NCBI RefSeq assembly: GCF_008329965.1 | Contig: NZ_CP036150.1 | Span: 2,170,001-2,234,000 of the forward strand | Length of the DNA stretch: 64,000 bases | Direction: 5' to 3' | From: Oceanispirochaeta crateris | GTDB taxonomy: Bacteria; Spirochaetota; Spirochaetia; DSM-2461 | Shown: positions 1-64,000 of the stretch, piece after piece | Position numbering within the stretch: the stretch's first letter is position 1 | Layout of the letters: each line of letters opens with the position of its first letter | Translations under genes and position numbers: made by a program | Notes under the pieces: model-generated | Database searches by the model: none | The model's input: the letters and a program-made list of their open reading frames with translations, nothing else | What the model was told of the DNA's origin: nothing

Positions 1-1
1 A

Positions 2-223
2 AAAACAGGCTGTTTCCTGACTGTTGAAGAACATTCCATCCATGGCGGACTTGGAAGTGCCGTATCTGAAGTTCTTGTCAGGTCCAAGCCCGTTCCTATG
101 GACTTTGTAGGAATAGAAGACTGTTTTACTGAATCTGGGCCCTATGAGGAACTGATGGAGAAATATGGTCTCAGTACAAAGGCCGTCGTTGCTAAAGCCG
201 AGGCTCTAGTCAAATTAAAATAA
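2..223 (+). CDS. transketolase, C-terminal subunit (3' end only)
   Basis: The window opens inside this gene, so only the last 73 codons are seen. The readable stretch begins KTGCFLTVEEHSIHGGLGSA, the start of the transketolase C-terminal domain with the conserved VEEH and GGLGS segments. It then gives PVPMDFVGIEDCFTESGPYE and an Ala/Lys-rich last helix. In bacteria with split transketolase, this half pairs with a separate N-terminal, thiamine-diphosphate-binding half and transfers two-carbon ketol units in the pentose phosphate pathway. The only N-terminal half in this window lies near 50 kb on the other strand, so this copy's partner is probably just upstream, outside the window. A GC-rich hairpin follows the stop. 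Confidence 0.9.
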   Translation, partial: KTGCFLTVEEHSIHGGLGSAVSEVLVRSKPVPMDFVGIEDCFTESGPYEELMEKYGLSTKAVVAKAEALVKLK

Positions 224-248
224 TGATCCCTATGATTTGAGTGAACAA

Positions 249-271
249 CCGGGGCTGTGAACCAGCCCCGG
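249..271. terminator. bidirectional hairpin terminator
   Basis: A perfect 9-bp stem (CCGGGGCTG / CAGCCCCGG) with a 5-nt loop lies between the convergent transketolase and aldolase genes. It is followed by AT-rich sequence rather than a clean T-tract on either side. Its place between two converging genes suggests shared use. Confidence 0.7.
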
Positions 272-377
272 ATTGATTTATAATTCTGTAGCTGGTGACG
301 CAAGAGACATTGTTTAACCAGCTCCATAATTTTGTTAAAAGCTCTTCATCGGCACCCGGTATACAAAAGTAATCCTA

Positions 378-1265
378 TTAAGTTATCGATGCCTGATATA
401 TGTTTTGTATAGATCCATCGAGGATTTTACTAAATTCCTGAGGACTCTGATCTACATTTAACCCTTCAGATAAGGCTCTGGAAAAACTGGCTATCACATT
501 ATGGTTCCTGGCCAGCTTTTGATTCGCAACTTCTCGAGAATAGCCTCCGGATAAAGCGACAACCCTCAAAACATTGGGGAATGAAGTCAGTTCTTCATAA
601 AAATTATCCTCATCTGGAATGGTTAACTTCAGCATGACAAGAGTATTTGAATCCAGGGATTTTAAGTGTTTAATAAGTTCATTTTTAAGGACCATTTCTG
701 CCTTTTCTTTATCAGGAGCATGGATATCAACCTCCGGTTCTATGATAGGAACCAGACCTGCTTTAGAGATGATTTGTCCTATTTCAAACTGCTGGTCAAC
801 AAGCGCTTTTATTCCGGTAGTATTGGCTTCCCTGATAACAGATCGCATCTTTGTTCCAAAAACATGCCGCTCATTTGCCCGCTTCAGTAGATCGTCCAGA
901 TGGGTAATGGGTTTCATGACCTGAACCCCCTGTTCCTGATCTGCCAGTCCTTTATCAACTTTCAAGAATGTAACGATACCCTTCTTATCCCAAAGATAAT
1001 CAGCGCTATGGAGTCCATCTACCCTGGAATCCATTGTCTTTTCAAAAAGGATGGCCCCTAGTATACGGTCTTTATTAAACACCGAACTCTCCATAATGCG
1101 GGATCGCATCTGGTGAACCAATTGAAACATCTCCTCATCGTTGGAATAGGCATCTTTTTTAATGCCATATGTTTCCAGGGCCTTCGGTGTACTACCTCCG
1201 CTTTGATCCAGAGCGGCAATAAAACCTTTTCCACTTTTCATTCGTTCCATCTGAGTCAGATTCAT
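378..1265 (-). CDS. fda: fructose-bisphosphate aldolase, class I (bacterial short form)
   Basis: 295 aa. It closely matches the class I aldolase known from staphylococci and related bacteria: the N-terminus carries [20 protein letters not shown], followed by the [12 protein letters not shown] and FLKVDKGLA segments, and later LVMLKLTIP and [11 protein letters not shown]. It cleaves fructose-1,6-bisphosphate to dihydroxyacetone phosphate and glyceraldehyde-3-phosphate through a Schiff-base lysine. The lysines in FLKVDKG and LVMLKL are candidates for active-site residues by family analogy. A strong GGAGG sits 6 nt before the ATG. It is cytosolic and monocistronic, and converges on the transketolase gene with a hairpin between them. 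Full family length, no damage seen. Confidence 0.95.
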
Positions 1266-1470
1266 AAAAGTACCTCCATCAAGTTTGGTCTTTATTTAAA
1301 GATAACCAATTATGGATGGTAAATGTTTAATTCCTTGGATTATATACAGAAATACCTCAGTTTTTCTTCGATGGAAAGAATCTATGATCCAAACAGTCTT
1401 TTCAAAACAAAATATTCTTGAAACAGACAAACGGCTCTAGGAATCTTAAATCTGAAAAAGATTTTGAACG

Positions 1471-1497
1471 AAAAAAAACCTCTCCAGCATAGAGAGG
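1471..1497 (-). terminator. intrinsic terminator
   Basis: Read on the minus strand: CCTCTC, a 7-nt loop, GAGAGG, then eight T. This is a textbook rho-independent terminator. It lies just downstream of the broken small membrane-protein gene and would also end transcription from the diguanylate cyclase gene upstream. Between it and the aldolase start (1266-1470) I see nothing but AT-rich leader. Confidence 0.85.
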
Positions 1498-1527
1498 CAG
1501 TGAGTCTCGCCCATTAAGGGTAATGAC

Positions 1528-1788
1528 CTAAGAATTAACCGTATCATTCTGATTTCTCGTCTGGCTTGATTTGTTCAAAATCTCAACTACATACCTGTTT
1601 TCAATCCATACCCAAAGGTAAATTGAAAAAAATAATATAATCGCTACAAAGTAGGAAAACAAAACAAACCTATATAGTTCTACCTCAGTGGATGAGGCAT
1701 ACAACTTTTCAATATTATATTCGCTTACTAGTAAGTGAATGATTGTATACTACCAGAAAGCTAAACAAATGACAAGTACTGCAGACAT
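1528..1788 (-). pseudogene. small two-helix membrane protein, interrupted by an in-frame amber codon
   Basis: From an ATG at 1788 with an AAGGA ribosome site, 12 codons (MSAVLVICLAFW) run into TAG at 1752-1750. The same frame then continues open for 73 codons to TAG at 1530-1528. The continuation contains the hydrophobic run FVLFSYFVAIILFFSIYLWVW and a polar tail rich in N, Q and S. Both sides of the stop look like one protein of about 86 residues with two membrane segments and a cytoplasmic tail. It ends right before a strong terminator, as a real gene would. I do not recognise the family. A CAG-to-TAG change is the simplest reading; suppression or a sequencing error is possible. Confidence 0.55.
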
Positions 1789-1913
1789 GATTCCTTATAT
1801 TGTTATTGTTATGATTTTATTTCATCATCAGAAAAGCCAGAGAAGGCAGCCTGAATGCAGTTTTGGATGACTAGATCAGATTCTTTTATACCCCCAAACC
1901 CCAAACCATTTGC

Positions 1914-3434
1914 CTAAACCTCAAAAACAACTTGGTTGCGGCCATTCTTTTTTGCTAGATAAAGATTTTTATCGGCATCATCAATCAAATCTTCAGAGCA
2001 TTCATACTTATGAGTGTATGTAGCAATACCGCCACTGATTGTTAAATTTCCTATGGTTGCAAACTGATGCTGTGCAATTTTCAACCTTAAATCATCTAAA
2101 AAATGGAGAGCAGCATCGCCTTCTGTTTCTAGTAAAATCAATATAAATTCTTCTCCACCATATCGACCGAAATGATCCGTAGATCTAATATTTTTTATGA
2201 CCACAGTTGCCAATTCTTTGAGAACATGATCACCGATCATGTGTCCATAGGTATCATTAACATTTTTAAAATGGTCTATATCAATCATACAAATGGAAAA
2301 GACAGTGCCATAACGTTTGGATCTAAGATACTCCTCTTTTAACTTTGTTAAAATCATCCTCCTTGAAGAGATTCCGGTCAACTGATCATTAAATGCCATG
2401 TATTTTATGCGTCTGCCAGTATAAGTAGAGTAAACAACTATAAAAGCCAATAAAACAATGAGGCAAAGAAAGGAAGATGTGATAAGCCAAAATGATCTTC
2501 TGAGTTCAACAAGTCGTTCATTGTCAGAGTTTAAAAAAAGATAGGCTACAGTATTTCCGGTAAAGTTACGAATAGGAAGAAAGGATAAAACTCTCTTTTC
2601 CTGGTCATAGTTAACTTCGATTGAAAAAGGTTCTCCATCTAATAAACTACTACTCAGAGATTTTGCTATTCTGTCTGAGTCCTTTTTCAGGATATGGTCT
2701 GCTAGTGAATAGTTCTCAACCAGACCCTTATCTAACACAAATCGAGGATCAATTGTCCACTCGGAATAATTTGATTGTTCACTACTAAAGACTTTTTCCA
2801 AAACCACAGACTTCAGTAGAATAAACTGTGATTCCTGATGATAAAGATTAGCTATCTGATCAATAATGGCAGCTATGGAGATGCTGATTTCTACTGATCC
2901 AATATGCTTTTCATTATACATCAGAGGATAAAGATTCCGATAACCATTAAAAATGCGCCCCTCTTCAAAACCAGAAATACTTTTTTTCTCTCTATTAACA
3001 TATTCAACGGACAACCTGATTCCCATTAAGTCGTCCCCATAGGTTTCAGGTTTATGAAAACGCAAAAAACTCAAATTATCTGCGGTGTGAAAATGAAGCT
3101 GGCGGAAATTAAAAGTCTTTAAATTGTTATACAAAGGAGATAGTTGCCTTAGAAGTGTTGCTCTCAATTCATTTTTTACAAGCTCATCCTCAGTTAAGGA
3201 CGCATCATAGAGTACTTCTAAAACACTCTCTTTCTGGATTTGATTCAAATTGATAAAATTGGCCATGTTTGTATATTCAGAAACAATAATATCATACTCG
3301 TATCTTAGCTTATCGATATAATTGTCCATGATTTTCTCTTCAGTAGCAGACATATATTTGAACACGACAACATATGTCATTATAAAAATAAGGGGGAAAA
3401 CGGTTAGTAGAAGGGGTTTCAAAATTTTTTTCAT
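1914..3434 (-). CDS. membrane diguanylate cyclase with extracytoplasmic double-Cache sensor
   Basis: About 506 aa from the ATG at 3434 (MKKILKPLLL), preceded by GAGGAG; an upstream in-frame ATG at 3491 lacks a ribosome site. Order: membrane helix (residues about 8-28), periplasmic sensor, second helix (about 310-335), GGDEF domain. The sensor has the HFH...SFLRFHKPE.YGDDL..IR pattern followed by SGFE.GRIF.GYR, typical of the dCache_3-type domain found in kinases and cyclases. The catalytic signature is RYGGEEF (G at residue 426). RSTD lies five residues before it, an allosteric I-site, so product inhibition is expected. It should make c-di-GMP from GTP at the inner membrane. It ends VVFEV, as GGDEF domains do. 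In-frame codons continue after its TAG (see findings). Confidence 0.9.
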   Translation of the reverse strand: MKKILKPLLLTVFPLIFIMTYVVVFKYMSATEEKIMDNYIDKLRYEYDIIVSEYTNMANFINLNQIQKESVLEVLYDASLTEDELVKNELRATLLRQLSPLYNNLKTFNFRQLHFHTADNLSFLRFHKPETYGDDLMGIRLSVEYVNREKKSISGFEEGRIFNGYRNLYPLMYNEKHIGSVEISISIAAIIDQIANLYHQESQFILLKSVVLEKVFSSEQSNYSEWTIDPRFVLDKGLVENYSLADHILKKDSDRIAKSLSSSLLDGEPFSIEVNYDQEKRVLSFLPIRNFTGNTVAYLFLNSDNERLVELRRSFWLITSSFLCLIVLLAFIVVYSTYTGRRIKYMAFNDQLTGISSRRMILTKLKEEYLRSKRYGTVFSICMIDIDHFKNVNDTYGHMIGDHVLKELATVVIKNIRSTDHFGRYGGEEFILILLETEGDAALHFLDDLRLKIAQHQFATIGNLTISGGIATYTHKYECSEDLIDDADKNLYLAKKNGRNQVVFEV

Positions 3435-3505
3435 AATGCCAAATGACTCCTCATATATTAAGCTTAACCGCTGAACAGAATATCTAAGCATTTTTAAATA
3501 GGAAT

Positions 3506-3931
3506 CTAAGACAATGAAGCCTTTATAGCCTCCAGTCCTGCCTGCGCCACAGCCTCATCCTGATCAGGAGTACCGGAACTGCAGCCGATAGCACCAACAA
3601 TTTGCCCTTCAACAAAGAGTGGCACCCCCCCTGCGAATATGGTAAACCGCCCCTGATTACTAGACTCAATTCCATAAGTCGGCCCACCGGGTTGACTGAT
3701 CTCACCATATGCACGCGTTGATTTTCGCTGTGCCGCTGCGGTAAAAGCCTTATTAATGGCAATATCGATGCTCGCAATCTTACCATATTCCATTCTGTGG
3801 AACATCAGAAGGCTTCCATTAGAATCAGTAATGGCAATATCCATATCCACCCCGATTTCCTTAGCTTTCAACTCAGCAGCTTTCATCATGGTTAGGGCAT
3901 CTTCTGGCGTAAGGGCAAGAACTTTTTTCAT
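3506..3931 (-). CDS. GlcG/HbpS family protein
   Basis: 141 aa, full length for the family. The fold is recognised from the N-terminal LTPEDALTMMKAAELKAKEIG helix, the DIAITDSNGSLLMFHRMEYGKIASIDIAINKAFTAA core and the closing FAGGVPLFVEGQIVGAIGCSSGT.DQDEAVA motif. Family members include a haem-binding protein (HbpS) and proteins of unknown role found in catabolic operons (GlcG). No signal peptide is seen. It lies 45 bp downstream of the GntR/LacI-type regulator on the same strand, so the two are probably co-transcribed. It may therefore belong to the same metabolic unit as the divergent hydratase and CoA-transferase. Exact ligand unknown. Confidence 0.85.
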   Translation of the reverse strand: MKKVLALTPEDALTMMKAAELKAKEIGVDMDIAITDSNGSLLMFHRMEYGKIASIDIAINKAFTAAAQRKSTRAYGEISQPGGPTYGIESSNQGRFTIFAGGVPLFVEGQIVGAIGCSSGTPDQDEAVAQAGLEAIKASLS

Positions 3932-3976
3932 AAAATCTCCGTATCAATGATCTCTGTCTTCCGGTTTGCATATTTT

Positions 3977-5185
3977 CTATAGACCATCCATATTATCATG
4001 GATCTTAAATTCCTTGATGGACCTACCGGGAATCAGTGTTGTTGAGATGACAACATCGTGTACTTTTTTATGAGGGTTATGGATGATCTGATTCAATAAT
4101 TTGACAGATTCCTGGCCCATAATCAGATAATCCTGAGCCACCGTGGCAATTTGAGGCGTAATCAATTCACCGATAGACAACTGGTCAAAACCGGCTATAG
4201 AAATATCCTCTGGAATTTGATAACCGAGGCTGCCGGCAACACTCATTATATTCAGCGCAATATAGTCATTTGTGGCCACTATGGCAGTGGGAGGATTTTC
4301 ATTGGAAAAGAACTGTTCCAGCATCGCCTTAATAGCATTCTGATTGTAAAGAGTTTTACTTTCCAAATCACTGTAATACTGATGGTTCAGGTTTTCAGGA
4401 AAGAGCTTATGGATGATGAATTGTTCTTTCACTTCCATTTTATAATCATTCATAGCCTTTATGTACCCATAAAACCTCTCGACTCGGCTACTGGACTCAT
4501 GAGTATTTCCAGAGACAAAGGCAATCCTCTTATGTCCTTTTGATATGACGTATTGAACAATGGAATAAAAGCCGTTTTTATTATCCGATGACACCAATGG
4601 TGCTTCAACACCAAAGACCTTTCTATCCAATAGAACAAATGGAAAATTCTTCCGGATCATTAGATTATATATTTCAGGGCTTTCATTTGATGAACTGGGG
4701 AAGATGATGGCTCCAACAAACCCTTTTTCGATCAATTCTGAAATTAGTTGTTTTTCAAAGTCATAGGGTGATTTCATCGTTGTTTCATCTGATTCATTGG
4801 TGTACAAGTTCAGGGAGAATCCCAGATTTCTGCAGGAAATGCCGATACCCTGAAGGACCTCCATTTCAATGTATATATTGGATGTGGAAGAAGGAATAAT
4901 AACTGCGACTGAAGGCTGAATGTTTTTCATCGGGTTTTTACTATTTTCTTCCCACATGCTTTGAGGAGTCACAAAGGAACCGGCCGCTTTCTGCCGACGA
5001 ACATAATTCTTCTTTTCTAGTTCAATCACAGCCCGTGAAGCTGTGATTCGACTGGTCCCATACTGTACCATTAACTCTTTTTCTGTTGGAATCTTATCCC
5101 CGGTTTTATAAACGCCCTTTTGTATTTTCTCATAGAGATCATCAAAGATGATTTGATATAAAGGAGGGGTTTTTGTTTTAGCCAA
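3977..5185 (-). CDS. GntR-HTH / LacI-type sensor transcriptional regulator
   Basis: 402 aa. Residues about 8-75 are a GntR winged helix (LYQIIFDDLYEKIQKGVY.TGDKIPTEKELM..YGTSRITASRAVIELEKKNYVRR). Residues about 88-395 are a periplasmic-binding-protein-like sugar-sensor domain of the LacI type (VAVIIPSSTSNIY, VPLVSSDNKNGFYSIVQYVISKGHKRIAFVSG, IAGFDQLSIGELITP.IATVAQD). The architecture is that of AraR-like repressors, although the neighbouring catabolic genes are CoA enzymes rather than sugar genes. It is divergent from the hydratase/CoA-transferase pair. A large AT-rich dyad overlapping that pair's -10 is the likely operator. It is likely an effector-relieved repressor; the effector is unknown. 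Confidence 0.92.
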   Translation of the reverse strand: MAKTKTPPLYQIIFDDLYEKIQKGVYKTGDKIPTEKELMVQYGTSRITASRAVIELEKKNYVRRQKAAGSFVTPQSMWEENSKNPMKNIQPSVAVIIPSSTSNIYIEMEVLQGIGISCRNLGFSLNLYTNESDETTMKSPYDFEKQLISELIEKGFVGAIIFPSSSNESPEIYNLMIRKNFPFVLLDRKVFGVEAPLVSSDNKNGFYSIVQYVISKGHKRIAFVSGNTHESSSRVERFYGYIKAMNDYKMEVKEQFIIHKLFPENLNHQYYSDLESKTLYNQNAIKAMLEQFFSNENPPTAIVATNDYIALNIMSVAGSLGYQIPEDISIAGFDQLSIGELITPQIATVAQDYLIMGQESVKLLNQIIHNPHKKVHDVVISTTLIPGRSIKEFKIHDNMDGL

Positions 5186-5323
5186 TGATTGACTCCTAAA
5201 AAAAATTCAGATCCTATAACTCAGTAGCAATTCATTCTGCCATGATCTTTATCATTATAAGACAATTCAGCAGTTCATAACAGTATTCAAAAATATGAAA
5301 TGTATCGTATTTATATAAAAATC

Positions 5324-5353
5324 TTGACAGATTTTCAAACTCACATCCATAAT
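5324..5353 (+). promoter_or_regulatory. sigma-70-type promoter for the hydratase/CoA-transferase operon
   Basis: TTGACA (5324-5329), an 18-nt spacer, and CATAAT (5348-5353). The -35 is a perfect match and the -10 matches five of six positions. It lies 90 bp before the hydratase start, and its -10 is overlapped by the dyad at 5350-5389. Confidence 0.65.
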
Positions 5354-5389
5354 GTTATATCATTATATTCTTCTATGTATATAACATTA
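5350..5389. promoter_or_regulatory. 11-bp inverted repeat, probable operator of the divergent GntR-type repressor
   Basis: Perfect arms TAATGTTATAT (5350-5360) and ATATAACATTA (5379-5389) with an 18-nt spacer. The left arm starts inside the -10 element and the right arm lies over the expected transcript start region. This is where a repressor would block the operon. Assignment to the neighbouring GntR-type regulator rests on the divergent layout only. Confidence 0.6.
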
Positions 5390-5439
5390 AATATTGAAAC
5401 ATAACTATCTGCTCTGACAACATGAGTGAAGGACTTGAA

Positions 5440-6228
5440 ATGGACTTAAAATATATAAAGTATGAGAAAGAAGATCATATTGCCCGGATAACACTGAATA
5501 GACCAGATGTACTCAATGCCCTGCATCCCCCTGCAACGGCAGAATTAAATGCTGTTTGGACAGATTTTAGAGATGATTCCCATCTTTGGGTTGCCATAAT
5601 CAGGGGAGCAGGTGAAAAAGCCTTTTGCGTGGGAGACGATCTCAAATACAGAGTCAATGTGTCTGATGACAGCGCCTTGCGTCAATCCGATGAGCATCCA
5701 AACTATACCCCGGTCAACTGCTTCAAACCGATTATTGCAGAGGTGAATGGCTATGCCATGGGAGGAGGACTGGAAATTGTCCTTGGTTGCGACATTATAA
5801 TCGCTTCGGATACAGCGAGGTTCGGATTACCCGAAGCACGCCGTGGTCTTCTGGCAGATGCCGGAGGAGTGGTTCAGATAACCAGGAGGATTCCTCATCA
5901 CCTGGCTATGGGTATGATTCTGACAGGAAAAATATTCTCAGCCGGCGAAATGTATCGTATGGGATTGGTAAATGAAGTGGCCACAGCTCAGGATCTCTCA
6001 TCCGTTGTAGAGCGTTGGGTGACCGATGTCTTGGCCTGCTCCCCTCATGCTCTACAAGCAGCCAAGCAGGTTGTCTCAGAAACAGGTCAGCTTCATCCTA
6101 AAGTGGCAGCCGATCAGATGGAAGGACTCCATAGGGTTCGCATGTTACGGGAATCTGAAGATTATTTGGAAGGACCTCGGGCATTCTCAGAGAAAAGGAC
6201 TCCTTTGTGGACAAACCCTAAATCGTGA
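5440..6228 (+). CDS. enoyl-CoA hydratase/isomerase family protein (crotonase fold)
   Basis: 262 aa from the ATG at 5440, which follows GAAGGACTTGAA; the upstream in-frame ATG at 5422 has no ribosome site. The crotonase fold is clear: ITLNRPDVLNALHP near the N-terminus, AFCVGDDL, then the oxyanion-hole and active-site block NGYAMGGGLEIVLGCDII. Next comes FGLPEARRGLLADAGG. Both glutamates that correspond to the hydratase catalytic pair (GGGLE and LPE) are present, so it is probably an active hydratase. It sits 59 bp before a family III CoA-transferase, the same pairing as caiD/caiB of carnitine metabolism. The substrate cannot be read from the sequence; another branched or betaine-type enoyl-CoA is equally possible. 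Confidence 0.88.
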   Translation: MDLKYIKYEKEDHIARITLNRPDVLNALHPPATAELNAVWTDFRDDSHLWVAIIRGAGEKAFCVGDDLKYRVNVSDDSALRQSDEHPNYTPVNCFKPIIAEVNGYAMGGGLEIVLGCDIIIASDTARFGLPEARRGLLADAGGVVQITRRIPHHLAMGMILTGKIFSAGEMYRMGLVNEVATAQDLSSVVERWVTDVLACSPHALQAAKQVVSETGQLHPKVAADQMEGLHRVRMLRESEDYLEGPRAFSEKRTPLWTNPKS

Positions 6229-6287
6229 ACCGCCAAAATTGAACCATAAAATAGATTCAAAAGCATTGACTACTTGGAGATTAAAAC

Positions 6288-7487
6288 ATGTTAAAAGAAA
6301 TGAGTGCCTTGAGTGGGATAAAGATCATTGATTTCAGCCACGTTTATCAGGGTCCTGTAGGATCTCAACTACTCGCGGACTACGGTGCGGATGTGATCAA
6401 GGTGGAACGCCCTAATTTTGGAGATTGGAGCCGGCACTGGGGCCCCTATGCCGGTGATATAAGCCTCCCTTTTGCCGGTCTTAACCGAAATAAACGTAGC
6501 ATCACATTGGACTTGAAGTCAGCATCAGGCAAGAAAATTATCCTGAAACTCTTAAAATCGGCAGACATTTTGATGCATAATTTTCGCCCAGCAGTAATGG
6601 AAAAACTGGGCTTGGGATATGATGATTTGAAAGAACTAAATCCCCGATTGATTTATGCTTATTCCTCAGGCTGGGGAGATTCAGGACCCTATGTAGATCA
6701 GAGACGCAGCGGCCATGATATGCTGGCACGAGCTGCGACAGGATGGTTTAATAATCCGGATACCAACAAGCTCCCGGAAGCCATGGGGATGTCTGCAGAC
6801 TATCCAGCAGGACTCATGCTGACAATTGGAATTTTAATGGCATTGCAATCCCGGGAAAAAACCGGTGAGGGACAGCAGGTCACAACCGACTTGTATAGCG
6901 TTGCTCTCCACGCCAATTCATGGGAAGGAACAACGCAGTTGAATCCTGATTCTATTGATAGCCACACAGGTATTGGGAAGACAGAATCTGCCATCAATAA
7001 AATATTTAAGACCAGCAATGGTTTTATTGAAGTCTCCCCGGTTTTTTCTGAAGATTCTCTGCGGGACATCTCCCTGGCCATGGGTCTTGATGATCTTTCA
7101 AAAGATCCTCGTTTCATTACTGTTGAAGATAGAATGAAGAATAAAAAAGAATTGAATTCTTATCTTGAAAGATTCTTTTTGACTAAAACAACACAGGAAT
7201 GGGTGAACCAACTAGAGGCAAAAGCTGTATTGTGCACAGAAGTACGATCTTTTTCAGAAGCAATTAAAGATCCTCAAACTAAAGCAAATAAGATGCTGGT
7301 TGATGTAGATCACCCGGGGACAGGTTCCTTAAAGCTATTGGGAACTCCTGTTCGCCTTCATGGAACGAAACCCGTATCCCCTACACACGCTCCCGGTTTA
7401 GGTGAGAATACGAAGGATATTTTGAGTGAAATAGGGTACTCTACTTCTGAAATTGAGTCTCTTGTTCAAGAAGGGGTCTTCGGCTAA
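6288..7487 (+). CDS. CaiB/BaiF (family III) CoA-transferase
   Basis: 399 aa, normal family length, with GGAG eight bases before the ATG. Family signatures: LSGIKIIDFSHVYQGPVGSQLLADYGADVIKVE at the N-terminus, LNRNKRSITLDLKS, ADILMHNFRP, GYDDLK..NPRLIY..SSGWG..GPY. MGMSADYPAGLMLTIG supplies the aspartate that carries the acyl/CoA intermediates in this family. It moves CoA between carboxylic acids in the cytosol, activating a substrate for the hydratase encoded immediately upstream. Both genes probably form one transcript from the promoter at 5324. No dehydrogenase or ligase is adjacent, so the pathway is incomplete here. Confidence 0.93.
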   Translation: MLKEMSALSGIKIIDFSHVYQGPVGSQLLADYGADVIKVERPNFGDWSRHWGPYAGDISLPFAGLNRNKRSITLDLKSASGKKIILKLLKSADILMHNFRPAVMEKLGLGYDDLKELNPRLIYAYSSGWGDSGPYVDQRRSGHDMLARAATGWFNNPDTNKLPEAMGMSADYPAGLMLTIGILMALQSREKTGEGQQVTTDLYSVALHANSWEGTTQLNPDSIDSHTGIGKTESAINKIFKTSNGFIEVSPVFSEDSLRDISLAMGLDDLSKDPRFITVEDRMKNKKELNSYLERFFLTKTTQEWVNQLEAKAVLCTEVRSFSEAIKDPQTKANKMLVDVDHPGTGSLKLLGTPVRLHGTKPVSPTHAPGLGENTKDILSEIGYSTSEIESLVQEGVFG

Positions 7488-7541
7488 TGCACAGCTTCTA
7501 GACCATGAGACTAAATGAGGCATCTCTTTTTAGAACTTTAT

Positions 7542-7566
7542 ATCCACAAAATGGATGTCTCTTTTT
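7542..7566 (+). terminator. weak hairpin with T-rich tail after the CoA-transferase
   Basis: A short ATCCA / TGGAT stem with a 5-nt loop is followed by GTCTCTTTTTCC. The stem is only five pairs, so this is a tentative terminator for the hydratase/CoA-transferase operon. Confidence 0.35.
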
Positions 7567-7636
7567 CCTTTCCCTTTTATATTGTATTATCTCTGCTTGA
7601 AAATAAACAGAAATCCTTCCTATGGAGAGTGAACCA

Positions 7637-7966
7637 TTGAAACTAACAGCTGAAATAAAAAAAGAAATACAAAACGCACAGGAAAAACAACTCAAAAATA
7701 TACTCAAACTGTTATCTGGCTCCGATAGAAAGGCTCTTACAGCCTTTTTACAATCGGGTCAGGCTCCAGGGAGCAAAGCATTTAAGAATCTCAAACCAAA
7801 TGTGCAAAAGGGTATTCTCAAACTGAACATGACCAATATTGAAATTATGATTAAGAGGACACGGAATCCTATTACCAGATGGCGATATAAAATTGCAAGA
7901 TTCTCATACAAAAGTCTGTTAAAAGGCACGAAAAAAGAGCTGAAAAAAACAAAAAAAAAGAAGTAG
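7637..7966 (+). CDS. hypothetical lysine-rich small protein
   Basis: About 109 aa if translation starts at the TTG at 7637, which has GGAGAG eight bases upstream. The in-frame ATG at 7622 lacks a ribosome site and contains that same GGAGAG downstream of it. The protein is strongly basic: an amphipathic N-terminal half (LTAEIKKEIQNAQEKQLKNILKLLSGSDRKALTAFL) is followed by a tail ending in runs of K, T and E. No membrane segment, Cys motif or known domain is seen. The charge suggests nucleic-acid or ribosome contact, but this is inference. A weak hairpin (ACTGG/CCAGT, 7978-7994) plus CTTTTCT follows the stop. Confidence 0.6.
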   Translation: MKLTAEIKKEIQNAQEKQLKNILKLLSGSDRKALTAFLQSGQAPGSKAFKNLKPNVQKGILKLNMTNIEIMIKRTRNPITRWRYKIARFSYKSLLKGTKKELKKTKKKK

Positions 7967-8288
7967 TATCCATTTCTACTGGATTTTCACCAGTCTTTTC
8001 TCAAAAGTAAAGTAAAAGTCTTCTTTTACAAGTTGATTCCTCATAGCTTTCTTAGAAAGATACTGACTTTTTTTAAAAACAAGTTGTCGAAGACCAGTAT
8101 TATTTGCATAATTACTTTAACCATATAATTATTATTTACAGAATATCTGCCATTTATGACTATATTTGTAATATATAAGAACTTAGATTTGTATACAGGC
8201 TGTCCGGAGACTATACATTAGTCATTAAGTAGGCCAAGCTAATAAAAAAGTCTAGATAAATTATCTTAAATGAAAATACAGGAAGTAT
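7967..8288. other. intergenic region, no gene found
   Basis: 322 bp of AT-rich sequence before the REC/HD-GYP gene. Apart from the weak hairpin at 7978-7994 I see no ORF with a ribosome site, no tRNA-like fold and no repeat. It presumably holds the promoter and leader of the response-regulator gene. Confidence 0.5.
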
Positions 8289-9317
8289 ATGAATTTAAAT
8301 AGCAATAGATGGAAAGCCCTGATTGTAGATGATGAGGCAGAAAGTTTACGTTTACTAGGGTATATCTTCAAAGATGATTTTGAATTGAGTTTTGCTCAAA
8401 ATGGTTTAATTGCTCTTGAAAAAGCGAAACAGATACAGCCCGATGTTATCATTCTAGATATAGTCATGCTGGAAATGGATGGCTTTGAAGTTTGCAAGAG
8501 ACTAAAATCAGTCAAGGAAACTGCAAAGATCCCTGTTATCTTCATAACTGGTGCCGCTGATGTTAATACCGAAAAAAAAGCATTTGAAATGGGTGGAGCT
8601 GAGTTTATAACCAAACCCATTAACCCGACACTGGTAAAGACACGGGTGAACAATGTTTTAAAGGTACACAACCAGAAAAAAGCCTGGGAAATGGAAATCA
8701 GAAAAAAAACCCGGGAACTCAGAGAAGTACAGAAAGCTGCAGTCTCCATGCTGGGCATTGCCGGACATGTAAATGATGGTAGCATGAATAAGCATATCTG
8801 GAGAATGGCTCATTATTCAGCATTATTAGCAATGGAAGCAGGCTGGGCAAAAAAAGATATTCAATATATGAAATTGGCGGCCTCCATGCATGATACAGGG
8901 AAAATTGGGATTTCAGATAATATACTCAAGAAACCGGGAAAATTAAATGAAGAAGAACAGAGGTTCATGCAGGCTCATACACAAATTGGATACGATATTC
9001 TCTCACAAAGCCAGACACCGCTTTTTAAAATGGCAGCCGAAATAGCCTTATATCACCATGAGCGGTGGAACGGTACAGGATACCCCACAGGAATAAGTGG
9101 TGAAGAAATACCGGAATCAGCCAGAATCGTAGCCATAACCGATGTTTTTGATGCTCTTACTGTAAAAAGACCATATAAAGAAGAATGGACTTCAGACCGA
9201 TCTTTTGAAGAGATAAAAAAGATGTCCGGTACTTATTTTGATCCTCGTCTAGTGGATCTATTTTTGTCTATAAAGCCCAAAATTTTACAGGGTATGGAAA
9301 AATACGGAAGGTTATAA
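8289..9317 (+). CDS. response regulator with HD-GYP output (c-di-GMP phosphodiesterase type)
   Basis: 342 aa, AGGAAG before the ATG. Residues about 9-125 form a receiver domain (VDDEAES at the N-terminus, phospho-acceptor Asp57 in ILDIVM, KPI lysine). A short coiled coil (residues about 130-150) leads to an HD-GYP domain: HDTGKIG with His201, then HHERWNGTGYP from His256. In most HD-GYP proteins the sixth position of that motif is Asp; here it is Asn261. The metal-binding HD is intact, so hydrolysis of c-di-GMP is likely but altered activity is possible. Cytosolic. The partner kinase may be the PAS kinase at 10820 or the REC/HATPase protein transcribed toward it. Confidence 0.9.
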   Translation: MNLNSNRWKALIVDDEAESLRLLGYIFKDDFELSFAQNGLIALEKAKQIQPDVIILDIVMLEMDGFEVCKRLKSVKETAKIPVIFITGAADVNTEKKAFEMGGAEFITKPINPTLVKTRVNNVLKVHNQKKAWEMEIRKKTRELREVQKAAVSMLGIAGHVNDGSMNKHIWRMAHYSALLAMEAGWAKKDIQYMKLAASMHDTGKIGISDNILKKPGKLNEEEQRFMQAHTQIGYDILSQSQTPLFKMAAEIALYHHERWNGTGYPTGISGEEIPESARIVAITDVFDALTVKRPYKEEWTSDRSFEEIKKMSGTYFDPRLVDLFLSIKPKILQGMEKYGRL

Positions 9318-9365
9318 AACACCTTATATTTTTACATCCGGAAACTATATGGTTCCCAAAGAAAT

Positions 9366-10607
9366 TCATAGTTGATTGTGATATGGAATACGGAGCTCCA
9401 GACAAAAACTCCTGGCATTATCTATAACCTGTATATCTCCATTAAAATAATTTTTAAGAATATAACGCACCGCTGACAATCCCATTCCTTTTCGATCATC
9501 TTTAGTTGTATAGCCTTCTGTGAAAATGAGAAGACTCTCCTGAGTGGACAATGGCGCGGCTCCATTGTCTGAGTAGAGAATCATGAGCATTTTACCCTTC
9601 TGAGTAACAGAAATTAAAACATCTTCTGCCGTCAAATGACCTTTTTGATTATCCCAAGAATTATCAATAAGGGCTAGGAATATCTGATTTAACAGGAAAG
9701 AATTCCCTGTTATGTACGATTCATCCGCTGCGTTTTGGGTAAAATTGATTTCAAGATTATATGATTCAAGAAAACTACTCATCCATTTTGAAAAGAGGAT
9801 CTCTTCTTTCCCGTAATGAGGAGTATCTACAATGAGTAACTTACTAAAGGCTGTCAGCCTTTTATCGGAGTGTTCTATAGCATCATTGATCGAACTGAAT
9901 GCGTTCTGCATTTCAGAACTAACACGGATCTTCTGAAGATCATTGAGTGTTCTCAATATTTTTTTATTATCTAAATATTTTTTAGATATTCGTATCTTTT
10001 TTGTAATTAGAAGTTCTTCAATCTTTCTTATATACTCTTTTGCTAAAAGAAAAGGCTGAAAAGTTTCTTGAAGTTCATTTCGGAACTTTTTAACATCTTT
10101 TAAGAGTCCCTGTCTCAATTTCACCATGCAGGTGTCATAACAAAAGAAACGATTTTGAATAAACATGTCCTGCAATTCAGATGTACCTTCAGAGCTTATT
10201 TTAGCAGCATGACTTCCCCTCGAATCTGGTACAACACTACTTTCCTGAAATATTTTCTGAATCCTAATAAGAACATCATCTTTCTCAAAAGGTTTGATCA
10301 GGTAATCAACGGCACCCAAGCTGAGCCCACGAATCACACTCTCTCTGTCAGATTTTGCCGTAAGAAAAACTACAGGAATCTCACTGGTTTCAGGTTTGCT
10401 TTTCAGAATTTTGCAAACCTCGAAGCCGTCCATCTCTGGCATCATAATATCCAGTAGAATCAAGTCAGGCTTTTTTATGCTGACCAGTTCAAGTGCTTTG
10501 GCTCCATTTGTCGCGAAATTCAGACTGTACTTATCACTTAGAATGTGTCCCAGAAGTTTCAGATTCTCAGGGGTATCATCAACAGCAAGAACATTTTTAT
10601 CTTCCAT
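9366..10607 (-). CDS. REC-HATPase protein (atypical histidine-kinase-like regulator)
   Basis: About 413 aa from the ATG at 10607, nine bases after AGGAGG; upstream in-frame codons lack a ribosome site. Residues about 4-120 are a receiver domain (AVDDTPEN, Asp53 in LLDIMMPEMDG, KPF). Residues about 130-290 are helical and coiled-coil-like. Residues about 300-410 form a GHKL ATPase (N-box LNQIFLALIDNSWD, G1 YSDNGAAPL, then F.EGYTTKDDRKGMGLSAVRYIL). I see no H-box (no HE.R or HDF pattern) in the helical part. It may therefore be a response regulator whose output binds ATP, or a phosphatase/anti-regulator rather than a normal kinase. It converges with the HD-GYP gene and diverges from the PAS kinase. 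Confidence 0.85.
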   Translation of the reverse strand: MEDKNVLAVDDTPENLKLLGHILSDKYSLNFATNGAKALELVSIKKPDLILLDIMMPEMDGFEVCKILKSKPETSEIPVVFLTAKSDRESVIRGLSLGAVDYLIKPFEKDDVLIRIQKIFQESSVVPDSRGSHAAKISSEGTSELQDMFIQNRFFCYDTCMVKLRQGLLKDVKKFRNELQETFQPFLLAKEYIRKIEELLITKKIRISKKYLDNKKILRTLNDLQKIRVSSEMQNAFSSINDAIEHSDKRLTAFSKLLIVDTPHYGKEEILFSKWMSSFLESYNLEINFTQNAADESYITGNSFLLNQIFLALIDNSWDNQKGHLTAEDVLISVTQKGKMLMILYSDNGAAPLSTQESLLIFTEGYTTKDDRKGMGLSAVRYILKNYFNGDIQVIDNARSFCLELRIPYHNQL

Positions 10608-10819
10608 TATCATCAGCCTCCTGTAGGAACATTGCCTTCCCAATTATACATAATAGGAGGGGGATGCATTTTATTCAATCCTGGATTCTCTTCCGATTTG
10701 GAAATGCAAATGAGGAAAATTGAGAAGATTGCAGGAACAGTGTGTAATGAACTATAATTCAATGAACCCAAAACCAATCCTCAAAGAAACGTTTTTTTCA
10801 TTGAAACAAGGGAATATTT

Positions 10820-13720
10820 ATGGATTTAAACCAAACGCTGCTATCAAGAATCATGAATACAATTCATGACCTTGTTGTAGTCATTGATAAAAATTTTCGA
10901 ATTGAGTACCAAAATCAATCATTTGAAAACTTTATTCAACTAAACTCTCAGGACTTTAAAGAAATTGGTAACCAATCCATAGACCAGATACTACCTCCTC
11001 CTTTAATGCCTATTGCCAATGCTGTACACAGCAGTTTTGAACAACAGAAGGTTGTCCAGAATATTTTGGAAGTAGAATCTTCTTTATCCCTGCACTATTA
11101 CAAACTCACAGCCATTCCCTATTTCTCTGAGATGGGCATGAGTTCAAGTATATGCATATTAACGAATATCACCAATCAAGAGTTAAAAAAGAGGGAGTAT
11201 AAACAGCAAAATCTTTTCCATTCCACTCTGATCAAACGTCTTCCTACTGGAGTATTCGTATTTGACTATTTGGAAAATACTCCATCCATATCTCTTTGGA
11301 ACCCAAGGATGGAAAGCTATTTTAATATTACTGAGACTGAAATCCTCGGTGAAAGCTATACTTATTGTTTTTCTGAAGAGCTTTCACGGCTCTTTGGAGA
11401 AGCATTGGAATCTATCAAAGCAACCGGTTTTTACTATTCTTTAGAAGGACAGCGTGTATCTACTCCTATGGGTATCAGATATTTTCATATTATTTTAAAT
11501 CCAATCAGGGACAATCAGGACAATTCACAAACATATCTTTGCCTTATGACGGACACAACGGAGAGTGTGAAGCAAAACAAAGAACTGGAAGTCACCAAAC
11601 AAAAACTGGAGGTATCACTTAACACCACCTCTGAACTCCTGGAACAAACAGGAGCCGAATTTTCGTCAATTATTGACTCCTCCTTTGAGGTGAGTATATT
11701 TTCTCTGGACAAGGATTTAAAATACAGATTTTTCAATACACGACACGCCCTGTTCATGAGGGAGACCTATGGTGTCAAAATTAAGAAAGATGAACCGGAA
11801 GTCCTGGTAAGAGATGAGAATGACACATCCGGCATGCCTATCCTGAATCAAATAGAATCAGCATTTAAGGGGCAGACAGTAAAAACAGAGATCATTTTCC
11901 ATCTTCCGGAAGGCGCGCCCATCTTTATGGATACAGCATTCTCTCCACTTTATGATAATGGTGAGATAACCGGCGTAACGGCCCTATTGTTTGATGCAAC
12001 GGATCATAGAGATGCCATGGCTAAAGCCGGGATTTTTCAAACTGTAGCCGATCATGCCGAATACGGCGTTTTGATTCTAGATCAAGACTATGTAATTCAA
12101 TACATCAATCCCTACTGGAAAGATATTCTCTTTCGTTCCAAAAAAGAAGTTTTGGGATCTCCTTTCGAGACTGTATTTCCGGAGGATCAGGGTATCCCTA
12201 TTAAGATGGCCATGAAAGCCATGGATGAAGGAGGGGGTAACAGAGGTGTTCGTGTCGACTTTAATCCAACGGATGAAGAGATAATTCACACTATTCTTAA
12301 TTTTGTCTCATATGAGGATAAAAGTATCAAAGCCAGGGGTATAGCCCTGTTCTGCTTAGACATCACTGCAATGGTGCAGGCTAAGAATTCCCTCATAGAG
12401 GCTCGCGATAATGCAGAGAAAGCATCCATTCAAAAGAGTTCTTTTGTTGCTAATATGAGTCATGAATTCCGCACACCCTTGAATGCAATATTAGGGTTTT
12501 CCACACTGCTGAAAGATTATATTGCCGATCCTGTACCACAAAGTCATTTAGAAAGTATTATCAACAGCAGCAATGTTTTAAAAAAACTAATCAATACAGT
12601 TTTGGATTTTTCCAAGATTGAAGCAGGAAGAATGGAGATCGTCCTGGCATCGGTCGAAACAAAACCATTTTTTCAAGAAGTGTATGACATGTTCTGTTTT
12701 CAATTCAGCGAAAAGAGAATCGATTTTGAAATAAGAGGCATAACTCCAATCCCTCGAACATTAGTGATGGATGGACTGCGTGTTCAGCAGATTTTTATTA
12801 ACTTGATCAATAATGCCCTCAAATTTACTCATAGGGGCTGTGTAAAAATCCTTTTAAAATACAATGAAAACACTCAAACCCTTATCATAAGCATTGAGGA
12901 TAGCGGTATTGGAATAGCTACAAAAGATCAGCAGAAAATATTCGATACTTTTGAGCAAAGCGAAAAAAACAATAATAGAAAGTATGAAGGAACAGGGCTG
13001 GGATTAGCAATTACAGAAAAATTTATTACCCTCATGGGCGGATCAATAAAGCTCTCCAGCGATATAGGAACTGGTTGCCGTTTTACCATGAAGCTACCTC
13101 TAAAAAGGAGTAACGCGGAAACACATCAACAACTGCGTTACCATCAGAAAATCTCAATTGAAAACAGTTTACAGTGTTATGCAGATACCTCCATTTTAAA
13201 TGAAAATATGAAAAAATTTGGGAATCAACATGGAATTAGATTTCTTCCCCTTTCTTCTCTTACTCCCGAAAATAGTAAATATGCTCTAAAAATTATCTAT
13301 GGAGAACCAAACCGGAAACTTTCTTCAGAAGAAAGAAAAAGAACCATTTTTATGGTGGAACATCAGAACTTTCTTAAGATAAATGATGAAGAAAAATTCA
13401 ATATAATCACAATGGGTATGTCAGAGATAAAACGTCTCTATGCTATAATCAGTATATTAAGCGGTCTCCAATTGATCACGATGAATAACAAGCTCAACCT
13501 TTCTCTCCTAAATACAGAAGAAACAGAGAATCTAAGAAGAGCTATAGACCTAAGAATCATAAGTGACATAGAAAATGCTCTACCTATATTGGAGAAATGT
13601 GAAGATGAAACAAAACCCTATTCTCTTCCCATAAAAGATGCACTCACTCAATTTGATATACCGGCTCTGGAAGACTTGCTTGATAAAGTAGGAGACATTT
13701 TATCTAATGAGAACTCATAA
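10820..13720 (+). CDS. soluble multi-PAS sensor histidine kinase with degenerate C-terminal receiver-like domain
   Basis: 966 aa, no membrane segment. At least four PAS-like domains fill residues about 5-515, for example IHDLVVVIDKNFRIEYQNQS, IIDSSFEVSIFSLDKDLKYRFFN and ADHAEYGVLILDQDYVIQYIN. HisKA follows (NMSHEFRTPLNAILGF, phospho-acceptor His548). Then a HATPase (NLINNALKFTH, EDSGIGI, FEQSEKNNNRKYEGTGLGLAI). The last 200 residues resemble an alpha/beta receiver-like domain without an acidic pocket or phospho-Asp, plus a helical tail. It should sense a cytosolic or redox signal and phosphorylate a separate receiver, perhaps that of the HD-GYP protein or the REC-HATPase protein next door. 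AAGGGA precedes the ATG. Confidence 0.9.
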   Translation: MDLNQTLLSRIMNTIHDLVVVIDKNFRIEYQNQSFENFIQLNSQDFKEIGNQSIDQILPPPLMPIANAVHSSFEQQKVVQNILEVESSLSLHYYKLTAIPYFSEMGMSSSICILTNITNQELKKREYKQQNLFHSTLIKRLPTGVFVFDYLENTPSISLWNPRMESYFNITETEILGESYTYCFSEELSRLFGEALESIKATGFYYSLEGQRVSTPMGIRYFHIILNPIRDNQDNSQTYLCLMTDTTESVKQNKELEVTKQKLEVSLNTTSELLEQTGAEFSSIIDSSFEVSIFSLDKDLKYRFFNTRHALFMRETYGVKIKKDEPEVLVRDENDTSGMPILNQIESAFKGQTVKTEIIFHLPEGAPIFMDTAFSPLYDNGEITGVTALLFDATDHRDAMAKAGIFQTVADHAEYGVLILDQDYVIQYINPYWKDILFRSKKEVLGSPFETVFPEDQGIPIKMAMKAMDEGGGNRGVRVDFNPTDEEIIHTILNFVSYEDKSIKARGIALFCLDITAMVQAKNSLIEARDNAEKASIQKSSFVANMSHEFRTPLNAILGFSTLLKDYIADPVPQSHLESIINSSNVLKKLINTVLDFSKIEAGRMEIVLASVETKPFFQEVYDMFCFQFSEKRIDFEIRGITPIPRTLVMDGLRVQQIFINLINNALKFTHRGCVKILLKYNENTQTLIISIEDSGIGIATKDQQKIFDTFEQSEKNNNRKYEGTGLGLAITEKFITLMGGSIKLSSDIGTGCRFTMKLPLKRSNAETHQQLRYHQKISIENSLQCYADTSILNENMKKFGNQHGIRFLPLSSLTPENSKYALKIIYGEPNRKLSSEERKRTIFMVEHQNFLKINDEEKFNIITMGMSEIKRLYAIISILSGLQLITMNNKLNLSLLNTEETENLRRAIDLRIISDIENALPILEKCEDETKPYSLPIKDALTQFDIPALEDLLDKVGDILSNENS

Positions 13721-13929
13721 CAATCTGGAGGATTTGATCGGTATTCTATTGTTAAAGGAACAATATACATATTCTGAATCATATAGAATGCAAGATTTCA
13801 CTAATAGTCTTTGATATGGTCTTGAAAACTTGTAGTTTCATAAATATTATTATGCTGAAACAATAGATACTTGGAATGAAAAATCATTACTGATTTTTTC
13901 AATCATTTTTATTAAAACTGGAACAATAA

Positions 13930-15540
13930 ATGAGTAAACTGAGACTTTCAAAAGAGCTATTTTCTATCAGGATGAAGCGGTTTAGTTTACTCATTATTAT
14001 TGCCTTGACCATATTTTCTGCTGTTTTCATATTATTTTGGAAACTACATGCAAATTCAGTCAAAGAAAAAGCCAAATATGAATCAATTATTGAAACACGA
14101 ACCCTCGCTGAGTCTACGCAAAATCAAATAGCCTTCCTTTCAAAAGAAGTCCTTCAACTTGCATCTCTCTCAAGCATAACAAAATGGGTTGAAAACAACG
14201 ATTCTCCAGAAATTCTTCATGATATACAAAGGGACTTGCTTTCTGCTTCCAAAGAAAAAAGGATATATAACCAGATTCGATTATTGGATGATCAAGGATT
14301 GGAAATTGTAAGAATAGATTTTGATAATGACAAGGGTGCTCAAGTAGTGCAGGAAGACTTATTGCAAGATAAGGGGTCCCGATATTATTTTGAAGAAACA
14401 CGCTCATTAATGGAAGGTCAGGTTTATGTTTCTCCACTGGATCTGAATATTGAAAATTCTATAATCGAAGAACCGCTAAATCCAGTAATGAGGTTCGGGA
14501 CACCCCTGTACAATTCAGAAGGTGATTTTTCAGGAATAGTGATTTTGAATTATATGGGTGGAAGGATTTTAAATTTAATAAGGAATAAAACATCTTCTTT
14601 GCCCGGAACATTCTCCCTAATCAATGATGATGGTTACTGGCTAATCAATCAAGTTCCGGAATACGAATGGGGGTTTTTATATCCTGATAGAAATAAGATG
14701 AATATGAGTATACTTCATCCGACATTGTGGCATCAGTTAGGAAATAAAATTTCTCAGCAGACAGAAACTGATAAAAAGATTATTACTTCAAAATGGATTG
14801 TTCCAGCCATAGACAATGTGGTAACGCGGTCCAACGATTGGCTGGCAGTTTATGAACTAGATTATTCGGAATTGGGTGTTTCTATAAGTGATGCATTTTA
14901 TCGATATTTTAAGTTTTTTATCGTTCTGTTTCCAATAATGCTACTCTTATCTGCCTTTATTAACCAAATTGTGAGTACGAATAAAAGCTATCAACTAAGA
15001 TTAAAAAGAATGGCTTTATATGACAGTCTGACAGGGTTGCCGAACAGGCACTTATTCTATGACCGGCTTGCGAATCTGGTGGCTGCTCAAGGGAGGACTC
15101 CCAATCACTTTGCCATCCTCTTCATGGACCTTGACGGGTTTAAAGCCGTCAATGACAAGTACGGACACGAAGCCGGTGATAAGGTGTTGAAAAGCGTATC
15201 AGAAAAATTGAGAATCCTGACCAGGAAATCAGATACCATATCAAGATTTGGCGGAGATGAATTTGTTCTACTCCTAGCAAATGTAAAAAACAATGAAAAT
15301 TGCGGGAAGATTGCCTCAGAAATTGTCAAATCAATTTCTGAAGCCATACTCATTGACGGAAATACAATAAACATAGGTTGCAGTATAGGCATCAAACTCG
15401 TTGAGGATGCAAAATTGAAATCTACAGACTCGTTGCTCGAAGAAGCAGATCAGGCTATGTACCAGGCCAAAAAGAATGGCAAGAACAGATATGAGTTTGC
15501 ATCCGAAGAAATCATTAAAAATGAAGAAAGCCCTTCTTAG
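13930..15540 (+). CDS. membrane diguanylate cyclase with dCache sensor
   Basis: 536 aa. Helix at about residues 17-37, periplasmic sensor to about 325, second helix (about 328-350), GGDEF domain. The sensor has the motif SRYYFEETRSLMEGQVYVSP followed by LDLNIEN..I.EPLNPVMRFGTP. The same motif occurs in the disrupted gene next door and in the hybrid kinase at 52190-56650. The catalytic site RFGGDEF (G441) and an I-site RKSD five residues earlier are intact, so it should make c-di-GMP with feedback inhibition. GGAACAATAA precedes the ATG. It converges tail to tail with the disrupted GGDEF-EAL gene, 8 bp apart. Confidence 0.92.
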   Translation: MSKLRLSKELFSIRMKRFSLLIIIALTIFSAVFILFWKLHANSVKEKAKYESIIETRTLAESTQNQIAFLSKEVLQLASLSSITKWVENNDSPEILHDIQRDLLSASKEKRIYNQIRLLDDQGLEIVRIDFDNDKGAQVVQEDLLQDKGSRYYFEETRSLMEGQVYVSPLDLNIENSIIEEPLNPVMRFGTPLYNSEGDFSGIVILNYMGGRILNLIRNKTSSLPGTFSLINDDGYWLINQVPEYEWGFLYPDRNKMNMSILHPTLWHQLGNKISQQTETDKKIITSKWIVPAIDNVVTRSNDWLAVYELDYSELGVSISDAFYRYFKFFIVLFPIMLLLSAFINQIVSTNKSYQLRLKRMALYDSLTGLPNRHLFYDRLANLVAAQGRTPNHFAILFMDLDGFKAVNDKYGHEAGDKVLKSVSEKLRILTRKSDTISRFGGDEFVLLLANVKNNENCGKIASEIVKSISEAILIDGNTINIGCSIGIKLVEDAKLKSTDSLLEEADQAMYQAKKNGKNRYEFASEEIIKNEESPS

Positions 15541-16021
15541 CTTCTGTGTCAGCCACTGGATGGAGTAGAATTATATTCTTTAATCAGCGCCAGAATGTCC
15601 TGGATACACTCTGGCTTGGAACAAAAATACCCCTGGTATTCCTCGCAGCCTAATTCTTTAATATAAGCCTTCTGGATTTCTGTCTCAATGCCTTCTACAA
15701 TGACCTTGATATTTAGTTCATGAGCCAGTTTTACTATCGCTTGCAATATGGAGCCATCGTCTGATTCAGGGTAATCTTTTATGAACAGACGATCAACTTT
15801 TAGTTTATCAGCATTCAATTTCTTTAAATAACCCAATGATGAATATCCAGTACCGAAATCATCAATTGCCACAGTGAATTTATTGTGATGCATTGTTTCT
15901 ATTATACGATTTGTGAAATCTAAATTTTCTGACAGTACGGTTTCTGTTATTTCAAAACAGATGATATTCAGCGGAAAACCATCATCATTAATGATTTTTA
16001 TCAGATCCTTTGACCTCTCCC

Positions 16022-16837
16022 CTATATTCGACCAGCAACAGGTTTAGTTTTCAGCTTTTTTAGCTTACTCTCAAATTCTATCGGTGTCATTCCTTTCAAT
16101 CTTTTTTGAGGTCTTTCTGTATTATATTCAGTCCACCAATTTTCAATTTTATCTCTAGCATCACTGATCGTTTCAAAATAATGGGAATTTAAGCATTCGT
16201 TTCTGAATGTTCCGTTGAAGCTTTCAATATAGCAATTATCAGTTGGTTTTCCTGGCCTCGAGAAACTGATCTTGATTCCTTTCTCATAACACCATTTATC
16301 AAGCTCTTTACTTCTGAATTCTGGTCCATTATCACATTGTAACGTTTCTGGATAACCATATCTTTCTCCAGCCCTTTCTAGAACCTCAGAAACATGTCGG
16401 CCGTTTATTGAATAACCAACATGAATAATTGGGGACTTATTTGTTGTTGGATCTATAACTGTTAATACCTTAAGTTTCTTCTGATTTGCAACAGAATCAC
16501 TTACAAAATCAATCGCCCAAAGTTTACCAGGTGTTTCTGGGATTACAGCAGGCTCTCTATTTTCAGACGATATCTTTTTCCTACGTTTCCTTCTCTTCAG
16601 TTGCAATCCCTGTTCGTTGTAGATCCTCTCAGTACGCTTATGATTGATGGGCATGCTATTCTGGCGAAGTTTCAAATGGATCATACCACAGCCATATTTT
16701 GAGTTCTTTTTAAGTATCTTATATATCTCTTTGATTATCTCACCATCATCATTTGGCTTCAAATCATAGAGATAAGTAGATCGTGGTATTTGAACTAAGC
16801 GGCAGGCTCTTCTTATTGATAACCCGAAGTATTTCAC
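16022..16837 (-). CDS. IS3-family transposase, orfB (DDE catalytic part)
   Basis: 271 aa as an independent ORF from a GTG. In vivo it is most likely made as an OrfAB fusion: the frame stays open upstream through VLRPGVKRDAVKHLVKYFGLS to the frameshift site. It has an HTH_21-like region (GCGMIHLKLRQ.....NHKRTERIYNEQGL) and an rve integrase core. Catalytic residues sit in WAIDFVSD (first Asp), LQCDNGPEF (second Asp) and CYIESFNGTFRNE (Glu). It ends in the WW.EYN.ERPQKRLKGMTPIEF motif typical of the family. It performs copy-out/paste-in transposition. The stop codon overlaps the terminal inverted repeat. Confidence 0.93.
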   Translation of the reverse strand: MKYFGLSIRRACRLVQIPRSTYLYDLKPNDDGEIIKEIYKILKKNSKYGCGMIHLKLRQNSMPINHKRTERIYNEQGLQLKRRKRRKKISSENREPAVIPETPGKLWAIDFVSDSVANQKKLKVLTVIDPTTNKSPIIHVGYSINGRHVSEVLERAGERYGYPETLQCDNGPEFRSKELDKWCYEKGIKISFSRPGKPTDNCYIESFNGTFRNECLNSHYFETISDARDKIENWWTEYNTERPQKRLKGMTPIEFESKLKKLKTKPVAGRI

Positions 16838-16860
16838 AAGATGCTTTACAGCGTCTCTTT

Positions 16861-17133
16861 TTACTCCGGGTCGCAGAACTTTTTTATGATTTCCTTTTGA
16901 GCCATATTATCAAGTGATAAATTGGCAACTAGTTTTTTTAGGTTTTCATTTTCTTGTTCTAGTTGTTTTAATCTAGCAATCTCTTTTGAAGACATATCTG
17001 CATATTTTCTCTTCCAAATGTAAAAAGTATTCTCGCTGATCCCGTATTCTCGGGCAACGTCACTAACCTTTTTTCCTAGTCTCTGTTCTCCCAGAATCTT
17101 TACGATCTGTTCTTCTGTAAATCTCTTTTTCAT
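16861..17133 (-). CDS. IS3-family transposase, orfA (HTH protein)
   Basis: 90 aa from the ATG at 17133 (MKKRFTEEQIVKIL), which has GGAGG five bases upstream; a further in-frame ATG at 17145 lies ahead of that ribosome site. A helix-turn-helix (VSDVAREYGISENTFYIWKRKYADM) is followed by a leucine-zipper-like coiled coil (IARLKQLEQENENLKKLVANLSLDNMAQKEII). OrfA binds the terminal repeats and, alone, usually restrains transposition. Near its end the in-frame heptamer A AAA AAG allows the shift into orfB. Confidence 0.92.
   Translation of the reverse strand: MKKRFTEEQIVKILGEQRLGKKVSDVAREYGISENTFYIWKRKYADMSSKEIARLKQLEQENENLKKLVANLSLDNMAQKEIIKKFCDPE
16879..16885 (-). promoter_or_regulatory. programmed -1 frameshift site (A AAA AAG)
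   Basis: On the minus strand orfA codons read ATA AAA AAG, giving the slippery heptamer A AAA AAG exactly in phase. A -1 slip continues with GTT CTG CGA into the open orfB frame, giving KKVLRPGVKRDAVKHL. This is the standard signal by which IS3 elements make the OrfAB transposase. Confidence 0.8.
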
Positions 17134-19916
17134 ATCAGCCTCCATTATATTTTTTGGCTGAAAACTAATCTAGGTTCTGGTACGATTTATTGGGGAGAGG
17201 TCACCTTAATAATTGTGAAATCTGTAAATTCCTGGGAAGACAAATTAACAGAAATCCGGAAATCATCATTGGTTATCTCAAGTAATTCTCGGCATTCCCG
17301 GACTACCCTGCTCAGAATATATTTACCAAGTTTTTTTATTTGGATGGGGTTTTCTTCCAGAATAGGCACAAATACAGAGGGAGGAACGGATCCAAGATTC
17401 TGATTATTCCACCTGACAAGGGCCTCCAGACCAATAATTTTATTGCTGATTGCATCATTCTGAGGCTGATAAACAACCGTAAACTCTTCCCTCTCGAAAG
17501 CAAAGTCTATTTCCTTTTTGATTCTAAAATATTGGCTGACTTCTTCATTTATATTCTGGTCAAATAATAAGTATTTGTTTCTTTTAATCCTTGTGATGGC
17601 TTCAAGAGCTATATTTGCCTTTTCCAAGAGATCATTTATTTCATCCCCGTGATCAGGACCCAAGGCAACCCCGGATATATAGTCGATATAACACCTTTCA
17701 TCACTAAACTGTAGAGAAGCTACTGCCCTGTCAATTCTATCCATTACATCTTCAATCTTATCTTCTCCAAGAACCAAGGCTATATATCAAATGTGATGAA
17801 GGAGCAATGATTGCACTTTTACTGCTCATTTTTTGCTTAAGTTGGTAGGATAAATTACTAACCAGCATTTTTTCTTCATCTTCTGTCATTCCGCTTCTTA
17901 AAACAGAATACTCCCGAATCCTTAGGGCAATCACTATTTTTCTATCAGAGTTCCCTTGCAAACTTCTCCTTAGCACCGGGATGATAGATTCTATTGACGA
18001 CAACGAAGCAGATTTATAAGGCATCGCTATTTTCTGGATCTCATCAATTACAGGAATATTTTTCGGCTCCGAATATATACCGATGTAATAGGCCACCTGC
18101 TTGGTACTGGTCGTAACCGTTCGTATTCTTAAATACTTTTGAATATGTACATTTTCTGCTGTTACATTCCACATATTTCCTTCCCAGATAATCTGATTAT
18201 TCATAGGTGAAGAAAAATCAGGAACTTGATCCCCCTGTAAGAAGGTTTTAGGCTTTTTACCCTTGATATCTTTGAGTTTATAACCATATATCGATTCAAA
18301 AATAGGATTACAATAAATGATCCTTTTCGCGCTGTTTGTGATCATCACACCATCATGAGAAAAATCGGAAATGATACCCGATGCTAAAAGCAGCAAATGT
18401 TCAGTTTCTTTCTGTGTTAAAAAAATTAGAATGATGAGAATAATGAAAAATTCAAAGAGAAGAATGAGGACTTTAAAATATTCGTTTCGGGCAAATAGAG
18501 AGCCGTAGATACTTACAATTTCTTTTCGATCATAACTGCTCAACAAAAGCCAGTTATCGCTGATTTCATCAAATACAATATTAAAGTTGCTATTGTTTAC
18601 CCTTAACTGCCTCTTAAAGTACTCTTTGCCATTTAGTGAAAAACGCTCTGATTCACTTGCTATGGTGAGGTCATACAAAGGATTGTCACCTTCTCTACCC
18701 ATCAAAAATGATGTTTCTAACAAAACTTCTTTTTGTATCTGATTCAAATTGAGAAAATTTGTTTTGTCCAGCAATCCAATATCAATATTTCCTGAATCCG
18801 CATTTTCGCTTTCCTTTAGAATATCTAATATCGTATAACCATCAAGGTTTATAACTAAATACCCTATTTTTTCATTTCCTTTATTGATAGGAACCCCAAA
18901 CCTTACTGTAGGAGTAAATGGCCTTTGAATCTGACCATTCTCCACATTCAGATCAAAATCAGAAATATAGAGATCATTTTGACCTATTTTCTGCAATCCC
19001 TTAAAATAGTACCGTTCACTTTTATCCTGAAGCTCTATATTTTCAAAGATATGATTATCTAGAATACTATGTTCAACTCGCAGGATTTCAAAGCCTGATT
19101 TAGAAATATATCTCAGCTGAAAAAACAGTCTTTTACTCTCCAATACTCTGAAGAACATATTTTTCATCTCTATATAATTCAGATCATTTGGATTCTGTAT
19201 GTAATTTGTAAACTCATCCGATTTTTTTATCAGATTCAAATCATCATAGGTATTTTGAAATAACTGGGAAAACTGTTATTCATGCAAGCTTATCAATTCT
19301 TCCTGACTTCGATTTACCTGGATCAGAATATCCTCTATTTTTTGCTGATAAATCCTACTCAATGAAAAGTACGTTATAAACAGAATAGGGAGTCCAAAAT
19401 ATATGTATCTTAATAATATTATTTTGAATGCCCGTTTGTTGTATTCAAATAAAACCATAATTTATCTTCTATATCCTTTTTATATTATGGATTAATCAAG
19501 AAGTTTCACTGATTCAATACCAAAACACGGGAACCGTTTCTCATCCAATAGATATCCATACGATATAATGTTCACGCATATGCAAAAAAGAAGGATTTGG
19601 TAAATAATTTTTATAGATTTACAGTAAAAAATACTTAATTGTCATTCAAATAAAGATCGAGGATTCTTAGTCAAAAGTCAATATCCGCTATAGAGATAAC
19701 AAGATAGATCCTTTTAATAGAAGGAGATTGGAGAGATATCAGGAGTTGTCCGGGACTTTCTATATTCTGAGGGGAAGTGAATATCAACTCTCGAGATGTT
19801 GGAGATCTCTGGATCATAAACTAGCTAGAAAACCCGACATTATTCGTAAATACATCCAGAAGAAAAATATCAGAATAAGAAGCTTAATGTGGCAGAGATT
19901 ATATATAGATTCTGAG

Positions 19917-19952
19917 AATATTCGATAAAACTATACATTTTTATCGAATATT
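19917..19952. repeat. 14-bp perfect inverted repeat upstream of the lipoprotein gene
   Basis: Arms AATATTCGATAAAA (19917-19930) and TTTTATCGAATATT (19939-19952) with an 8-nt spacer. The right arm ends inside a TTGACA hexamer (19951-19956), so it could be an operator placed on a -35 element. It could also act as an AT-rich hairpin in RNA. No T-tract favours a terminator. Confidence 0.6.
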
Positions 19953-19997
19953 GACAATTGTACTCTTGCCTTTTTCTTTATACATGACAATTATACT
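19952..19997 (+). repeat. direct repeats TGACAATTRTACT in the lipoprotein promoter region
   Basis: TGACAATTGTACT (19952-19964) and TGACAATTATACT (19985-19997) match at 12 of 13 positions. They are offset by 33 bp, close to three helical turns, so a regulator could bind both on one DNA face. They lie 36-81 bp before the start codon. Confidence 0.5.
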
Positions 19998-20032
19998 AAC
20001 ATATCTAATAATGTTAATTTAAGGATGTATAG

Positions 20033-20584
20033 ATGAAACACAAATTGATTTTAGGAATGGCTTCAATATTAACCCTGACGGTAGTATTTATAGGATGCAG
20101 CAAGAAAGAAGAGGTTGCAATGACAGCGTCTCAGCCTACAGAAACTGGAACCAGCAGTGAAATTGATACCATGACCACAGCCTCCATAGTGAACACAGCT
20201 GAGGGATTTATACAGTCGGCATCACAGGAAGGGAACTGGATTACCGCCGTAACCCAGGATCTCACTATCGATAAAGACGTAGTGCTGGATGGAGAATTTG
20301 TCCACCGGGATGAGATCTATAGAAAAATCGCTCTTTATGACCAGGATGCAGACCATAATGTCACAGCCCGTTATACCCTCAAGGCTCCCTCTCTCACCGT
20401 GAAAAGTGAAAACGCCCGTATCCAGGGCGGAACTTTTGTGGGTGATGTATACGTAGAAGCCAACAAATTTCACATTTTTGACGGAACAGTAGACGGTGAT
20501 ATTTATTTTGCCTCAGAAGAATTCAAAACCAGTTTTGAACTTCTTGAAGGTGGAACCCATACCGGAGCATTGATCGTTAAATAA
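20033..20584 (+). CDS. hypothetical lipoprotein
   Basis: 183 aa. A signal peptide (MKHKLILGMASILTLTVVFIG) ends in Cys22, a lipobox of the looser spirochaetal kind, followed by SKKEE. A Thr/Ser-rich linker (residues about 30-55) leads to a compact domain. That domain has repeated short beta-like steps (DLTIDKDVVLDGEF, SLTVKSENARIQGGTFVGDVYVEANKFHI, GTVDGDIYFA), which resembles a small right-handed beta-helix or bactofilin-like fold. I do not recognise a named family. It is expected to be tethered to a membrane surface. TTTAAGGA precedes the ATG, and unusual inverted and direct repeats sit upstream, so expression is probably regulated. A strong hairpin follows. Confidence 0.8.
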   Translation: MKHKLILGMASILTLTVVFIGCSKKEEVAMTASQPTETGTSSEIDTMTTASIVNTAEGFIQSASQEGNWITAVTQDLTIDKDVVLDGEFVHRDEIYRKIALYDQDADHNVTARYTLKAPSLTVKSENARIQGGTFVGDVYVEANKFHIFDGTVDGDIYFASEEFKTSFELLEGGTHTGALIVK

Positions 20585-20602
20585 GTTAAAACCTCAAAAA
20601 CC

Positions 20603-20630
20603 GCCGGTGGTTAAACAAAAGACCACCGGC
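20603..20630. terminator. bidirectional hairpin terminator
   Basis: A perfect 9-bp GC-rich stem, GCCGGTGGT / ACCACCGGC, with a 10-nt loop lies between the convergent lipoprotein and flavodiiron genes. An A-rich run on the left gives a T-rich tail for minus-strand transcripts. Confidence 0.8.
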
Positions 20631-20671
20631 TGATTCAACTAAGAATTCCACAGAGAGAAAAGGCAGTTCCC

Positions 20672-21859
20672 TTATGCTTTTGAAATCATTTTCCCAAATT
20701 CGACAGCGGATACTTGATCCTTCTCATCCGGATTCCACTGGTTTCTTAATCCATCTGAAATGATCTCGAACCCGGCATTCTTCATCAGATCATCCATCAC
20801 TTTTGTAGACTCACCGCTCCATCCATAACAGCCAAAGGAAGCCGCTTTTTTATTTTTGAAATTCAGCTCTTTTACCAAATGAATAAAGCCCGCCATAGAA
20901 TGAAGGATGCTCTTAGCAATTGTAGGAGAGCCCAGAAGAACTGTTTTTGATTTAAAAATTTCTGTAATTAAGTCATTTTCGTCACTTTTTGATAGATTAC
21001 ATACTTTTACAACCACTTCAGAATCGGCCAGCCCGATTCCTTCTGCAATTTTTTCAGCAATTTTCTTTGTACCGTTCCACATAGTATCATAAATTAGGGT
21101 GATTTGATTTTCCTGGTAATCATCGGACCATTGAGCATACTTTTCCACAATTTGCATGGGATTATCTCTCCAGATCACACCATGACTTGTTGCTATTATA
21201 TCTATCTGCAAATTCAATGCGATGACTTCTGCCAATTTCTTTTTTAATATGCCACTGAAAGGGGTTAGTATATTTGCATAGTATTTAAGGGCTTCATTAA
21301 AAAGATCACATTCATCGACTAAGTCATTAAAAAGCTTTTCAGTAGCATAGTGTTGTCCAAAAGCATCATTGCTAAATAGGATATTATCCTGAGTCAGATA
21401 TGTTGCCATACTGTCCGGCCAGTGGAGCATCATCATTTCAACAAAGATGAGTTCTTTTCCGTTTCCTATATCAATTTTATCGCCTGTCTTTACCACATGA
21501 AAATCCCAATCCTGGTGGTACTGCCCTTTTAATGATTTTACTGCATTGGATGTGCAATAGATTGGAACCTCAGGAATATGTTTCATCAATGCCGGGAGCG
21601 CTCCGCTATGATCAACCTCGCCATGATTGATCACAACGTAGTCAATTGTATTCAGATCAATCTTTTTACTGAGATTTTCGACAAACTCTTCGGCAAAGGG
21701 AGCCCAGACAGTATCCATCAATACAGTTTTCTCCTCCTCTATTAAATACGAATTGTAGGTAGATCCTTTGTGAGTTGAATATTCGCTGCCATGAAAACTT
21801 CGAAGTTCCCAGTCCACTTTCCCGACCCAGGATACATTGTTTTTAATACTTGTTCTCAT
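20672..21859 (-). CDS. flavodiiron protein (oxygen/NO reductase)
   Basis: 395 aa from the ATG at 21859, seven bases after GGAGG; an in-frame ATG at 21892 is upstream of that site. The N-terminal metallo-beta-lactamase-like half carries the diiron motif NHGEVDHSGALP, with further ligands in MMMLHWPDSMATYL, LFSNDAFGQHY and IATSHGVIW. The C-terminal half is a flavodoxin (LIYDTMWNGTKKIAEKIAEG, LLGSPTIAKSI, SFGCYGWSGE). Such proteins reduce O2 to water or NO to N2O in the cytosol of anaerobes, taking electrons from rubredoxin or similar carriers. No rubredoxin gene is adjacent. A TTGACA with TTTATT 17 bp on lies upstream (minus strand, 21942-21914). Confidence 0.93.
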   Translation of the reverse strand: MRTSIKNNVSWVGKVDWELRSFHGSEYSTHKGSTYNSYLIEEEKTVLMDTVWAPFAEEFVENLSKKIDLNTIDYVVINHGEVDHSGALPALMKHIPEVPIYCTSNAVKSLKGQYHQDWDFHVVKTGDKIDIGNGKELIFVEMMMLHWPDSMATYLTQDNILFSNDAFGQHYATEKLFNDLVDECDLFNEALKYYANILTPFSGILKKKLAEVIALNLQIDIIATSHGVIWRDNPMQIVEKYAQWSDDYQENQITLIYDTMWNGTKKIAEKIAEGIGLADSEVVVKVCNLSKSDENDLITEIFKSKTVLLGSPTIAKSILHSMAGFIHLVKELNFKNKKAASFGCYGWSGESTKVMDDLMKNAGFEIISDGLRNQWNPDEKDQVSAVEFGKMISKA

Positions 21860-22014
21860 ACACAAACCTCCATCTATAAAACAATTATACAACCATTCTT
21901 GTTAATTATGTTAAATAAAGGTAAATGGGAATTTTGTGTCAAAATATTTTGTAAAGAAGGAGATGGAAGACTTTTTACAATACCTTAGAGAGACTAGAAT
22001 TTTAAATATATATA

Positions 22015-22725
22015 CTAAGAAAGCTCACGGGGGACACACCAGCCTACGGGCAAAAGATTCATTTCCAGCCTGACACCCCAAGAACAAATAGCGGCAATGA
22101 CCATACTAAAAGGTTCAATAGGAATGATGAGATCGTACGCGGGAACACCGGCAAAATCACTCCGGCAGATTCTAACCGGCTCTAGGATGATATCTAGAAC
22201 CTCATGACAGCCCCGGAATAGAAGTTGATCCGGCTCACCACCCAGCGCCTTGATCAGCTTGTTTGATGAGGGCCCCATAATAGCCATACGCCCGACAGCT
22301 TCAGTTTCGTTTTTAATTCTGCACTCAGTAAGGAAAGGATGACTCCATAATCGTGTCATGATTTTGGACACAGAGGTCCTGGGGGCATTAATATAAAACT
22401 GCCGGTTCAAATCACAATATATATCAATGGGGTCATCACAGATCTCTGTGATTGTGATACCGCAAATTCCATGTCCAGGTTTAAGACCGGCGAATCTGTC
22501 TGCTGACCATTTTTCTACCTGGTACTCAAACTGTTTTCCTATAATCGACACCCACCCTTGGTCACCGCGGTCGGGAAGCCCCGCTCCTTGGGTCAAAGCC
22601 AACTTCTCGTCCTCGGCTCCGGACATGTACTTTTCTAAAAATACCTCTCCAAAGGCTATGTGCCTCACAGGATCAAATCCTTCATTAGGAAGAATTGAGG
22701 CTATAAATGGACTGGGTTGAATCAT
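22015..22725 (-). CDS. GcvT-like (aminomethyltransferase/folate-binding family) protein, short
   Basis: 236 aa; GGAGAAATC precedes the ATG. The middle follows the folate-binding GcvT fold (GWVSIIGKQFEYQVEKWSADRFAGLKPGHG, CDLNRQFYINAPRTSVSKIM, EAVGRMAIMGPSSNKLIKALGG, RSDFAGVPAYDLIIPIEPFSMVIAAI). The C-terminal barrel of full GcvT proteins (about 360 aa) is absent, so it is either a natural short form, like YgfZ-type proteins, or a truncation. The last gene of an operon with DsrE-like, MFS and cobO genes. Pairing with a cobalamin adenosyltransferase hints at one-carbon or corrinoid chemistry, but that is inference. Family assignment is moderate. Confidence 0.6.
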   Translation of the reverse strand: MIQPSPFIASILPNEGFDPVRHIAFGEVFLEKYMSGAEDEKLALTQGAGLPDRGDQGWVSIIGKQFEYQVEKWSADRFAGLKPGHGICGITITEICDDPIDIYCDLNRQFYINAPRTSVSKIMTRLWSHPFLTECRIKNETEAVGRMAIMGPSSNKLIKALGGEPDQLLFRGCHEVLDIILEPVRICRSDFAGVPAYDLIIPIEPFSMVIAAICSWGVRLEMNLLPVGWCVPRELS

Positions 22726-22763
22726 GATTTCTCCAGATTGTTTATCAAAAACGATGTCTGTGT

Positions 22764-22804
22764 GAAAGGTTCATCTGCCGTAAGGACCAGCAGATGAACC
22801 TTTC
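22764..22804. terminator. 15-bp perfect hairpin between cobO and the GcvT-like gene
   Basis: Arms GAAAGGTTCATCTGC (22764-22778) and GCAGATGAACCTTTC (22790-22804), 11-nt loop. Read on the minus strand it follows the cobO stop by 9 bp. Only a weak T-run comes later, so it may be a partial terminator or an RNA-stability element that lowers expression of the last gene. Confidence 0.6.
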
Positions 22805-22813
22805 CAAGGAACT

Positions 22814-23362
22814 CTACCAGTCTATGCCCTTTCTAGCAATGATACCTTTTTGAAATGCATGCTTCACATCTTTGATTTCACTCACTGTATCGGCAAGTTC
22901 TATCAGTTCTGGCAGTGCATCACGACCGGTGATAATGACTGTTTGTTCAACAGGCCTGTTTCTAATTGTATCTAATACATCTTTGGTATCCAGATATTTT
23001 AAGCTTAACATATATGTCAATTCATCCAGGAGAACAACATAATAGGATGGATTTGTGAGATATTCCTTTGCTTCATTCCAAACTTTCTCAGCCGCAGCCA
23101 TATCAGCAATTTTATCTTTGGATTCCCAAGTAAATCCTGTAGCCATGACTGAAAAGGGAACATCATGGTGAACCAGAAGGTTCCTTTCACCACAATCCCA
23201 TTTCCCTTTTATAAATTGAGCTACTGCGGCTTTATATCCATGACCGACAGAACGGCTGACCACACCGAATCCTGCTGTACTCTTTCCTTTACCATTCCCA
23301 GTAATCACCAGAACCAATCCTCTAGATTTTTTAGACTCGGTTGAGCTTTCTTCTAATTCCAT
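22814..23362 (-). CDS. cobO: cob(I)alamin adenosyltransferase, CobA/CobO/BtuR type
   Basis: 182 aa, normal length. The Walker A loop is GNGKGKST in VITGNGKGKSTAGFG. It is followed by the family blocks AVAQFIKGKW..GERNLL, WNEAKEYLT and VVLLDELTYMLSLKYLD. The end carries RP..QTVIITGRDALPELIELADTVSEIKDVKHAF..G..A..GIDW. It transfers the adenosyl group of ATP to cob(I)alamin in the cytosol for coenzyme B12 synthesis or salvage. GGGAG precedes the ATG by ten bases. It lies 27 bp after the MFS gene in the TetR-regulated operon. No other cobalamin biosynthesis gene is nearby, so salvage or supply to a B12 enzyme is likelier than de novo synthesis. Confidence 0.95.
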   Translation of the reverse strand: MELEESSTESKKSRGLVLVITGNGKGKSTAGFGVVSRSVGHGYKAAVAQFIKGKWDCGERNLLVHHDVPFSVMATGFTWESKDKIADMAAAEKVWNEAKEYLTNPSYYVVLLDELTYMLSLKYLDTKDVLDTIRNRPVEQTVIITGRDALPELIELADTVSEIKDVKHAFQKGIIARKGIDW

Positions 23363-23389
23363 ACACTTTCACTCCCTTAGTTTATTTTT

Positions 23390-24592
23390 CTAGGCAATAG
23401 ACCGGCCATCCTGATCATCATGGTTTTCAGTCTTCTTCTTTCTTATTTCAAAGCGGGCTACAAACACAGCGGCCAAAAGACCGACAACGAAAATAAGCAA
23501 CGCTGAGTTGAAAAAAATCTGCTCAACGCCATAATCGTCTATGATTTGTCCATTGATGAATGTCCCCAAGGCTCCCCCTAGAAACATATTGAAACCAGCC
23601 AGAGACATTGCCGTACCTTTCATGGCCGGCAGTTTCTCTTGGGCTGTTGCTATAATTGTCGACTGAAGAAAAATAAATGAAAGACCGAATCCAAAGAAAC
23701 CAAGGATTTGAACTGATAGTCCGGCCTCAGAAGCCAGAAGGAAGAAGGAAAGAGATCCCAGAAGCGTGGCATACACAAGAAATCCATGGCCTAATTGCTT
23801 TCTCAGCCCTGAGGCTACCCTTCCTCCGACAACGGTTCCTATTCCGAAAATGGACAGAATAAGACCAATGAAAAGTGAGTTTAAATTTGTAGATTCTGAG
23901 AGGAGAATACCCGCATAAGTGAAACTGCCTAAGATCGTAAAACCTACAAGGAATAGGAGAGAGACAAGTCTCATAAACCTGAAATTTGTAAAGGCGATCC
24001 TGTAAGAAGAAAAGAGATTGAGCTTATCCGTTTTCGCCTTGTCCCGTTCCAGCAATTTCAACATAAAAATAGCTAAAATGAGCTCGCCGATACCATAAAT
24101 CAGATAGACAAGACGCCAGGAACCCAAAAAGGCCATAGCTCCTCCTATGGTTGTAGCGCTGGCAGCTCCCATGAATGCCAGACCCATGACCATCCCCAAA
24201 GCTTTTTGCCTATGGTGGTCATCAAAATTTTCACCAATCAAGGCCATTGTCACGGGAAAAATCCCTGCTCCGAATACGCCGTTCATGCCTCGAAACAGAA
24301 GGAGAGAGGGTAAGTTAAATGAAAGGGCTCCAAGAATGCTGAATACAGCGGTGCCCATGGCAGCTGTATTGATGATATTGGCTTTTCCGAACCGGTCGGA
24401 AAGAGGCCCGAACAGCAAGGTGAAGGCTCCAAAAGCCATCATGTAAGATGTGACAGACAAGGCTGCCGTACTCAGCTGAAGCCCCAGGTCTCCCGCTATG
24501 TCTGCTAAAAGAGAGGCCGCCGCATAATTGTCACCATTTGCTAAAAAAGCCATTAGCCCCAGGACCCAGAGCATCTTTGTCTTTTTATTCAC
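23390..24592 (-). CDS. MFS transporter
   Basis: 400 aa with about 12 membrane segments, starting at a GTG with GGGGAG six bases upstream. The MFS motif A is present after helix 2 (LFGPLSDRFGKANII). Helix 1 carries FLANGDNYAAASLLADI, the acidic/uncharged pattern of drug:H+ antiporter-like members. The C-terminal tail is charged and cytoplasmic (RFEIRKKKTENHDDQDGRS). The substrate is not predictable. Its neighbours (DsrE-like, cobO, GcvT-like) would fit a cobinamide or one-carbon-related solute, but a drug-type exporter under TetR control is equally plausible. Confidence 0.92.
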   Translation of the reverse strand: MNKKTKMLWVLGLMAFLANGDNYAAASLLADIAGDLGLQLSTAALSVTSYMMAFGAFTLLFGPLSDRFGKANIINTAAMGTAVFSILGALSFNLPSLLLFRGMNGVFGAGIFPVTMALIGENFDDHHRQKALGMVMGLAFMGAASATTIGGAMAFLGSWRLVYLIYGIGELILAIFMLKLLERDKAKTDKLNLFSSYRIAFTNFRFMRLVSLLFLVGFTILGSFTYAGILLSESTNLNSLFIGLILSIFGIGTVVGGRVASGLRKQLGHGFLVYATLLGSLSFFLLASEAGLSVQILGFFGFGLSFIFLQSTIIATAQEKLPAMKGTAMSLAGFNMFLGGALGTFINGQIIDDYGVEQIFFNSALLIFVVGLLAAVFVARFEIRKKKTENHDDQDGRSIA

Positions 24593-24621
24593 AGGATTCT
24601 CCCCTTGAACCTGTTTGGTTC

Positions 24622-24960
24622 TTAAACCGTCAATAATCTCTCATTATTTTTTAGAATATCCGTTAGGGGTTGTCCCATGGGCATGAGGGTAATTCCTAAT
24701 GCGCTAAGTTCTTCAACAACTCCAAGTTCTGTGGCACAGGCGATACAGGCATTGACGATCACTCCGCTGGATTGTATCTCTTTCAACCGTGTCTGAATCA
24801 CCTTATTTTCTGCGACAAGTTTTGCAGTAGCACCCCATACAATGATCTGCACTTCATCCCACCAGCCTCGTGTGACCGAAGCCTCGGCGTACATGAAAAC
24901 CATGAGTTCCGCTGTAATGGGATTTGCATTTGTCCATAATATATTCAGTGAATTTTTCAT
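24622..24960 (-). CDS. DsrE-family protein
   Basis: 112 aa; AAGGAAGGATATTAA precedes the ATG. A DsrE/DsrF-like fold is suggested by LNILWTNANPITAELMVFMYAEASVTRGWWDEVQIIVWGATAKLVAEN. The second half carries SSGVIVNACIACATELGVVEEL and ALGITLMPMGQPLTDIL. The CIAC pair sits where DsrE-type proteins carry a sulfur-binding Cys, so persulfide handling is possible. It is the first gene of the operon, 29 bp before the MFS gene, and its promoter lies between two TetR-type operators. Confidence 0.85.
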   Translation of the reverse strand: MKNSLNILWTNANPITAELMVFMYAEASVTRGWWDEVQIIVWGATAKLVAENKVIQTRLKEIQSSGVIVNACIACATELGVVEELSALGITLMPMGQPLTDILKNNERLLTV

Positions 24961-24978
24961 TTAATATCCTTCCTTAAC

Positions 24979-25000
24979 ATTTTGAATATTCATTCAAAAT
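24979..25000. promoter_or_regulatory. TetR-type operator, copy 1
   Basis: A 22-bp dyad with arms ATTTTGAAT / ATTCAAAAT and a 4-nt spacer. It covers the -10 of the minus-strand promoter for the dsrE-like operon. A near-identical dyad lies at 25029-25050. Confidence 0.8.
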
Positions 25001-25024
25001 AAAGAATGAGAGCTTTTTTGTCAA
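24996..25024 (-). promoter_or_regulatory. promoter of the DsrE-MFS-cobO-GcvT operon
   Basis: Minus strand: TTGACA (25024-25019), 17-nt spacer, TATTTT (25001-24996). The -10 is inside operator copy 1 and the -35 ends five bases from operator copy 2, so repression by a protein bound at both is expected. Confidence 0.65.
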
Positions 25025-25028
25025 CAAC

Positions 25029-25050
25029 ATTTTGAATATCTATTCAAAAT
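25029..25050. promoter_or_regulatory. TetR-type operator, copy 2
   Basis: Same arms ATTTTGAAT / ATTCAAAAT as copy 1, with spacer ATCT; flanking C/G extends the dyad by one pair on each side. It lies 57 bp before the tetR start and 50 bp from copy 1, so tetR is probably autoregulated. Confidence 0.8.
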
Positions 25051-25106
25051 GGATAGTTTCTGTTATATTAAGAGTGCAATAAGGATGAACCAGACAGAAG
25101 GATATT

Positions 25107-25700
25107 ATGGCAAAACCAAAATTTGACAGAGATCTTATCATCGAAAAGTCTAAAGATCTCTTCTGGCAATATGGATACAATTCATCATCTATGCAGGATG
25201 TTGTCCAAGCAACAGGGCTCAAACCAGGATCGATCTACAACTCTTTTGGAAACAAGGAAGCCTTATACAAAGAGGCTCTGGAAAGCTATACAAGTAAAAG
25301 TCTAAAGCAGATGCAGCAGAATCTGGAAAGTGCCTCCAGCATAGGCATAGGGCTATGCCAATTCCTGGATGACCTGATAAGACAATCGGAAGATCAGAAT
25401 TATAGCGCTTGTTTTCTCATCAAAACTCAATTTGAGATAACAGAAGAAGAGGGAGACCTCCATAACAGTGCCGTTTCAGGTTTGGAGAGAGTAGAAGAGG
25501 TCTTGAGAGGCTTTCTTATACAGGAGTACGGGGAAGAACTTGGCCGAATACGTGCGACCAGTGTCATGCTTCATATGCATGGGATACGGGTCTACAGTTA
25601 CAGAAAAAATGCTGTGCCGAGGATGCACCTTGGTGTGAGAGAAGGCTTACCCTGGCTCCCCTGGGACGATTATTTTGCTTCACTTGATACTCAGGCATAG
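25107..25700 (+). CDS. TetR-family transcriptional regulator
   Basis: 197 aa; AGAAGGATATT precedes the ATG. The N-terminal HTH matches TetR closely: RDLIIEKSKDLFWQYGYNSSSMQDVVQATGLKPGSIYNSFGNKEALYKEAL. The rest is the helical ligand-binding and dimer domain, with YSACFLIKTQFEITEEEGDL as in the YxAF group. It is divergent from the DsrE-MFS-cobO-GcvT operon, and two matching 22-bp dyads lie between them. It most likely represses both units and is released by a small molecule that the MFS protein may carry. Confidence 0.93.
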   Translation: MAKPKFDRDLIIEKSKDLFWQYGYNSSSMQDVVQATGLKPGSIYNSFGNKEALYKEALESYTSKSLKQMQQNLESASSIGIGLCQFLDDLIRQSEDQNYSACFLIKTQFEITEEEGDLHNSAVSGLERVEEVLRGFLIQEYGEELGRIRATSVMLHMHGIRVYSYRKNAVPRMHLGVREGLPWLPWDDYFASLDTQA

Positions 25701-25963
25701 TGCTTGAGATATAAGAAGAGACTTTTAATGCTGCTATCCAGCAGCACTCCCCTCCTGCGATTGAATACATAGAAAAATAGTAAGTTAAAAATATGTCCTG
25801 TAGTCTGCCAGCAATTTTTTAGCAGTTCGGGAGTCTCCAGAGAATAGGGGCACAGTCTTTCACAGGCGCGGCAATTTATACAGTTATCAATCTGTTCTAT
25901 TTCCTTTTGCCACTCTGCATTTAACCAATTCTTACAGGGCATTCTTGAAAGAAGAAAACTCAT
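25691..25963 (-). pseudogene. orphan 4Fe-4S tail, probable remnant of an aldo/keto reductase or similar
   Basis: 90 codons. The readable motif is IDNCINCRACERLCPYSLETPELLKNC, a Cx2Cx2Cx3CP cluster as found at the C-terminus of ferredoxin-type aldo/keto reductases. No catalytic domain precedes it: a stop lies a few codons upstream in frame. Hydrophobic and basic residues follow (HIFNLLFFYVFNRRR). It overlaps the end of tetR by 10 bp. It may be a decayed gene end or a small independent iron-sulfur protein. Compare the intact reductase at 61566-62684. Confidence 0.45.
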
Positions 25964-25984
25964 CCTGAATACACTGAATTCCTA

Positions 25985-26243
25985 ATGAGTACTATTGGTA
26001 AAGACAGCTCCTATTTTACAGTTTTAGATATCAAATTTAACAATGAATTGAAGGTAAAAGATCTTGTCCAGCAGATACTTACATTCTCAGAACAAAACTG
26101 TAGTGTCCCTAAAACCCTTGGACATTCAGGGACCAGTTATTATCTTGCCAAGAGAACAATTTCTCAAAATGAGAGATGCCATCTTGGCAATGCAAAAAAA
26201 TCCAGCTTTTAGTGACAAGAAACAGTGTCCAATAACAAAGTAA
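25985..26243 (+). pseudogene. small hypothetical protein, probably frameshifted
   Basis: From the ATG at 25985 the frame gives MSTIGKDSSYFTVLDIKFNN and continues to DLVQQILTFSEQ. In the next frame (+1) the sequence continues in protein-like form (NKTVVSLKPLDIQGPVIILP, then REQFLKMRDAILAMQKNPAFS) to TAA at 26241-26243. The switch point falls near the A-run GAACAAAACTG around 26094-26104. One extra base there would explain the break. I do not recognise the family and the ATG lacks a clear ribosome site, so this is tentative. Confidence 0.35.
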
Positions 26244-26245
26244 GA

Positions 26246-26269
26246 ACTCAATTAATTACTAGATTGAGT
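26246..26269 (-). terminator. possible terminator of the sugar operon
   Basis: A 7-bp stem ACTCAAT / ATTGAGT with a 10-nt loop lies just downstream of the GH116 stop and is followed on the minus strand by TCTTACTTTG. The stem is weak. Confidence 0.35.
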
Positions 26270-26284
26270 CAATATCATCAGGAA

Positions 26285-28915
26285 CTAAGAAATAAAATCC
26301 AGGGAATCTCCCACTCTAATTGAAATTATATCTTCGAATAGAATCTGTGATTTTTTGAGCTTAAAATTGATTTCAATTTCATTTTTTCTTATGGTACGAA
26401 CAGAACTATTCTTTGGGAGACCGAAAGACTTCAATTCAAGATTTCCACCTAGAATAACGAATGAGGATTTTTCATTCTCAATTGTAAAAGATCCCCATGC
26501 TGTGTTAAAGCTCCAAAAAAAGGAAGAAGGACCATCAAATATAGGTTTAAAACCAATATGCTTAATTCGACCATCGAAAGTAAAACCGGAAAAAGTCAGT
26601 AAGAGTGAATAACTAGCCATGGACCTTGCGTAATTACTTCCGCACTCCATTTCATTCCATGGGTTTCTCCTGAATCCATCATATCTGTCACGAACACTTT
26701 TTACGACTTTCAACCCCTCCTCGATCAATCCTCTGCGAATCATCAAATCAGCCGCAGCGTATTCAAATCCATGCATGGTTTCCTGGGAGTATGGCACAGG
26801 GATAGTCGGACGTTCCTTATTCTCAGGCCAGGAACAAATAACCAATCCTGATTCATCATTAAGACAGAACAAGCGGCATGGATTGTAGTGTTCTCTCATG
26901 TTTTCACGGAAATTGTATTTCATAAGAGATCGAAGAGCCTTTTGAGTCTGAGATATCTCAAAGATATCCCCCAACCCATAAATATCAGAATGCCATTGGC
27001 CCAATAACTGATCTATAGAAACTCCTTCTGCAATCTGGTACTTCAGTTCTTTGTGTTCTTCACTCCAGTAGATATCATAAATTGTACCGTCATTGTTATC
27101 AAAATTGAATAATCCTTTATCAACAAAGGGTTCCAGCAATTTTTTATTCTTCAAATCAATTTTCTGGATAAAATACTCGCCGTTAAAAAGATCTCTATTT
27201 AAAATCCGGCATCCTTTTTCTAAAATCTCTTCATACTCTTTTGCGGAATCCAGATCATCCATTGCCCTAGCCATCTCAGAGCAGGCTTTTAATGCCCCTA
27301 AATACATACCACTTAACCAGGCATTAGGACCGAACAATTCCATATCCAAAGTATGGTGCTGCATTCCAGTTAGTATTCCGGTTTTTCCAGGATCCCACTG
27401 GTCAAGATTTTCTGATGCCCATGCAAATTCAAGTGCTTTTTTGACTTTCGGCCACAATTTTTTTAACCATGAGAAATCACCGCAAATTTTCCATTCACGA
27501 TAAGTCTTCATAATGGTAGCAAATTGACCATCCACAGCTGGTCTAAAATGCCAGCGAGGAGAGCCGATAGGGAGCATAAGCCTGAAAGTAAGACTACCAT
27601 CATCAGCCCAGTTATACTCATATTCAGCTTGTCTTACAGACCGGGAAAGTTTAGGAAATAAAAATGGAAGTACCTGAGCATATCCCCAAACATGGGAACA
27701 TGTGCCTTCACATGATCCTTCATTTTCACCAGAACCTTCCCATCCGTAAAATGTACCATCCTCAAGACGCCAAACCGTAGGGCTTTTCAGTATAGAAACA
27801 TTTGATGTTACAGCATCCAATACGGATTCAGGCAGGGATGAAGCAAAGAGAGCATTCCTAAAAGCTACAGTACTTCTATATAACCTATTCCAATTAAGAA
27901 GAGAATACTCCGCTGAATCTGTTGAATTACTCCAAAGAACAGCATAGTAATTAAGCCAACTTTTTCCCAACCAGTATTTTTCTTCTTCCGTATAGGGGGT
28001 TGTCCTCCCTGACTTCATTCGCCCCCAAGTGTTTTTATTGACTGGATGGCTCCAGGAAATAGTGTAGCGAATAGTTTTACTTTCACCTGCTGCGAGTTTA
28101 ATCCTGGATGAAAGTAAAGCATTGTCTCTGATATTTAAATCTTCTGGTGCATATGATCTCTTCTTGAAAGGACCAAAACTAGTCATATCCTTCCAATAGA
28201 CTTCTAAAGCATCAAACCATTCTCCTCGATAAAGATATTCCTGAAATGATACATCTTCTGAATCAGTAGCAATGCAGAGATCACCCGAAGAAATATCGTC
28301 TTTATTTTGATCCAAAGAATCTAGCATTATTTTTGAAATACCAGATTTTTTAGAAAAGGTATTTCTCGTTTTTCCCTTATATGGATTACCCAGGATTCCA
28401 TTTAAATAATAATAAAGAGTCTTATCTTGAGTATTTGTAATAGTAAAAGAGAAAAATGCTGCAGGAATACTGCTATCATCTTCCTCATGAGGAATTAAGG
28501 GATTGAACGCTTCCATCACGACTTTTCCTGGAAATTTCATATCTGAGAAACTCAACTCAGCAATAGGAAAAGTTCCTTTGAAAGTATTGGATTCAAAATG
28601 TGGTAAGCCTGCAAGAGTTTCTCTGCGAGGTCCAAATCCAAAACCTTCTAAAGTCTTTTCTGTTCCGAGAGGCCCGGTGAAGGGTGGATTCAAATCACCA
28701 TTTAAAACTCTGGCATCCAGCACCCTGGTCTCATCTTCCACTTTAATAGAAAAATGGGAAAATTCATTGTACTGCCCCTTTGCAGGTCTGTTAAATATCT
28801 CCCAGTCCTGTAGATGGCCATTACCTGCTAATCCAATACAACCACTACCTATTCCACCTAGAGGAAAAGAAATGGATGTCTGATGTTCATTTGTATATTC
28901 AAAATTCTTTCTCAT
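26285..28915 (-). CDS. GH116-family glycoside hydrolase (non-lysosomal glucosylceramidase-like)
   Basis: 876 aa, typical length. The N-terminal beta-domain opens with SFPLGGIGSGCIGLAGNGHLQDWEIFNRP, the hallmark of the family. The (alpha/alpha)6 catalytic part carries EGSCEGTCSHVWGYAQVLPFLFPKLSR and the acid/base region QHHTLDMELFGPNAWLSGMYLGALKA. It also carries QETMHGFEYAAADLMIRRGL and RNPWNEMECGSNYARSMASYSLLL. The family hydrolyses beta-linked glucosides or xylosides with retention. No signal peptide is seen, so it should act in the cytosol. It is the last gene of the ABC-transporter/sulfatase operon, with AAAGGAAC before the ATG. The operon suggests a sulfated or otherwise modified glycoside as substrate. 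Confidence 0.9.
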   Translation of the reverse strand: MRKNFEYTNEHQTSISFPLGGIGSGCIGLAGNGHLQDWEIFNRPAKGQYNEFSHFSIKVEDETRVLDARVLNGDLNPPFTGPLGTEKTLEGFGFGPRRETLAGLPHFESNTFKGTFPIAELSFSDMKFPGKVVMEAFNPLIPHEEDDSSIPAAFFSFTITNTQDKTLYYYLNGILGNPYKGKTRNTFSKKSGISKIMLDSLDQNKDDISSGDLCIATDSEDVSFQEYLYRGEWFDALEVYWKDMTSFGPFKKRSYAPEDLNIRDNALLSSRIKLAAGESKTIRYTISWSHPVNKNTWGRMKSGRTTPYTEEEKYWLGKSWLNYYAVLWSNSTDSAEYSLLNWNRLYRSTVAFRNALFASSLPESVLDAVTSNVSILKSPTVWRLEDGTFYGWEGSGENEGSCEGTCSHVWGYAQVLPFLFPKLSRSVRQAEYEYNWADDGSLTFRLMLPIGSPRWHFRPAVDGQFATIMKTYREWKICGDFSWLKKLWPKVKKALEFAWASENLDQWDPGKTGILTGMQHHTLDMELFGPNAWLSGMYLGALKACSEMARAMDDLDSAKEYEEILEKGCRILNRDLFNGEYFIQKIDLKNKKLLEPFVDKGLFNFDNNDGTIYDIYWSEEHKELKYQIAEGVSIDQLLGQWHSDIYGLGDIFEISQTQKALRSLMKYNFRENMREHYNPCRLFCLNDESGLVICSWPENKERPTIPVPYSQETMHGFEYAAADLMIRRGLIEEGLKVVKSVRDRYDGFRRNPWNEMECGSNYARSMASYSLLLTFSGFTFDGRIKHIGFKPIFDGPSSFFWSFNTAWGSFTIENEKSSFVILGGNLELKSFGLPKNSSVRTIRKNEIEINFKLKKSQILFEDIISIRVGDSLDFIS

Positions 28916-28963
28916 CGATTGTTCCTTTAAAAGTGAGGTTACATTTTTTACTTGAATTGGTGA

Positions 28964-30514
28964 TTAATGCACCCCAAAAGCAAATAACTCCCTTCTTGTT
29001 TTGGGATAATCCTGTTTTATGATGCACTCAAATAGCCTATCTTTTAATTCGGTTTTTATATCTTGATACTGAGGTTCTGCTATAAGATTATGTTGTTCAT
29101 CAGGATCATCAATTAGATTGAATAATTGTTCACCGTTTTTGTCTGCATAATAAGTATACCGATATTTTTCTGTTCTTATAGTTCGCGCCCAATCCCCCAC
29201 ATCCATAGACCAGATTGGATTATAACTTTCAATATAGGCTTCTTTTCTCCAGCTTGGTTCTGCATCAGCTCGGCACAAATTCAAAATTGACTTTCCAGGA
29301 AAAATTGGAATATCTTCTTTTTTGATATTTAGATAATTACCCATTTCTGGCATCAGCTCAGGTAAGGAATCTGACAAATCCAAAATTGTTGGACAAAAAT
29401 CTTCTGGTTGAATGAACTCGGTACAGATACGACCTTTCGGCAGACCAGGTCCGGAGATTATAAAGGGAGATCTTATACAGGCATCATAGTGTCTTTCTTC
29501 TTTTCCATAAAAGCCATGATCTCCCAATAACTCTCCATGATCTGAAATGAATAAGATATATGTATCATCATAAACATCATTTTCTTTTAAGGTATCCAAA
29601 ATGATTCCCAGTTGATGATCTAAATGAACCAGGTCTGCAAAATAACAATGTCGTGCATACATATCATTATTTACATATTTCCCAAGCTTAAGTTTTGAAA
29701 AATACTCTGGTGCATGAGGGTCTATTTTCCACTCAGAAGGAACTGGTCGTGGAATGTTTTCAACATTAACATCCTTCATGAAATCAGCAGGAGGAGTAAA
29801 AGGACTATGGGGTTGTACATAACTGATTTGTGCAAAAAATGGTGTATTGTTTTTACATTCCTTAATATAATTGACGGCATACATCGTTATCCATTCTGTC
29901 TGGGAGAGTTCCTTTGGGAACGGTAAAGTAGTAGAATTTTCCATATTTTCTGGAAAATTGTCTGTTTCCCATTTCGCTTTACTTCGAAGCTTATTAATCC
30001 TTTTTTTTAGATCCTCTTTTCCTTCTCCATATTCTTCAAACTCGGGGATATGAGAAGCCCATATAGTCGTAAGAACAGAATCAAAATGCTCCGGATGATT
30101 TTCTTTTACCCAGTCAAGCCATTCACCACCTCGCCCATCTTCAGTAATATGAGTCTCATCAAATCCATATTGTTTGTAATCAGGCCAAAATCCTTCAAAA
30201 TGTGGTCTTAAATGTACTTTCCCAAAAGCACCAGTTCTATACCCATTCTTTTTCAAAGAATGCATAAAAGTAGGTAATTGTGGATTTAAAGAGTATCCAT
30301 TTTCCAAAACCCCATGACCTCTTGTTGTTAAGCCGGTAGCCATAGTGGCTCGAGTCGGACAACACACAGGATTACTAGAAAAATAATTTGAGCACATAGT
30401 TCCATTATCAACTAAAGATTTTATATTCGGTAATTCACAAATTCCGTCAAATGCAGCATCCAACCATTTTTGTGAAAGCTGATCGACCATAAATAGTACA
30501 ATGTTTTTTTTCAT
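28964..30514 (-). CDS. sulfatase (formylglycine-dependent, type I)
   Basis: 516 aa. The start MKKNIVLFMVDQLSQKW gives the first metal Asp. The maturation motif C-x-P-x-R is C51-C-P-T-R in NPVCCPTRATMATGL; Cys51 would be converted to formylglycine. Further landmarks are GYRTGAFGKVHL, ISYVQPHSPFTPP and the metal-binding FISDHGELLGDHGFYGKEE. The C-terminal subdomain includes RTIRTEKYRYTYY...GEQLFNLIDDPDE. There is no signal peptide, unlike most bacterial sulfatases, so desulfation would happen in the cytosol after uptake. No maturase (anSME or FGE) is in the window. The ribosome site AAAGGA overlaps the permease stop 9 bp upstream. Confidence 0.93.
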   Translation of the reverse strand: MKKNIVLFMVDQLSQKWLDAAFDGICELPNIKSLVDNGTMCSNYFSSNPVCCPTRATMATGLTTRGHGVLENGYSLNPQLPTFMHSLKKNGYRTGAFGKVHLRPHFEGFWPDYKQYGFDETHITEDGRGGEWLDWVKENHPEHFDSVLTTIWASHIPEFEEYGEGKEDLKKRINKLRSKAKWETDNFPENMENSTTLPFPKELSQTEWITMYAVNYIKECKNNTPFFAQISYVQPHSPFTPPADFMKDVNVENIPRPVPSEWKIDPHAPEYFSKLKLGKYVNNDMYARHCYFADLVHLDHQLGIILDTLKENDVYDDTYILFISDHGELLGDHGFYGKEERHYDACIRSPFIISGPGLPKGRICTEFIQPEDFCPTILDLSDSLPELMPEMGNYLNIKKEDIPIFPGKSILNLCRADAEPSWRKEAYIESYNPIWSMDVGDWARTIRTEKYRYTYYADKNGEQLFNLIDDPDEQHNLIAEPQYQDIKTELKDRLFECIIKQDYPKTRRELFAFGVH

Positions 30515-30523
30515 AATAATCTA

Positions 30524-31366
30524 TTATCCTTTGATTCCACCGGACTCTAACCCCATTGCAATATACTTTTGACCAAATCCGTAAAAGGCCAAGGGTGGAA
30601 TAATAGAAACAATGACACCAGCTAAAATAATAGACATGTTCCCGTTATCCATCATTCCTTTTAACTGAAAAAGGCCTAATGGCAATGTCATATTCTCTAC
30701 TGAATTAATGAGGATAAGAGGTCTAAAAAAATCATTCCACACCAACAGCAAATGCATAACCGCTGTTACTAAAAGCGCTGATTTCATCATTGGTAAAATA
30801 ATATAAAAATATGTCTTAAACCTGTTTAATCCATCAATGGCGGCAGCTTCATCATATTGCATAGGAATTGTAAGAGAATGTTGTCTCATTAAAAAAACAC
30901 CGAGAGGATATACAAGACCCGGCAATATAAGTGCAGACAAAGTATCCAGAAGTTGTAATTCTCTCATGACAATGAAAAGAGGAATAATTGTAACTTGTGC
31001 TGGAATCATTAACCCGGCTAATATGACAATAAAGACAATTTCTGATCCTTTAAATTTTATCCTTGTTATTGCAAATGCAGCCATACTTGAGATTAAAAGC
31101 TGCCCAGAAACCGCGAAACCAGCAACAATGGAACTATTTATTATATTTCTTAAAAAGGGTAACTCTGTAAAAACGCTAGCATAGTTTCCCCATAAAAATG
31201 GTGCTTTCGGAAAGAAACTGGGAGGAAGCTTAAAGGATTCCTTTGCTGGACGTAAAGATGTTGAGAACATCCATAACAAGGGTAATATAATCATAATGAC
31301 TACAAAAAATAGAGCTATTGATACTGCTATATCCGTAAAAGTATATCTTTTATTATTACCGATCAT
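30524..31366 (-). CDS. ABC sugar transporter permease (MalG type)
   Basis: 280 aa with six predicted membrane segments. The family EAA loop reads QYDEAAAIDGLNRFKTYFYIILPMMKSAL, the contact for the ATPase. It begins in the last codons of the other permease (11-bp overlap), which implies translational coupling. Together they form the membrane channel of a CUT1-type carbohydrate importer. No ATPase gene is present in the operon, as in many systems that use a shared MsmK/MalK-like ATPase encoded elsewhere. Confidence 0.94.
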   Translation of the reverse strand: MIGNNKRYTFTDIAVSIALFFVVIMIILPLLWMFSTSLRPAKESFKLPPSFFPKAPFLWGNYASVFTELPFLRNIINSSIVAGFAVSGQLLISSMAAFAITRIKFKGSEIVFIVILAGLMIPAQVTIIPLFIVMRELQLLDTLSALILPGLVYPLGVFLMRQHSLTIPMQYDEAAAIDGLNRFKTYFYIILPMMKSALLVTAVMHLLLVWNDFFRPLILINSVENMTLPLGLFQLKGMMDNGNMSIILAGVIVSIIPPLAFYGFGQKYIAMGLESGGIKG

Positions 31367-32234
31367 AATTAACCCATTTATTGGAAAATTTATTTTGTGA
31401 AACTGAAATAATCAAAATTACCAAAAACAACAGAACTGCTAAGGCAGAGGAATAGCCTAAATCAAACCTTCGAAAAGCTACTTCATAAATAAACAAATTA
31501 ACTGTTCGGGATGCATCTCCAGGCCCTCCATTAGTGAGGAAAAAAGGCTCATCAAAGATTTGCAAAGTGTTGATAAATAATACTGTTACCACAAATAGGA
31601 TTGTAGGAGTTAGCATAGGAAGCGTAATTCTAAAAAAACGAGCTATTGGTCCTGCACCATCAATATATGATGCTTCATAAATATCATTGGGGATACCATT
31701 AAGCCCAATTAAGAAATATAAAAAAGAGGTACCTACAAATTTCCAAACACTGAAAATCAATATCGAAGTGAATACATATTGGGAAGAGGTTAACCAAGGA
31801 ATGGCCTCAAGGTTGAAAATATTTAATAGCCAATTCATGATTCCAAAATCTCTATTAAATATGTATTTCCAGGCAATTGCCATTGACGCTGTCGTTATAG
31901 CAACTGGTGTATAAAGAATAAAACGATAAAAACCCTGCATTTTTATTGATACTGATTGAACGAATAAAGCTAGTAGTAAACCAATGATAGAATGTAATAA
32001 TACTAAAGATATCGCCAATTTAAAGGTTGTTAAGAAAATACCCATAACACGAGTATCCTGAAAGGCACTGATATAATTCTTTAGTCCAACAAAAGAGGGA
32101 GGACTTAAAAGATCATAGTTAGAGAAGCTAAAAACAAAAGTAGCAATAATTGGCAATATGAGAAAGATAGAAAACACAAGAGCCATTGGTAATAGAAATA
32201 AAAATGCTTGTTGAGAGTCGTTCGACCCAACCAT
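31356..32234 (-). CDS. ABC sugar transporter permease (MalF type)
   Basis: 292 aa, six membrane segments, AGGAGGAG before the ATG. The EAA loop reads DIYEASYIDGAGPIARFFRITLPMLTPTILF. The region LTNGGPGDASRTVNLFIYEVAFRRFDLGYSSALAVLLFL is characteristic of CUT1 MalF/UgpA-type permeases. It is the inner-membrane partner of the MalG-type protein and lies 89 bp after the binding-protein gene, separated from it by a perfect hairpin. Confidence 0.94.
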   Translation of the reverse strand: MVGSNDSQQAFLFLLPMALVFSIFLILPIIATFVFSFSNYDLLSPPSFVGLKNYISAFQDTRVMGIFLTTFKLAISLVLLHSIIGLLLALFVQSVSIKMQGFYRFILYTPVAITTASMAIAWKYIFNRDFGIMNWLLNIFNLEAIPWLTSSQYVFTSILIFSVWKFVGTSFLYFLIGLNGIPNDIYEASYIDGAGPIARFFRITLPMLTPTILFVVTVLFINTLQIFDEPFFLTNGGPGDASRTVNLFIYEVAFRRFDLGYSSALAVLLFLVILIISVSQNKFSNKWVNYDR

Positions 32235-32282
32235 TAAACTCTCCTCCTTTTTATCATTTTTTAAATGTAAGATAAGAAACCA

Positions 32283-32304
32283 GCCGTACAGAGCCCTGTA
32301 CGGC
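32283..32304 (-). terminator. hairpin between binding-protein and permease genes
   Basis: Perfect 9-bp stem GCCGTACAG / CTGTACGGC with a 4-nt loop. On the minus strand it follows the binding-protein stop by about 20 bp and is followed by TGGTTTCTT. Such hairpins commonly let only part of the transcripts reach the permeases and protect the binding-protein mRNA, giving more binding protein than permease. Confidence 0.6.
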
Positions 32305-32323
32305 CTTTAGAAATACAGAAGAT

Positions 32324-33592
32324 TTATTTCTTTAATACATTGTTTATTTCGTTGTGCATACCAAGGACACAATCTTCAACTGCAATCTCATCTGCCATTA
32401 AAAGACTAAAATAACGACTAAAAATCTGAGCAATTTCGGGATATGCTTCTGGTGCTTGTACCGGTGATGCAATATCAGCACTTTCTCTATAAAGCATTGT
32501 GTTCTCTGGTGCATATTGAGGTAACATTTCATCCATTACAGAAATTCGTGTAGGGATCGCATCTAATTTAAGAGCACTCTTTTGCGCATATTCGCTGCTT
32601 AAGAATTTTGCAAGTTTATATGCTTCTTCAGGATGTTTTGACTGTGAGCTTACAACCCAGGCACCTGACCCGAAAATAACTTTCTGTGCCCCAAAATTTG
32701 GTAAATACTGTATATCAAAATTCATATCTGCTTCTTTCCAGGAGGGAAGAGGCCATCTACCTAAGAGGACCATAGCAACCTGACCATTTGTAAACATAGC
32801 TATAGGGTTTGCTGTATCTGCAGTAGGCTGAGGAGCATACTTATATTTGTAAACTAAATCATATAGCATTTGAAAGGCTGCGAGAGCTTCTGGTGTATCT
32901 AGAGCAGAAGCAGTCATATCTTCATTAAGAAATGATGCACCATAATTATACAGCCATGCACTTGTTACAAAATAAAAGTCAGGTATAGAAAAACCAAAGA
33001 CTTTTTGACCATCAACTTCTCTTGTTAGTGCTTTTGCATACTTCAGAAATTCTGTTTCATCCCAGTCTGAAGAAGGTACGTCAAGGCCGACTTCTTCAAG
33101 CATGTCAAGATTAAAATGTGTGACAACATTATTCCATCCAAAGACAGTTCCATATACATGTCCGTTTAGTTCAAAGGCAGACTGTAACTTAGGATGAAGA
33201 TCTTTATAATCATCTCTAAAAGTAGGATCATTAGCTATATATTCATCCAAAGGAATCGCCATATTTTTAGCCGCTAAATACTGAGCACCTTCAATGGCAA
33301 CATACATAACATCAGGAGAATCTCCTCCAGCGATCAATGTTCTGATTTTTACAAAATAATCTGACCAGTCATTGGCAGCAACATTATGAATAGCTTCAAT
33401 TGTTAAATCTGGGTTTTCTACTTCAAACTCTGCTTTTAACGCCCCCATTTCATTTCCCAGATAGTTTCCCATTACAGCAATACTTAATTCAACTGGCTCT
33501 CCAGCTTGTTTTTCTTCAGCCTCTTGATTACCCGAAGCAAAAAGCAAGCTTCCCATTATGCACATAAATAGAAATGTCAATCCTTTTTTCAT
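32324..33592 (-). CDS. ABC sugar transporter substrate-binding protein
   Basis: 422 aa. The signal peptide MKKGLTFLFMCIMGSLLFAS ends before GNQEAEEKQAGE; a Cys lipobox is absent, a form common in spirochaetal binding proteins. The mature part follows the SBP_bac_1 pattern: GALKAEFEVENPDLTIEAIH near the start, LIAGGDSPDVMYVAI, FGWNNVVTHFNLDMLEEVGLDVP, MFTNGQVAMVLLGRW and FGSGAWVVSSQSKHPEEAYKLAKFL. It binds an oligosaccharide or glycoside outside the membrane and delivers it to the two permeases. First gene of the operon: its promoter carries a perfect LacI-type dyad. AAAGGAG precedes the ATG. Confidence 0.94.
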   Translation of the reverse strand: MKKGLTFLFMCIMGSLLFASGNQEAEEKQAGEPVELSIAVMGNYLGNEMGALKAEFEVENPDLTIEAIHNVAANDWSDYFVKIRTLIAGGDSPDVMYVAIEGAQYLAAKNMAIPLDEYIANDPTFRDDYKDLHPKLQSAFELNGHVYGTVFGWNNVVTHFNLDMLEEVGLDVPSSDWDETEFLKYAKALTREVDGQKVFGFSIPDFYFVTSAWLYNYGASFLNEDMTASALDTPEALAAFQMLYDLVYKYKYAPQPTADTANPIAMFTNGQVAMVLLGRWPLPSWKEADMNFDIQYLPNFGAQKVIFGSGAWVVSSQSKHPEEAYKLAKFLSSEYAQKSALKLDAIPTRISVMDEMLPQYAPENTMLYRESADIASPVQAPEAYPEIAQIFSRYFSLLMADEIAVEDCVLGMHNEINNVLKK

Positions 33593-33636
33593 TTACTACT
33601 CCTTTTAATTTGTTCAACTCTCTTTGCAGAGTTACC

Positions 33637-33674
33637 AATTACCGTAAACGTTACCGGTTGCGTTTACGGTAATT
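33637..33674. promoter_or_regulatory. LacI-family operator
   Basis: Perfect 14-bp arms AATTACCGTAAACG (33637-33650) and CGTTTACGGTAATT (33661-33674), spacer 10 bp. The CGTAAACG core resembles LacI/CcpA-family half sites. Its right end covers the -10 of the binding-protein promoter, and the divergent LacI-type gene starts 120 bp away. Confidence 0.85.
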
Positions 33675-33700
33675 CTAGAATACAATATTTAGATCGTCAA
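33672..33700 (-). promoter_or_regulatory. promoter of the sugar operon
   Basis: Minus strand: TTGACG (33700-33695), 17-nt spacer, TAGAAT (33677-33672). Each hexamer matches five of six consensus positions. The operator overlaps the last three bases of the -10 and the start site. Confidence 0.75.
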
Positions 33701-33794
33701 GGAATTATTAATATTTGCTAAAGACATTTTTAGATGCAGATTTATATTCTCAGATTTGATGTGTTAAGATAATTCTAAATTGGAGCATACAGTA

Positions 33795-34766
33795 ATGATC
33801 ACGATAAAAGAGCTTGCCAAGTTATGTGAATGTTCAATAGCAACTGTAAATCGAGCCTTAAACGACAAACCTGATGTCAACAAAGTAACGAAAATGCGTG
33901 TAAAGAAACTTGCCGAAGAACTGGGATACAGGCCCCATTTGATGGCCCGTAGTCTTGCCACAGGCCGAACAAATATCATTGGATTGATTGTACTTGATAT
34001 TCAGAATCCTTTTTTTGGTCAGCTTATCAATATTCTCAATAAAGAATTACTTTATAAGGGGTACTCTCTTCATCTTGGAATTATGGATGGCACTCCGGCG
34101 TCAGAATACCATGCATTAGAACAAATGGCCGGTATGAAAGTCGATGGTATTATCCACTTCCCCATGAATATAGGAGCTAAATACAAACAATTCCTCAATC
34201 GCCTACACATACCTCTTGTCCATTTATGTAACTTTCTGGACGATGATTTTCCCTTTGTGGGTGTGGAAGAAAAAAAGGCTACGATTGAAGCTGTAGAAAC
34301 AATAAAATCAAAAGGATATGAAAAATTAATCTATGTAAGTCCCCCTCTACGCTACAGAGGAAGCCGAAATCTATACACAATTGAAGAACGACTTAAGGGC
34401 GTTGAAGAATCATCATCAGGGCTTAAAACTGAATACATTACCGAGAGAGATTTTATTCAGTCGACTTATGAAATTATTAAAGAACAGCCAAAAAGGACCT
34501 GCGTTTTGTGTTCCAATGATATTTTTGCATTGGATATTATGACCGATTTTAGAAACCGTGGTTTGATCTCTCCTAAGAATTACGGTTTAATGGGATTTGA
34601 TAATATCTCCTTTCTGAGACATATTACCCCTCGACTATCAACTATCGCTTATCCTGTAGAATCTCTCGCCATGAAATCCATGGAAGTGCTTCTAGATTTA
34701 ATCGAAGAGAAACCATCCCGCCGAATTATGATGAAAGCTCATCTGATTGATGGTGAAACCATATAA
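33795..34766 (+). CDS. LacI-family transcriptional regulator of the sugar operon
   Basis: 323 aa from the ATG at 33795, nine bases after GGAG; an in-frame TTG at 33780 precedes that site. HTH: ITIKELAKLCECSIATVNRALNDKPDVNKVTKMRVKKLAEELGYRPHLMARSLATGRT. Residues about 60-320 are a periplasmic-binding-protein-like sensor (IIGLIVLDIQNPFFGQLINIL, VLCSNDIFALDIM, YGLMGFDNISFLRHITPRLSTIAYP). It is divergent from the binding-protein operon and a perfect dyad lies between them, so it is very probably the local repressor. The inducer is likely the imported glycoside or a breakdown product. Confidence 0.93.
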   Translation: MITIKELAKLCECSIATVNRALNDKPDVNKVTKMRVKKLAEELGYRPHLMARSLATGRTNIIGLIVLDIQNPFFGQLINILNKELLYKGYSLHLGIMDGTPASEYHALEQMAGMKVDGIIHFPMNIGAKYKQFLNRLHIPLVHLCNFLDDDFPFVGVEEKKATIEAVETIKSKGYEKLIYVSPPLRYRGSRNLYTIEERLKGVEESSSGLKTEYITERDFIQSTYEIIKEQPKRTCVLCSNDIFALDIMTDFRNRGLISPKNYGLMGFDNISFLRHITPRLSTIAYPVESLAMKSMEVLLDLIEEKPSRRIMMKAHLIDGETI

Positions 34767-34927
34767 ATTGAAAGCTTGTGTAATGCAGGTCCAATTTTCA
34801 TTTATTATTTTAGTCTTCAAAAATAAAGATATCCGTTTCCGATTAAAGAAACATCGCATATTTACTTGACTCTTCTCCTTTAGTTTCATAATTTGAATTC
34901 TATTCTTTCAGGAAGGAGAAATCATAT

Positions 34928-35410
34928 TTGAACACGATCATCATATATGTTATCACCGTGGTAGCCATCTTGATCTCTTTAATAAAAGATAGTAACAAAA
35001 CTGTGAAAGCTCTCAAGAAAGCCATTATGTCTTTAGAAAAGATTCTTCCCCAGTTTCTAACGGTTATATTTTTGGTAGCCCTGGCCATTGCCTTTCTGGA
35101 TCAGGAAAAGATTACTCAGCTATTAGGTGACAATTCAGGTATTTGGGGCATTTTAGCGGCCAGTATTGTCGGCAGCATTACCCTCATACCCGGCTTTGTC
35201 GCATTCCCTGCCGCTGCAGAGTTACTTGAAAATGGTGCTGCCTTTGCTCCCATTGCAGCATTTGTTTCCTCATTGATGATGGTTGGAATTGTCACTCTCC
35301 CCCTGGAAATATCCTATTTTGGAAAAAAAATATCCATCATAAGAAATTCTACAGCCTTTGTCTTTTCCATTATTGCAGCCTTTTTTGTTTCTTGGATGGT
35401 TTCCATATGA
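34928..35410 (+). CDS. half-size permease (DUF318/ArsP-like), subunit 1
   Basis: 160 aa from a TTG with AGGAG about ten bases upstream. Four or five hydrophobic helices. The central motif SITLIPGFVAFPAAAELLENGAA corresponds to the conserved G-x-P-F-P block of the UPF0718/ArsP permease family. A single ArsP-type protein has two such blocks. Here the second is encoded by the next gene, which starts at an ATGA overlap, so the two should be made together and join as a heterodimer in the membrane. Substrate unknown: arsenic, other oxyanions or organics are possible by family analogy. Confidence 0.75.
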   Translation: MNTIIIYVITVVAILISLIKDSNKTVKALKKAIMSLEKILPQFLTVIFLVALAIAFLDQEKITQLLGDNSGIWGILAASIVGSITLIPGFVAFPAAAELLENGAAFAPIAAFVSSLMMVGIVTLPLEISYFGKKISIIRNSTAFVFSIIAAFFVSWMVSI

Positions 35411-35946
35411 GAGGAGTTTTAAAACGATATCGATTTACGATTATCATGTTCATTCTGTTCCTCTTGATCATTATGCTTTTTCCTGGACACTCCGAAGCTG
35501 TCAAAGGATCTTTTTCGAACCAGATTCTTACCATGATTTCAATCATTCCGCCGGTCTTTATCCTTTTAGGGTTATTCGATGTTTGGGTTCCCCGGGAAAC
35601 AATCATAAACATGCTTGGTGAACAATCGGGTATTAGAGGAGCTCTTTTAGCATTTTTCTTGGGATCGGCTGCGGCAGGACCACTTTATGGAGCCTTTCCT
35701 ATAGCTTCGGTGATGATGAAAAAAGGCGCTAGCATATATAATGTGTTTATCTTCATAGGGGCATGGTCAACCACAAAGATTCCGATGTTTTTATTTGAAT
35801 CCAATGCTCTGGGTTATAGATTCTCCGTATCTCGATTGTTGATAAGCATCATAGGCATCGTTTCTATCTCTTTTATTTTAAACAGAAGCACCAATACAAA
35901 AGAAAAACAGATTTTATACGAAAGATTTCAAACGTCCAATTCTTAG
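35407..35946 (+). CDS. half-size permease (DUF318/ArsP-like), subunit 2
   Basis: 179 aa from the ATG at 35407 (MRGVLKRYRFTIIMF), overlapping the previous stop as ATGA. Four or five helices; the block GSAAAGPLYGAFPIASVMMKKGAS parallels the SITLIPGFVAFPAAAELLENGAA block of subunit 1. The helix before it (LFDVWVPRETIINMLGEQSGIRG) parallels LDQEKITQLLGDNSGIWG of the first subunit. The two genes therefore look like the separated halves of one internally repeated permease. No soluble partner or metalloregulator gene lies next to them. Confidence 0.75.
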   Translation: MRGVLKRYRFTIIMFILFLLIIMLFPGHSEAVKGSFSNQILTMISIIPPVFILLGLFDVWVPRETIINMLGEQSGIRGALLAFFLGSAAAGPLYGAFPIASVMMKKGASIYNVFIFIGAWSTTKIPMFLFESNALGYRFSVSRLLISIIGIVSISFILNRSTNTKEKQILYERFQTSNS

Positions 35947-36009
35947 GAATTACACGGAAAGGTGCCAGAAGCAACAAGAGAGAAGATGGGCTGCATTATT
36001 GTTTTAAAA

Positions 36010-36495
36010 TTATAATATGATCTGCCAGATATCCACATCATGGTATTGATTAAACTTAAAGCCGCTCTCTTTTAAAACACCGACTTTTGAAAAACTCCAT
36101 TTTTTATGCAGACAGAGACTTGCTTCATTTGAGGATGTAATAAGAGAGATCAATGTATGCAAACCTATTGATTTTGCTTTATCCAATAGGGCTTCCATCA
36201 TGGCATTACCTAAACCTCCACCTCTGAAAACCTTATTCACATAAAGGGTGAGCTCAGCAGTTCCATTGTAAGCGGGTTTAGGATTCCACATAGACAAGGA
36301 TCCCCATGCGGCAACATGCCCATCAAGCTCTAATATGAGTATAGGATGATCTTTCCCATGTTCATCAAACCATTGATTTCTCTCACCTAAAGACTGCTCT
36401 TCAGTATGAAAGGTGGATACGGAATTCACGATTGCTTCATTATAAATATCCAAGATTTCTTTCACATCATTTTTTACTGCATCTCTTAGTATCAT
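36010..36495 (-). CDS. GNAT N-acetyltransferase (phosphinothricin/methionine-sulfone acetyltransferase-like)
   Basis: 161 aa. Opening MILRDAVKNDVKEILDIYNEAI....STFHTEEQSLGER..WF matches the Pat/YncA subgroup. The acetyl-CoA loop is LTLYVNKVFRGGGLGNAMMEALLDKAKSIGLHTLISLITSSNEAS. Members acetylate the amino group of methionine sulfone, methionine sulfoximine or phosphinothricin; the native substrate here is unknown. Expressed alone on the minus strand, converging with the split permease. Cytosolic. Confidence 0.9.
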   Translation of the reverse strand: MILRDAVKNDVKEILDIYNEAIVNSVSTFHTEEQSLGERNQWFDEHGKDHPILILELDGHVAAWGSLSMWNPKPAYNGTAELTLYVNKVFRGGGLGNAMMEALLDKAKSIGLHTLISLITSSNEASLCLHKKWSFSKVGVLKESGFKFNQYHDVDIWQIIL

Positions 36496-36632
36496 GAAAA
36501 ATCCGACCTCTTGATTGTTAAAACAACCATATGAGAATTGATTACAATTGGCAATATGGAATCTGGGAATAATAATACACTCATGGATTTATCTCACGAA
36601 ATAAAGAATATTAAGCCATAGAAGTCAGCCAT

Positions 36633-36646
36633 TTTCAGCGCTGAAA
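36633..36646. promoter_or_regulatory. 14-bp perfect palindrome just upstream of the MDR gene
   Basis: TTTCAGCGCTGAAA without a spacer, ending four bases before the ATG at 36651. It occupies the place of a ribosome site, and I see no Shine-Dalgarno sequence. It may be an operator, or an mRNA hairpin limiting translation. Confidence 0.45.
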
Positions 36647-36650
36647 TATT

Positions 36651-37745
36651 ATGTTATCCTTTGGCATGGATAAATTACCTTCCGAAATGTGGGCCATGGT
36701 CACCACCTCGCAAGGGGGATTTGAAAAACTTCAATACCGCCGGGTTCCCCTTCCTCAAATACAGGAAAATGAAGTACTAATACAGGTTTCGGCTGCAGGA
36801 ATAAACAACACTGAGATCAATACCCGTCTTGGTTGGTATTCCGACAAGGTAAACAAGGGCACACAGCAACTGCAGGAAAAAGAAGAAGAGGAAGATAAAC
36901 CAGATGGCGGATGGGGAAAGCCAACCCCTTTTCCATTGATTCAAGGGACCGACTGCTGCGGTCAAGTTATTGCCTGCGGGTCCGGGAAACTGGCCCATCT
37001 CCTAGGGCAACGGATACTGGTCCGCCCCTGTATGGCGAGTCAGTGCCAGAACAATTATACGCCCTGGTTCGGATCAGATATTGATGGATCTTTCGCCCAA
37101 TTTACCGCAGTGCCTGCCACAGAAGTCTTTCCCGTCCATAGCGATTGGAGCGATATTGAACTGGCAAGTATCCCCTGTGCTTACGGTACAGCTGAGAATC
37201 TACTGACCCTTGCAGAACTCAAGAAGGATGAATCAATACTCATAACCGGGGCTTCTGGTGGCGTTGGCTCCGCGGCAGTTCAACTTGCAAAAATCAGAGG
37301 AGCCCAGATCTATGGTTTATGCGGACACACCAAGATGGATGACTTAAAAAAACTGGGAGCAACTCCTCTCAATAGATCAATCCCCTTAGACCAGCAAATC
37401 AAATCTATACAGATGGATACCGTGCTGGATATGGTTGGGGGAGAGAACTTCCCTCAATTATTCGAAACCATTAAGCGGGGAGGCCGCTATGTAAGCTCAG
37501 GGGCTATTGCCGGACCGATGGTATCCCTGGACCTGAGAAAACTCTATCTGAAGGATATCACCATGAAAGGCGGGACTGCCTGGCAGCCGGGTGTGTTTGA
37601 AAACCTGATCAGCTACATAGAGGAAGGAAAGATTCATCCTCTCATATGGAAAAGCATGCCCATGGATAAGATGGTTGAAGCTCAGAAGGAATTCCTCCAA
37701 AAAAAGCATTTTGGAAAGATGGTCCTCCTGCCAAATCCTCTCTAG
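36651..37745 (+). CDS. zinc-type MDR oxidoreductase (quinone-oxidoreductase-like)
   Basis: 364 aa. GroES-like N-terminal half (LQYRRVPLPQIQENEVLIQVSAAGINNTEINTRLGWY, PLIQGTDCCGQVIACGSG) and a Rossmann half with the nucleotide loop ITGASGGVGSAAVQLAKIRGAQIYGLCG. Next come LDMVGGENFPQLFETIKRGGRYVSSGAIAG and the closing KKHFGKMVLL. It should reduce a quinone, enone or aldehyde with NAD(P)H in the cytosol. A Lys/Glu-rich insertion (EKEEEEDKPDGGWG) lengthens the N-terminal half. The start is uncertain: ATGs at 36651 and 36666 both lack a ribosome site and follow a perfect palindrome. Confidence 0.88.
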   Translation: MLSFGMDKLPSEMWAMVTTSQGGFEKLQYRRVPLPQIQENEVLIQVSAAGINNTEINTRLGWYSDKVNKGTQQLQEKEEEEDKPDGGWGKPTPFPLIQGTDCCGQVIACGSGKLAHLLGQRILVRPCMASQCQNNYTPWFGSDIDGSFAQFTAVPATEVFPVHSDWSDIELASIPCAYGTAENLLTLAELKKDESILITGASGGVGSAAVQLAKIRGAQIYGLCGHTKMDDLKKLGATPLNRSIPLDQQIKSIQMDTVLDMVGGENFPQLFETIKRGGRYVSSGAIAGPMVSLDLRKLYLKDITMKGGTAWQPGVFENLISYIEEGKIHPLIWKSMPMDKMVEAQKEFLQKKHFGKMVLLPNPL

Positions 37746-37798
37746 CTCAATGATGGAATGAATATCCGTTAAAGGAGGATTATATCAGGTTACAGATA

Positions 37799-39148
37799 CT
37801 ATAAAGCGATGATCTCCTTTTGGCTTTTCAGGATGGAGAGAGCATGAAAAAGAGTCATTATCGCAGCGGACCAATTGATAAAAATGAGTCCTACCCAAAC
37901 TCCCCTTTCGGCCATTCCCAGAATAAAACAAAGAATGGAAAAGACTAGAGCCGGTGCTGCAATTTGCCTGTAAATTCCCATCCACATTATCATGGCTGGT
38001 TTCTTTAACCCCTGGAGCAAGGCGTTGCTTTGAAAGAGTATGATATAGCTATAAAAAGTGAATCCCTGAAGCAGGAGATAATCATACCCCATGCGGATGA
38101 CTGCCTCAGTCTCGGTAAAGAGGCTGATAATTTGTCTACCAAAAATCAAAACTGGTGGAAGGATCACAGCCATAACAACCAACCCACCCAACAATGATAA
38201 TTTATAGGAACTGACGACCCGGTCCAATCTTTTGGCTCCATTATTTTGACCAACCATGGCCGCAAGGGCGACATTGAGCCCCACAGTTGGAACAAGAGCA
38301 ATTTGCTCGACCCGTATGGCAGCACCATAGGCGGCCACTGCATTACTGCCAAAACGGGAAATAAACCAAGTAATAACAAAAGTTCCCAAACTCATGGTGA
38401 GGTAGTTCGCCGACGCCGGAACAGCCTGTTCAATGATCTCTACAGCATATTGTTTCTTTGGGATATAGTCTCTGAATCTTAGATTTTTCAGTCCTTCTCT
38501 GGATATCACTTTTCGAATCAGATATAAAAGGCCCAGAAATTGAATTAGAACGGTAGCCAGAGCAACACCAGCTTCGTTCATTCCAAAGGTGTACATAAAA
38601 AGAGGATCAAGTCCAATATTGATGATACAACCCGCGATAAGAACATTCCTATAACTAACGGTGTCTCCCCGGGATGCCAGAGCGGATGAAAAAATTGGAG
38701 CCTGATTTAAAATGGGCATGCCTATGACAATGATTCTCCCATAGGCAACAGCTCCCCTTAATACTTCACCATCTGCTTTGAGAAGCAGAAATATGGGTTC
38801 TAAAAAAGTGAGGAGAAGAAGGCTCCCAACCAGGGAAGAGAGAATGGAAAGAGTCAGTGACTGGCTGAGATATTTCCTTGATTTTATGACTTCATTGGAT
38901 CCTAAAGCATTCGCGATGAGAGCTCCAGAAGCGGCAGAAAACCCAACCCCCAAAGACATGATGAGCATATAAAGAGGGAAATTCAAAGAGAGCGCGGCCA
39001 GGGAATTTGTAGAAAGCTGGCCTGCCCAGAAACTATCCACAATATTATACATTGTATTAAACAGAAAACCGACACTGGCAGGAATGGCCAAGCGTTTCAA
39101 ATGCGGCAGTAGTGATCCCTTTGTCATATCCATTGTTTTTTGAATCAT
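37799..39148 (-). CDS. MATE-family efflux transporter
   Basis: 449 aa, about 12 membrane helices. The N-terminal block LKRLAIPASVGFLFNTMYNIVDSFWAGQLSTNSLAALSLNFPLYMLIMSLGVGFSAASGALIANALG is a classic MatE repeat. The second repeat begins near EIIEQAVPASANYLTMSLGTFVITWF. AAGGATATTAT precedes the ATG. It exports cationic compounds using a Na+ or H+ gradient. It lies directly downstream of the hxlR-type regulator on the same strand (140 bp gap), so it may be that regulator's target. Confidence 0.93.
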   Translation of the reverse strand: MIQKTMDMTKGSLLPHLKRLAIPASVGFLFNTMYNIVDSFWAGQLSTNSLAALSLNFPLYMLIMSLGVGFSAASGALIANALGSNEVIKSRKYLSQSLTLSILSSLVGSLLLLTFLEPIFLLLKADGEVLRGAVAYGRIIVIGMPILNQAPIFSSALASRGDTVSYRNVLIAGCIINIGLDPLFMYTFGMNEAGVALATVLIQFLGLLYLIRKVISREGLKNLRFRDYIPKKQYAVEIIEQAVPASANYLTMSLGTFVITWFISRFGSNAVAAYGAAIRVEQIALVPTVGLNVALAAMVGQNNGAKRLDRVVSSYKLSLLGGLVVMAVILPPVLIFGRQIISLFTETEAVIRMGYDYLLLQGFTFYSYIILFQSNALLQGLKKPAMIMWMGIYRQIAAPALVFSILCFILGMAERGVWVGLIFINWSAAIMTLFHALSILKSQKEIIAL

Positions 39149-39288
39149 ATAATATCCTTATACCAAAAATCTGATTTATCAATCTTCATTTATTTTTGTC
39201 AATTAAAAATGATCGATAAGATTATCCTTATACCTTATCCTGAAAAGAAATGACAGGATATATCTATGATCTGGGCAGCTCAATAGGG

Positions 39289-39663
39289 TTATGAGTCTAT
39301 CTGACTTTTGATATAACTGGCACCCCATTCCTGAGTATGCCGGATGACCTCGACCAGACTCTTTCCTTCTGGACTTAAAGAGTATTCTACACGGGGAGGA
39401 ACTTCATCGTAGGATTTACGGAAAATCAGACGATCCGACTCCAATTCTTTGAGCTGGGCACTCAAATATGCCTGGGTAATATGGGGTATTGACTGTTTTA
39501 TGCGAGAAAACCTCATTGCCTCCTCCCTTAAAAGCCACACAATAACGATTTTCCACTTGCCCCTCACAACCCGCTGTGTCAAACATACGGGACACAAGGT
39601 CGCTTTGATTTTTTCGTCTACAGTGCAAACTTTACATTCCTCAATGTACTTATCGATTGACAT
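39289..39663 (-). CDS. HxlR-family transcriptional regulator
   Basis: 124 aa. Winged-helix HxlR fold: VCLTQRVVRGKWKIVIVWLLREEAMRFSRIKQSIPHITQAYLSAQLKELESDRLIFRKSYDEVPPRVEYSLSPEGKSL. The N-terminus has four Cys in two pairs (CKVC and CPVC), so a redox or metal response is possible. GGGAGTTTC precedes the ATG. It is divergent from a small flavin-binding-type protein, a common pairing for HxlR proteins of the redox- or electrophile-sensing kind, and lies upstream of the MATE pump. The 122-bp gap to the divergent gene holds direct repeats. Confidence 0.92.
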   Translation of the reverse strand: MSIDKYIEECKVCTVDEKIKATLCPVCLTQRVVRGKWKIVIVWLLREEAMRFSRIKQSIPHITQAYLSAQLKELESDRLIFRKSYDEVPPRVEYSLSPEGKSLVEVIRHTQEWGASYIKSQIDS

Positions 39664-39680
39664 GAAACTCCCATGGTATT

Positions 39681-39728
39681 ATTATCATACTTAGTATTTT
39701 TAATAGCAGTATAACCTATTATCATACT
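39681..39728. repeat. direct repeats in the hxlR divergent promoter region
   Basis: ATTATCATACT occurs at 39681-39691 and 39718-39728, 37 bp apart. The first copy runs into the small palindrome ATACTTAGTAT (39687-39697). Likely binding sites for the HxlR protein. Confidence 0.5.
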
Positions 39729-39785
39729 CAAGATAAATCTATTTAAATAGTAATATAAAATATGCTCGAAAGGAACCAATTAAAA

Positions 39786-40181
39786 ATGAAAATGGCAAAA
39801 GAAGTAATGACTCTACTCAATGACAAGGAAAGCACAAAGGTTTTAACATCCCTATCTGCAGATGGAATTCCTCATACAGTCGTGATTGGCAGCACAATGG
39901 CTCCACAATCGGACTTATTGTGCGCTGCTGAAGTCCTGATGCAGAAAACATCTTCAAACTTGAAAGAAAACAAACAGGTTTCGATCTTAACGGTCAAGGG
40001 TAAAGACTCCTATCAGGTAAAGGCTGTTGTTAAAGAATACCTTCAGGATGGTCCATTGTTTGCCAAGGTGAAGCAGGAATTAGCCAATAAAGGAATGCCC
40101 TGTAAGGGGATTTGGACTTTTGAACCTACCGAAGCCTATGATCAGAGTGCAGGTCCTAATGCCGGTCAGCAAATCGTTTGA
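39786..40181 (+). CDS. pyridoxamine 5'-phosphate oxidase-like flavin-binding protein
   Basis: 131 aa from the ATG at 39786, about ten bases after AAGGAA; an ATG at 39762 has no ribosome site. The split-barrel pattern is visible in MTLLNDKESTKVLTSLSADGIPHTVVIGST...DLLCAAEVLMQKTSSNLKENKQVSILTV and the closing CKGIWTFEPTEAYDQSAGP. Small proteins of this class bind FMN or F420/haem-like cofactors and often act in redox defence. Divergent from hxlR with repeats between, so probably regulated by it. The exact activity is not predictable. Confidence 0.75.
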   Translation: MKMAKEVMTLLNDKESTKVLTSLSADGIPHTVVIGSTMAPQSDLLCAAEVLMQKTSSNLKENKQVSILTVKGKDSYQVKAVVKEYLQDGPLFAKVKQELANKGMPCKGIWTFEPTEAYDQSAGPNAGQQIV

Positions 40182-40193
40182 GAGGGTAAAACG

Positions 40194-42521
40194 TCAGTTG
40201 GAAAAATAAAAAGACCTTTCTGCACTGTTGCCTTTCTCATCGACAATACTCACCCTGTGCCGGCCTGATCCGGCCATGATTCCCATCTGGTGATCATACC
40301 TGGTAAATCCAATATAATCATCGTCCAGATGCCAGTACAGGAGGCTCTGACTATCCCTCAGAACTGCTTCAAAGATAACCTCGCCCCTTTCACCCCCCAA
40401 GAGTCTAGGTGTCTTAATTTCAATTCCATCCGCGGGGGGATATAAGAAAGAGAGACCCCTACTCCCTTCTTCTTTCCCCTTGAAAGGAGGAAGAGGTTTG
40501 TAGTGGTTATGAATCCGTCTGTAATAAAACTCCTGAACCGGAGGAAGAACAAACCAGGATTGGTGATGCATCTCACGAATTGGGGTGGTACGGCTATCGA
40601 CTCTGTATAGCTCCTCCTGATCCAGATGGACAAGTTGATGAAAGGGGCAGTTTATCGTGCTGACACCTTTAAGTGGAATCAAGCGATCCTCAGAAGGACA
40701 ATAAGGACCTGCTTTATACCCGCTCACAGTGCAGATCTTTTCAAGATGCATTCCCTCCAGAGGTCGATCAAACCAGTCAGAAGTTGCCGAAGATTCTTCT
40801 GGAAGCTGACGGACCAGATCGAAGAGAAGAGGTGCCGCCGCTTTCAGACCATTGATTCCCGGCCGGCCTTCTCCATCAGCATTTCCGACCCAAACACCCA
40901 GAGCGTACTGGGGAGTCACCCCAATAGCCCAGGCATCCCGCCCGCCCATACTGGTTCCTGTTTTCCAGGCCACATCTCTGTTATTCTGAAAATACTCCCA
41001 TGAGGCTTCCGGTCTTACGAGATTTTTCATGGCTTCAAAGGTAAACCACAAAGAGGCTGCATCGGGAGAAAGGCTCTTCCGATGCACTGTATTCTCATCA
41101 GGATCATATCGCAAGTCAAAAAATGGCGCTTCATCATCAGGATTCTTGAGCCTTCTTCCCAAACCGGCAAAGAGAGAGGTCAGTTCCCACAGAGAAGATT
41201 CAGCACCGCCTAGAATCAAAGCAAGCCCGTAATGATCGGCGTCCTCGGGAAGAGACAGTCCTAGGACCTGTAGTTCTCCATGAAAACGCTGATAGTTATA
41301 CTCCTGAAGGAGATGAACAAAGGGGACATTCAAGGAACGGATCAGGGCCTGAGAGGCAGGAACGGCTCCATCAAAGCTGCGGTGAAAATTTTCAGGCGAG
41401 TAAGCCCCCAGAAAGACCGGTGTATCTTTGATCAACTGATCCGGAAGAATCAGTCCGTTTTGTAAGCTCAGAGCATAGAGAAGAGGCTTGAGAAGACTGC
41501 CCGTACTCCTTGGGGCAGTAATGATGTCCACAGAATGACCGTGTATACCGCTGCCATCATCGGGACTGTTTCCGGCATAAGCCAGAACATCTCCGCTCTC
41601 CAGATCGGCGATTAAAACTGCAGCATTGTGAATACCCCGAATTTTATGGCTTTTGCTATGGCGGGCCAGCTCTTTATTCACCATCTCTTGAAGAGACGAA
41701 TCCAGGGTGCTCTTTTGCAACGTGCCGGCTCCTTTCTCTAATAGGACTCTCTGCAAAAGATGAGAGGCTAAAGAAGGCAGAGGCAAGGGTTCCTCAGGCA
41801 GGGGCTCTTCTATTGAGAGAGACAGGCTCATCTCATCCAATGTTCCTTCGGCTGCTAGGAGTTTCAGCAGATTGTTTCTTTTATCAAGCAGAAGCTCTCT
41901 ATTTTTGCCTGGATGCATCAGGGATGGAGCATTGGGAAGAACTGCCAGAAGAGCCGATTCTGCCCAGGAAAGCTCCTCTGGATTTCTATTCCAGTAACGC
42001 CACGCAGCGGCAGAAAGTCCAACAGTATTCCCTCCAAAGGGAGCATTAGAGGCATAATAAAGCAAAATATCTTCTTTGCTGTTAACAAGTTCAAGTTTGA
42101 GAGCCTGAAGGGCTTCGAGAACCTTAACCCTAATTGTACGGGGCCTCCCGGGATGTGCCAGTCGAATGACCTGCATGGAAATGGTACTAGCCCCGGTGAG
42201 GATCTCACCCGCTTTAAGATTGATATACAGGGAACGCAAAACTGCAGGAAGATCCACCCCGGGATGAAGATAAAACCGTTTATCTTCAAAACGGATCATG
42301 CATATTTTATACTTTTCAGGAATCTGCGTTTCCCGGGGAAAGCGCCATTGTTCGTCTTGGGCAATCCGGCCTCCCAGAAGCCTCCCCTCCCGGTCCATGA
42401 GAACCGTAGATCGGGGAGTATCAAAGAGGGGCCGGGGAAGTGGAATCAGAATAATCAGTAAAAAGACCCCCAAAACAACTAATGCTGTAAATTTTAGGGG
42501 CTTAGGAATCCTGAATTTCAC
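40194..42521 (-). CDS. pbpC: penicillin-binding protein 1C
   Basis: 775 aa. One N-terminal membrane helix (residues about 9-29), a GT51 glycosyltransferase (FEDKRFYLHPGVD, GASTISMQVIRL), then a transpeptidase-type domain with S342-L-L-K345 in RSTGSLLKPLLYAL. Later come RSLNVPFV and WKTGTSMGGRDAWAIG. The C-terminal BiPBP_C-type domain starts after NCPFHQLVHLD and ends with a GSGRHRVSIVDEKGN strand. It starts at a GTG that overlaps the A2M stop (GTGA), giving tight coupling. In other bacteria PbpC and the A2M lipoprotein are thought to cooperate in repairing cell-wall breaches and trapping invading proteases. Confidence 0.95.
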   Translation of the reverse strand: MKFRIPKPLKFTALVVLGVFLLIILIPLPRPLFDTPRSTVLMDREGRLLGGRIAQDEQWRFPRETQIPEKYKICMIRFEDKRFYLHPGVDLPAVLRSLYINLKAGEILTGASTISMQVIRLAHPGRPRTIRVKVLEALQALKLELVNSKEDILLYYASNAPFGGNTVGLSAAAWRYWNRNPEELSWAESALLAVLPNAPSLMHPGKNRELLLDKRNNLLKLLAAEGTLDEMSLSLSIEEPLPEEPLPLPSLASHLLQRVLLEKGAGTLQKSTLDSSLQEMVNKELARHSKSHKIRGIHNAAVLIADLESGDVLAYAGNSPDDGSGIHGHSVDIITAPRSTGSLLKPLLYALSLQNGLILPDQLIKDTPVFLGAYSPENFHRSFDGAVPASQALIRSLNVPFVHLLQEYNYQRFHGELQVLGLSLPEDADHYGLALILGGAESSLWELTSLFAGLGRRLKNPDDEAPFFDLRYDPDENTVHRKSLSPDAASLWFTFEAMKNLVRPEASWEYFQNNRDVAWKTGTSMGGRDAWAIGVTPQYALGVWVGNADGEGRPGINGLKAAAPLLFDLVRQLPEESSATSDWFDRPLEGMHLEKICTVSGYKAGPYCPSEDRLIPLKGVSTINCPFHQLVHLDQEELYRVDSRTTPIREMHHQSWFVLPPVQEFYYRRIHNHYKPLPPFKGKEEGSRGLSFLYPPADGIEIKTPRLLGGERGEVIFEAVLRDSQSLLYWHLDDDYIGFTRYDHQMGIMAGSGRHRVSIVDEKGNSAERSFYFSN

Positions 42522-45500
42522 CGGACCTCGACAGTCCGACCGGCTTTTACCGCAGAAACGGAATCATCATACATGGCACTGCAACGTACAGAAGGCTGAT
42601 AGTATTGTCCCCGGTAGGAAGCATTTAGAAGAATACTGAAAACCTTAGTCTCTCCCCTTGCCAGATCAAAATAGGTATAAATCCTGTCATCTCTTATATC
42701 CTGGTATTCAAACTGTCCCCGATCTGATTCTTGAGAAGCAAACAGCCGGGGATTGATGATCTCCCATCCCGCAGGTAAAATTTGTTCCAGTGCCAGATTC
42801 TCCCTCTCAGGCTGTCCGGGGGGATTAGCCACTCGAATCTCCATTATAAAATCTGTTCCGGAGCTTATCGATTGAGAATTAAATGACTCTCCGCTGTTTT
42901 TGGGTCTGTAGTTCACACGAAGATCCAGATTTGATTGCTCATCCTGATCTTCCCCCCGCAAGGGTGTCCCCTTTGCCACAAGATTTGCATACAGCAGAGC
43001 GTCCCCTTTGTTTTCGAGAGTGAGTTTTCCATCCTGAGCTGGCAGATCTACAAAGGAATACCGTGAATCCGCGGTCACATCATTTCCAGACCCGGAATCG
43101 ATCCTCCAGGAGAAAACAGGCCGCTCTGATCCGGCATCCTCTCCCAGCCAACGACTGATGCTCAACAGAGTGTAAGCCGTAGTCTGGGTGCTCATCCACT
43201 CATTCGAGGCCAGTTTTGCAGCGAGGGATTGGAACAACTCCTCCCCGGCTTGCCTGCTGTTCATCAAAGCCAAAGCTTCCAGCACCAAAGCCTGATCCCT
43301 TTGAACCGTACCATAGCTGTCTACTTCAAAACTACTGCTGATCTGAGTAGAAAATCCTTTCGTCAAATCCCTGGCAGCATCCTCTCGTCCCGCCAGAACA
43401 TAAGCGGCTGCCAGCTTCCACCTAGCGGCAACAGTGAGGGCATCTGAATCCTTGAGCCGATTCATACCTGCCATATCTGCTTTTCCTGCCAGAGCAAGGG
43501 TATACAACCTATAGGCTTGGTTCAGGGAGCTCTCTCTCCCTCCCGGACGCCACAAATTGGCCGCTGTCTTTTGATAGGAAAGAGAATCGGAAATCATATC
43601 CGATGGAACATGATACCCCGCTTTTTGGGCCTCCAATAAGAAGTGTATGGCGTAACTGGTTCCCCAGGGACTGGCGTGGAGAGAGCCTGACCAATAGGAA
43701 AAAGAGCCCTCTTTCAACTGAAAGCGCTGCAACATTTCAATACCATCCCGGAGATTCTTTTCCAGGTCTGAATACCGGGATTCAGAGAGCTCTGCCAGTT
43801 GAGGCAAATAGAGCTGGGGAAACACGGATGAGACGGTCTGTTCGACACATCCATGAGGATATGAGATGAGATAATCCAGTCTTTTCTCCAGATTGATCGG
43901 AGGCAGAGAGGAGACTTCGAGGATCTGGGAGAACTGATTTTCCAGACCAAAGGTTTGGAGGGGTAGACTCAGCTCGCGTCCCGGTTCTAAAACGAGAGAA
44001 GTCACTCTAGTTGTTGGAGGATTTGAGGGTCGGATATTAAACTCGATGAACTGTTCCGCTTTGAGGTCCTCCATCTCTGCGGTAAAACGAACCCGGACGG
44101 CTCCCATTTCTCCCTTAGATTTAGCTTTAAAATAAACATAGTCATCAGAAGGTCCCTCAAAAAATAGATCCTGACTGCTTTCTTCCAGAATCTCCAGCGG
44201 ACCGCTTGCTGTAACACCGACTGTAACAACTCCGCCTCCCTCCTTAAGAGAGAAAACATTGACTGGCAGCAGAATTTCTTCATCCGGTCCCAGGACTCGA
44301 GGGAGTGTCCCCAAGACCATCAAATCACTACGGACGGGGACTGTTTTTTCTGTATGTCCATACGCAGTCCCTGCCGCTGCAACAGCCATGATCCTGACTG
44401 ACCCCACATAGAGGGGCATCTCAAACTGATGAACTCCCTTCTCACCAGCCTCCAGCTGAAATGGACCGAAATAGCGAACAACAGGTTCAAACCGGCTTGC
44501 TTTTTGAGGAGGTTCAGGATCGGCCCCTTCACCACCTCCCAGGGATAAAAGAGTTCCGAAACTGCCGGTTCTGGCGGCAATGATATCGTCGAAGATATCC
44601 CAAGTTTTGACGCCCAGAGTCTCTTTCGCATAGAAGGTGGACCAAGGGTCAGGTGTCTTAAAATTCGTCAAGTCAAGAAGGCCATCATCCACGATAGCCA
44701 GAGTATAGGCCATGGGCCGGCCCTGTTTTTCAGAAACAGTAATAGAGACTTGTTCCCGAGGTTCAAATACGGAGGCCGTCTTCAGGATCGGTTCCAAGCG
44801 CGTAGCCGGATCACTCACAGAAAGGGGTATGATCCCGTACATCCTGATGGGCAGATCATTAGTACTGCCAAGATAGGGCTGGACATAACTGGCATGTACA
44901 TAAACAGTGGGAGCCATAGAGGGTTCAATTGGAAATTCAACTGTTGTCTGTCCCTCTAGCGAGGCGACCCACCAGGAATTGAGAACTCCCGTAGCATCTT
45001 CCAGACTGATCAAAATCCGTCCGCCCTCCTCACTGGGAATCGTGAGGATGGCCTGCTCTCCTGTTGTATATTCCTTCTTATCTGCAAAGAAACTCAACCG
45101 GGATATGCCATTGCCTCTTTGGGGAGATCCGGCCCATCCGGGCCAGTCTACATAGATGATCTTACCGGTGGAATGACCCGAAATGGGATCAATGACACGA
45201 ATGAGGTAGCGTCCCCATTCTGGATAATCAACCCTGAAAGACCAGCTTCCTTTCCCATCCTTCAGAGTCAACTTTTCCCGGTCAATAGCCTGCCGGTAAT
45301 GACTGGAGACAAAATGAGCCAGATCCTCTTCGGAACGATCCCACCACCATTTCCAGTCCAACTTATACATTTCAACTTCAAGGTTTGTACGCTCCGACAA
45401 GCTACCATCTCGATTCAAACTGACAATCTCAATTTCATGATCTTCATCAGTCAGTAGCATTCCACGCTTCTGATCACCAGAGGGAGGTCTAATTCCGACA

Positions 45501-48001
45501 TAACTCTCATAGGGAGACAGGGACAAAACATGACGTGTAACACTGAAGTCACCCCCTTCCTCAAAGACTTTGGTCTGAAGATCTATATTTACAAAACCGG
45601 GGCTCTTATCTTCAAAGGGAATAGGCAGACGTATCTGAGTCCGCCCCTGGTCGTCAATCTGCCCGGAAAAGACGGTTTCTGCAGAAGAGTAAAATGACTT
45701 TCCAGGATCATCAAACTCAAAAGAAGAGTATCCGTCAAAACTGGTTTTTGCTGAACTGAGAACCATATCAGTTTCAGTCTTCATATTTCTGGCCACGGCT
45801 CCATGGAGCCATCGAACCTCCATGGGAATCAGGGTCAGTTCGGACACAAGAGGTTCTGCAGGACTGTTCAGAGTGATCTTCAACCTGTTGGGTTTCACAG
45901 TCTCGATTCTGACTGTCTTCGAGAAAATACTCCCTCCGACTGTGACACGAGCCGTCCAGAATCCCGTAGGCGCCTCATCATCAGTTTGAACTTGAAAGAG
46001 ATACATTCCAGCTGTGGAATCCGTAGAAATCATTTTTTCCACTCTTCTGCCTTCAGGATCAAGCAGTTCAAAAACAACAGGATGACTCTCTGGGAGTTTG
46101 TGAAACTCATCTTGGAGGATGAATCCCATGGAGATCTCATCCCCGGGACGCCAAACACCCCGCTCTCCATAAAGGAAACCCTTGAGCCCTTCCCGGACAT
46201 CTCCTCCTTCGATTTCAAAATCGCTGACAGACAAAGAGGAGCCGTCATCTACCCTCATCCAACTGCTCATCCCATCCCGGGAAGCCTGAAGTACAAAGGG
46301 AACACCCTGTGGCTTCAGATAGAGATAGCCCGCGGAATCGCTTTGTCCCCGGGCTATTTCCTGCTGCTGAAAATCATAAAGAACGACATCCGCACCGGAT
46401 ACGGGTCCGGCACTGTTCAAATCAGTCACATAAACAGTCATACCGCTGACATCGGACATTTTCGCGATGACCCCCAGGCTGGAGGAGAGAAAACTGACTT
46501 CATCAGTTCTTCTGGCATAATATGTGTTGGAGCAGGGATTATCCCGGTTTTTCCAGTCAGAATAATAATAATTGTCCCACATACTATTGTAGGAGGGACC
46601 TGTCCATTGGGACTTATTCAGGGGTAGATCGTCCTGTTCACTATGTTCATCCTCACAGGGATAAAGAGATTGCGACCGCCTGAAGGATAAGCGGATCTGA
46701 TAGAGAGCCCCCGGCTCGGGCGAGACCCAGGGCGTAAGATCAAGCTCAAAAGTATTTTTAATATTCAGGTTTTGGACGCCTCGCCCTTCAAGACTAACAG
46801 TTCGGAAAGCAACAGGTTTTCCCACCCGGTTCATATTCCACTTACCTTTCAGATCTCTGTTATTCTGAAGAAATTGAACCATATTGTTTTCATAAACTCT
46901 GATGATTTCAATATCGACGGCCTTGAGGGACACCGCCTCCAAGGGAATGAGAAAACGTTCTCCCGAGGGAAGAAGTCCACCATCGGTGAGGAATTCAGCC
47001 ATAGGCTTTTCTTGAGATCCAGGAATCTTAAACTGAATATCCTGTTTTAAGGTGGTTCCCTTCACATCTCTCAATGAGGGGCTGACATTGAGTTCTTTAT
47101 CGTTGATGTTGAGCCTTTCATAAAAAACAATGATACGATTATCCTGGATTTTGAGGCTGTGAATCTCCTGGGTTCCAATCCTCACAAGCCCTGAAGTTTC
47201 CTGCTGCGGATCAAGAGGCATAGAAAAATGTAGTTCCAGGGACTGTACTGAAGAATTGGATTTCTTCCAACTCATAAATCGGAAGGTATTCAAGGGCGGA
47301 ACTTCAACTCTTTCTTCCCCTTTCCGGTCGACTCCGATACTTTTTCCCGACCATGGAATTTTAAAAATAGAGGATTCCTGACTCCGGCTGATTCCGGCAA
47401 TTGAAAAATTATGATTCTCCCGATTGTGATCCCAGCTGACAGCCAGACCCTTTCCATCTAAGGAGAGGATCTGTTCTATAGCATCATTGTCGGTCGTATC
47501 CGCCGTATTGATCCGGCCGTAAACAGTCAGAGTTTCAGAGTCAACGGGATCGACCCTGTCTATAAAGACTTCCAGATCCTGCACAATTGTTGAGAAAGAG
47601 AAACGAAACTCACTCTTATCATCGGGTACATCTATAATCTGATTTAGATTGAGACGAACTGTATAGAATTGGCTGCTCTTCAAGGTTTCTTCAGGTTGAA
47701 ACAGGAGAGTCCTGTCTTCAGATAAGGTTGTAAGCCCTTTCACTGCCGGCTCGAACTGGAAGAGATCCTGTAGTTGATTCTCAGATAGATCGACCACAGG
47801 GGGTGTTGCCAGAATCACTTGAACCGAGCTTTCACGGCTGAGGATTCCTGCAGAATATGAAGAGATGAGTCCTGTAAAGTCGGCTGGATTGGAGAATGTG
47901 ATTTCCTCACCGGGAAGATCTGCAACTTTTGAAAGATTCTTATTTTCGCTACAGGAGAAAAGTGTGAGGGCTGTGAGCAGGATTAATAGTTCTTTTTTCA
48001 T
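42518..48001 (-). CDS. yfhM: bacterial alpha-2-macroglobulin lipoprotein
   Basis: 1827 aa. A lipoprotein signal ends in Cys17 (LTLFSCSEN). Successive macroglobulin-like domains follow; the region around residues 570-700 carries MG2-type blocks (GFLYGERGVWRPGDEISMGFILQD and TARVTVGGSIFSKTVRIETVKPNRL). The thioester motif is Cys1385-V-E-Gln1388 in YPHGCVEQTVSSVFPQLYL, so the covalent trap is intact. An alpha/alpha thioester domain surrounds it and a receptor-type domain closes the protein. It is expected to be anchored in the cell envelope, trapping proteases after bait cleavage. GAGGAAAAACGA precedes the ATG; pbpC follows with a 4-bp overlap. Confidence 0.95.
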   Translation of the reverse strand: MKKELLILLTALTLFSCSENKNLSKVADLPGEEITFSNPADFTGLISSYSAGILSRESSVQVILATPPVVDLSENQLQDLFQFEPAVKGLTTLSEDRTLLFQPEETLKSSQFYTVRLNLNQIIDVPDDKSEFRFSFSTIVQDLEVFIDRVDPVDSETLTVYGRINTADTTDNDAIEQILSLDGKGLAVSWDHNRENHNFSIAGISRSQESSIFKIPWSGKSIGVDRKGEERVEVPPLNTFRFMSWKKSNSSVQSLELHFSMPLDPQQETSGLVRIGTQEIHSLKIQDNRIIVFYERLNINDKELNVSPSLRDVKGTTLKQDIQFKIPGSQEKPMAEFLTDGGLLPSGERFLIPLEAVSLKAVDIEIIRVYENNMVQFLQNNRDLKGKWNMNRVGKPVAFRTVSLEGRGVQNLNIKNTFELDLTPWVSPEPGALYQIRLSFRRSQSLYPCEDEHSEQDDLPLNKSQWTGPSYNSMWDNYYYSDWKNRDNPCSNTYYARRTDEVSFLSSSLGVIAKMSDVSGMTVYVTDLNSAGPVSGADVVLYDFQQQEIARGQSDSAGYLYLKPQGVPFVLQASRDGMSSWMRVDDGSSLSVSDFEIEGGDVREGLKGFLYGERGVWRPGDEISMGFILQDEFHKLPESHPVVFELLDPEGRRVEKMISTDSTAGMYLFQVQTDDEAPTGFWTARVTVGGSIFSKTVRIETVKPNRLKITLNSPAEPLVSELTLIPMEVRWLHGAVARNMKTETDMVLSSAKTSFDGYSSFEFDDPGKSFYSSAETVFSGQIDDQGRTQIRLPIPFEDKSPGFVNIDLQTKVFEEGGDFSVTRHVLSLSPYESYVGIRPPSGDQKRGMLLTDEDHEIEIVSLNRDGSLSERTNLEVEMYKLDWKWWWDRSEEDLAHFVSSHYRQAIDREKLTLKDGKGSWSFRVDYPEWGRYLIRVIDPISGHSTGKIIYVDWPGWAGSPQRGNGISRLSFFADKKEYTTGEQAILTIPSEEGGRILISLEDATGVLNSWWVASLEGQTTVEFPIEPSMAPTVYVHASYVQPYLGSTNDLPIRMYGIIPLSVSDPATRLEPILKTASVFEPREQVSITVSEKQGRPMAYTLAIVDDGLLDLTNFKTPDPWSTFYAKETLGVKTWDIFDDIIAARTGSFGTLLSLGGGEGADPEPPQKASRFEPVVRYFGPFQLEAGEKGVHQFEMPLYVGSVRIMAVAAAGTAYGHTEKTVPVRSDLMVLGTLPRVLGPDEEILLPVNVFSLKEGGGVVTVGVTASGPLEILEESSQDLFFEGPSDDYVYFKAKSKGEMGAVRVRFTAEMEDLKAEQFIEFNIRPSNPPTTRVTSLVLEPGRELSLPLQTFGLENQFSQILEVSSLPPINLEKRLDYLISYPHGCVEQTVSSVFPQLYLPQLAELSESRYSDLEKNLRDGIEMLQRFQLKEGSFSYWSGSLHASPWGTSYAIHFLLEAQKAGYHVPSDMISDSLSYQKTAANLWRPGGRESSLNQAYRLYTLALAGKADMAGMNRLKDSDALTVAARWKLAAAYVLAGREDAARDLTKGFSTQISSSFEVDSYGTVQRDQALVLEALALMNSRQAGEELFQSLAAKLASNEWMSTQTTAYTLLSISRWLGEDAGSERPVFSWRIDSGSGNDVTADSRYSFVDLPAQDGKLTLENKGDALLYANLVAKGTPLRGEDQDEQSNLDLRVNYRPKNSGESFNSQSISSGTDFIMEIRVANPPGQPERENLALEQILPAGWEIINPRLFASQESDRGQFEYQDIRDDRIYTYFDLARGETKVFSILLNASYRGQYYQPSVRCSAMYDDSVSAVKAGRTVEVR

Positions 48002-48044
48002 TCGTTTTTCCTCGGGAAGGATCTCTTGCTTCGAATTTCCGGAG

Positions 48045-48293
48045 TTATGACTCCTTGTTTTTCCCTATTTTGACTTTCATGGCTTTTCCATGAATAAGCG
48101 ACTTGTTTAATTTCTTGATGGCTAGAAGAGCCTCATCTTCATTGGGCATCTCGACAAATCCAAAGCCCTTTGATTTTCCTGTTACCTTATCCATGATAAT
48201 CGTCGTGGATGTGACTGTTCCAAAGGGCGTAAAGAGCCCTGTAAGTTCAGCTTCATTCGCCTGTCTAGAAAGATCTGTTATCTGTATATTCAT
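48045..48293 (-). CDS. small RNA-binding protein with one RRM
   Basis: About 82 aa from the ATG at 48293 (MNIQITDLSRQANEAELTGL); an open frame extends 32 codons further upstream but without RRM content. RNP2 is IQITDL and RNP1 is KGFGFVEM in DKVTGKSKGFGFVEMPNEDEALLAIKKLN. The C-terminus is basic (GKAMKVKIGKNKES). Such single-RRM proteins are common in spirochaetes and cyanobacteria and bind RNA in the cytosol, with roles in cold response or mRNA regulation. The ribosome site is weak. It lies 43 bp before the A2M start on the same strand. Confidence 0.9.
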   Translation of the reverse strand: MNIQITDLSRQANEAELTGLFTPFGTVTSTTIIMDKVTGKSKGFGFVEMPNEDEALLAIKKLNKSLIHGKAMKVKIGKNKES

Positions 48294-48459
48294 ATCAACC
48301 AATCTAACAGATTTTACTGATATATGATATGTTGGAATTAAAAATTTAAGCTCCACATTTGTCCCAGTCTTTTTCAGTCGTATCTCCATCTTTTATACCT
48401 AGGCTAAACTGTATGAATCGATTATTATTACAGGATAAATAAACTTTTAGCAGGGTCTT

Positions 48460-49758
48460 TTGAATTACAATATTAAACAAATATTTATTATACAAGTAAT
48501 TATTTTCGTCCTCTCCATTATATTAGTCGCCGTAGGAAGCATTACGTTCTTTTCTGTTCAACAGGTAGAATCTAGGGTTATTACCGATTTTCATCACGAC
48601 CTTGAGATAGCTACGGCACAATTCAACTACAAATGCAGCATGTCCCGGGAAAACATCCATGCCATTTCCAGCCGTTCCATGATCAGAAATGAACTTTACA
48701 AATGGCACAAAATGGAAATTACATTAGACGAGGTAAAAGAATTTTCCCAATCTAAATATGTAGATGGTGCCTCCGTATATGCAAATTTGATCTATGCCTA
48801 TAGAAAAGATTTACAAGACAATATCATTGCCAAATATGAGAACGAACCGATCCCGAAACATATACCTGAATATGATAAATTTTATTTTGATGAAGACGGA
48901 TACTATCTTATCCTTAGAAGTGAAATCCTTTCAAATTCGGAACTCATAGGATATGATACAGCAGCCTTTAGAATAGGAAATTTCACAAGAGGAAAATCAG
49001 AACTATTTCAAACGACAAGGATACAGGATTTTCCCGAACGAAACGATTCAATCAGAAACTATTCTGTGACTCTACCCATCGGAGAGAATGGATGCTATGT
49101 CTATGCGAAATTGAACCAGCAGTATTTAAAATCTGAAATTATCAATAGAATCATCAGCATCCTGATTCACTCTCTTTTAATTATCCTGGTTGTAATTGTT
49201 GTGTCATACCTGACTATTTTGAAACTGACCTACAGACTCGTCCAAGAACTTACAGACTCATCATTAATTGATCCACTAACAAACCTGGCAAATAGAAAAG
49301 CACTCTGGGAAAGTACGGCCGAGACTTTGAGTAAATCTTCACGATACAGATTTACCTTTGCACTCCTTTATATAGATATAGACGGCTTTAAACCCGTCAA
49401 TGATACCTATGGACATGCAACAGGCGATCAAATACTCAAAATGATTAGTTTAAGATTACTGGATACGGTAAGAACATCAGATACTGTTTTCAGGATAGGC
49501 GGGGATGAATTCGTCGTACTCATATCGCAAATTGAGAAGAACAGCCACGCCTGTTTGATCGCAGAGAAGATCCATAAGTCTCTTTCAGACTCTTATGAAA
49601 TTGATGCTTTAAAAATCAAAATTGGCGCGAGTATCGGCATTTCCATATCAAACCCGGATAAGATTGAAACTGTTGATAGATTGATATCTATGGCCGATTC
49701 TGCAATGTATGAAGTCAAAAACTCGGGGAAAAATAATTACAAGATTTATTCAGAATAG
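48460..49758 (+). CDS. membrane diguanylate cyclase
   Basis: 432 aa from a TTG with a weak AGGG nearby. Helix 1 at about residues 8-30, a periplasmic sensor with a CHASE4-like look (ITDFHHDLEIATAQFNYKCSMSRENIHAIS...SSRSMIRNEL), helix 2 at about 225-250, then GGDEF. Catalytic RIGGDEF (G347) is intact, and RTSD five residues before it is an I-site. The LIDPLTNLANRKALWE start of the domain is canonical. It should make c-di-GMP in response to an extracytoplasmic ligand. Converges with the transketolase N-terminal gene. Confidence 0.9.
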   Translation: MNYNIKQIFIIQVIIFVLSIILVAVGSITFFSVQQVESRVITDFHHDLEIATAQFNYKCSMSRENIHAISSRSMIRNELYKWHKMEITLDEVKEFSQSKYVDGASVYANLIYAYRKDLQDNIIAKYENEPIPKHIPEYDKFYFDEDGYYLILRSEILSNSELIGYDTAAFRIGNFTRGKSELFQTTRIQDFPERNDSIRNYSVTLPIGENGCYVYAKLNQQYLKSEIINRIISILIHSLLIILVVIVVSYLTILKLTYRLVQELTDSSLIDPLTNLANRKALWESTAETLSKSSRYRFTFALLYIDIDGFKPVNDTYGHATGDQILKMISLRLLDTVRTSDTVFRIGGDEFVVLISQIEKNSHACLIAEKIHKSLSDSYEIDALKIKIGASIGISISNPDKIETVDRLISMADSAMYEVKNSGKNNYKIYSE

Positions 49759-49837
49759 GTTTGAGAAGACTTGAAACTCTATCAACACGATGACATCTCC
49801 ACACCCCTTCGTTTGACCGCCTCGAGACCGTTGTCAA

Positions 49838-50701
49838 TCAAACAATGAGTTCCATCTTCCTCCTCATCCGTGCATCATGGTACTCGTCGATATCCTTCAG
49901 ACATTGGGTCTGTTTTTCACTGTCAAACCCCGCAAAAAGGTTGTCATCTGTCATATGAGCCACACCACAACCCTTCTTGGTCTGCATAATAATGACAGAA
50001 GGTATATCCGCAGCATGGGCAGCTTCAATAGCTGTGGCTAACTGGTACATGTCATTTCCATCCTCAACATCAATGACATGAAAACCGAAAGCGCTCCATT
50101 TATCAGCCAGTGGTTCAATTCCCATGGCTTCTTCTGTACAGCCGTCCAGCATACTGTGGTTCCTGTCAATAATGGGAATGACATTGGATAGATTGTAATG
50201 GGAGATAGCCATAGCCGCTTCCCAGTTAGAACCTTCATTGCTTTCTCCATCCCCAAGTAGGCAATAGGTCCTGAAGTTCTGTTCTCTCAGCCAGGCCGAT
50301 AAGGCCAACCCAAAAGCAAGGGGAAGTCCATGGCCCAGAGATCCTGTAGAAGCGTCCAATCCTGGAACTTTATTCTTGTCCAGATACATACCCAACTGAC
50401 TATGTGTATGATTAAAAGTTTCCAGCCAATGAAGAGGAAAGTAACCCTTATCCGCCAGGACAGGAGCAAAACCGACACCAATATGCCCCTTGCTCAAAAT
50501 GAAACGATCCCGGTCTTCCCAATCCGGTATGGAGACATCAATATTCATATATTTATAGTAAAGGATGGTCAGCAGATCAATGGCGGACAGAGATCCGCCG
50601 ATATGACTGCTTCCAGCCCAGACAACGGTTTTGATAATCAATTTCCTCAAGTCCCGGGCTTTCTGCTCAAGCATCAGAAATTCTTCTCTTTCTAAAGGCA
50701 T
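49838..50701 (-). CDS. transketolase, N-terminal (thiamine diphosphate) subunit
   Basis: 287 aa from the ATG at 50701 with AAGGAGAAACAG before it. The reading frame stays open for another 40 codons upstream, but those encode an aminotransferase tail, not transketolase. Domain signs: AGSSHIGGSLSAIDLLTILYY, FILSKGHIGVGFAPVLADKGYFP and TGSLGHGLPLAFGLAL. The thiamine diphosphate motif is GDGESNEGSNWEAAM...NVIPIIDRN. It needs a C-terminal subunit to act; none follows, and the one seen at 2-223 is 50 kb away on the other strand. It ends near DEYHDARMRRKMELIV, as split N-subunits do. Confidence 0.9.
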   Translation of the reverse strand: MPLEREEFLMLEQKARDLRKLIIKTVVWAGSSHIGGSLSAIDLLTILYYKYMNIDVSIPDWEDRDRFILSKGHIGVGFAPVLADKGYFPLHWLETFNHTHSQLGMYLDKNKVPGLDASTGSLGHGLPLAFGLALSAWLREQNFRTYCLLGDGESNEGSNWEAAMAISHYNLSNVIPIIDRNHSMLDGCTEEAMGIEPLADKWSAFGFHVIDVEDGNDMYQLATAIEAAHAADIPSVIIMQTKKGCGVAHMTDDNLFAGFDSEKQTQCLKDIDEYHDARMRRKMELIV

Positions 50702-50919
50702 CTGTTTCTCCTTTCTTCTGATTTTCAAAAAGGCATCACCGACAATATTAATGGTGTCCCTGAAATCTTCATCCGTCAAGGAACAATTGATAAAGTGATT
50801 ATGATGGCTGGTAAAGAACACTCCCCGGCGGACACATTCTGAAAGGGTTTTACTGCTGCTTCATCAGAAAATCGGCATTGGAGGTTTGTAAAGATTTTTT
50901 GAGCCCTGAGAAGTCTGAA
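50702..50919 (-). pseudogene. C-terminal remnant of a class III aminotransferase (glutamate-1-semialdehyde aminomutase-like)
   Basis: In frame with and directly before the transketolase ATG, the sequence reads LSECVRRGVFFTSHHNHFINCSLTDEDFRDTINIVGDAFLKIRRKEKQ, the typical end of GSAM-like aminotransferases. Further upstream the coding frame changes: FTNLQCRFSDEAAVK sits one frame over. One missing A in the run GTAAAACCC would join them as AAVKTLSEC. Nothing of the pyridoxal-phosphate domain remains, and the original stop is gone, so the tail now runs into the transketolase frame. Confidence 0.75.
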
Positions 50920-51107
50920 TCCTCACAGTCCTAGACGGGGGATACGCTCTATTAGAAGAGGCTCTTATTGAAATAGCGGAAATGGAAGGCGATCTTTTCA
51001 CAGGGATTGAGACCATGTTTGGAATCAGTCTTGCCGATGAAGAGGATTTCCTGATCAAGGGAATCATGGAGTTTATCAGAAACGGACTGACAGATTCGTA
51101 CTCCTAG
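50919..51107 (+). pseudogene. C-terminal fragment of an unidentified protein
   Basis: A 62-codon open frame without any start codon, ending at TAG 51105-51107, reads GGYALLEEALIEIAEMEGDLF then TGIETMFGISLADEEDFLIK and GIMEFIRNGLTDSYS. Composition and helix pattern look like a genuine protein end. It begins next to an in-frame TGA and abuts the aminotransferase remnant on the opposite strand, so two gene ends meet here as after a deletion or rearrangement. I do not recognise the family. Confidence 0.4.
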
Positions 51108-51121
51108 TATGTCATCAACTT

Positions 51122-52153
51122 TTAGTGATCTGAATACTCATTGAATATATCCTCAAAAGTATCCAGAGATCTTTTAAAGGCCGAGAGGATCTGAGGATCA
51201 AAATGATCGGGGGTGGTCCGACCATCCCCTTTACATATGATCTCAACGGTTTTCCCATGGTCAAATGCAGGCTTATAGGGTCTTTTACTGCGCAGTGCAT
51301 CATATTGATCAGAAATATTCATGATTCTGGCTGTAAGGGGAATCTCATCTCCCAAAAGCCCCTGGGGATACCCTTTTCCATCCCAGCGTTCATGGTGTGA
51401 GGCCGCAATATCAACGGCCATTTCCAAATAGGGTGAATCTGAACCTCTGAGTATTTCCGCTCCGATCGCGGCATGCGTTTTCATAACAGCCCACTCTTCT
51501 TCGGTAAAGGAACCTGGCTTGAGAAGGATCGCATCGGGGATGGCCACCTTTCCAATATCATGCATGGGAGAGGCGTAAAAAATAAGATCACAAAAGTTGC
51601 TGTCCATCCCCAGTTCCCTGGAGAGTTCTCTCGTATAGTAACTTATTCGCTTGATATGCTCCCCGGTTTCCTCATCTTTAAACTCGGAAGCCAGCATCAG
51701 ACGATGCACAGTATCAATGTAGCCGATTCTCAACTGACTGGTTTGCTCTGAGACAAGTTCTTCCAGGTGTTCCTGATAGAGATGCAACTTCATTTGATTC
51801 CTAACACGGGAAACAACAATGGGAGGATTAAATGGTTTTGTTATATAGTCAGCGGCCCCCAGATCCAGGCCCATCTGTTCATCCGCTGTTCCATCTTTTG
51901 TCGTAATAAAGATGACAGGAATATTCTTGCTGTGTTCCGAATTCTTGAGCTGCCTAAAAACTTCGTACCCATCCATATCTGGCATCATAATATCCAGAAG
52001 AATAAGATCGGGAAGGTTCTCTTTATCAATAGACTCTAAAGCATCTCTTCCACTTGTGGCTATTATGATTCTATATTCACCCTTTAAGAGATCATTAAGA
52101 ATTTTGATATTTGATGGCGTGTCATCCACGATCAGAATTGTATGCTTTGTCAT
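51122..52153 (-). CDS. response regulator with HD-GYP output (c-di-GMP phosphodiesterase)
   Basis: 343 aa. Receiver domain with VDDTPSN, Asp54 in LLDIMMPDMDG and KPFNPP; a coiled coil (YQEHLEELVSEQTSQLRIG); then HD-GYP with HDIGKVAIPDAILLKPG and HHERWDGKGYPQGLLGDEIP. All canonical residues of the HD and GYP motifs are present, unlike the variant at 8289-9317. It should linearise c-di-GMP when phosphorylated. It lies 36 bp downstream of the large hybrid kinase on the same strand, which makes that kinase, through its HPt domain, the likely phosphodonor. Confidence 0.94.
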   Translation of the reverse strand: MTKHTILIVDDTPSNIKILNDLLKGEYRIIIATSGRDALESIDKENLPDLILLDIMMPDMDGYEVFRQLKNSEHSKNIPVIFITTKDGTADEQMGLDLGAADYITKPFNPPIVVSRVRNQMKLHLYQEHLEELVSEQTSQLRIGYIDTVHRLMLASEFKDEETGEHIKRISYYTRELSRELGMDSNFCDLIFYASPMHDIGKVAIPDAILLKPGSFTEEEWAVMKTHAAIGAEILRGSDSPYLEMAVDIAASHHERWDGKGYPQGLLGDEIPLTARIMNISDQYDALRSKRPYKPAFDHGKTVEIICKGDGRTTPDHFDPQILSAFKRSLDTFEDIFNEYSDH

Positions 52154-52189
52154 CTTTTTATGTTTTTTAACCTCTCATATTTTAGGATT

Positions 52190-55100
52190 TTAATTCTCAT
52201 AGATTTTTTTCAATGCTTCCAGGGCCCCGTAAAAATCCAAAGACTCCATCTTTCTCTCCAGAACCTTTGTCGCCGGACCATTCACCTGTAAGAGCAGATT
52301 TTTTATACTTTCGAACTTTTCAAGTGCTTCCATGTCTTTCTCATCAAGCAGGGTTATGAGAGCCTGAATCTCCTGTTGAAGCTCTATGCTATCAATGGAG
52401 CTGACATTGGGAATCTCAGCCTGCTGATCCGGAAAATCAGGTAGTTTACTCTCAATGTCTGAAAGGATTGCACTGAGTAACTTATCCGTCTTTTCCAGAA
52501 CCTCCAGGACCTCATCTTTTTCGGCTACTATGGCATCCACCAGGTTCTTACTGAGTTCCTGCAGTTCTTCTGCGCCTATATTTCCGGATACGCCCTGTAG
52601 TGTATGAGCATATCGATGAGCTTCCGTCAGATTCCCCGAATCCAGTAAGGATGAGACCTCCTGATAAAAATTCTTATTTCCCTGCAGAAAATCCTTTAAA
52701 AGACTCATATAAAGAGACTTATTTCCTGCTATATGACTCAAACCGATGGAAATATTAATCCCGGTAATCAGTTGCGGAAATCCGGGAGGATCATCCATTT
52801 TAACTTTATGGACAAGATCAGGTTCACTTTCACCGGCCTGAAGCCATCTGGCTAAAATAGAGTATAGTTTATCTGGATCAATTGGTTTTGAGATATAATC
52901 GTTTATTCCGGTTTTTAAAAATTCATCCCGGTCCCCTGTCATGGCTCGGGCGGTCATGGCGACAATAGGAATGTCTTTTTGAGGGGTCTCTAATTGCCGG
53001 ATCATTTGCGTAGCTTCGAGTCCATCCATAACCGGCATTTGAATGTCCATAAGAACAAGATCAAAATGATTTTCCACGACTAAATCGAAGGCCTCTTTAC
53101 CATCATTGGCAATTGTGAGATTAACTTCAGTGTAGTTGAGTAGTTCACTGGCTACCTGCTGATTGATTGTATTGTCCTCTACTAGAAGTATCGATGAATG
53201 GTGGTATTTTGGGACCAGACCCGGGTTGAATTCATTAGACCGGCTTCTCTTATCAATGGAATCCAGATGCCCGAAGACATTCATGATTCCATTGAACAAC
53301 TGTGAGGATGTCAGTGGTTTCTGGAGGATAGCGGTCATGTCTCTCTGTGATGCAAAATTTTCAGCTTCCTCCATTTCCGGGAGAGTGGCCATGACTAAGA
53401 GGGGTGGATGAGATGCATGCATGTTGGCCAATGAACAAAAGTCTTTTGACAAGAAAGAAAAATCCACAATACAAAGCTCAAAAGGATTCTGGTCCTGGAT
53501 AGCCTGCTCCAGGCTCTTTTTTGAGCATTCAAAACTGGAACAATGTTTGACCTGGAATGAAAGATTCCTCAATTGTTTTTCCAGAATTGCAGAGGTTTTT
53601 GCTTTCTTTGCGATCAAAAGCACCCTCAAGCCTCTCAAATCCAGAGGCAGCATGGGTAAAAGATCCTCATGATCCTGATTTTGATAATCCAGGGTCAGGG
53701 TAAAGGAGAATCGAGCTCCCTTTCCAGGCTGGCTTGAGACCTGAATCTCTCCCCCCATGAGTTCTACCAGTTGCTTACAGATGGAAAGACCCAGTCCGGT
53801 GCCGCCATATTTCCGGGTTGTCGAGGTATCGGCCTGACTGAATTTCTGAAACAGTCTGTTGATCTGATCTTCACTCATGCCAATGCCTGTATCCGATACA
53901 GAAAACTCCAAAATCAGAGAGTCGGAATACTTTTGGACAACTTGTATCGTGATTTCAATCTCACCCTGTTCGGTAAATTTAACAGCATTATTTAATAAAT
54001 TGATGAGGATCTGATTAATTCTAACAGGATCTCCTATGAGTCTAGAAGGAATATCCATATCCATATCGATAATGAGTTCCAGCCCTTTTTCTTCTATTTT
54101 CGATGAATTGAGAACAATGACATCCTCTAAGATATCAGACAAACAGAGGGGAACTTTTTCAATTGTTAACTTTCCTGCTTCAATTTTTGAGAAATCCAGA
54201 ATGTCATTGATGATCCACAAGAGTGATTTTGAGGAACTTTGGATTTTTTCAATATAATCACTTTGTCTGGGGGTCAATTCTGTTTGTAGGGCCAAATGTG
54301 TCATACCGATGATTGCATTCATGGGGGTGCGGATTTCATGGCTCATATTTGCCAGGAATTCGCTTTTTGCGATAGAAGCCTCTTCTGCCAGTTTCTTGGC
54401 ATGAATCAATTCCAGTTCAATATTTTTTCTTTGAGAAATATCTGTTTCAATGGCTATGTATTTTCGGAGAATATTCTGATCATCAAAAACCGGCTCGATA
54501 TACAATTCCAGCCAATAGGGATGGTTGTCCTTAGAATAATTGATAATCTCTTCTTTAATGGGTTTCTGATGTTCCAGGGCCTTATGTATCCTTAGAACAG
54601 TTTCAGCATCGGTATCTTCTCCCTGGAGGACTCTACCCGGGACCTTCCCGATCATTTCGCTCAGACAATACCCTGTGATCATTTCAAATCCATGATTGAT
54701 CCACTCCACCCGACCTTTGGCATTGGTAATAACAACTCCGCTAGAGGTCTTTTCTGCTACAAGTGCCAGTTTTTTTGCCTCAGCATCAACTTTTATAAAG
54801 TCTGAAATATCCCGCCACTCCGCTATGAGATACAAGACCATATCGGCTTCATCCATTATCGGTTTCAGAGAAAAATCGATGTACTTTGTTTCTCCTCCCT
54901 GTGCAGAATATTCCAAATTCAAACGGATAAAGTGTCCTTCAGAAGATGCCTCTATGGCCTCTTTGATGCGACCGGCAATCGTTTCAGATTGATTCCAGAG
55001 GGACGTTGTCCACATCGGTAAACCCAAAACATCCTTTTCATCTTGTATCGTTTTGAGACAGGTCTCATTTACCTGTAACACAGTCCCATGTGGATCCATA

Positions 55101-56650
55101 AGCACCATGAACTGAAAACTCTGATTGAAAATTCCTCTGAATTTTCTTTCGTTCTGTTTGAGATCCCTGGAAATTTTATTCAGTTCGGTGATGTTAATTC
55201 CATAAATATAGACATGACTCCCGGTAGGATCTCTTTTATATGTAAAAAGATATGTCTCATTCCCGATGGTCCACTCTTCCTGGAGAATACTATTTTCATC
55301 ATGGCTCTCAGGAGTCAGAAACCTGGGTTTCTGAACTGTAAAGCTTTCTGAGATGTCAGTCCACAAAGAACCCAGAGGATCAAATCCCAGGATTTGGGTA
55401 AAAACATAGTTGGAAAGAGATATTTTCCCTTCAAAATCAAGCTGAACCACCGGACCTGGGTTAAACTCGGGAAAGAGGGCCATCTGACTTGTCGTATGTA
55501 AAGCCGTAGCAATCCTGGATCTATAGCGATTTATAACAATAAAGATTAAAACGAGAAGAAAGCTGAGTCCACACCAGAGCAAGATCAGGGTAATAGAAAA
55601 TGTCCTCAATTCCTTGAGAAGAATATGATCAAGCGCCTCTTTTTCTATATGGGAAACAAGAAAATACGGTTGGTCTCCCTGACGGTCGACACTTATATTC
55701 TTAGAGAGGTCAAAGGAACTCAGAATATCTTTTGTTTCCTTTTCCAGATTCAACTTATGAAAAATAAAGAGACTATCTTCATGTGCAACAGAACCGAAAT
55801 CTTTTTCACTAAATTTTTCAAAAACTCCCGGAAAAAAAGTTTGAAACGTTTTGTGTGACCGTTCCTGAAATAGGGAGCCCCACTCATCTTCGCTTTGAAA
55901 GCCCTTCACAAAATATCCGGAATGATCGATAAGGAGCATGTTCGAAAGGCCTTGTTGTGACACAGAATCCATTTCATCAAAGATCCGCTTCCCAAAATAA
56001 TTTAGAATAACAATGCCTGCGGGGTCTGTCTGTAAAAAGTTTTGCTTATTAAATATGGGAGCCGCAATTCTGATAACTGGATTATACGGCTCTTCGATCT
56101 TTCCATACTCCACATTGAGATCCATGGGAGAAATACGGATTTCACCATCTTGGAGCTGGATCGATTTTTTAAAATAGGTACTTTTAGATTTATCTTGCAG
56201 GTCTTCAGGACGGCGTACTTGTGGTTGCCCATTATTATAGTCAACACGAATGATTTCCTGTCCCCGAGAATCTATAATCCGGGCCTGATTGTAGTATTCC
56301 TGAAAAATGAGAAGATCCATCAGCTGTCTTTCCACTGCGACTCTCGATTCAGGGTCTTCAGCTGTGAGGCTAGTTAGGACGTCATCTGAGTCCGAGAGAG
56401 TTACAATCTCCTTTAAGACCAGTCTAAAATCTCTCAAAACAACCCTGTGAACAACACTGATATTGGTTTCCTCTCTTACGAGGATCTTGCGTTTTTCCTG
56501 AGTATATTGAAGGTTAAAAAACCAAATGAACAGAACAGAGACAACAATGATCAGAGGGAGGGCCATCAGGATTCCATTTACAACAATACGAAATTTTGAT
56601 GAAGTCATTGAAAATGGTGACAACCTTAGTATTTTCGGTGAAATTCTCAT
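52190..56650 (-). CDS. hybrid sensor histidine kinase: dCache-PAS-HisKA-HATPase-REC-REC-HPt
   Basis: 1486 aa. Helix 1 near residues 20-45, periplasmic dCache with [42 protein letters not shown], helix 2 near 345-370, then three PAS domains. HisKA phospho-acceptor is His771 in [24 protein letters not shown]. The HATPase carries [15 protein letters not shown] and [26 protein letters not shown]. Receiver 1 (about 1010-1130) is degenerate. Receiver 2 is canonical ([12 protein letters not shown], Asp1202 in [17 protein letters not shown]). HPt phospho-acceptor is His1349 in [17 protein letters not shown] full BarA-like phosphorelay in one chain, most likely feeding the REC/HD-GYP protein encoded next. 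No clear ribosome site at the first ATG. Confidence 0.93.
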
Positions 56651-56689
56651 ATTTTTATTCTTTGCATAACAATCCTATTCTTAGATTTA

Positions 56690-58783
56690 TCATAAGACAT
56701 TAACAGGTAAAGTGACAGTAACTGTAGTGCCCTTCCCATGTTCCGATTGAAACAGGATCTCTCCTTGATGATTCTTAATGATTCCATGAGCCGCAGGGAG
56801 TCCCATTCCAAAGCCATAGATTTCTGGTTTCGTCGTGAAAAATGGCTCTAGAATTTTCTCCTGTACTTCTTTTTTCATACCGATCCCATCATCAGAAATG
56901 CTTATCCGGATCAGTCTGCTCTGCGTGTCTGTCCCCTCGATATTCCGGGTTTCAATAGTCACCTGTCCTGAGGTCTTTTTCATATTGATCGCATCAACTG
57001 CATTTTGCAGTATACTTACCAGTGCATTGTAGATTTGGTGAGAGTCCCCCATGACCAAACAGTTCTCTGCCATGAAATTTTTGCAAAACTCAATGCTGCT
57101 TAACTCCAAAAGATTTGAAGATGTGATCAGTTCATCGATCATAGAGTGAATATCAATAGAATCATGTAGGACCTTACCCTGCTGGGCAAAACTCTGTAGT
57201 TTATTTACCATGACAGATGATTTTTTTGCATTTTTCACAATGACTTTTGCATAATTCTCAATATGAGAGTCTGGATTCTTCAGCAAGATCAAGTCGGCAT
57301 ATCCTAGGATACCTGTCAATTGATTATTGAAGTCATGGGCAATTCCTCCTGCCAATCGCCCGAGTTCTTCCATTCTACTCATTTCGTGAAATCTTCTTTG
57401 AACCTGAATTTCATTTGTCATATCACGAAAGACAAGGATGGATCCGATGAGCTCCCCCGAAGGTAATTGAATGGGTGATTGGGTACACGAAATATCAACT
57501 TCCAGATGATTCTTGAAACATAGGAGCAATCCTCTTGGAATACTTCGAAGGGAAGTACATTCCAGAAGATCAATATCCAGAACGTCTCTTTTTTCCCTAT
57601 GAATTTCTTTGATTTGAAAGAGATCAGAAAAGCGGCTCCCCACAACTCCTTCAGATTCAATCTTCATAATATGAATGGCAGCTTGATTGATCTGACTGAT
57701 AGTCCCCGAGGAGTCAATGGAAATAACGGCGTCACCAATCGAATGCAAGGTTGTATGGATCTGCTCCTTGGCCGTCTCCAACTCAGAAATCTTATCATTG
57801 AGATTCCTAGTCAAAACCCTCAATTCCTTTGTTTTTTTAACGACACTCTTTTTGAGACTGAAGGACCATGCAAACCATATGAGAAATAGAAGACTCAGGG
57901 GGAATAAAGTCCATAAAATGATTCTCACCACATCAGAGCGCAAAATAGGAGAGTCATATCCATCCAGCCATCTGGATCGAATTTCACTGTATTCACCCGA
58001 CTCCTTAAGGCGATTCAACCCCTCAGAAAATATCCGGACAAGTTCTTTATTTTCACTGAGTGAACCATAATAACAATCTTGAGAAAGGAGTGGAATTCCT
58101 GAATTCTTAACATTTCGATAGCCGTTTTCATGGATGATAGACAGGGCGGGAACTGTGGGAGCCAAAACATAATCGCCAGTTCCTTTATTCAGAAGTTTCA
58201 ATGCCTCATCCAATAATGGAGTGGTGATAAGAAAGCGATAACCCTGATCTTCGGCGTATTCATGCATAATACTATTTTCAACGACAATACAGATTCCCTC
58301 TGGCAGTCTCCCGGAATGCAGAAGATTCGGTGAATCCTTCTTCTGGAAGACGCTGTGGTGGATCATGGTATGTGGCTGAGAAAATGAGATTGTCTCAACC
58401 CGATCATCTGAGAAAAAGAGCCCTTGAATCAGATCGAGATCACCAGAGAGGAGTCCCTGATAGGTCTCCGGCCATGAGTTTAATATGATTTCAACATCCA
58501 GATTCATAACCCTGGCAATTGCAGTTGTCAAATCAACATGATACCCCGATGGACGTCCATCTTGATCCAGAAACTCATAGGGAGGAAAATTTTTGCCTCC
58601 CCCCACTCGAATTGTCGCTGTTGAGATTTTCAAAGAGTCATTGTTGGAACAAGGACTGGACGAATCAAGATCCGAAGCTTCCGAAGACGATTCCGATCCA
58701 GACTCATCCCATGAACTGGACTCAACTGGGATGAGACAAATAAAAAGTAAAAGAACCAGTACGGGTAAAAATTTTTTATACAT
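56690..58783 (-). CDS. sensor histidine kinase with extracytoplasmic amino-acid-type binding domain
   Basis: 697 aa. Signal peptide (FLPVLVLLLFICLIPVESSS), an unusual Ser/Glu/Asp-rich linker (SGSESSSEASDLDSSSPCS), then an SBP_bac_3 domain (IRVGGGKNFPPYEFLDQDGRPSGYHVDLTTAIARVM, LLSGDLDLIQGLFFSDDR). A helix (about 285-308) leads to a PAS domain (LHSIGDAVISIDSSGTISQIN). HisKA carries His483 in LAGGIAHDFNNQLTGILGYADL, and the HATPase has DDGIGM...ILEPFFTTKPEIYGFGMGLPAAHGIIKNHQG. It resembles BvgS/GltI-type sensors that bind a small solute outside and act as an HPK4-type kinase. No receiver domain is attached. No clear Shine-Dalgarno before the ATG. Confidence 0.92.
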   Translation of the reverse strand: MYKKFLPVLVLLLFICLIPVESSSWDESGSESSSEASDLDSSSPCSNNDSLKISTATIRVGGGKNFPPYEFLDQDGRPSGYHVDLTTAIARVMNLDVEIILNSWPETYQGLLSGDLDLIQGLFFSDDRVETISFSQPHTMIHHSVFQKKDSPNLLHSGRLPEGICIVVENSIMHEYAEDQGYRFLITTPLLDEALKLLNKGTGDYVLAPTVPALSIIHENGYRNVKNSGIPLLSQDCYYGSLSENKELVRIFSEGLNRLKESGEYSEIRSRWLDGYDSPILRSDVVRIILWTLFPLSLLFLIWFAWSFSLKKSVVKKTKELRVLTRNLNDKISELETAKEQIHTTLHSIGDAVISIDSSGTISQINQAAIHIMKIESEGVVGSRFSDLFQIKEIHREKRDVLDIDLLECTSLRSIPRGLLLCFKNHLEVDISCTQSPIQLPSGELIGSILVFRDMTNEIQVQRRFHEMSRMEELGRLAGGIAHDFNNQLTGILGYADLILLKNPDSHIENYAKVIVKNAKKSSVMVNKLQSFAQQGKVLHDSIDIHSMIDELITSSNLLELSSIEFCKNFMAENCLVMGDSHQIYNALVSILQNAVDAINMKKTSGQVTIETRNIEGTDTQSRLIRISISDDGIGMKKEVQEKILEPFFTTKPEIYGFGMGLPAAHGIIKNHQGEILFQSEHGKGTTVTVTLPVNVL

Positions 58784-58830
58784 ATTTTAATTACATAAAT
58801 AGACAATTAGATTTTTTAATGAAGATCATA

Positions 58831-60804
58831 TTAAAACTCTTCAAAATCTGACTCATAATCCTGGTCAAGCTCCAAAGATTTGATTTCAATCGAATCTCTT
58901 TGTATTTTTTGTTCCGACCCAGCCTTCTTTAAAGGCTCTGATTCATGCTGAAGATATTTGACCTGGGCCATATCACTATTTTTGACTTTGAAAAAGCCGA
59001 TAGTATCCTTCATAGTAGAGGCTTGAGACAGGAGCTCTTCGGACATGGATGCCAGCTCCTCAGAAGCCGTGGCGTTCTGCTGAATGACTGAATCCAACTG
59101 AATGATGGCTGAATTGATCTGCTCAGCCCCTTTATTCTGTTCCTGACTGGCCATGGTGATTTCTTCTACAAGCTCTGCAGTCTTTCTCATGGAGGGAACA
59201 ATCTGTTCAATTTTCTCCTGGGCGGCAATGGCTCTATGAACACTGCTCTGTGTAATTTCCGTAATATCCTTGGCAGCCGCTCCACTTGACTCTGCCAGTT
59301 TTCTAACCTCGGAGGCCACCACTGCAAACCCCCGTCCTGCCTCTCCGGCTCTGGCTGCTTCAATGGCGGCATTGAGAGCCAACATATTCGTGCTTCTGGC
59401 AATATCCTGAATGACAGAAATTTTTTCTGCAATGTCCTTCATGGCCGAAACAGTATCGGCAACGGCTTCACTGCCTTCCTGGGAGTCTTCTGCAACTTTT
59501 TTTGCCATAACATTCGATTGTTGGGCATTTTCCGTATTCTGCTGAATATTAGAATTCAACTGTTCGACAGAAGCAGAGACCTCTTCCATATTGGACGCCT
59601 GTTCACTAGTCCCGGAAGAAATTTCCTGTGCCGACGATGAAATCTGTTCACTCCCGCTTGTAACCTGGTTTGAAGCTGAGACAATGTCATTGACAATGGT
59701 TGTAATCTGGGCCGTCATTTCCTGCATGGCGGAATAAACACCTGTCAATTTCTTTTCTGGAAAATCGATTTTCAGGTCTCCCTTTGCAATACGGGAAGTG
59801 ATATCCACGATCTCATAGGGTTCACCTCCAAGCTGAGTCGTAATTGATTTTGTCAATACAAAGGCGATAATAATACCGATTATAGCCGAGACAATGGAGA
59901 GGAGAATTGCCAGAAGTTTATTTTGAGATGAAACATGACGTATAATATCATTGACGACTTTCGTCACGCTTCGACCGCTGTCCATGATTACAGCCGCTTT
60001 TTCTCTTAGCTGAGTCTGTATGACAGCCCTATCTGCTTCCAAGTTTTGATATTGCAGGACAGTCGATTTGTACACCTTGACCTGATTAAGGATAAGATTG
60101 AGTGATTTGCTGACCTGTTCATCGTTAAAATCGTCTAATGAAGATATCAGCAGATTCTCGGCTGTAAGGATATCATCATTCCAATGCTTCGAAAGAATCG
60201 GACGCTCATCATCATTTTGGGCTGCAAGATATTCATATCCACTGACTCTAAACTGATTCGTAGCATCCTGAATTTCCTCAAGCTGCATTAACCTGTCTAC
60301 ATAAATTGCAGAAACCAGACCGGATCTGGAATTTTCAGTTAAGACTTCCAGCTCCATCTGGATCAGCTCTTTGATATTTTCAAAAACCAAAACAGCGGCT
60401 TTTGCCCTCTGTTTGGCTATCCCATTGATTTGCCCCTGAATATGTGAAAACTCCAAATTCAGATTATTATATTCCGTCATCCCCTGAATGAGGTCTTGAA
60501 CATGAGACTTATTTTCGTCTGATAGCATCAGTTCTTTAGCATGCTCCGCATTTTCTAAAACACAGTTTGTCTTTTCAAAAGCTTCAGTCATGTAAGAATT
60601 GTCACCATAGAGGGTGTATCTCAGAGTTGCCGCCTGGGCATCCTGGGCGTCTGTCAGACATAGATTTACTAATTCGCTGATGACATTTTGGTAATTGATC
60701 TGAGAAATCCCCCGTATTCCCATCATCCCCACGATAATGGTGAATACAACGAGAAGTGCAAAACTTGTCATTAGTTTTGTTCTGACTTTTAATTTCTGAA
60801 CCAT
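58831..60804 (-). CDS. methyl-accepting chemotaxis protein
   Basis: 657 aa, GGAGGATTTTT before the ATG. Helix 1 at about residues 11-31, a long all-helical periplasmic region (about 35-300) resembling the helical bimodular sensor, helix 2 at about 300-320, HAMP, then the signalling domain. The hairpin tip [40 protein letters not shown] is fully conserved. Gln/Glu-rich methylation helices flank it ([29 protein letters not shown]). The C-terminal tail is acidic (ESDFEEF) with no CheR-docking pentapeptide of the NWETF kind. It is divergent from cheW, consistent with a joint signalling array. Confidence 0.95.
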
Positions 60805-61039
60805 AAAAATCCTCCGGAAACGGTCTTCTTAATCTGACCCGATTATATTCTTTCTTCAATATTTTCTTTAAGTTACATATTTTGATGTAACAGTAACATC
60901 TTTATTTCCGTTTACATTCTCTAGAAAAGTTTTCAATATTGTTGAACAGCACAGGAAAAGCAGAATATCTTAAGTATTAGAACAAAACCTGACATTTTTG
61001 TGTCATTATGAATGGATGGAAGAAGAGTAGGAGCATACA

Positions 61040-61534
61040 ATGGATGAACATGTCATCATAAAGCAGTACCTGACTTTCAATGTCGGAGGTGATGATTACG
61101 CAATAAATGTGGGAAACATCAGAGAAGTTCTGGAATTTCAGAGCGTATCAAGAGTTCCGAGGATGCCAGACTATATGAGAGGCATCATCAACTTGAGAGG
61201 AAGCGTTGTCCCTGTCATTGACCTGAAAACAAAGTTTGATCTTGGACAAACCGAAAAATCAATTGATACGAGTGTCATCGTCACAGAATTGAAAATAGGC
61301 GATGATGACGTTGTTCTTGGACTCCTGACAGATGCAGTCAATGAAGTTGTTGACATTGATGAAACAGATATTGAACCCACACCCAACATAGGCACGACAA
61401 TTGATTCATCCTTTATAAAGGGGATGGGAAAGAAGGATGATAAATTCATCATCATATTGAATATCAATAGGATTTTTTCTAATAGTGAAGTGAGAGAATT
61501 AACGACTGAATCGATATCCGAAGGGGAATCTTAA
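61040..61534 (+). CDS. cheW: chemotaxis coupling protein CheW
   Basis: 164 aa, AGGAG before the ATG. The SH3-like double barrel is clear: YLTFNVGGDDYAINVGNIREVLEFQSVSRVPRMPDYMRGIINLRGSVVPVIDLKTKFDLG. VIVTELKIGDDDVVLGLLTDAVNEVVDI follows, with FIKGMGKKDDKFIIILNINRIFS at the end. It links chemoreceptors to CheA in the array. It is divergent from an MCP gene (235-bp gap); no cheA is in view. Confidence 0.95.
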   Translation: MDEHVIIKQYLTFNVGGDDYAINVGNIREVLEFQSVSRVPRMPDYMRGIINLRGSVVPVIDLKTKFDLGQTEKSIDTSVIVTELKIGDDDVVLGLLTDAVNEVVDIDETDIEPTPNIGTTIDSSFIKGMGKKDDKFIIILNINRIFSNSEVRELTTESISEGES

Positions 61535-61565
61535 AGCATCAAAAACCCTGAGGAATAATGGCTTT

Positions 61566-62684
61566 TTATTCAAACAAGATCAGGTTTCCACCACTAAGCT
61601 TTGCCAGGGAGAGTCTGACCTTACGGGATACATCAATACGGTAGGGACATGACACAGAGGCAGCCTCTTTTAGTAGCTTCATCTCATCCCATTTTTTCTT
61701 TTTAAAAACTGAGAGACCTTTCTCTCTCATCGAAAACCAGGATGATAATCGAAGACGCAAGGCATAATCAGCAGGGTCATGTTCCAAATAATCGATCATC
61801 TGACGATCCACATAACCTTCGAGTCTGAAAAGTTCTTTCAACTGTGCGCTACAATTCCCGCATTGACGGCAAACATAATTACCAAGCTCAGGTGCATCCA
61901 TCAAAAGAGAGGACTGTTCAGCAGCTGTCAAAGGTCCCTGACAAACGGCCTCAACAGCCTCAGACACATGCTGAAGGGTATTCATACCGCAGACCAGAAC
62001 ATCCGGATGATTACTCATGGCATAACGCATGGCCATATTTGGAGAACGGTATAAAAAGCCATCCCCCAGGGGTTTCATAGCAGTAATCCCAATGTTTCTT
62101 TTCCGAGCAAATGGAAATATTTCATCTTTGATTTCAGGCAAATACATATCTTCAAGATAATTACACCATATTAAAATTAAATCGACGGGGAGAGCCGACA
62201 TGCCCTTGATGTACATGGGCAAATTGTGACTACTAAGACCGATACCACCAATCAAGCCCTCTTCTTTTGCCTTTAACATTCCTTCCAGAGCCCCACCGGG
62301 AGAAAGGATTCTTTCCAACTTGTCCTCATCAGGAACTCCATGGAAATAATAAAACTCGATATGATCGGTTTGAAGATTGGTAAGACTTGCTTCAATGTCC
62401 CGCCGTATCTCCCTGGCCCCCTCAGCACCACTTTTGCTGCATAAGATAAACTGGTCTCTCCGCCCCTCTAAGACACGACCGAGTTTCTTTTCAGAAGCAC
62501 CATCCCCATAGCTCCTTGCGGTTTCAATATAATTACCGCCGAACTGCTGATAGGCAGTCACAACCTTATCTATAATGTCCGAAGAAATTTCCACTTGATG
62601 AAAGCCGCCGAGGGCTAGTTGGCTGACACTGTATCCAGTATTCCCCAACTGTACTTTTGGTAATACCATGTTCTGATTTTCCAT
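61566..62684 (-). CDS. aldo/keto reductase
   Basis: 372 aa. AKR barrel: VQLGNTGYSVSQLALGGF, catalytic Tyr in NYIETARSYGDGASEKKLG, FILCSKSG, DIEASLTNLQTDHIEFYYFHGV with the active-site His, and LIGGIGLSSHN. The cofactor end reads ITAMKPLGDGFLYRSPNMAMRYAMSNHPDVLVCGM. After the barrel comes a Cys-rich tail (NYVCRQCGNCSAQLKELFRLEGY) with three closely spaced Cys; the usual fourth CP of a 4Fe-4S site is missing. A later SCPYRID could supply one more Cys. It should reduce carbonyls with NADPH, perhaps with an altered metal site. GGGGG lies just before the ATG. Confidence 0.9.
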   Translation of the reverse strand: MENQNMVLPKVQLGNTGYSVSQLALGGFHQVEISSDIIDKVVTAYQQFGGNYIETARSYGDGASEKKLGRVLEGRRDQFILCSKSGAEGAREIRRDIEASLTNLQTDHIEFYYFHGVPDEDKLERILSPGGALEGMLKAKEEGLIGGIGLSSHNLPMYIKGMSALPVDLILIWCNYLEDMYLPEIKDEIFPFARKRNIGITAMKPLGDGFLYRSPNMAMRYAMSNHPDVLVCGMNTLQHVSEAVEAVCQGPLTAAEQSSLLMDAPELGNYVCRQCGNCSAQLKELFRLEGYVDRQMIDYLEHDPADYALRLRLSSWFSMREKGLSVFKKKKWDEMKLLKEAASVSCPYRIDVSRKVRLSLAKLSGGNLILFE

Positions 62685-62832
62685 CCATCCCCCTCTCTTA
62701 AGACAACCCTTACATTATATCTTATAAAATACCGCCAATGAATATTTCTCTTGTTTTGTCCTTCATGCCCAAACCTCTTATCCATTTCAAGCCAAGAAAG
62801 AAACAATTTATCGGATTTTTTTAAGAAGTTAA

Positions 62833-62861
62833 TTGACATTAAAAAAATGGTTTGCTATTCT
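62833..62861 (+). promoter_or_regulatory. promoter of feoAB
   Basis: TTGACA (62833-62838), 17-nt spacer, TATTCT (62856-62861). Downstream, before feoA, lie TGCCTAAC (62879-62886) and TTAGGCAA (62945-62952). These resemble inverted half-sites of DtxR/MntR-type iron regulators, but they are far apart and are only suggestive. Confidence 0.6.
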
Positions 62862-62986
62862 CATAGTCAATTATGGGTGCCTAACTATATTGAAACAACC
62901 TACTTGCTGTTTTTTCAGGCAATTAAGAACACTGCAGGACAAAATTAGGCAATAGAAACTGGCAGCGAAATTCACAGGAGGTCATG

Positions 62987-63283
62987 ATGTTGTGTACAAC
63001 GGCAAATATTACTGAAAGTAGGGAAGTAAATCTGAATTTCGATAAAAATAAAACGCTCACCGATTCACCATCTAACTTAACAGAGGCGAAGATCAGCAAA
63101 GAATATATCATTAAAGATATTATCGCCGATGATCAGGATTTAAAAGATTTCCTGTTTACCCTCGGATGCTACAAGGGTGAAACAATTGCCCTTATATCCA
63201 TCCTCGCTGAAAATTATGTCATTACTGTTAAAGATGCCAGGTATAGCATTGATAGTGATTTAGCCAGGGCAATCAGGCTCTGA
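62987..63283 (+). CDS. feoA: ferrous iron transport protein FeoA
   Basis: About 98 aa. AGGAGG lies five bases before the second of two tandem ATGs (62987), which I prefer over the first (62984). The FeoA SH3-like domain starts near residue 32: LTEAKISKEYIIKDIIADDQDLKDFLFTLGCYKGETIALISILAENYVITVKDARYSIDSDLARAI. The preceding 30 residues are an extra N-terminal segment not usual in FeoA (about 75 aa). It assists FeoB in Fe2+ uptake from the cytosolic side. feoB follows after 93 bp. Confidence 0.93.
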   Translation: MLCTTANITESREVNLNFDKNKTLTDSPSNLTEAKISKEYIIKDIIADDQDLKDFLFTLGCYKGETIALISILAENYVITVKDARYSIDSDLARAIRL

Positions 63284-63376
63284 ATCACTTAATACAGTAA
63301 TTTTCTAGAGAAATATAAATCAAAAATCTCAATAAAAAGATCTATGAGCCCGAGGTGGGCCATGAAGGAGAGTCGT

Positions 63377-64000
63377 ATGAACATAGCACTCACAGGGAAC
63401 CCCAATAGCGGAAAGACAACCCTGTTTAATGCCTTGACCGGTAAGAATGAACATGTTGGCAACTGGGCGGGGGTGACAATTGATCAAAAAGAGGGAAAGG
63501 TCAAAAAAAGTATCAGTAAATCTACAGACGAATTAACAGTCATCGATTTACCGGGAGCCTATTCTATGTCTCCTTTTACCTCTGAAGAGAGCATTACAAG
63601 TGATTTCGTTCTTCAAAAAAAACCGGATGTCATCATCAATATTGTGGACTCTACCAATTTGAGCAGAAGTTTATTTTTTACAAGCCAATTACTCGAATTA
63701 AAGATACCCGTTGTCATTGCGCTGAATAAGAGCGATTTGAGTAAAAAAAAGGGGACTGTCATAGATGTGCCTCTTCTGTCTCGGCTCCTCTCCTCTCCAG
63801 TCATTGAAACAACGTCTACCAAAGCCAATGATAACGGTCTGGAAGAACTGGTATCCAATGCCTTAACGGTCTTAGGAAGCACCCAGGCAGCACCTTTTAA
63901 GGGTATGTCTGAAAGCAATAATCGACAATCTGTTGAAGCTGATAATAAAGCGCGGTACAACTTTGTCAAAGAGATAATCAAGAAAGTCGAGATTCGTAAT
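63377..64000 (+). CDS. feoB: ferrous iron transporter FeoB, N-terminal part (runs off the window)
   Basis: 208 codons are visible from the ATG at 63377 (AAGGAGAGTCGT before it). G-protein motifs in order: G1 GNPNSGKT (residues 7-14), the switch region NWAGVTIDQKEGKV, G3 DLPGAYSMSPFTSEE and G4 NKSD. The membrane channel part lies beyond the window. FeoB imports Fe2+ across the inner membrane, gated by GTP hydrolysis. An ORF on the opposite strand here is a shadow. Confidence 0.97.
   Translation, partial: MNIALTGNPNSGKTTLFNALTGKNEHVGNWAGVTIDQKEGKVKKSISKSTDELTVIDLPGAYSMSPFTSEESITSDFVLQKKPDVIINIVDSTNLSRSLFFTSQLLELKIPVVIALNKSDLSKKKGTVIDVPLLSRLLSSPVIETTSTKANDNGLEELVSNALTVLGSTQAAPFKGMSESNNRQSVEADNKARYNFVKEIIKKVEIRN

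Follow-up and report, generated by a model that had tools for sequence, protein, structure and literature searches.

Gene content and organisation of the locus

The analysed window is a stretch of 64,000 nucleotides from the genome of Oceanispirochaeta crateris (contig NZ_CP036150.1), in which positions 26285-34766 hold a putative unit for the uptake and degradation of a sulfated sugar compound. The six genes that the initial annotation placed there are all intact, and each of them has Pfam support above the cut-off. The genes and the predicted features of the unit are the following.

26285..28915, minus strand: GH116 glycoside hydrolase of 876 aa, from the ExoMA2 group; no visible signal peptide
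28964..30514, minus strand: S1-type sulfatase of 516 aa, without visible signal peptide, with the motif C51-x-P-x-R55
Residues of the sulfatase: predicted metal ligands D11/Q12 and D325/H326; also K99/H101/H236
30524..31366, minus strand: CUT1 ABC permease 2 (MalG/UgpE-like), Pfam match above cut-off
31356..32234, minus strand: CUT1 ABC permease 1 (MalF/UgpA-like), Pfam match above cut-off
32282..32305, minus strand: 10-bp stem-loop in the gap between binding protein and permease, from a consensus scan in which the count of such matches is not above chance
32324..33592, minus strand: extracellular solute-binding protein (SBP) with an N-terminal signal sequence (Pfam match above cut-off; hydropathy)
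33637..33674, no strand: predicted LacI operator, a 38-bp palindrome with 19-nt arms, 17/19 complementary and perfect over the outer 14
33672..33700, minus strand: predicted sigma-70 promoter, TTGACG-17-TAGAAT, directed into the binding-protein gene (consensus scan, 10/12, one of the region's five best)
33780..34766, plus strand: divergent LacI-family regulator, Pfam match above cut-off

Read from the LacI side, the minus-strand order is SBP, permease 1, permease 2, sulfatase and GH116. The gaps measure 89 bp (SBP/permease 1), -11 bp (an overlap, permease 1/permease 2), 9 bp (permease 2/sulfatase) and 48 bp (sulfatase/GH116), and these distances make it likely that the five genes are transcribed as a single unit. 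A binding protein together with two permeases of the MalFG/UgpAE type identifies a CUT1 sugar importer. An ATPase gene is absent within the unit, and CUT1 systems usually lack one of their own at this position.

The palindrome overlaps both the -10 element of the predicted promoter and the probable transcription start, which makes repression of the unit by LacI plausible at the level of sequence. Promoter-like and terminator-like sites are no commoner here than in shuffled sequence, and it is therefore the position of the promoter with respect to the palindrome that supports the call. The palindrome has no second copy within the window, and palindromes of 36-38 bp are found in the corresponding gap of two related loci described below, L110 and L040 (38 bp in L040). 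The stem-loop between SBP and permease 1 could possibly act as an attenuator or as an mRNA-stabilising hairpin.

Downstream of the LacI gene lie two ArsP_1 half-permease genes. An arsenosugar sulfate was considered as a substrate and dropped, since no ArsP_1-type genes were seen near the related modules listed.

Similarity of the GH116 enzyme to ExoMA2

Family membership is given by matches to Glyco_hydr_116N (164.6 bits) and DUF608 (129.9 bits), both above the Pfam cut-offs. Among GH116 enzymes of solved structure, the closest in sequence and fold is ExoMA2, an exo-beta-D-arabinofuranosidase from Microbacterium arabinogalactanolyticum (PMC10509167). It was the best PDB sequence match (8ic6, 426 bits, 35% identity), the beta-glucosidase TxGH116 reaching about 48 bits, and the predicted structure (mean pLDDT 89.8) aligned with a TM of 0.85 to ExoMA2 and 0.66 to TxGH116. 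According to PMC10509167, the catalytic residues of ExoMA2 are Glu431 and Asp557, and Arg483 and His446 are the key difference from beta-glucosidases, TxGH116 having His507 and Asp452 instead. When the numbering is matched with a chain offset of 4, with which all four letters fit, E393 (nucleophile), D524 (acid/base), H408 and R445 of the window enzyme align to E431, D557, H446 and R483, the residues of the ExoMA2 type (subfamily 4 of the same source). All four are invariant across 58 aligned sequences; they thus mark the group and leave the sugar unsettled. Moreover, the window enzyme groups with proteins that are closer to one another than to ExoMA2. To our knowledge, only one member of the ExoMA2-type group has been assayed.

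TxGH116 and the window enzyme have in common the fold, the family and the position in space of the catalytic pair, but their similarity is low and the sugar-recognising pair is Asp/His in the former and His/Arg in the latter. Judged by sequence and model, the window enzyme appears to resemble one that removes D-arabinofuranose and not one that removes glucose, contrary to the beta-glucosides or xylosides for which it had initially been annotated.

The sulfatase and the location of both enzymes

The sulfatase matches the sulfatase domain PF00884 at 145.8 bits, above the Pfam cut-off, and its motif, previously reported as intact, reads C51-C-P-T-R55. C51, R55, D11 and D325 are conserved in the aligned relatives, as in an S1 sulfatase. 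The predicted metal ligands D11/Q12/D325/H326 form a set that is also present in choline sulfatases and in phosphonate monoester hydrolases. By sequence, the PDB entries that match best are choline, aryl and carbohydrate sulfatases, with phosphonate hydrolases ranking below them; BT1918 (S1_46) is a near named structure, with 23% identity. The structural model, which is of lower confidence (pLDDT 74.9), matches phosphonate monoester hydrolases about as well as carbohydrate and choline sulfatases, so that the ester which is cut is not settled by sequence, and no curated NCBIfam sulfatase cut-off was reached.

Close relatives are rare. In the 148 genomes searched there were two, with 50% (G092) and 33% (G028) identity, and in 393 genomes drawn evenly across the phylum only the window's own genome rose above the threshold; the viral contigs scanned with the sulfatase gave no relative. 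The protein from G092 has no visible signal sequence and adjoins an oligopeptide-type ABC importer.

Signal peptides were judged by N-terminal hydropathy (best 13-residue mean) and the length of the uncharged run. The binding protein has a mean of 2.4 and an uncharged run of 18 residues. By the same measure, neither enzyme has an N-terminal hydrophobic stretch like this one: the sulfatase has a mean of 0.70 and a run of 6 residues, and the GH116 enzyme a mean of 1.37 and a glycine-rich run of 13 residues, which corresponds in the alignment to a motif conserved in the mature enzyme. Furthermore, the predicted metal ligand Asp11 of the sulfatase, conserved in the aligned relatives, sits in the first strand and therefore leaves no room for a cleaved leader. 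These observations agree with the earlier statement that neither enzyme shows a signal peptide. Since the genome encodes an anSME above its cut-off (403.8 bits) and an FGE-family protein (281.6 bits), maturation of the sulfatase is possible in this organism.

Related modules and history of the unit

Loci with homologues and their flanking DNA were taken from 15 genomes of a searched set of 148, one of the 15 being the window's own, and a wider genome scan added 51 loci. The order LacI-SBP-permease 1-permease 2-GH116 recurs in a Spirochaetia MAG (L040), a Treponema MAG (L041), Paenibacillus montanisoli (L056) and a further locus (L111), with homologous parts in the same arrangement as in the window but without a sulfatase between permease 2 and GH116. 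Another module has an extra GH116 (L107) and one has a distantly related CUT1 transporter (L110); none of these six modules contains a sulfatase. In L111, which adds a second GH116, the module continues into a gene of GH172, a family that, according to PMC10509167, holds exo-alpha-D-arabinofuranosidases and an alpha-D-fructofuranosidase. Both kinds of GH116, one from the window-like set and one from outside it, are found side by side in L107 and L111. Because the sulfatase-free order recurs in other genomes, the gene set is not assembled by chance.

Among the genomes and loci searched, a sulfatase between permease 2 and GH116 occurs only in the window. The sulfatases that adjoin GH116 genes in L065, L087, L113 and L114 lie outside the module and are 22-24% identical to that of the window. 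In other spirochaetes the search thus found the form without sulfatase (L040, L041) and not the form with it.

The L040 module is flanked by MtnA-like and class II aldolase genes. They prompted a 5-deoxyribose/methylthioribose route, which was rejected. MtnA has no match in the window's genome, and the Paenibacillus homologue adjoins an apparent MtnK kinase gene (read by eye), a pairing of ordinary methionine salvage; the L040 genes were dropped as evidence for these reasons.

Trees were built from 7-8 rows of module members each, and clades were tested after the pairwise identities had been seen. The window is grouped with L040 in the trees of GH116 (100/99) and LacI (99/99), whereas those of SBP and permeases join L040 to L107, and a window+L040 grouping is rejected there (p 0.002 and 0.008). 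Owing to this conflict the unit looks mosaic, the transporter block apparently having a different history from the LacI and GH116 ends. GC3 is 0.24-0.34 in the unit against 0.42-0.47 in the flanking genes tested, and this GH116 was found in none of five same-genus genomes searched. Taken with the tree conflict, these data suggest that the unit was horizontally assembled and that the sulfatase looks like an addition.

Other sulfatases in the genome and the search for D-arabinan enzymes

PF00884 matched eight stretches of the genome, two of which resemble halves of one gene, and wherever the start of a sulfatase gene was inspected, no visible signal sequence was present. Two further units, L100 and L102, share with the window the order SBP-permease 1-permease 2-sulfatase; their sulfatases are 22-27% identical to that of the window and their glycosidases are different. 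L100 has a LacI gene upstream, a GH95 gene a few genes upstream and a sulfatase without visible signal peptide, and L102 has an adjacent GH38 gene and two sulfatases, again without visible signal peptide. In view of these two units, importing first and desulfating later seems to be a habit of the organism. The genome has no match to PF13810 or PF11175, that is to GH183 endo-D-arabinanases or GH172, which rules out D-arabinan breakdown by the described route.

Proposed function and alternatives

We propose with moderate confidence that the locus is an operon, repressed by LacI, for the uptake of a small furanoside of beta-D-arabinofuranose type bearing a sulfate ester, and that it is a horizontally assembled variant in which cytosolic desulfation precedes the action of GH116. 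The substrate, the repression and the order of the two reactions, as we infer them, would be as follows. LacI would sit on the palindrome over the promoter until freed by an inducer, which is probably the substrate itself or one of its breakdown products. The intact sulfated compound would enter through the binding protein and the two CUT1 permeases, with an ATPase encoded elsewhere. After conversion of Cys51 to formylglycine, the sulfatase would take off the sulfate in the cytosol, and GH116, as a retaining enzyme, would then cut the beta-furanosidic bond thus exposed. The sulfatase would have been inserted between transporter and hydrolase of the wider sulfatase-free module. ExoMA2 is described as hydrogen-bonding every hydroxyl of its terminal sugar (PMC10509167). 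Any sulfate on that sugar would thus need to be removed before cleavage, and this would give the sulfatase a role; if the aglycone carried the sulfate instead, the order would be free.

The LacI-controlled import that was initially proposed, followed by desulfation and hydrolysis in the cytosol, is supported by the architecture, the absence of visible signal peptides, the promoter and palindrome and the maturation genes, while the glucoside substrate proposed along with it is not supported. A sulfoglycolipid (sulfoquinovosyl) head group, also suggested at that stage, is rejected on chemistry, because its sulfur is bound as a C-S sulfonate and sulfatases do not cleave this bond. Only tentatively do we suggest that natural sulfated D-arabinofuranose compounds exist, that this spirochaete imports and desulfates them intracellularly before cleavage, and that the locus is the first sign of such a pathway; literature searches turned up no natural sulfated D-arabinofuranoside, and those on cytosolic sulfatase/importer systems gave nothing useful.

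The identity of the sugar depends on how far GH116 specificity has spread. The same architecture could serve another sulfated furanoside, such as a beta-D-ribofuranoside or beta-D-fructofuranoside, if the group had diversified beyond D-arabinofuranose. The identity to ExoMA2 of just 35%, the separate set to which the window enzyme belongs, the two kinds of GH116 side by side in L107 and L111, the genome without GH172 or GH183 and the fructofuranosidase known in the family of the L111 neighbour all speak for such a substrate. However, we know of no other specificity reported for the ExoMA2-type group. The window enzyme also keeps the residues to which recognition of O2 of D-arabinofuranose is ascribed (PMC10509167), and we consider this alternative rather unlikely. 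A sulfated beta-glucoside or xyloside, cut by a GH116 glucosidase after import and desulfation, would fit the architecture equally, and characterised GH116 enzymes are mostly beta-glucosidases, but the distance of the window enzyme from these in sequence and fold, its His/Arg pair and the inactivity of ExoMA2 on pNP-beta-glucoside make it highly improbable (activities from PMC10509167).

A different doubt concerns the sulfatase homologue, which might hydrolyse a phosphonate or phosphate ester, or an unrelated sulfate, and share with GH116 just the operon and its control. Its metal ligands and the equally good fold matches would allow this, as would the unreached NCBIfam cut-offs and its standing as the lone addition to the module. 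Its place between a sugar permease (9 bp upstream) and a glycosidase (48 bp downstream), the ranking of PDB sequences and the GH95 and GH38 genes of L100 and L102, which suggest sugar sulfates, argue against it, and we judge it improbable.

Significance and comparison with known systems

Bacterial desulfation of glycans is known mostly from the periplasm and the extracellular space. The repeated pairing, in this genome, of a CUT1 importer with a sulfatase that has no visible signal peptide suggests that the compound is imported first and desulfated later, the released sugar being kept private. If the GH116 enzyme has the specificity of ExoMA2, as in the preferred reading, the locus points to sulfated D-arabinofuranosides and offers two purifiable enzymes with which to seek them. 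The locus also shows that GH116 is not to be read as "beta-glucosidase" by default. The sulfatase-bearing variant of the module occurs only here among the genomes and loci searched, and the sulfatase-free module recurs in other spirochaetes and in Paenibacillus.

The D-arabinan cluster of M. arabinogalactanolyticum (PMC10509167) is the known system to be compared. Unlike the window, it is described in the available part of that source with no mention of a sulfatase, and it has exported GH183 endo-enzymes and GH172, both missing in the window's genome. Like the window, it combines an ABC importer with a GH116 enzyme without signal sequence, and its authors proposed that cleavage by ExoMA2 takes place inside the cell.

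Sulfatases and CUT1 units

Besides the locus under study, the genome of Oceanispirochaeta crateris carries two further CUT1-sulfatase units and a sulfatase gene that is apparently in two pieces:

L100 (C1:3562000-3581000), 5833-10338: second unit, solute-binding protein (SBP), permeases P1 and P2, sulfatase
L102 (C1:347000-366000), 2511-11170: third unit, consecutive genes for a GH38 enzyme of alpha-mannosidase type, an SBP, two permeases and two sulfatases
L104 (C1:138000-156000), 8153-9861: sulfatase gene

GH95, LacI-like and ROK-like genes lie upstream of the L100 unit. The L104 sulfatase appears to be divided between two adjacent reading frames (open frames of 290 and 377 aa), possibly reflecting a frameshift or a pseudogene. 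The nearest relative found of the window sulfatase belongs to the spirochaete MAG G092 (loci L115-L118 and L137), which holds 111 sulfatase candidates and several GH116 genes of the type of ExoMA2, an exo-beta-D-arabinofuranosidase.

Other genes beside the locus, elsewhere in the genome and in a relative

Window 34928-35946, + strand: two overlapping genes, ArsP_1-type permease halves (PF03773)
L136 (own genome, C1:2685000-2703000), 6713-10841: class II aldolase locus
L111 (G080:C18:20000-39900), 4056-18461: LacI-SBP-P1-P2-GH116-GH116-GH172

The ArsP_1 pair, each gene encoding one half, starts about 160 bp 3' of the window LacI gene on the same strand; no such pair was seen around the related modules. 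The L136 aldolase shares 58% identity with the aldolase adjoining one of these modules (L040, Spirochaetia MAG). Its locus also encodes a sugar transporter of the MFS type and a PfkB kinase, together with a LacI-like protein; the set may represent a pentulose-phosphate route. L111, from a relative of O. crateris, is a good candidate for a D-arabinofuranoside locus; near its gene row lies an additional ExoMA2-like GH116, 49% identical to ExoMA2 of Microbacterium arabinogalactanolyticum.
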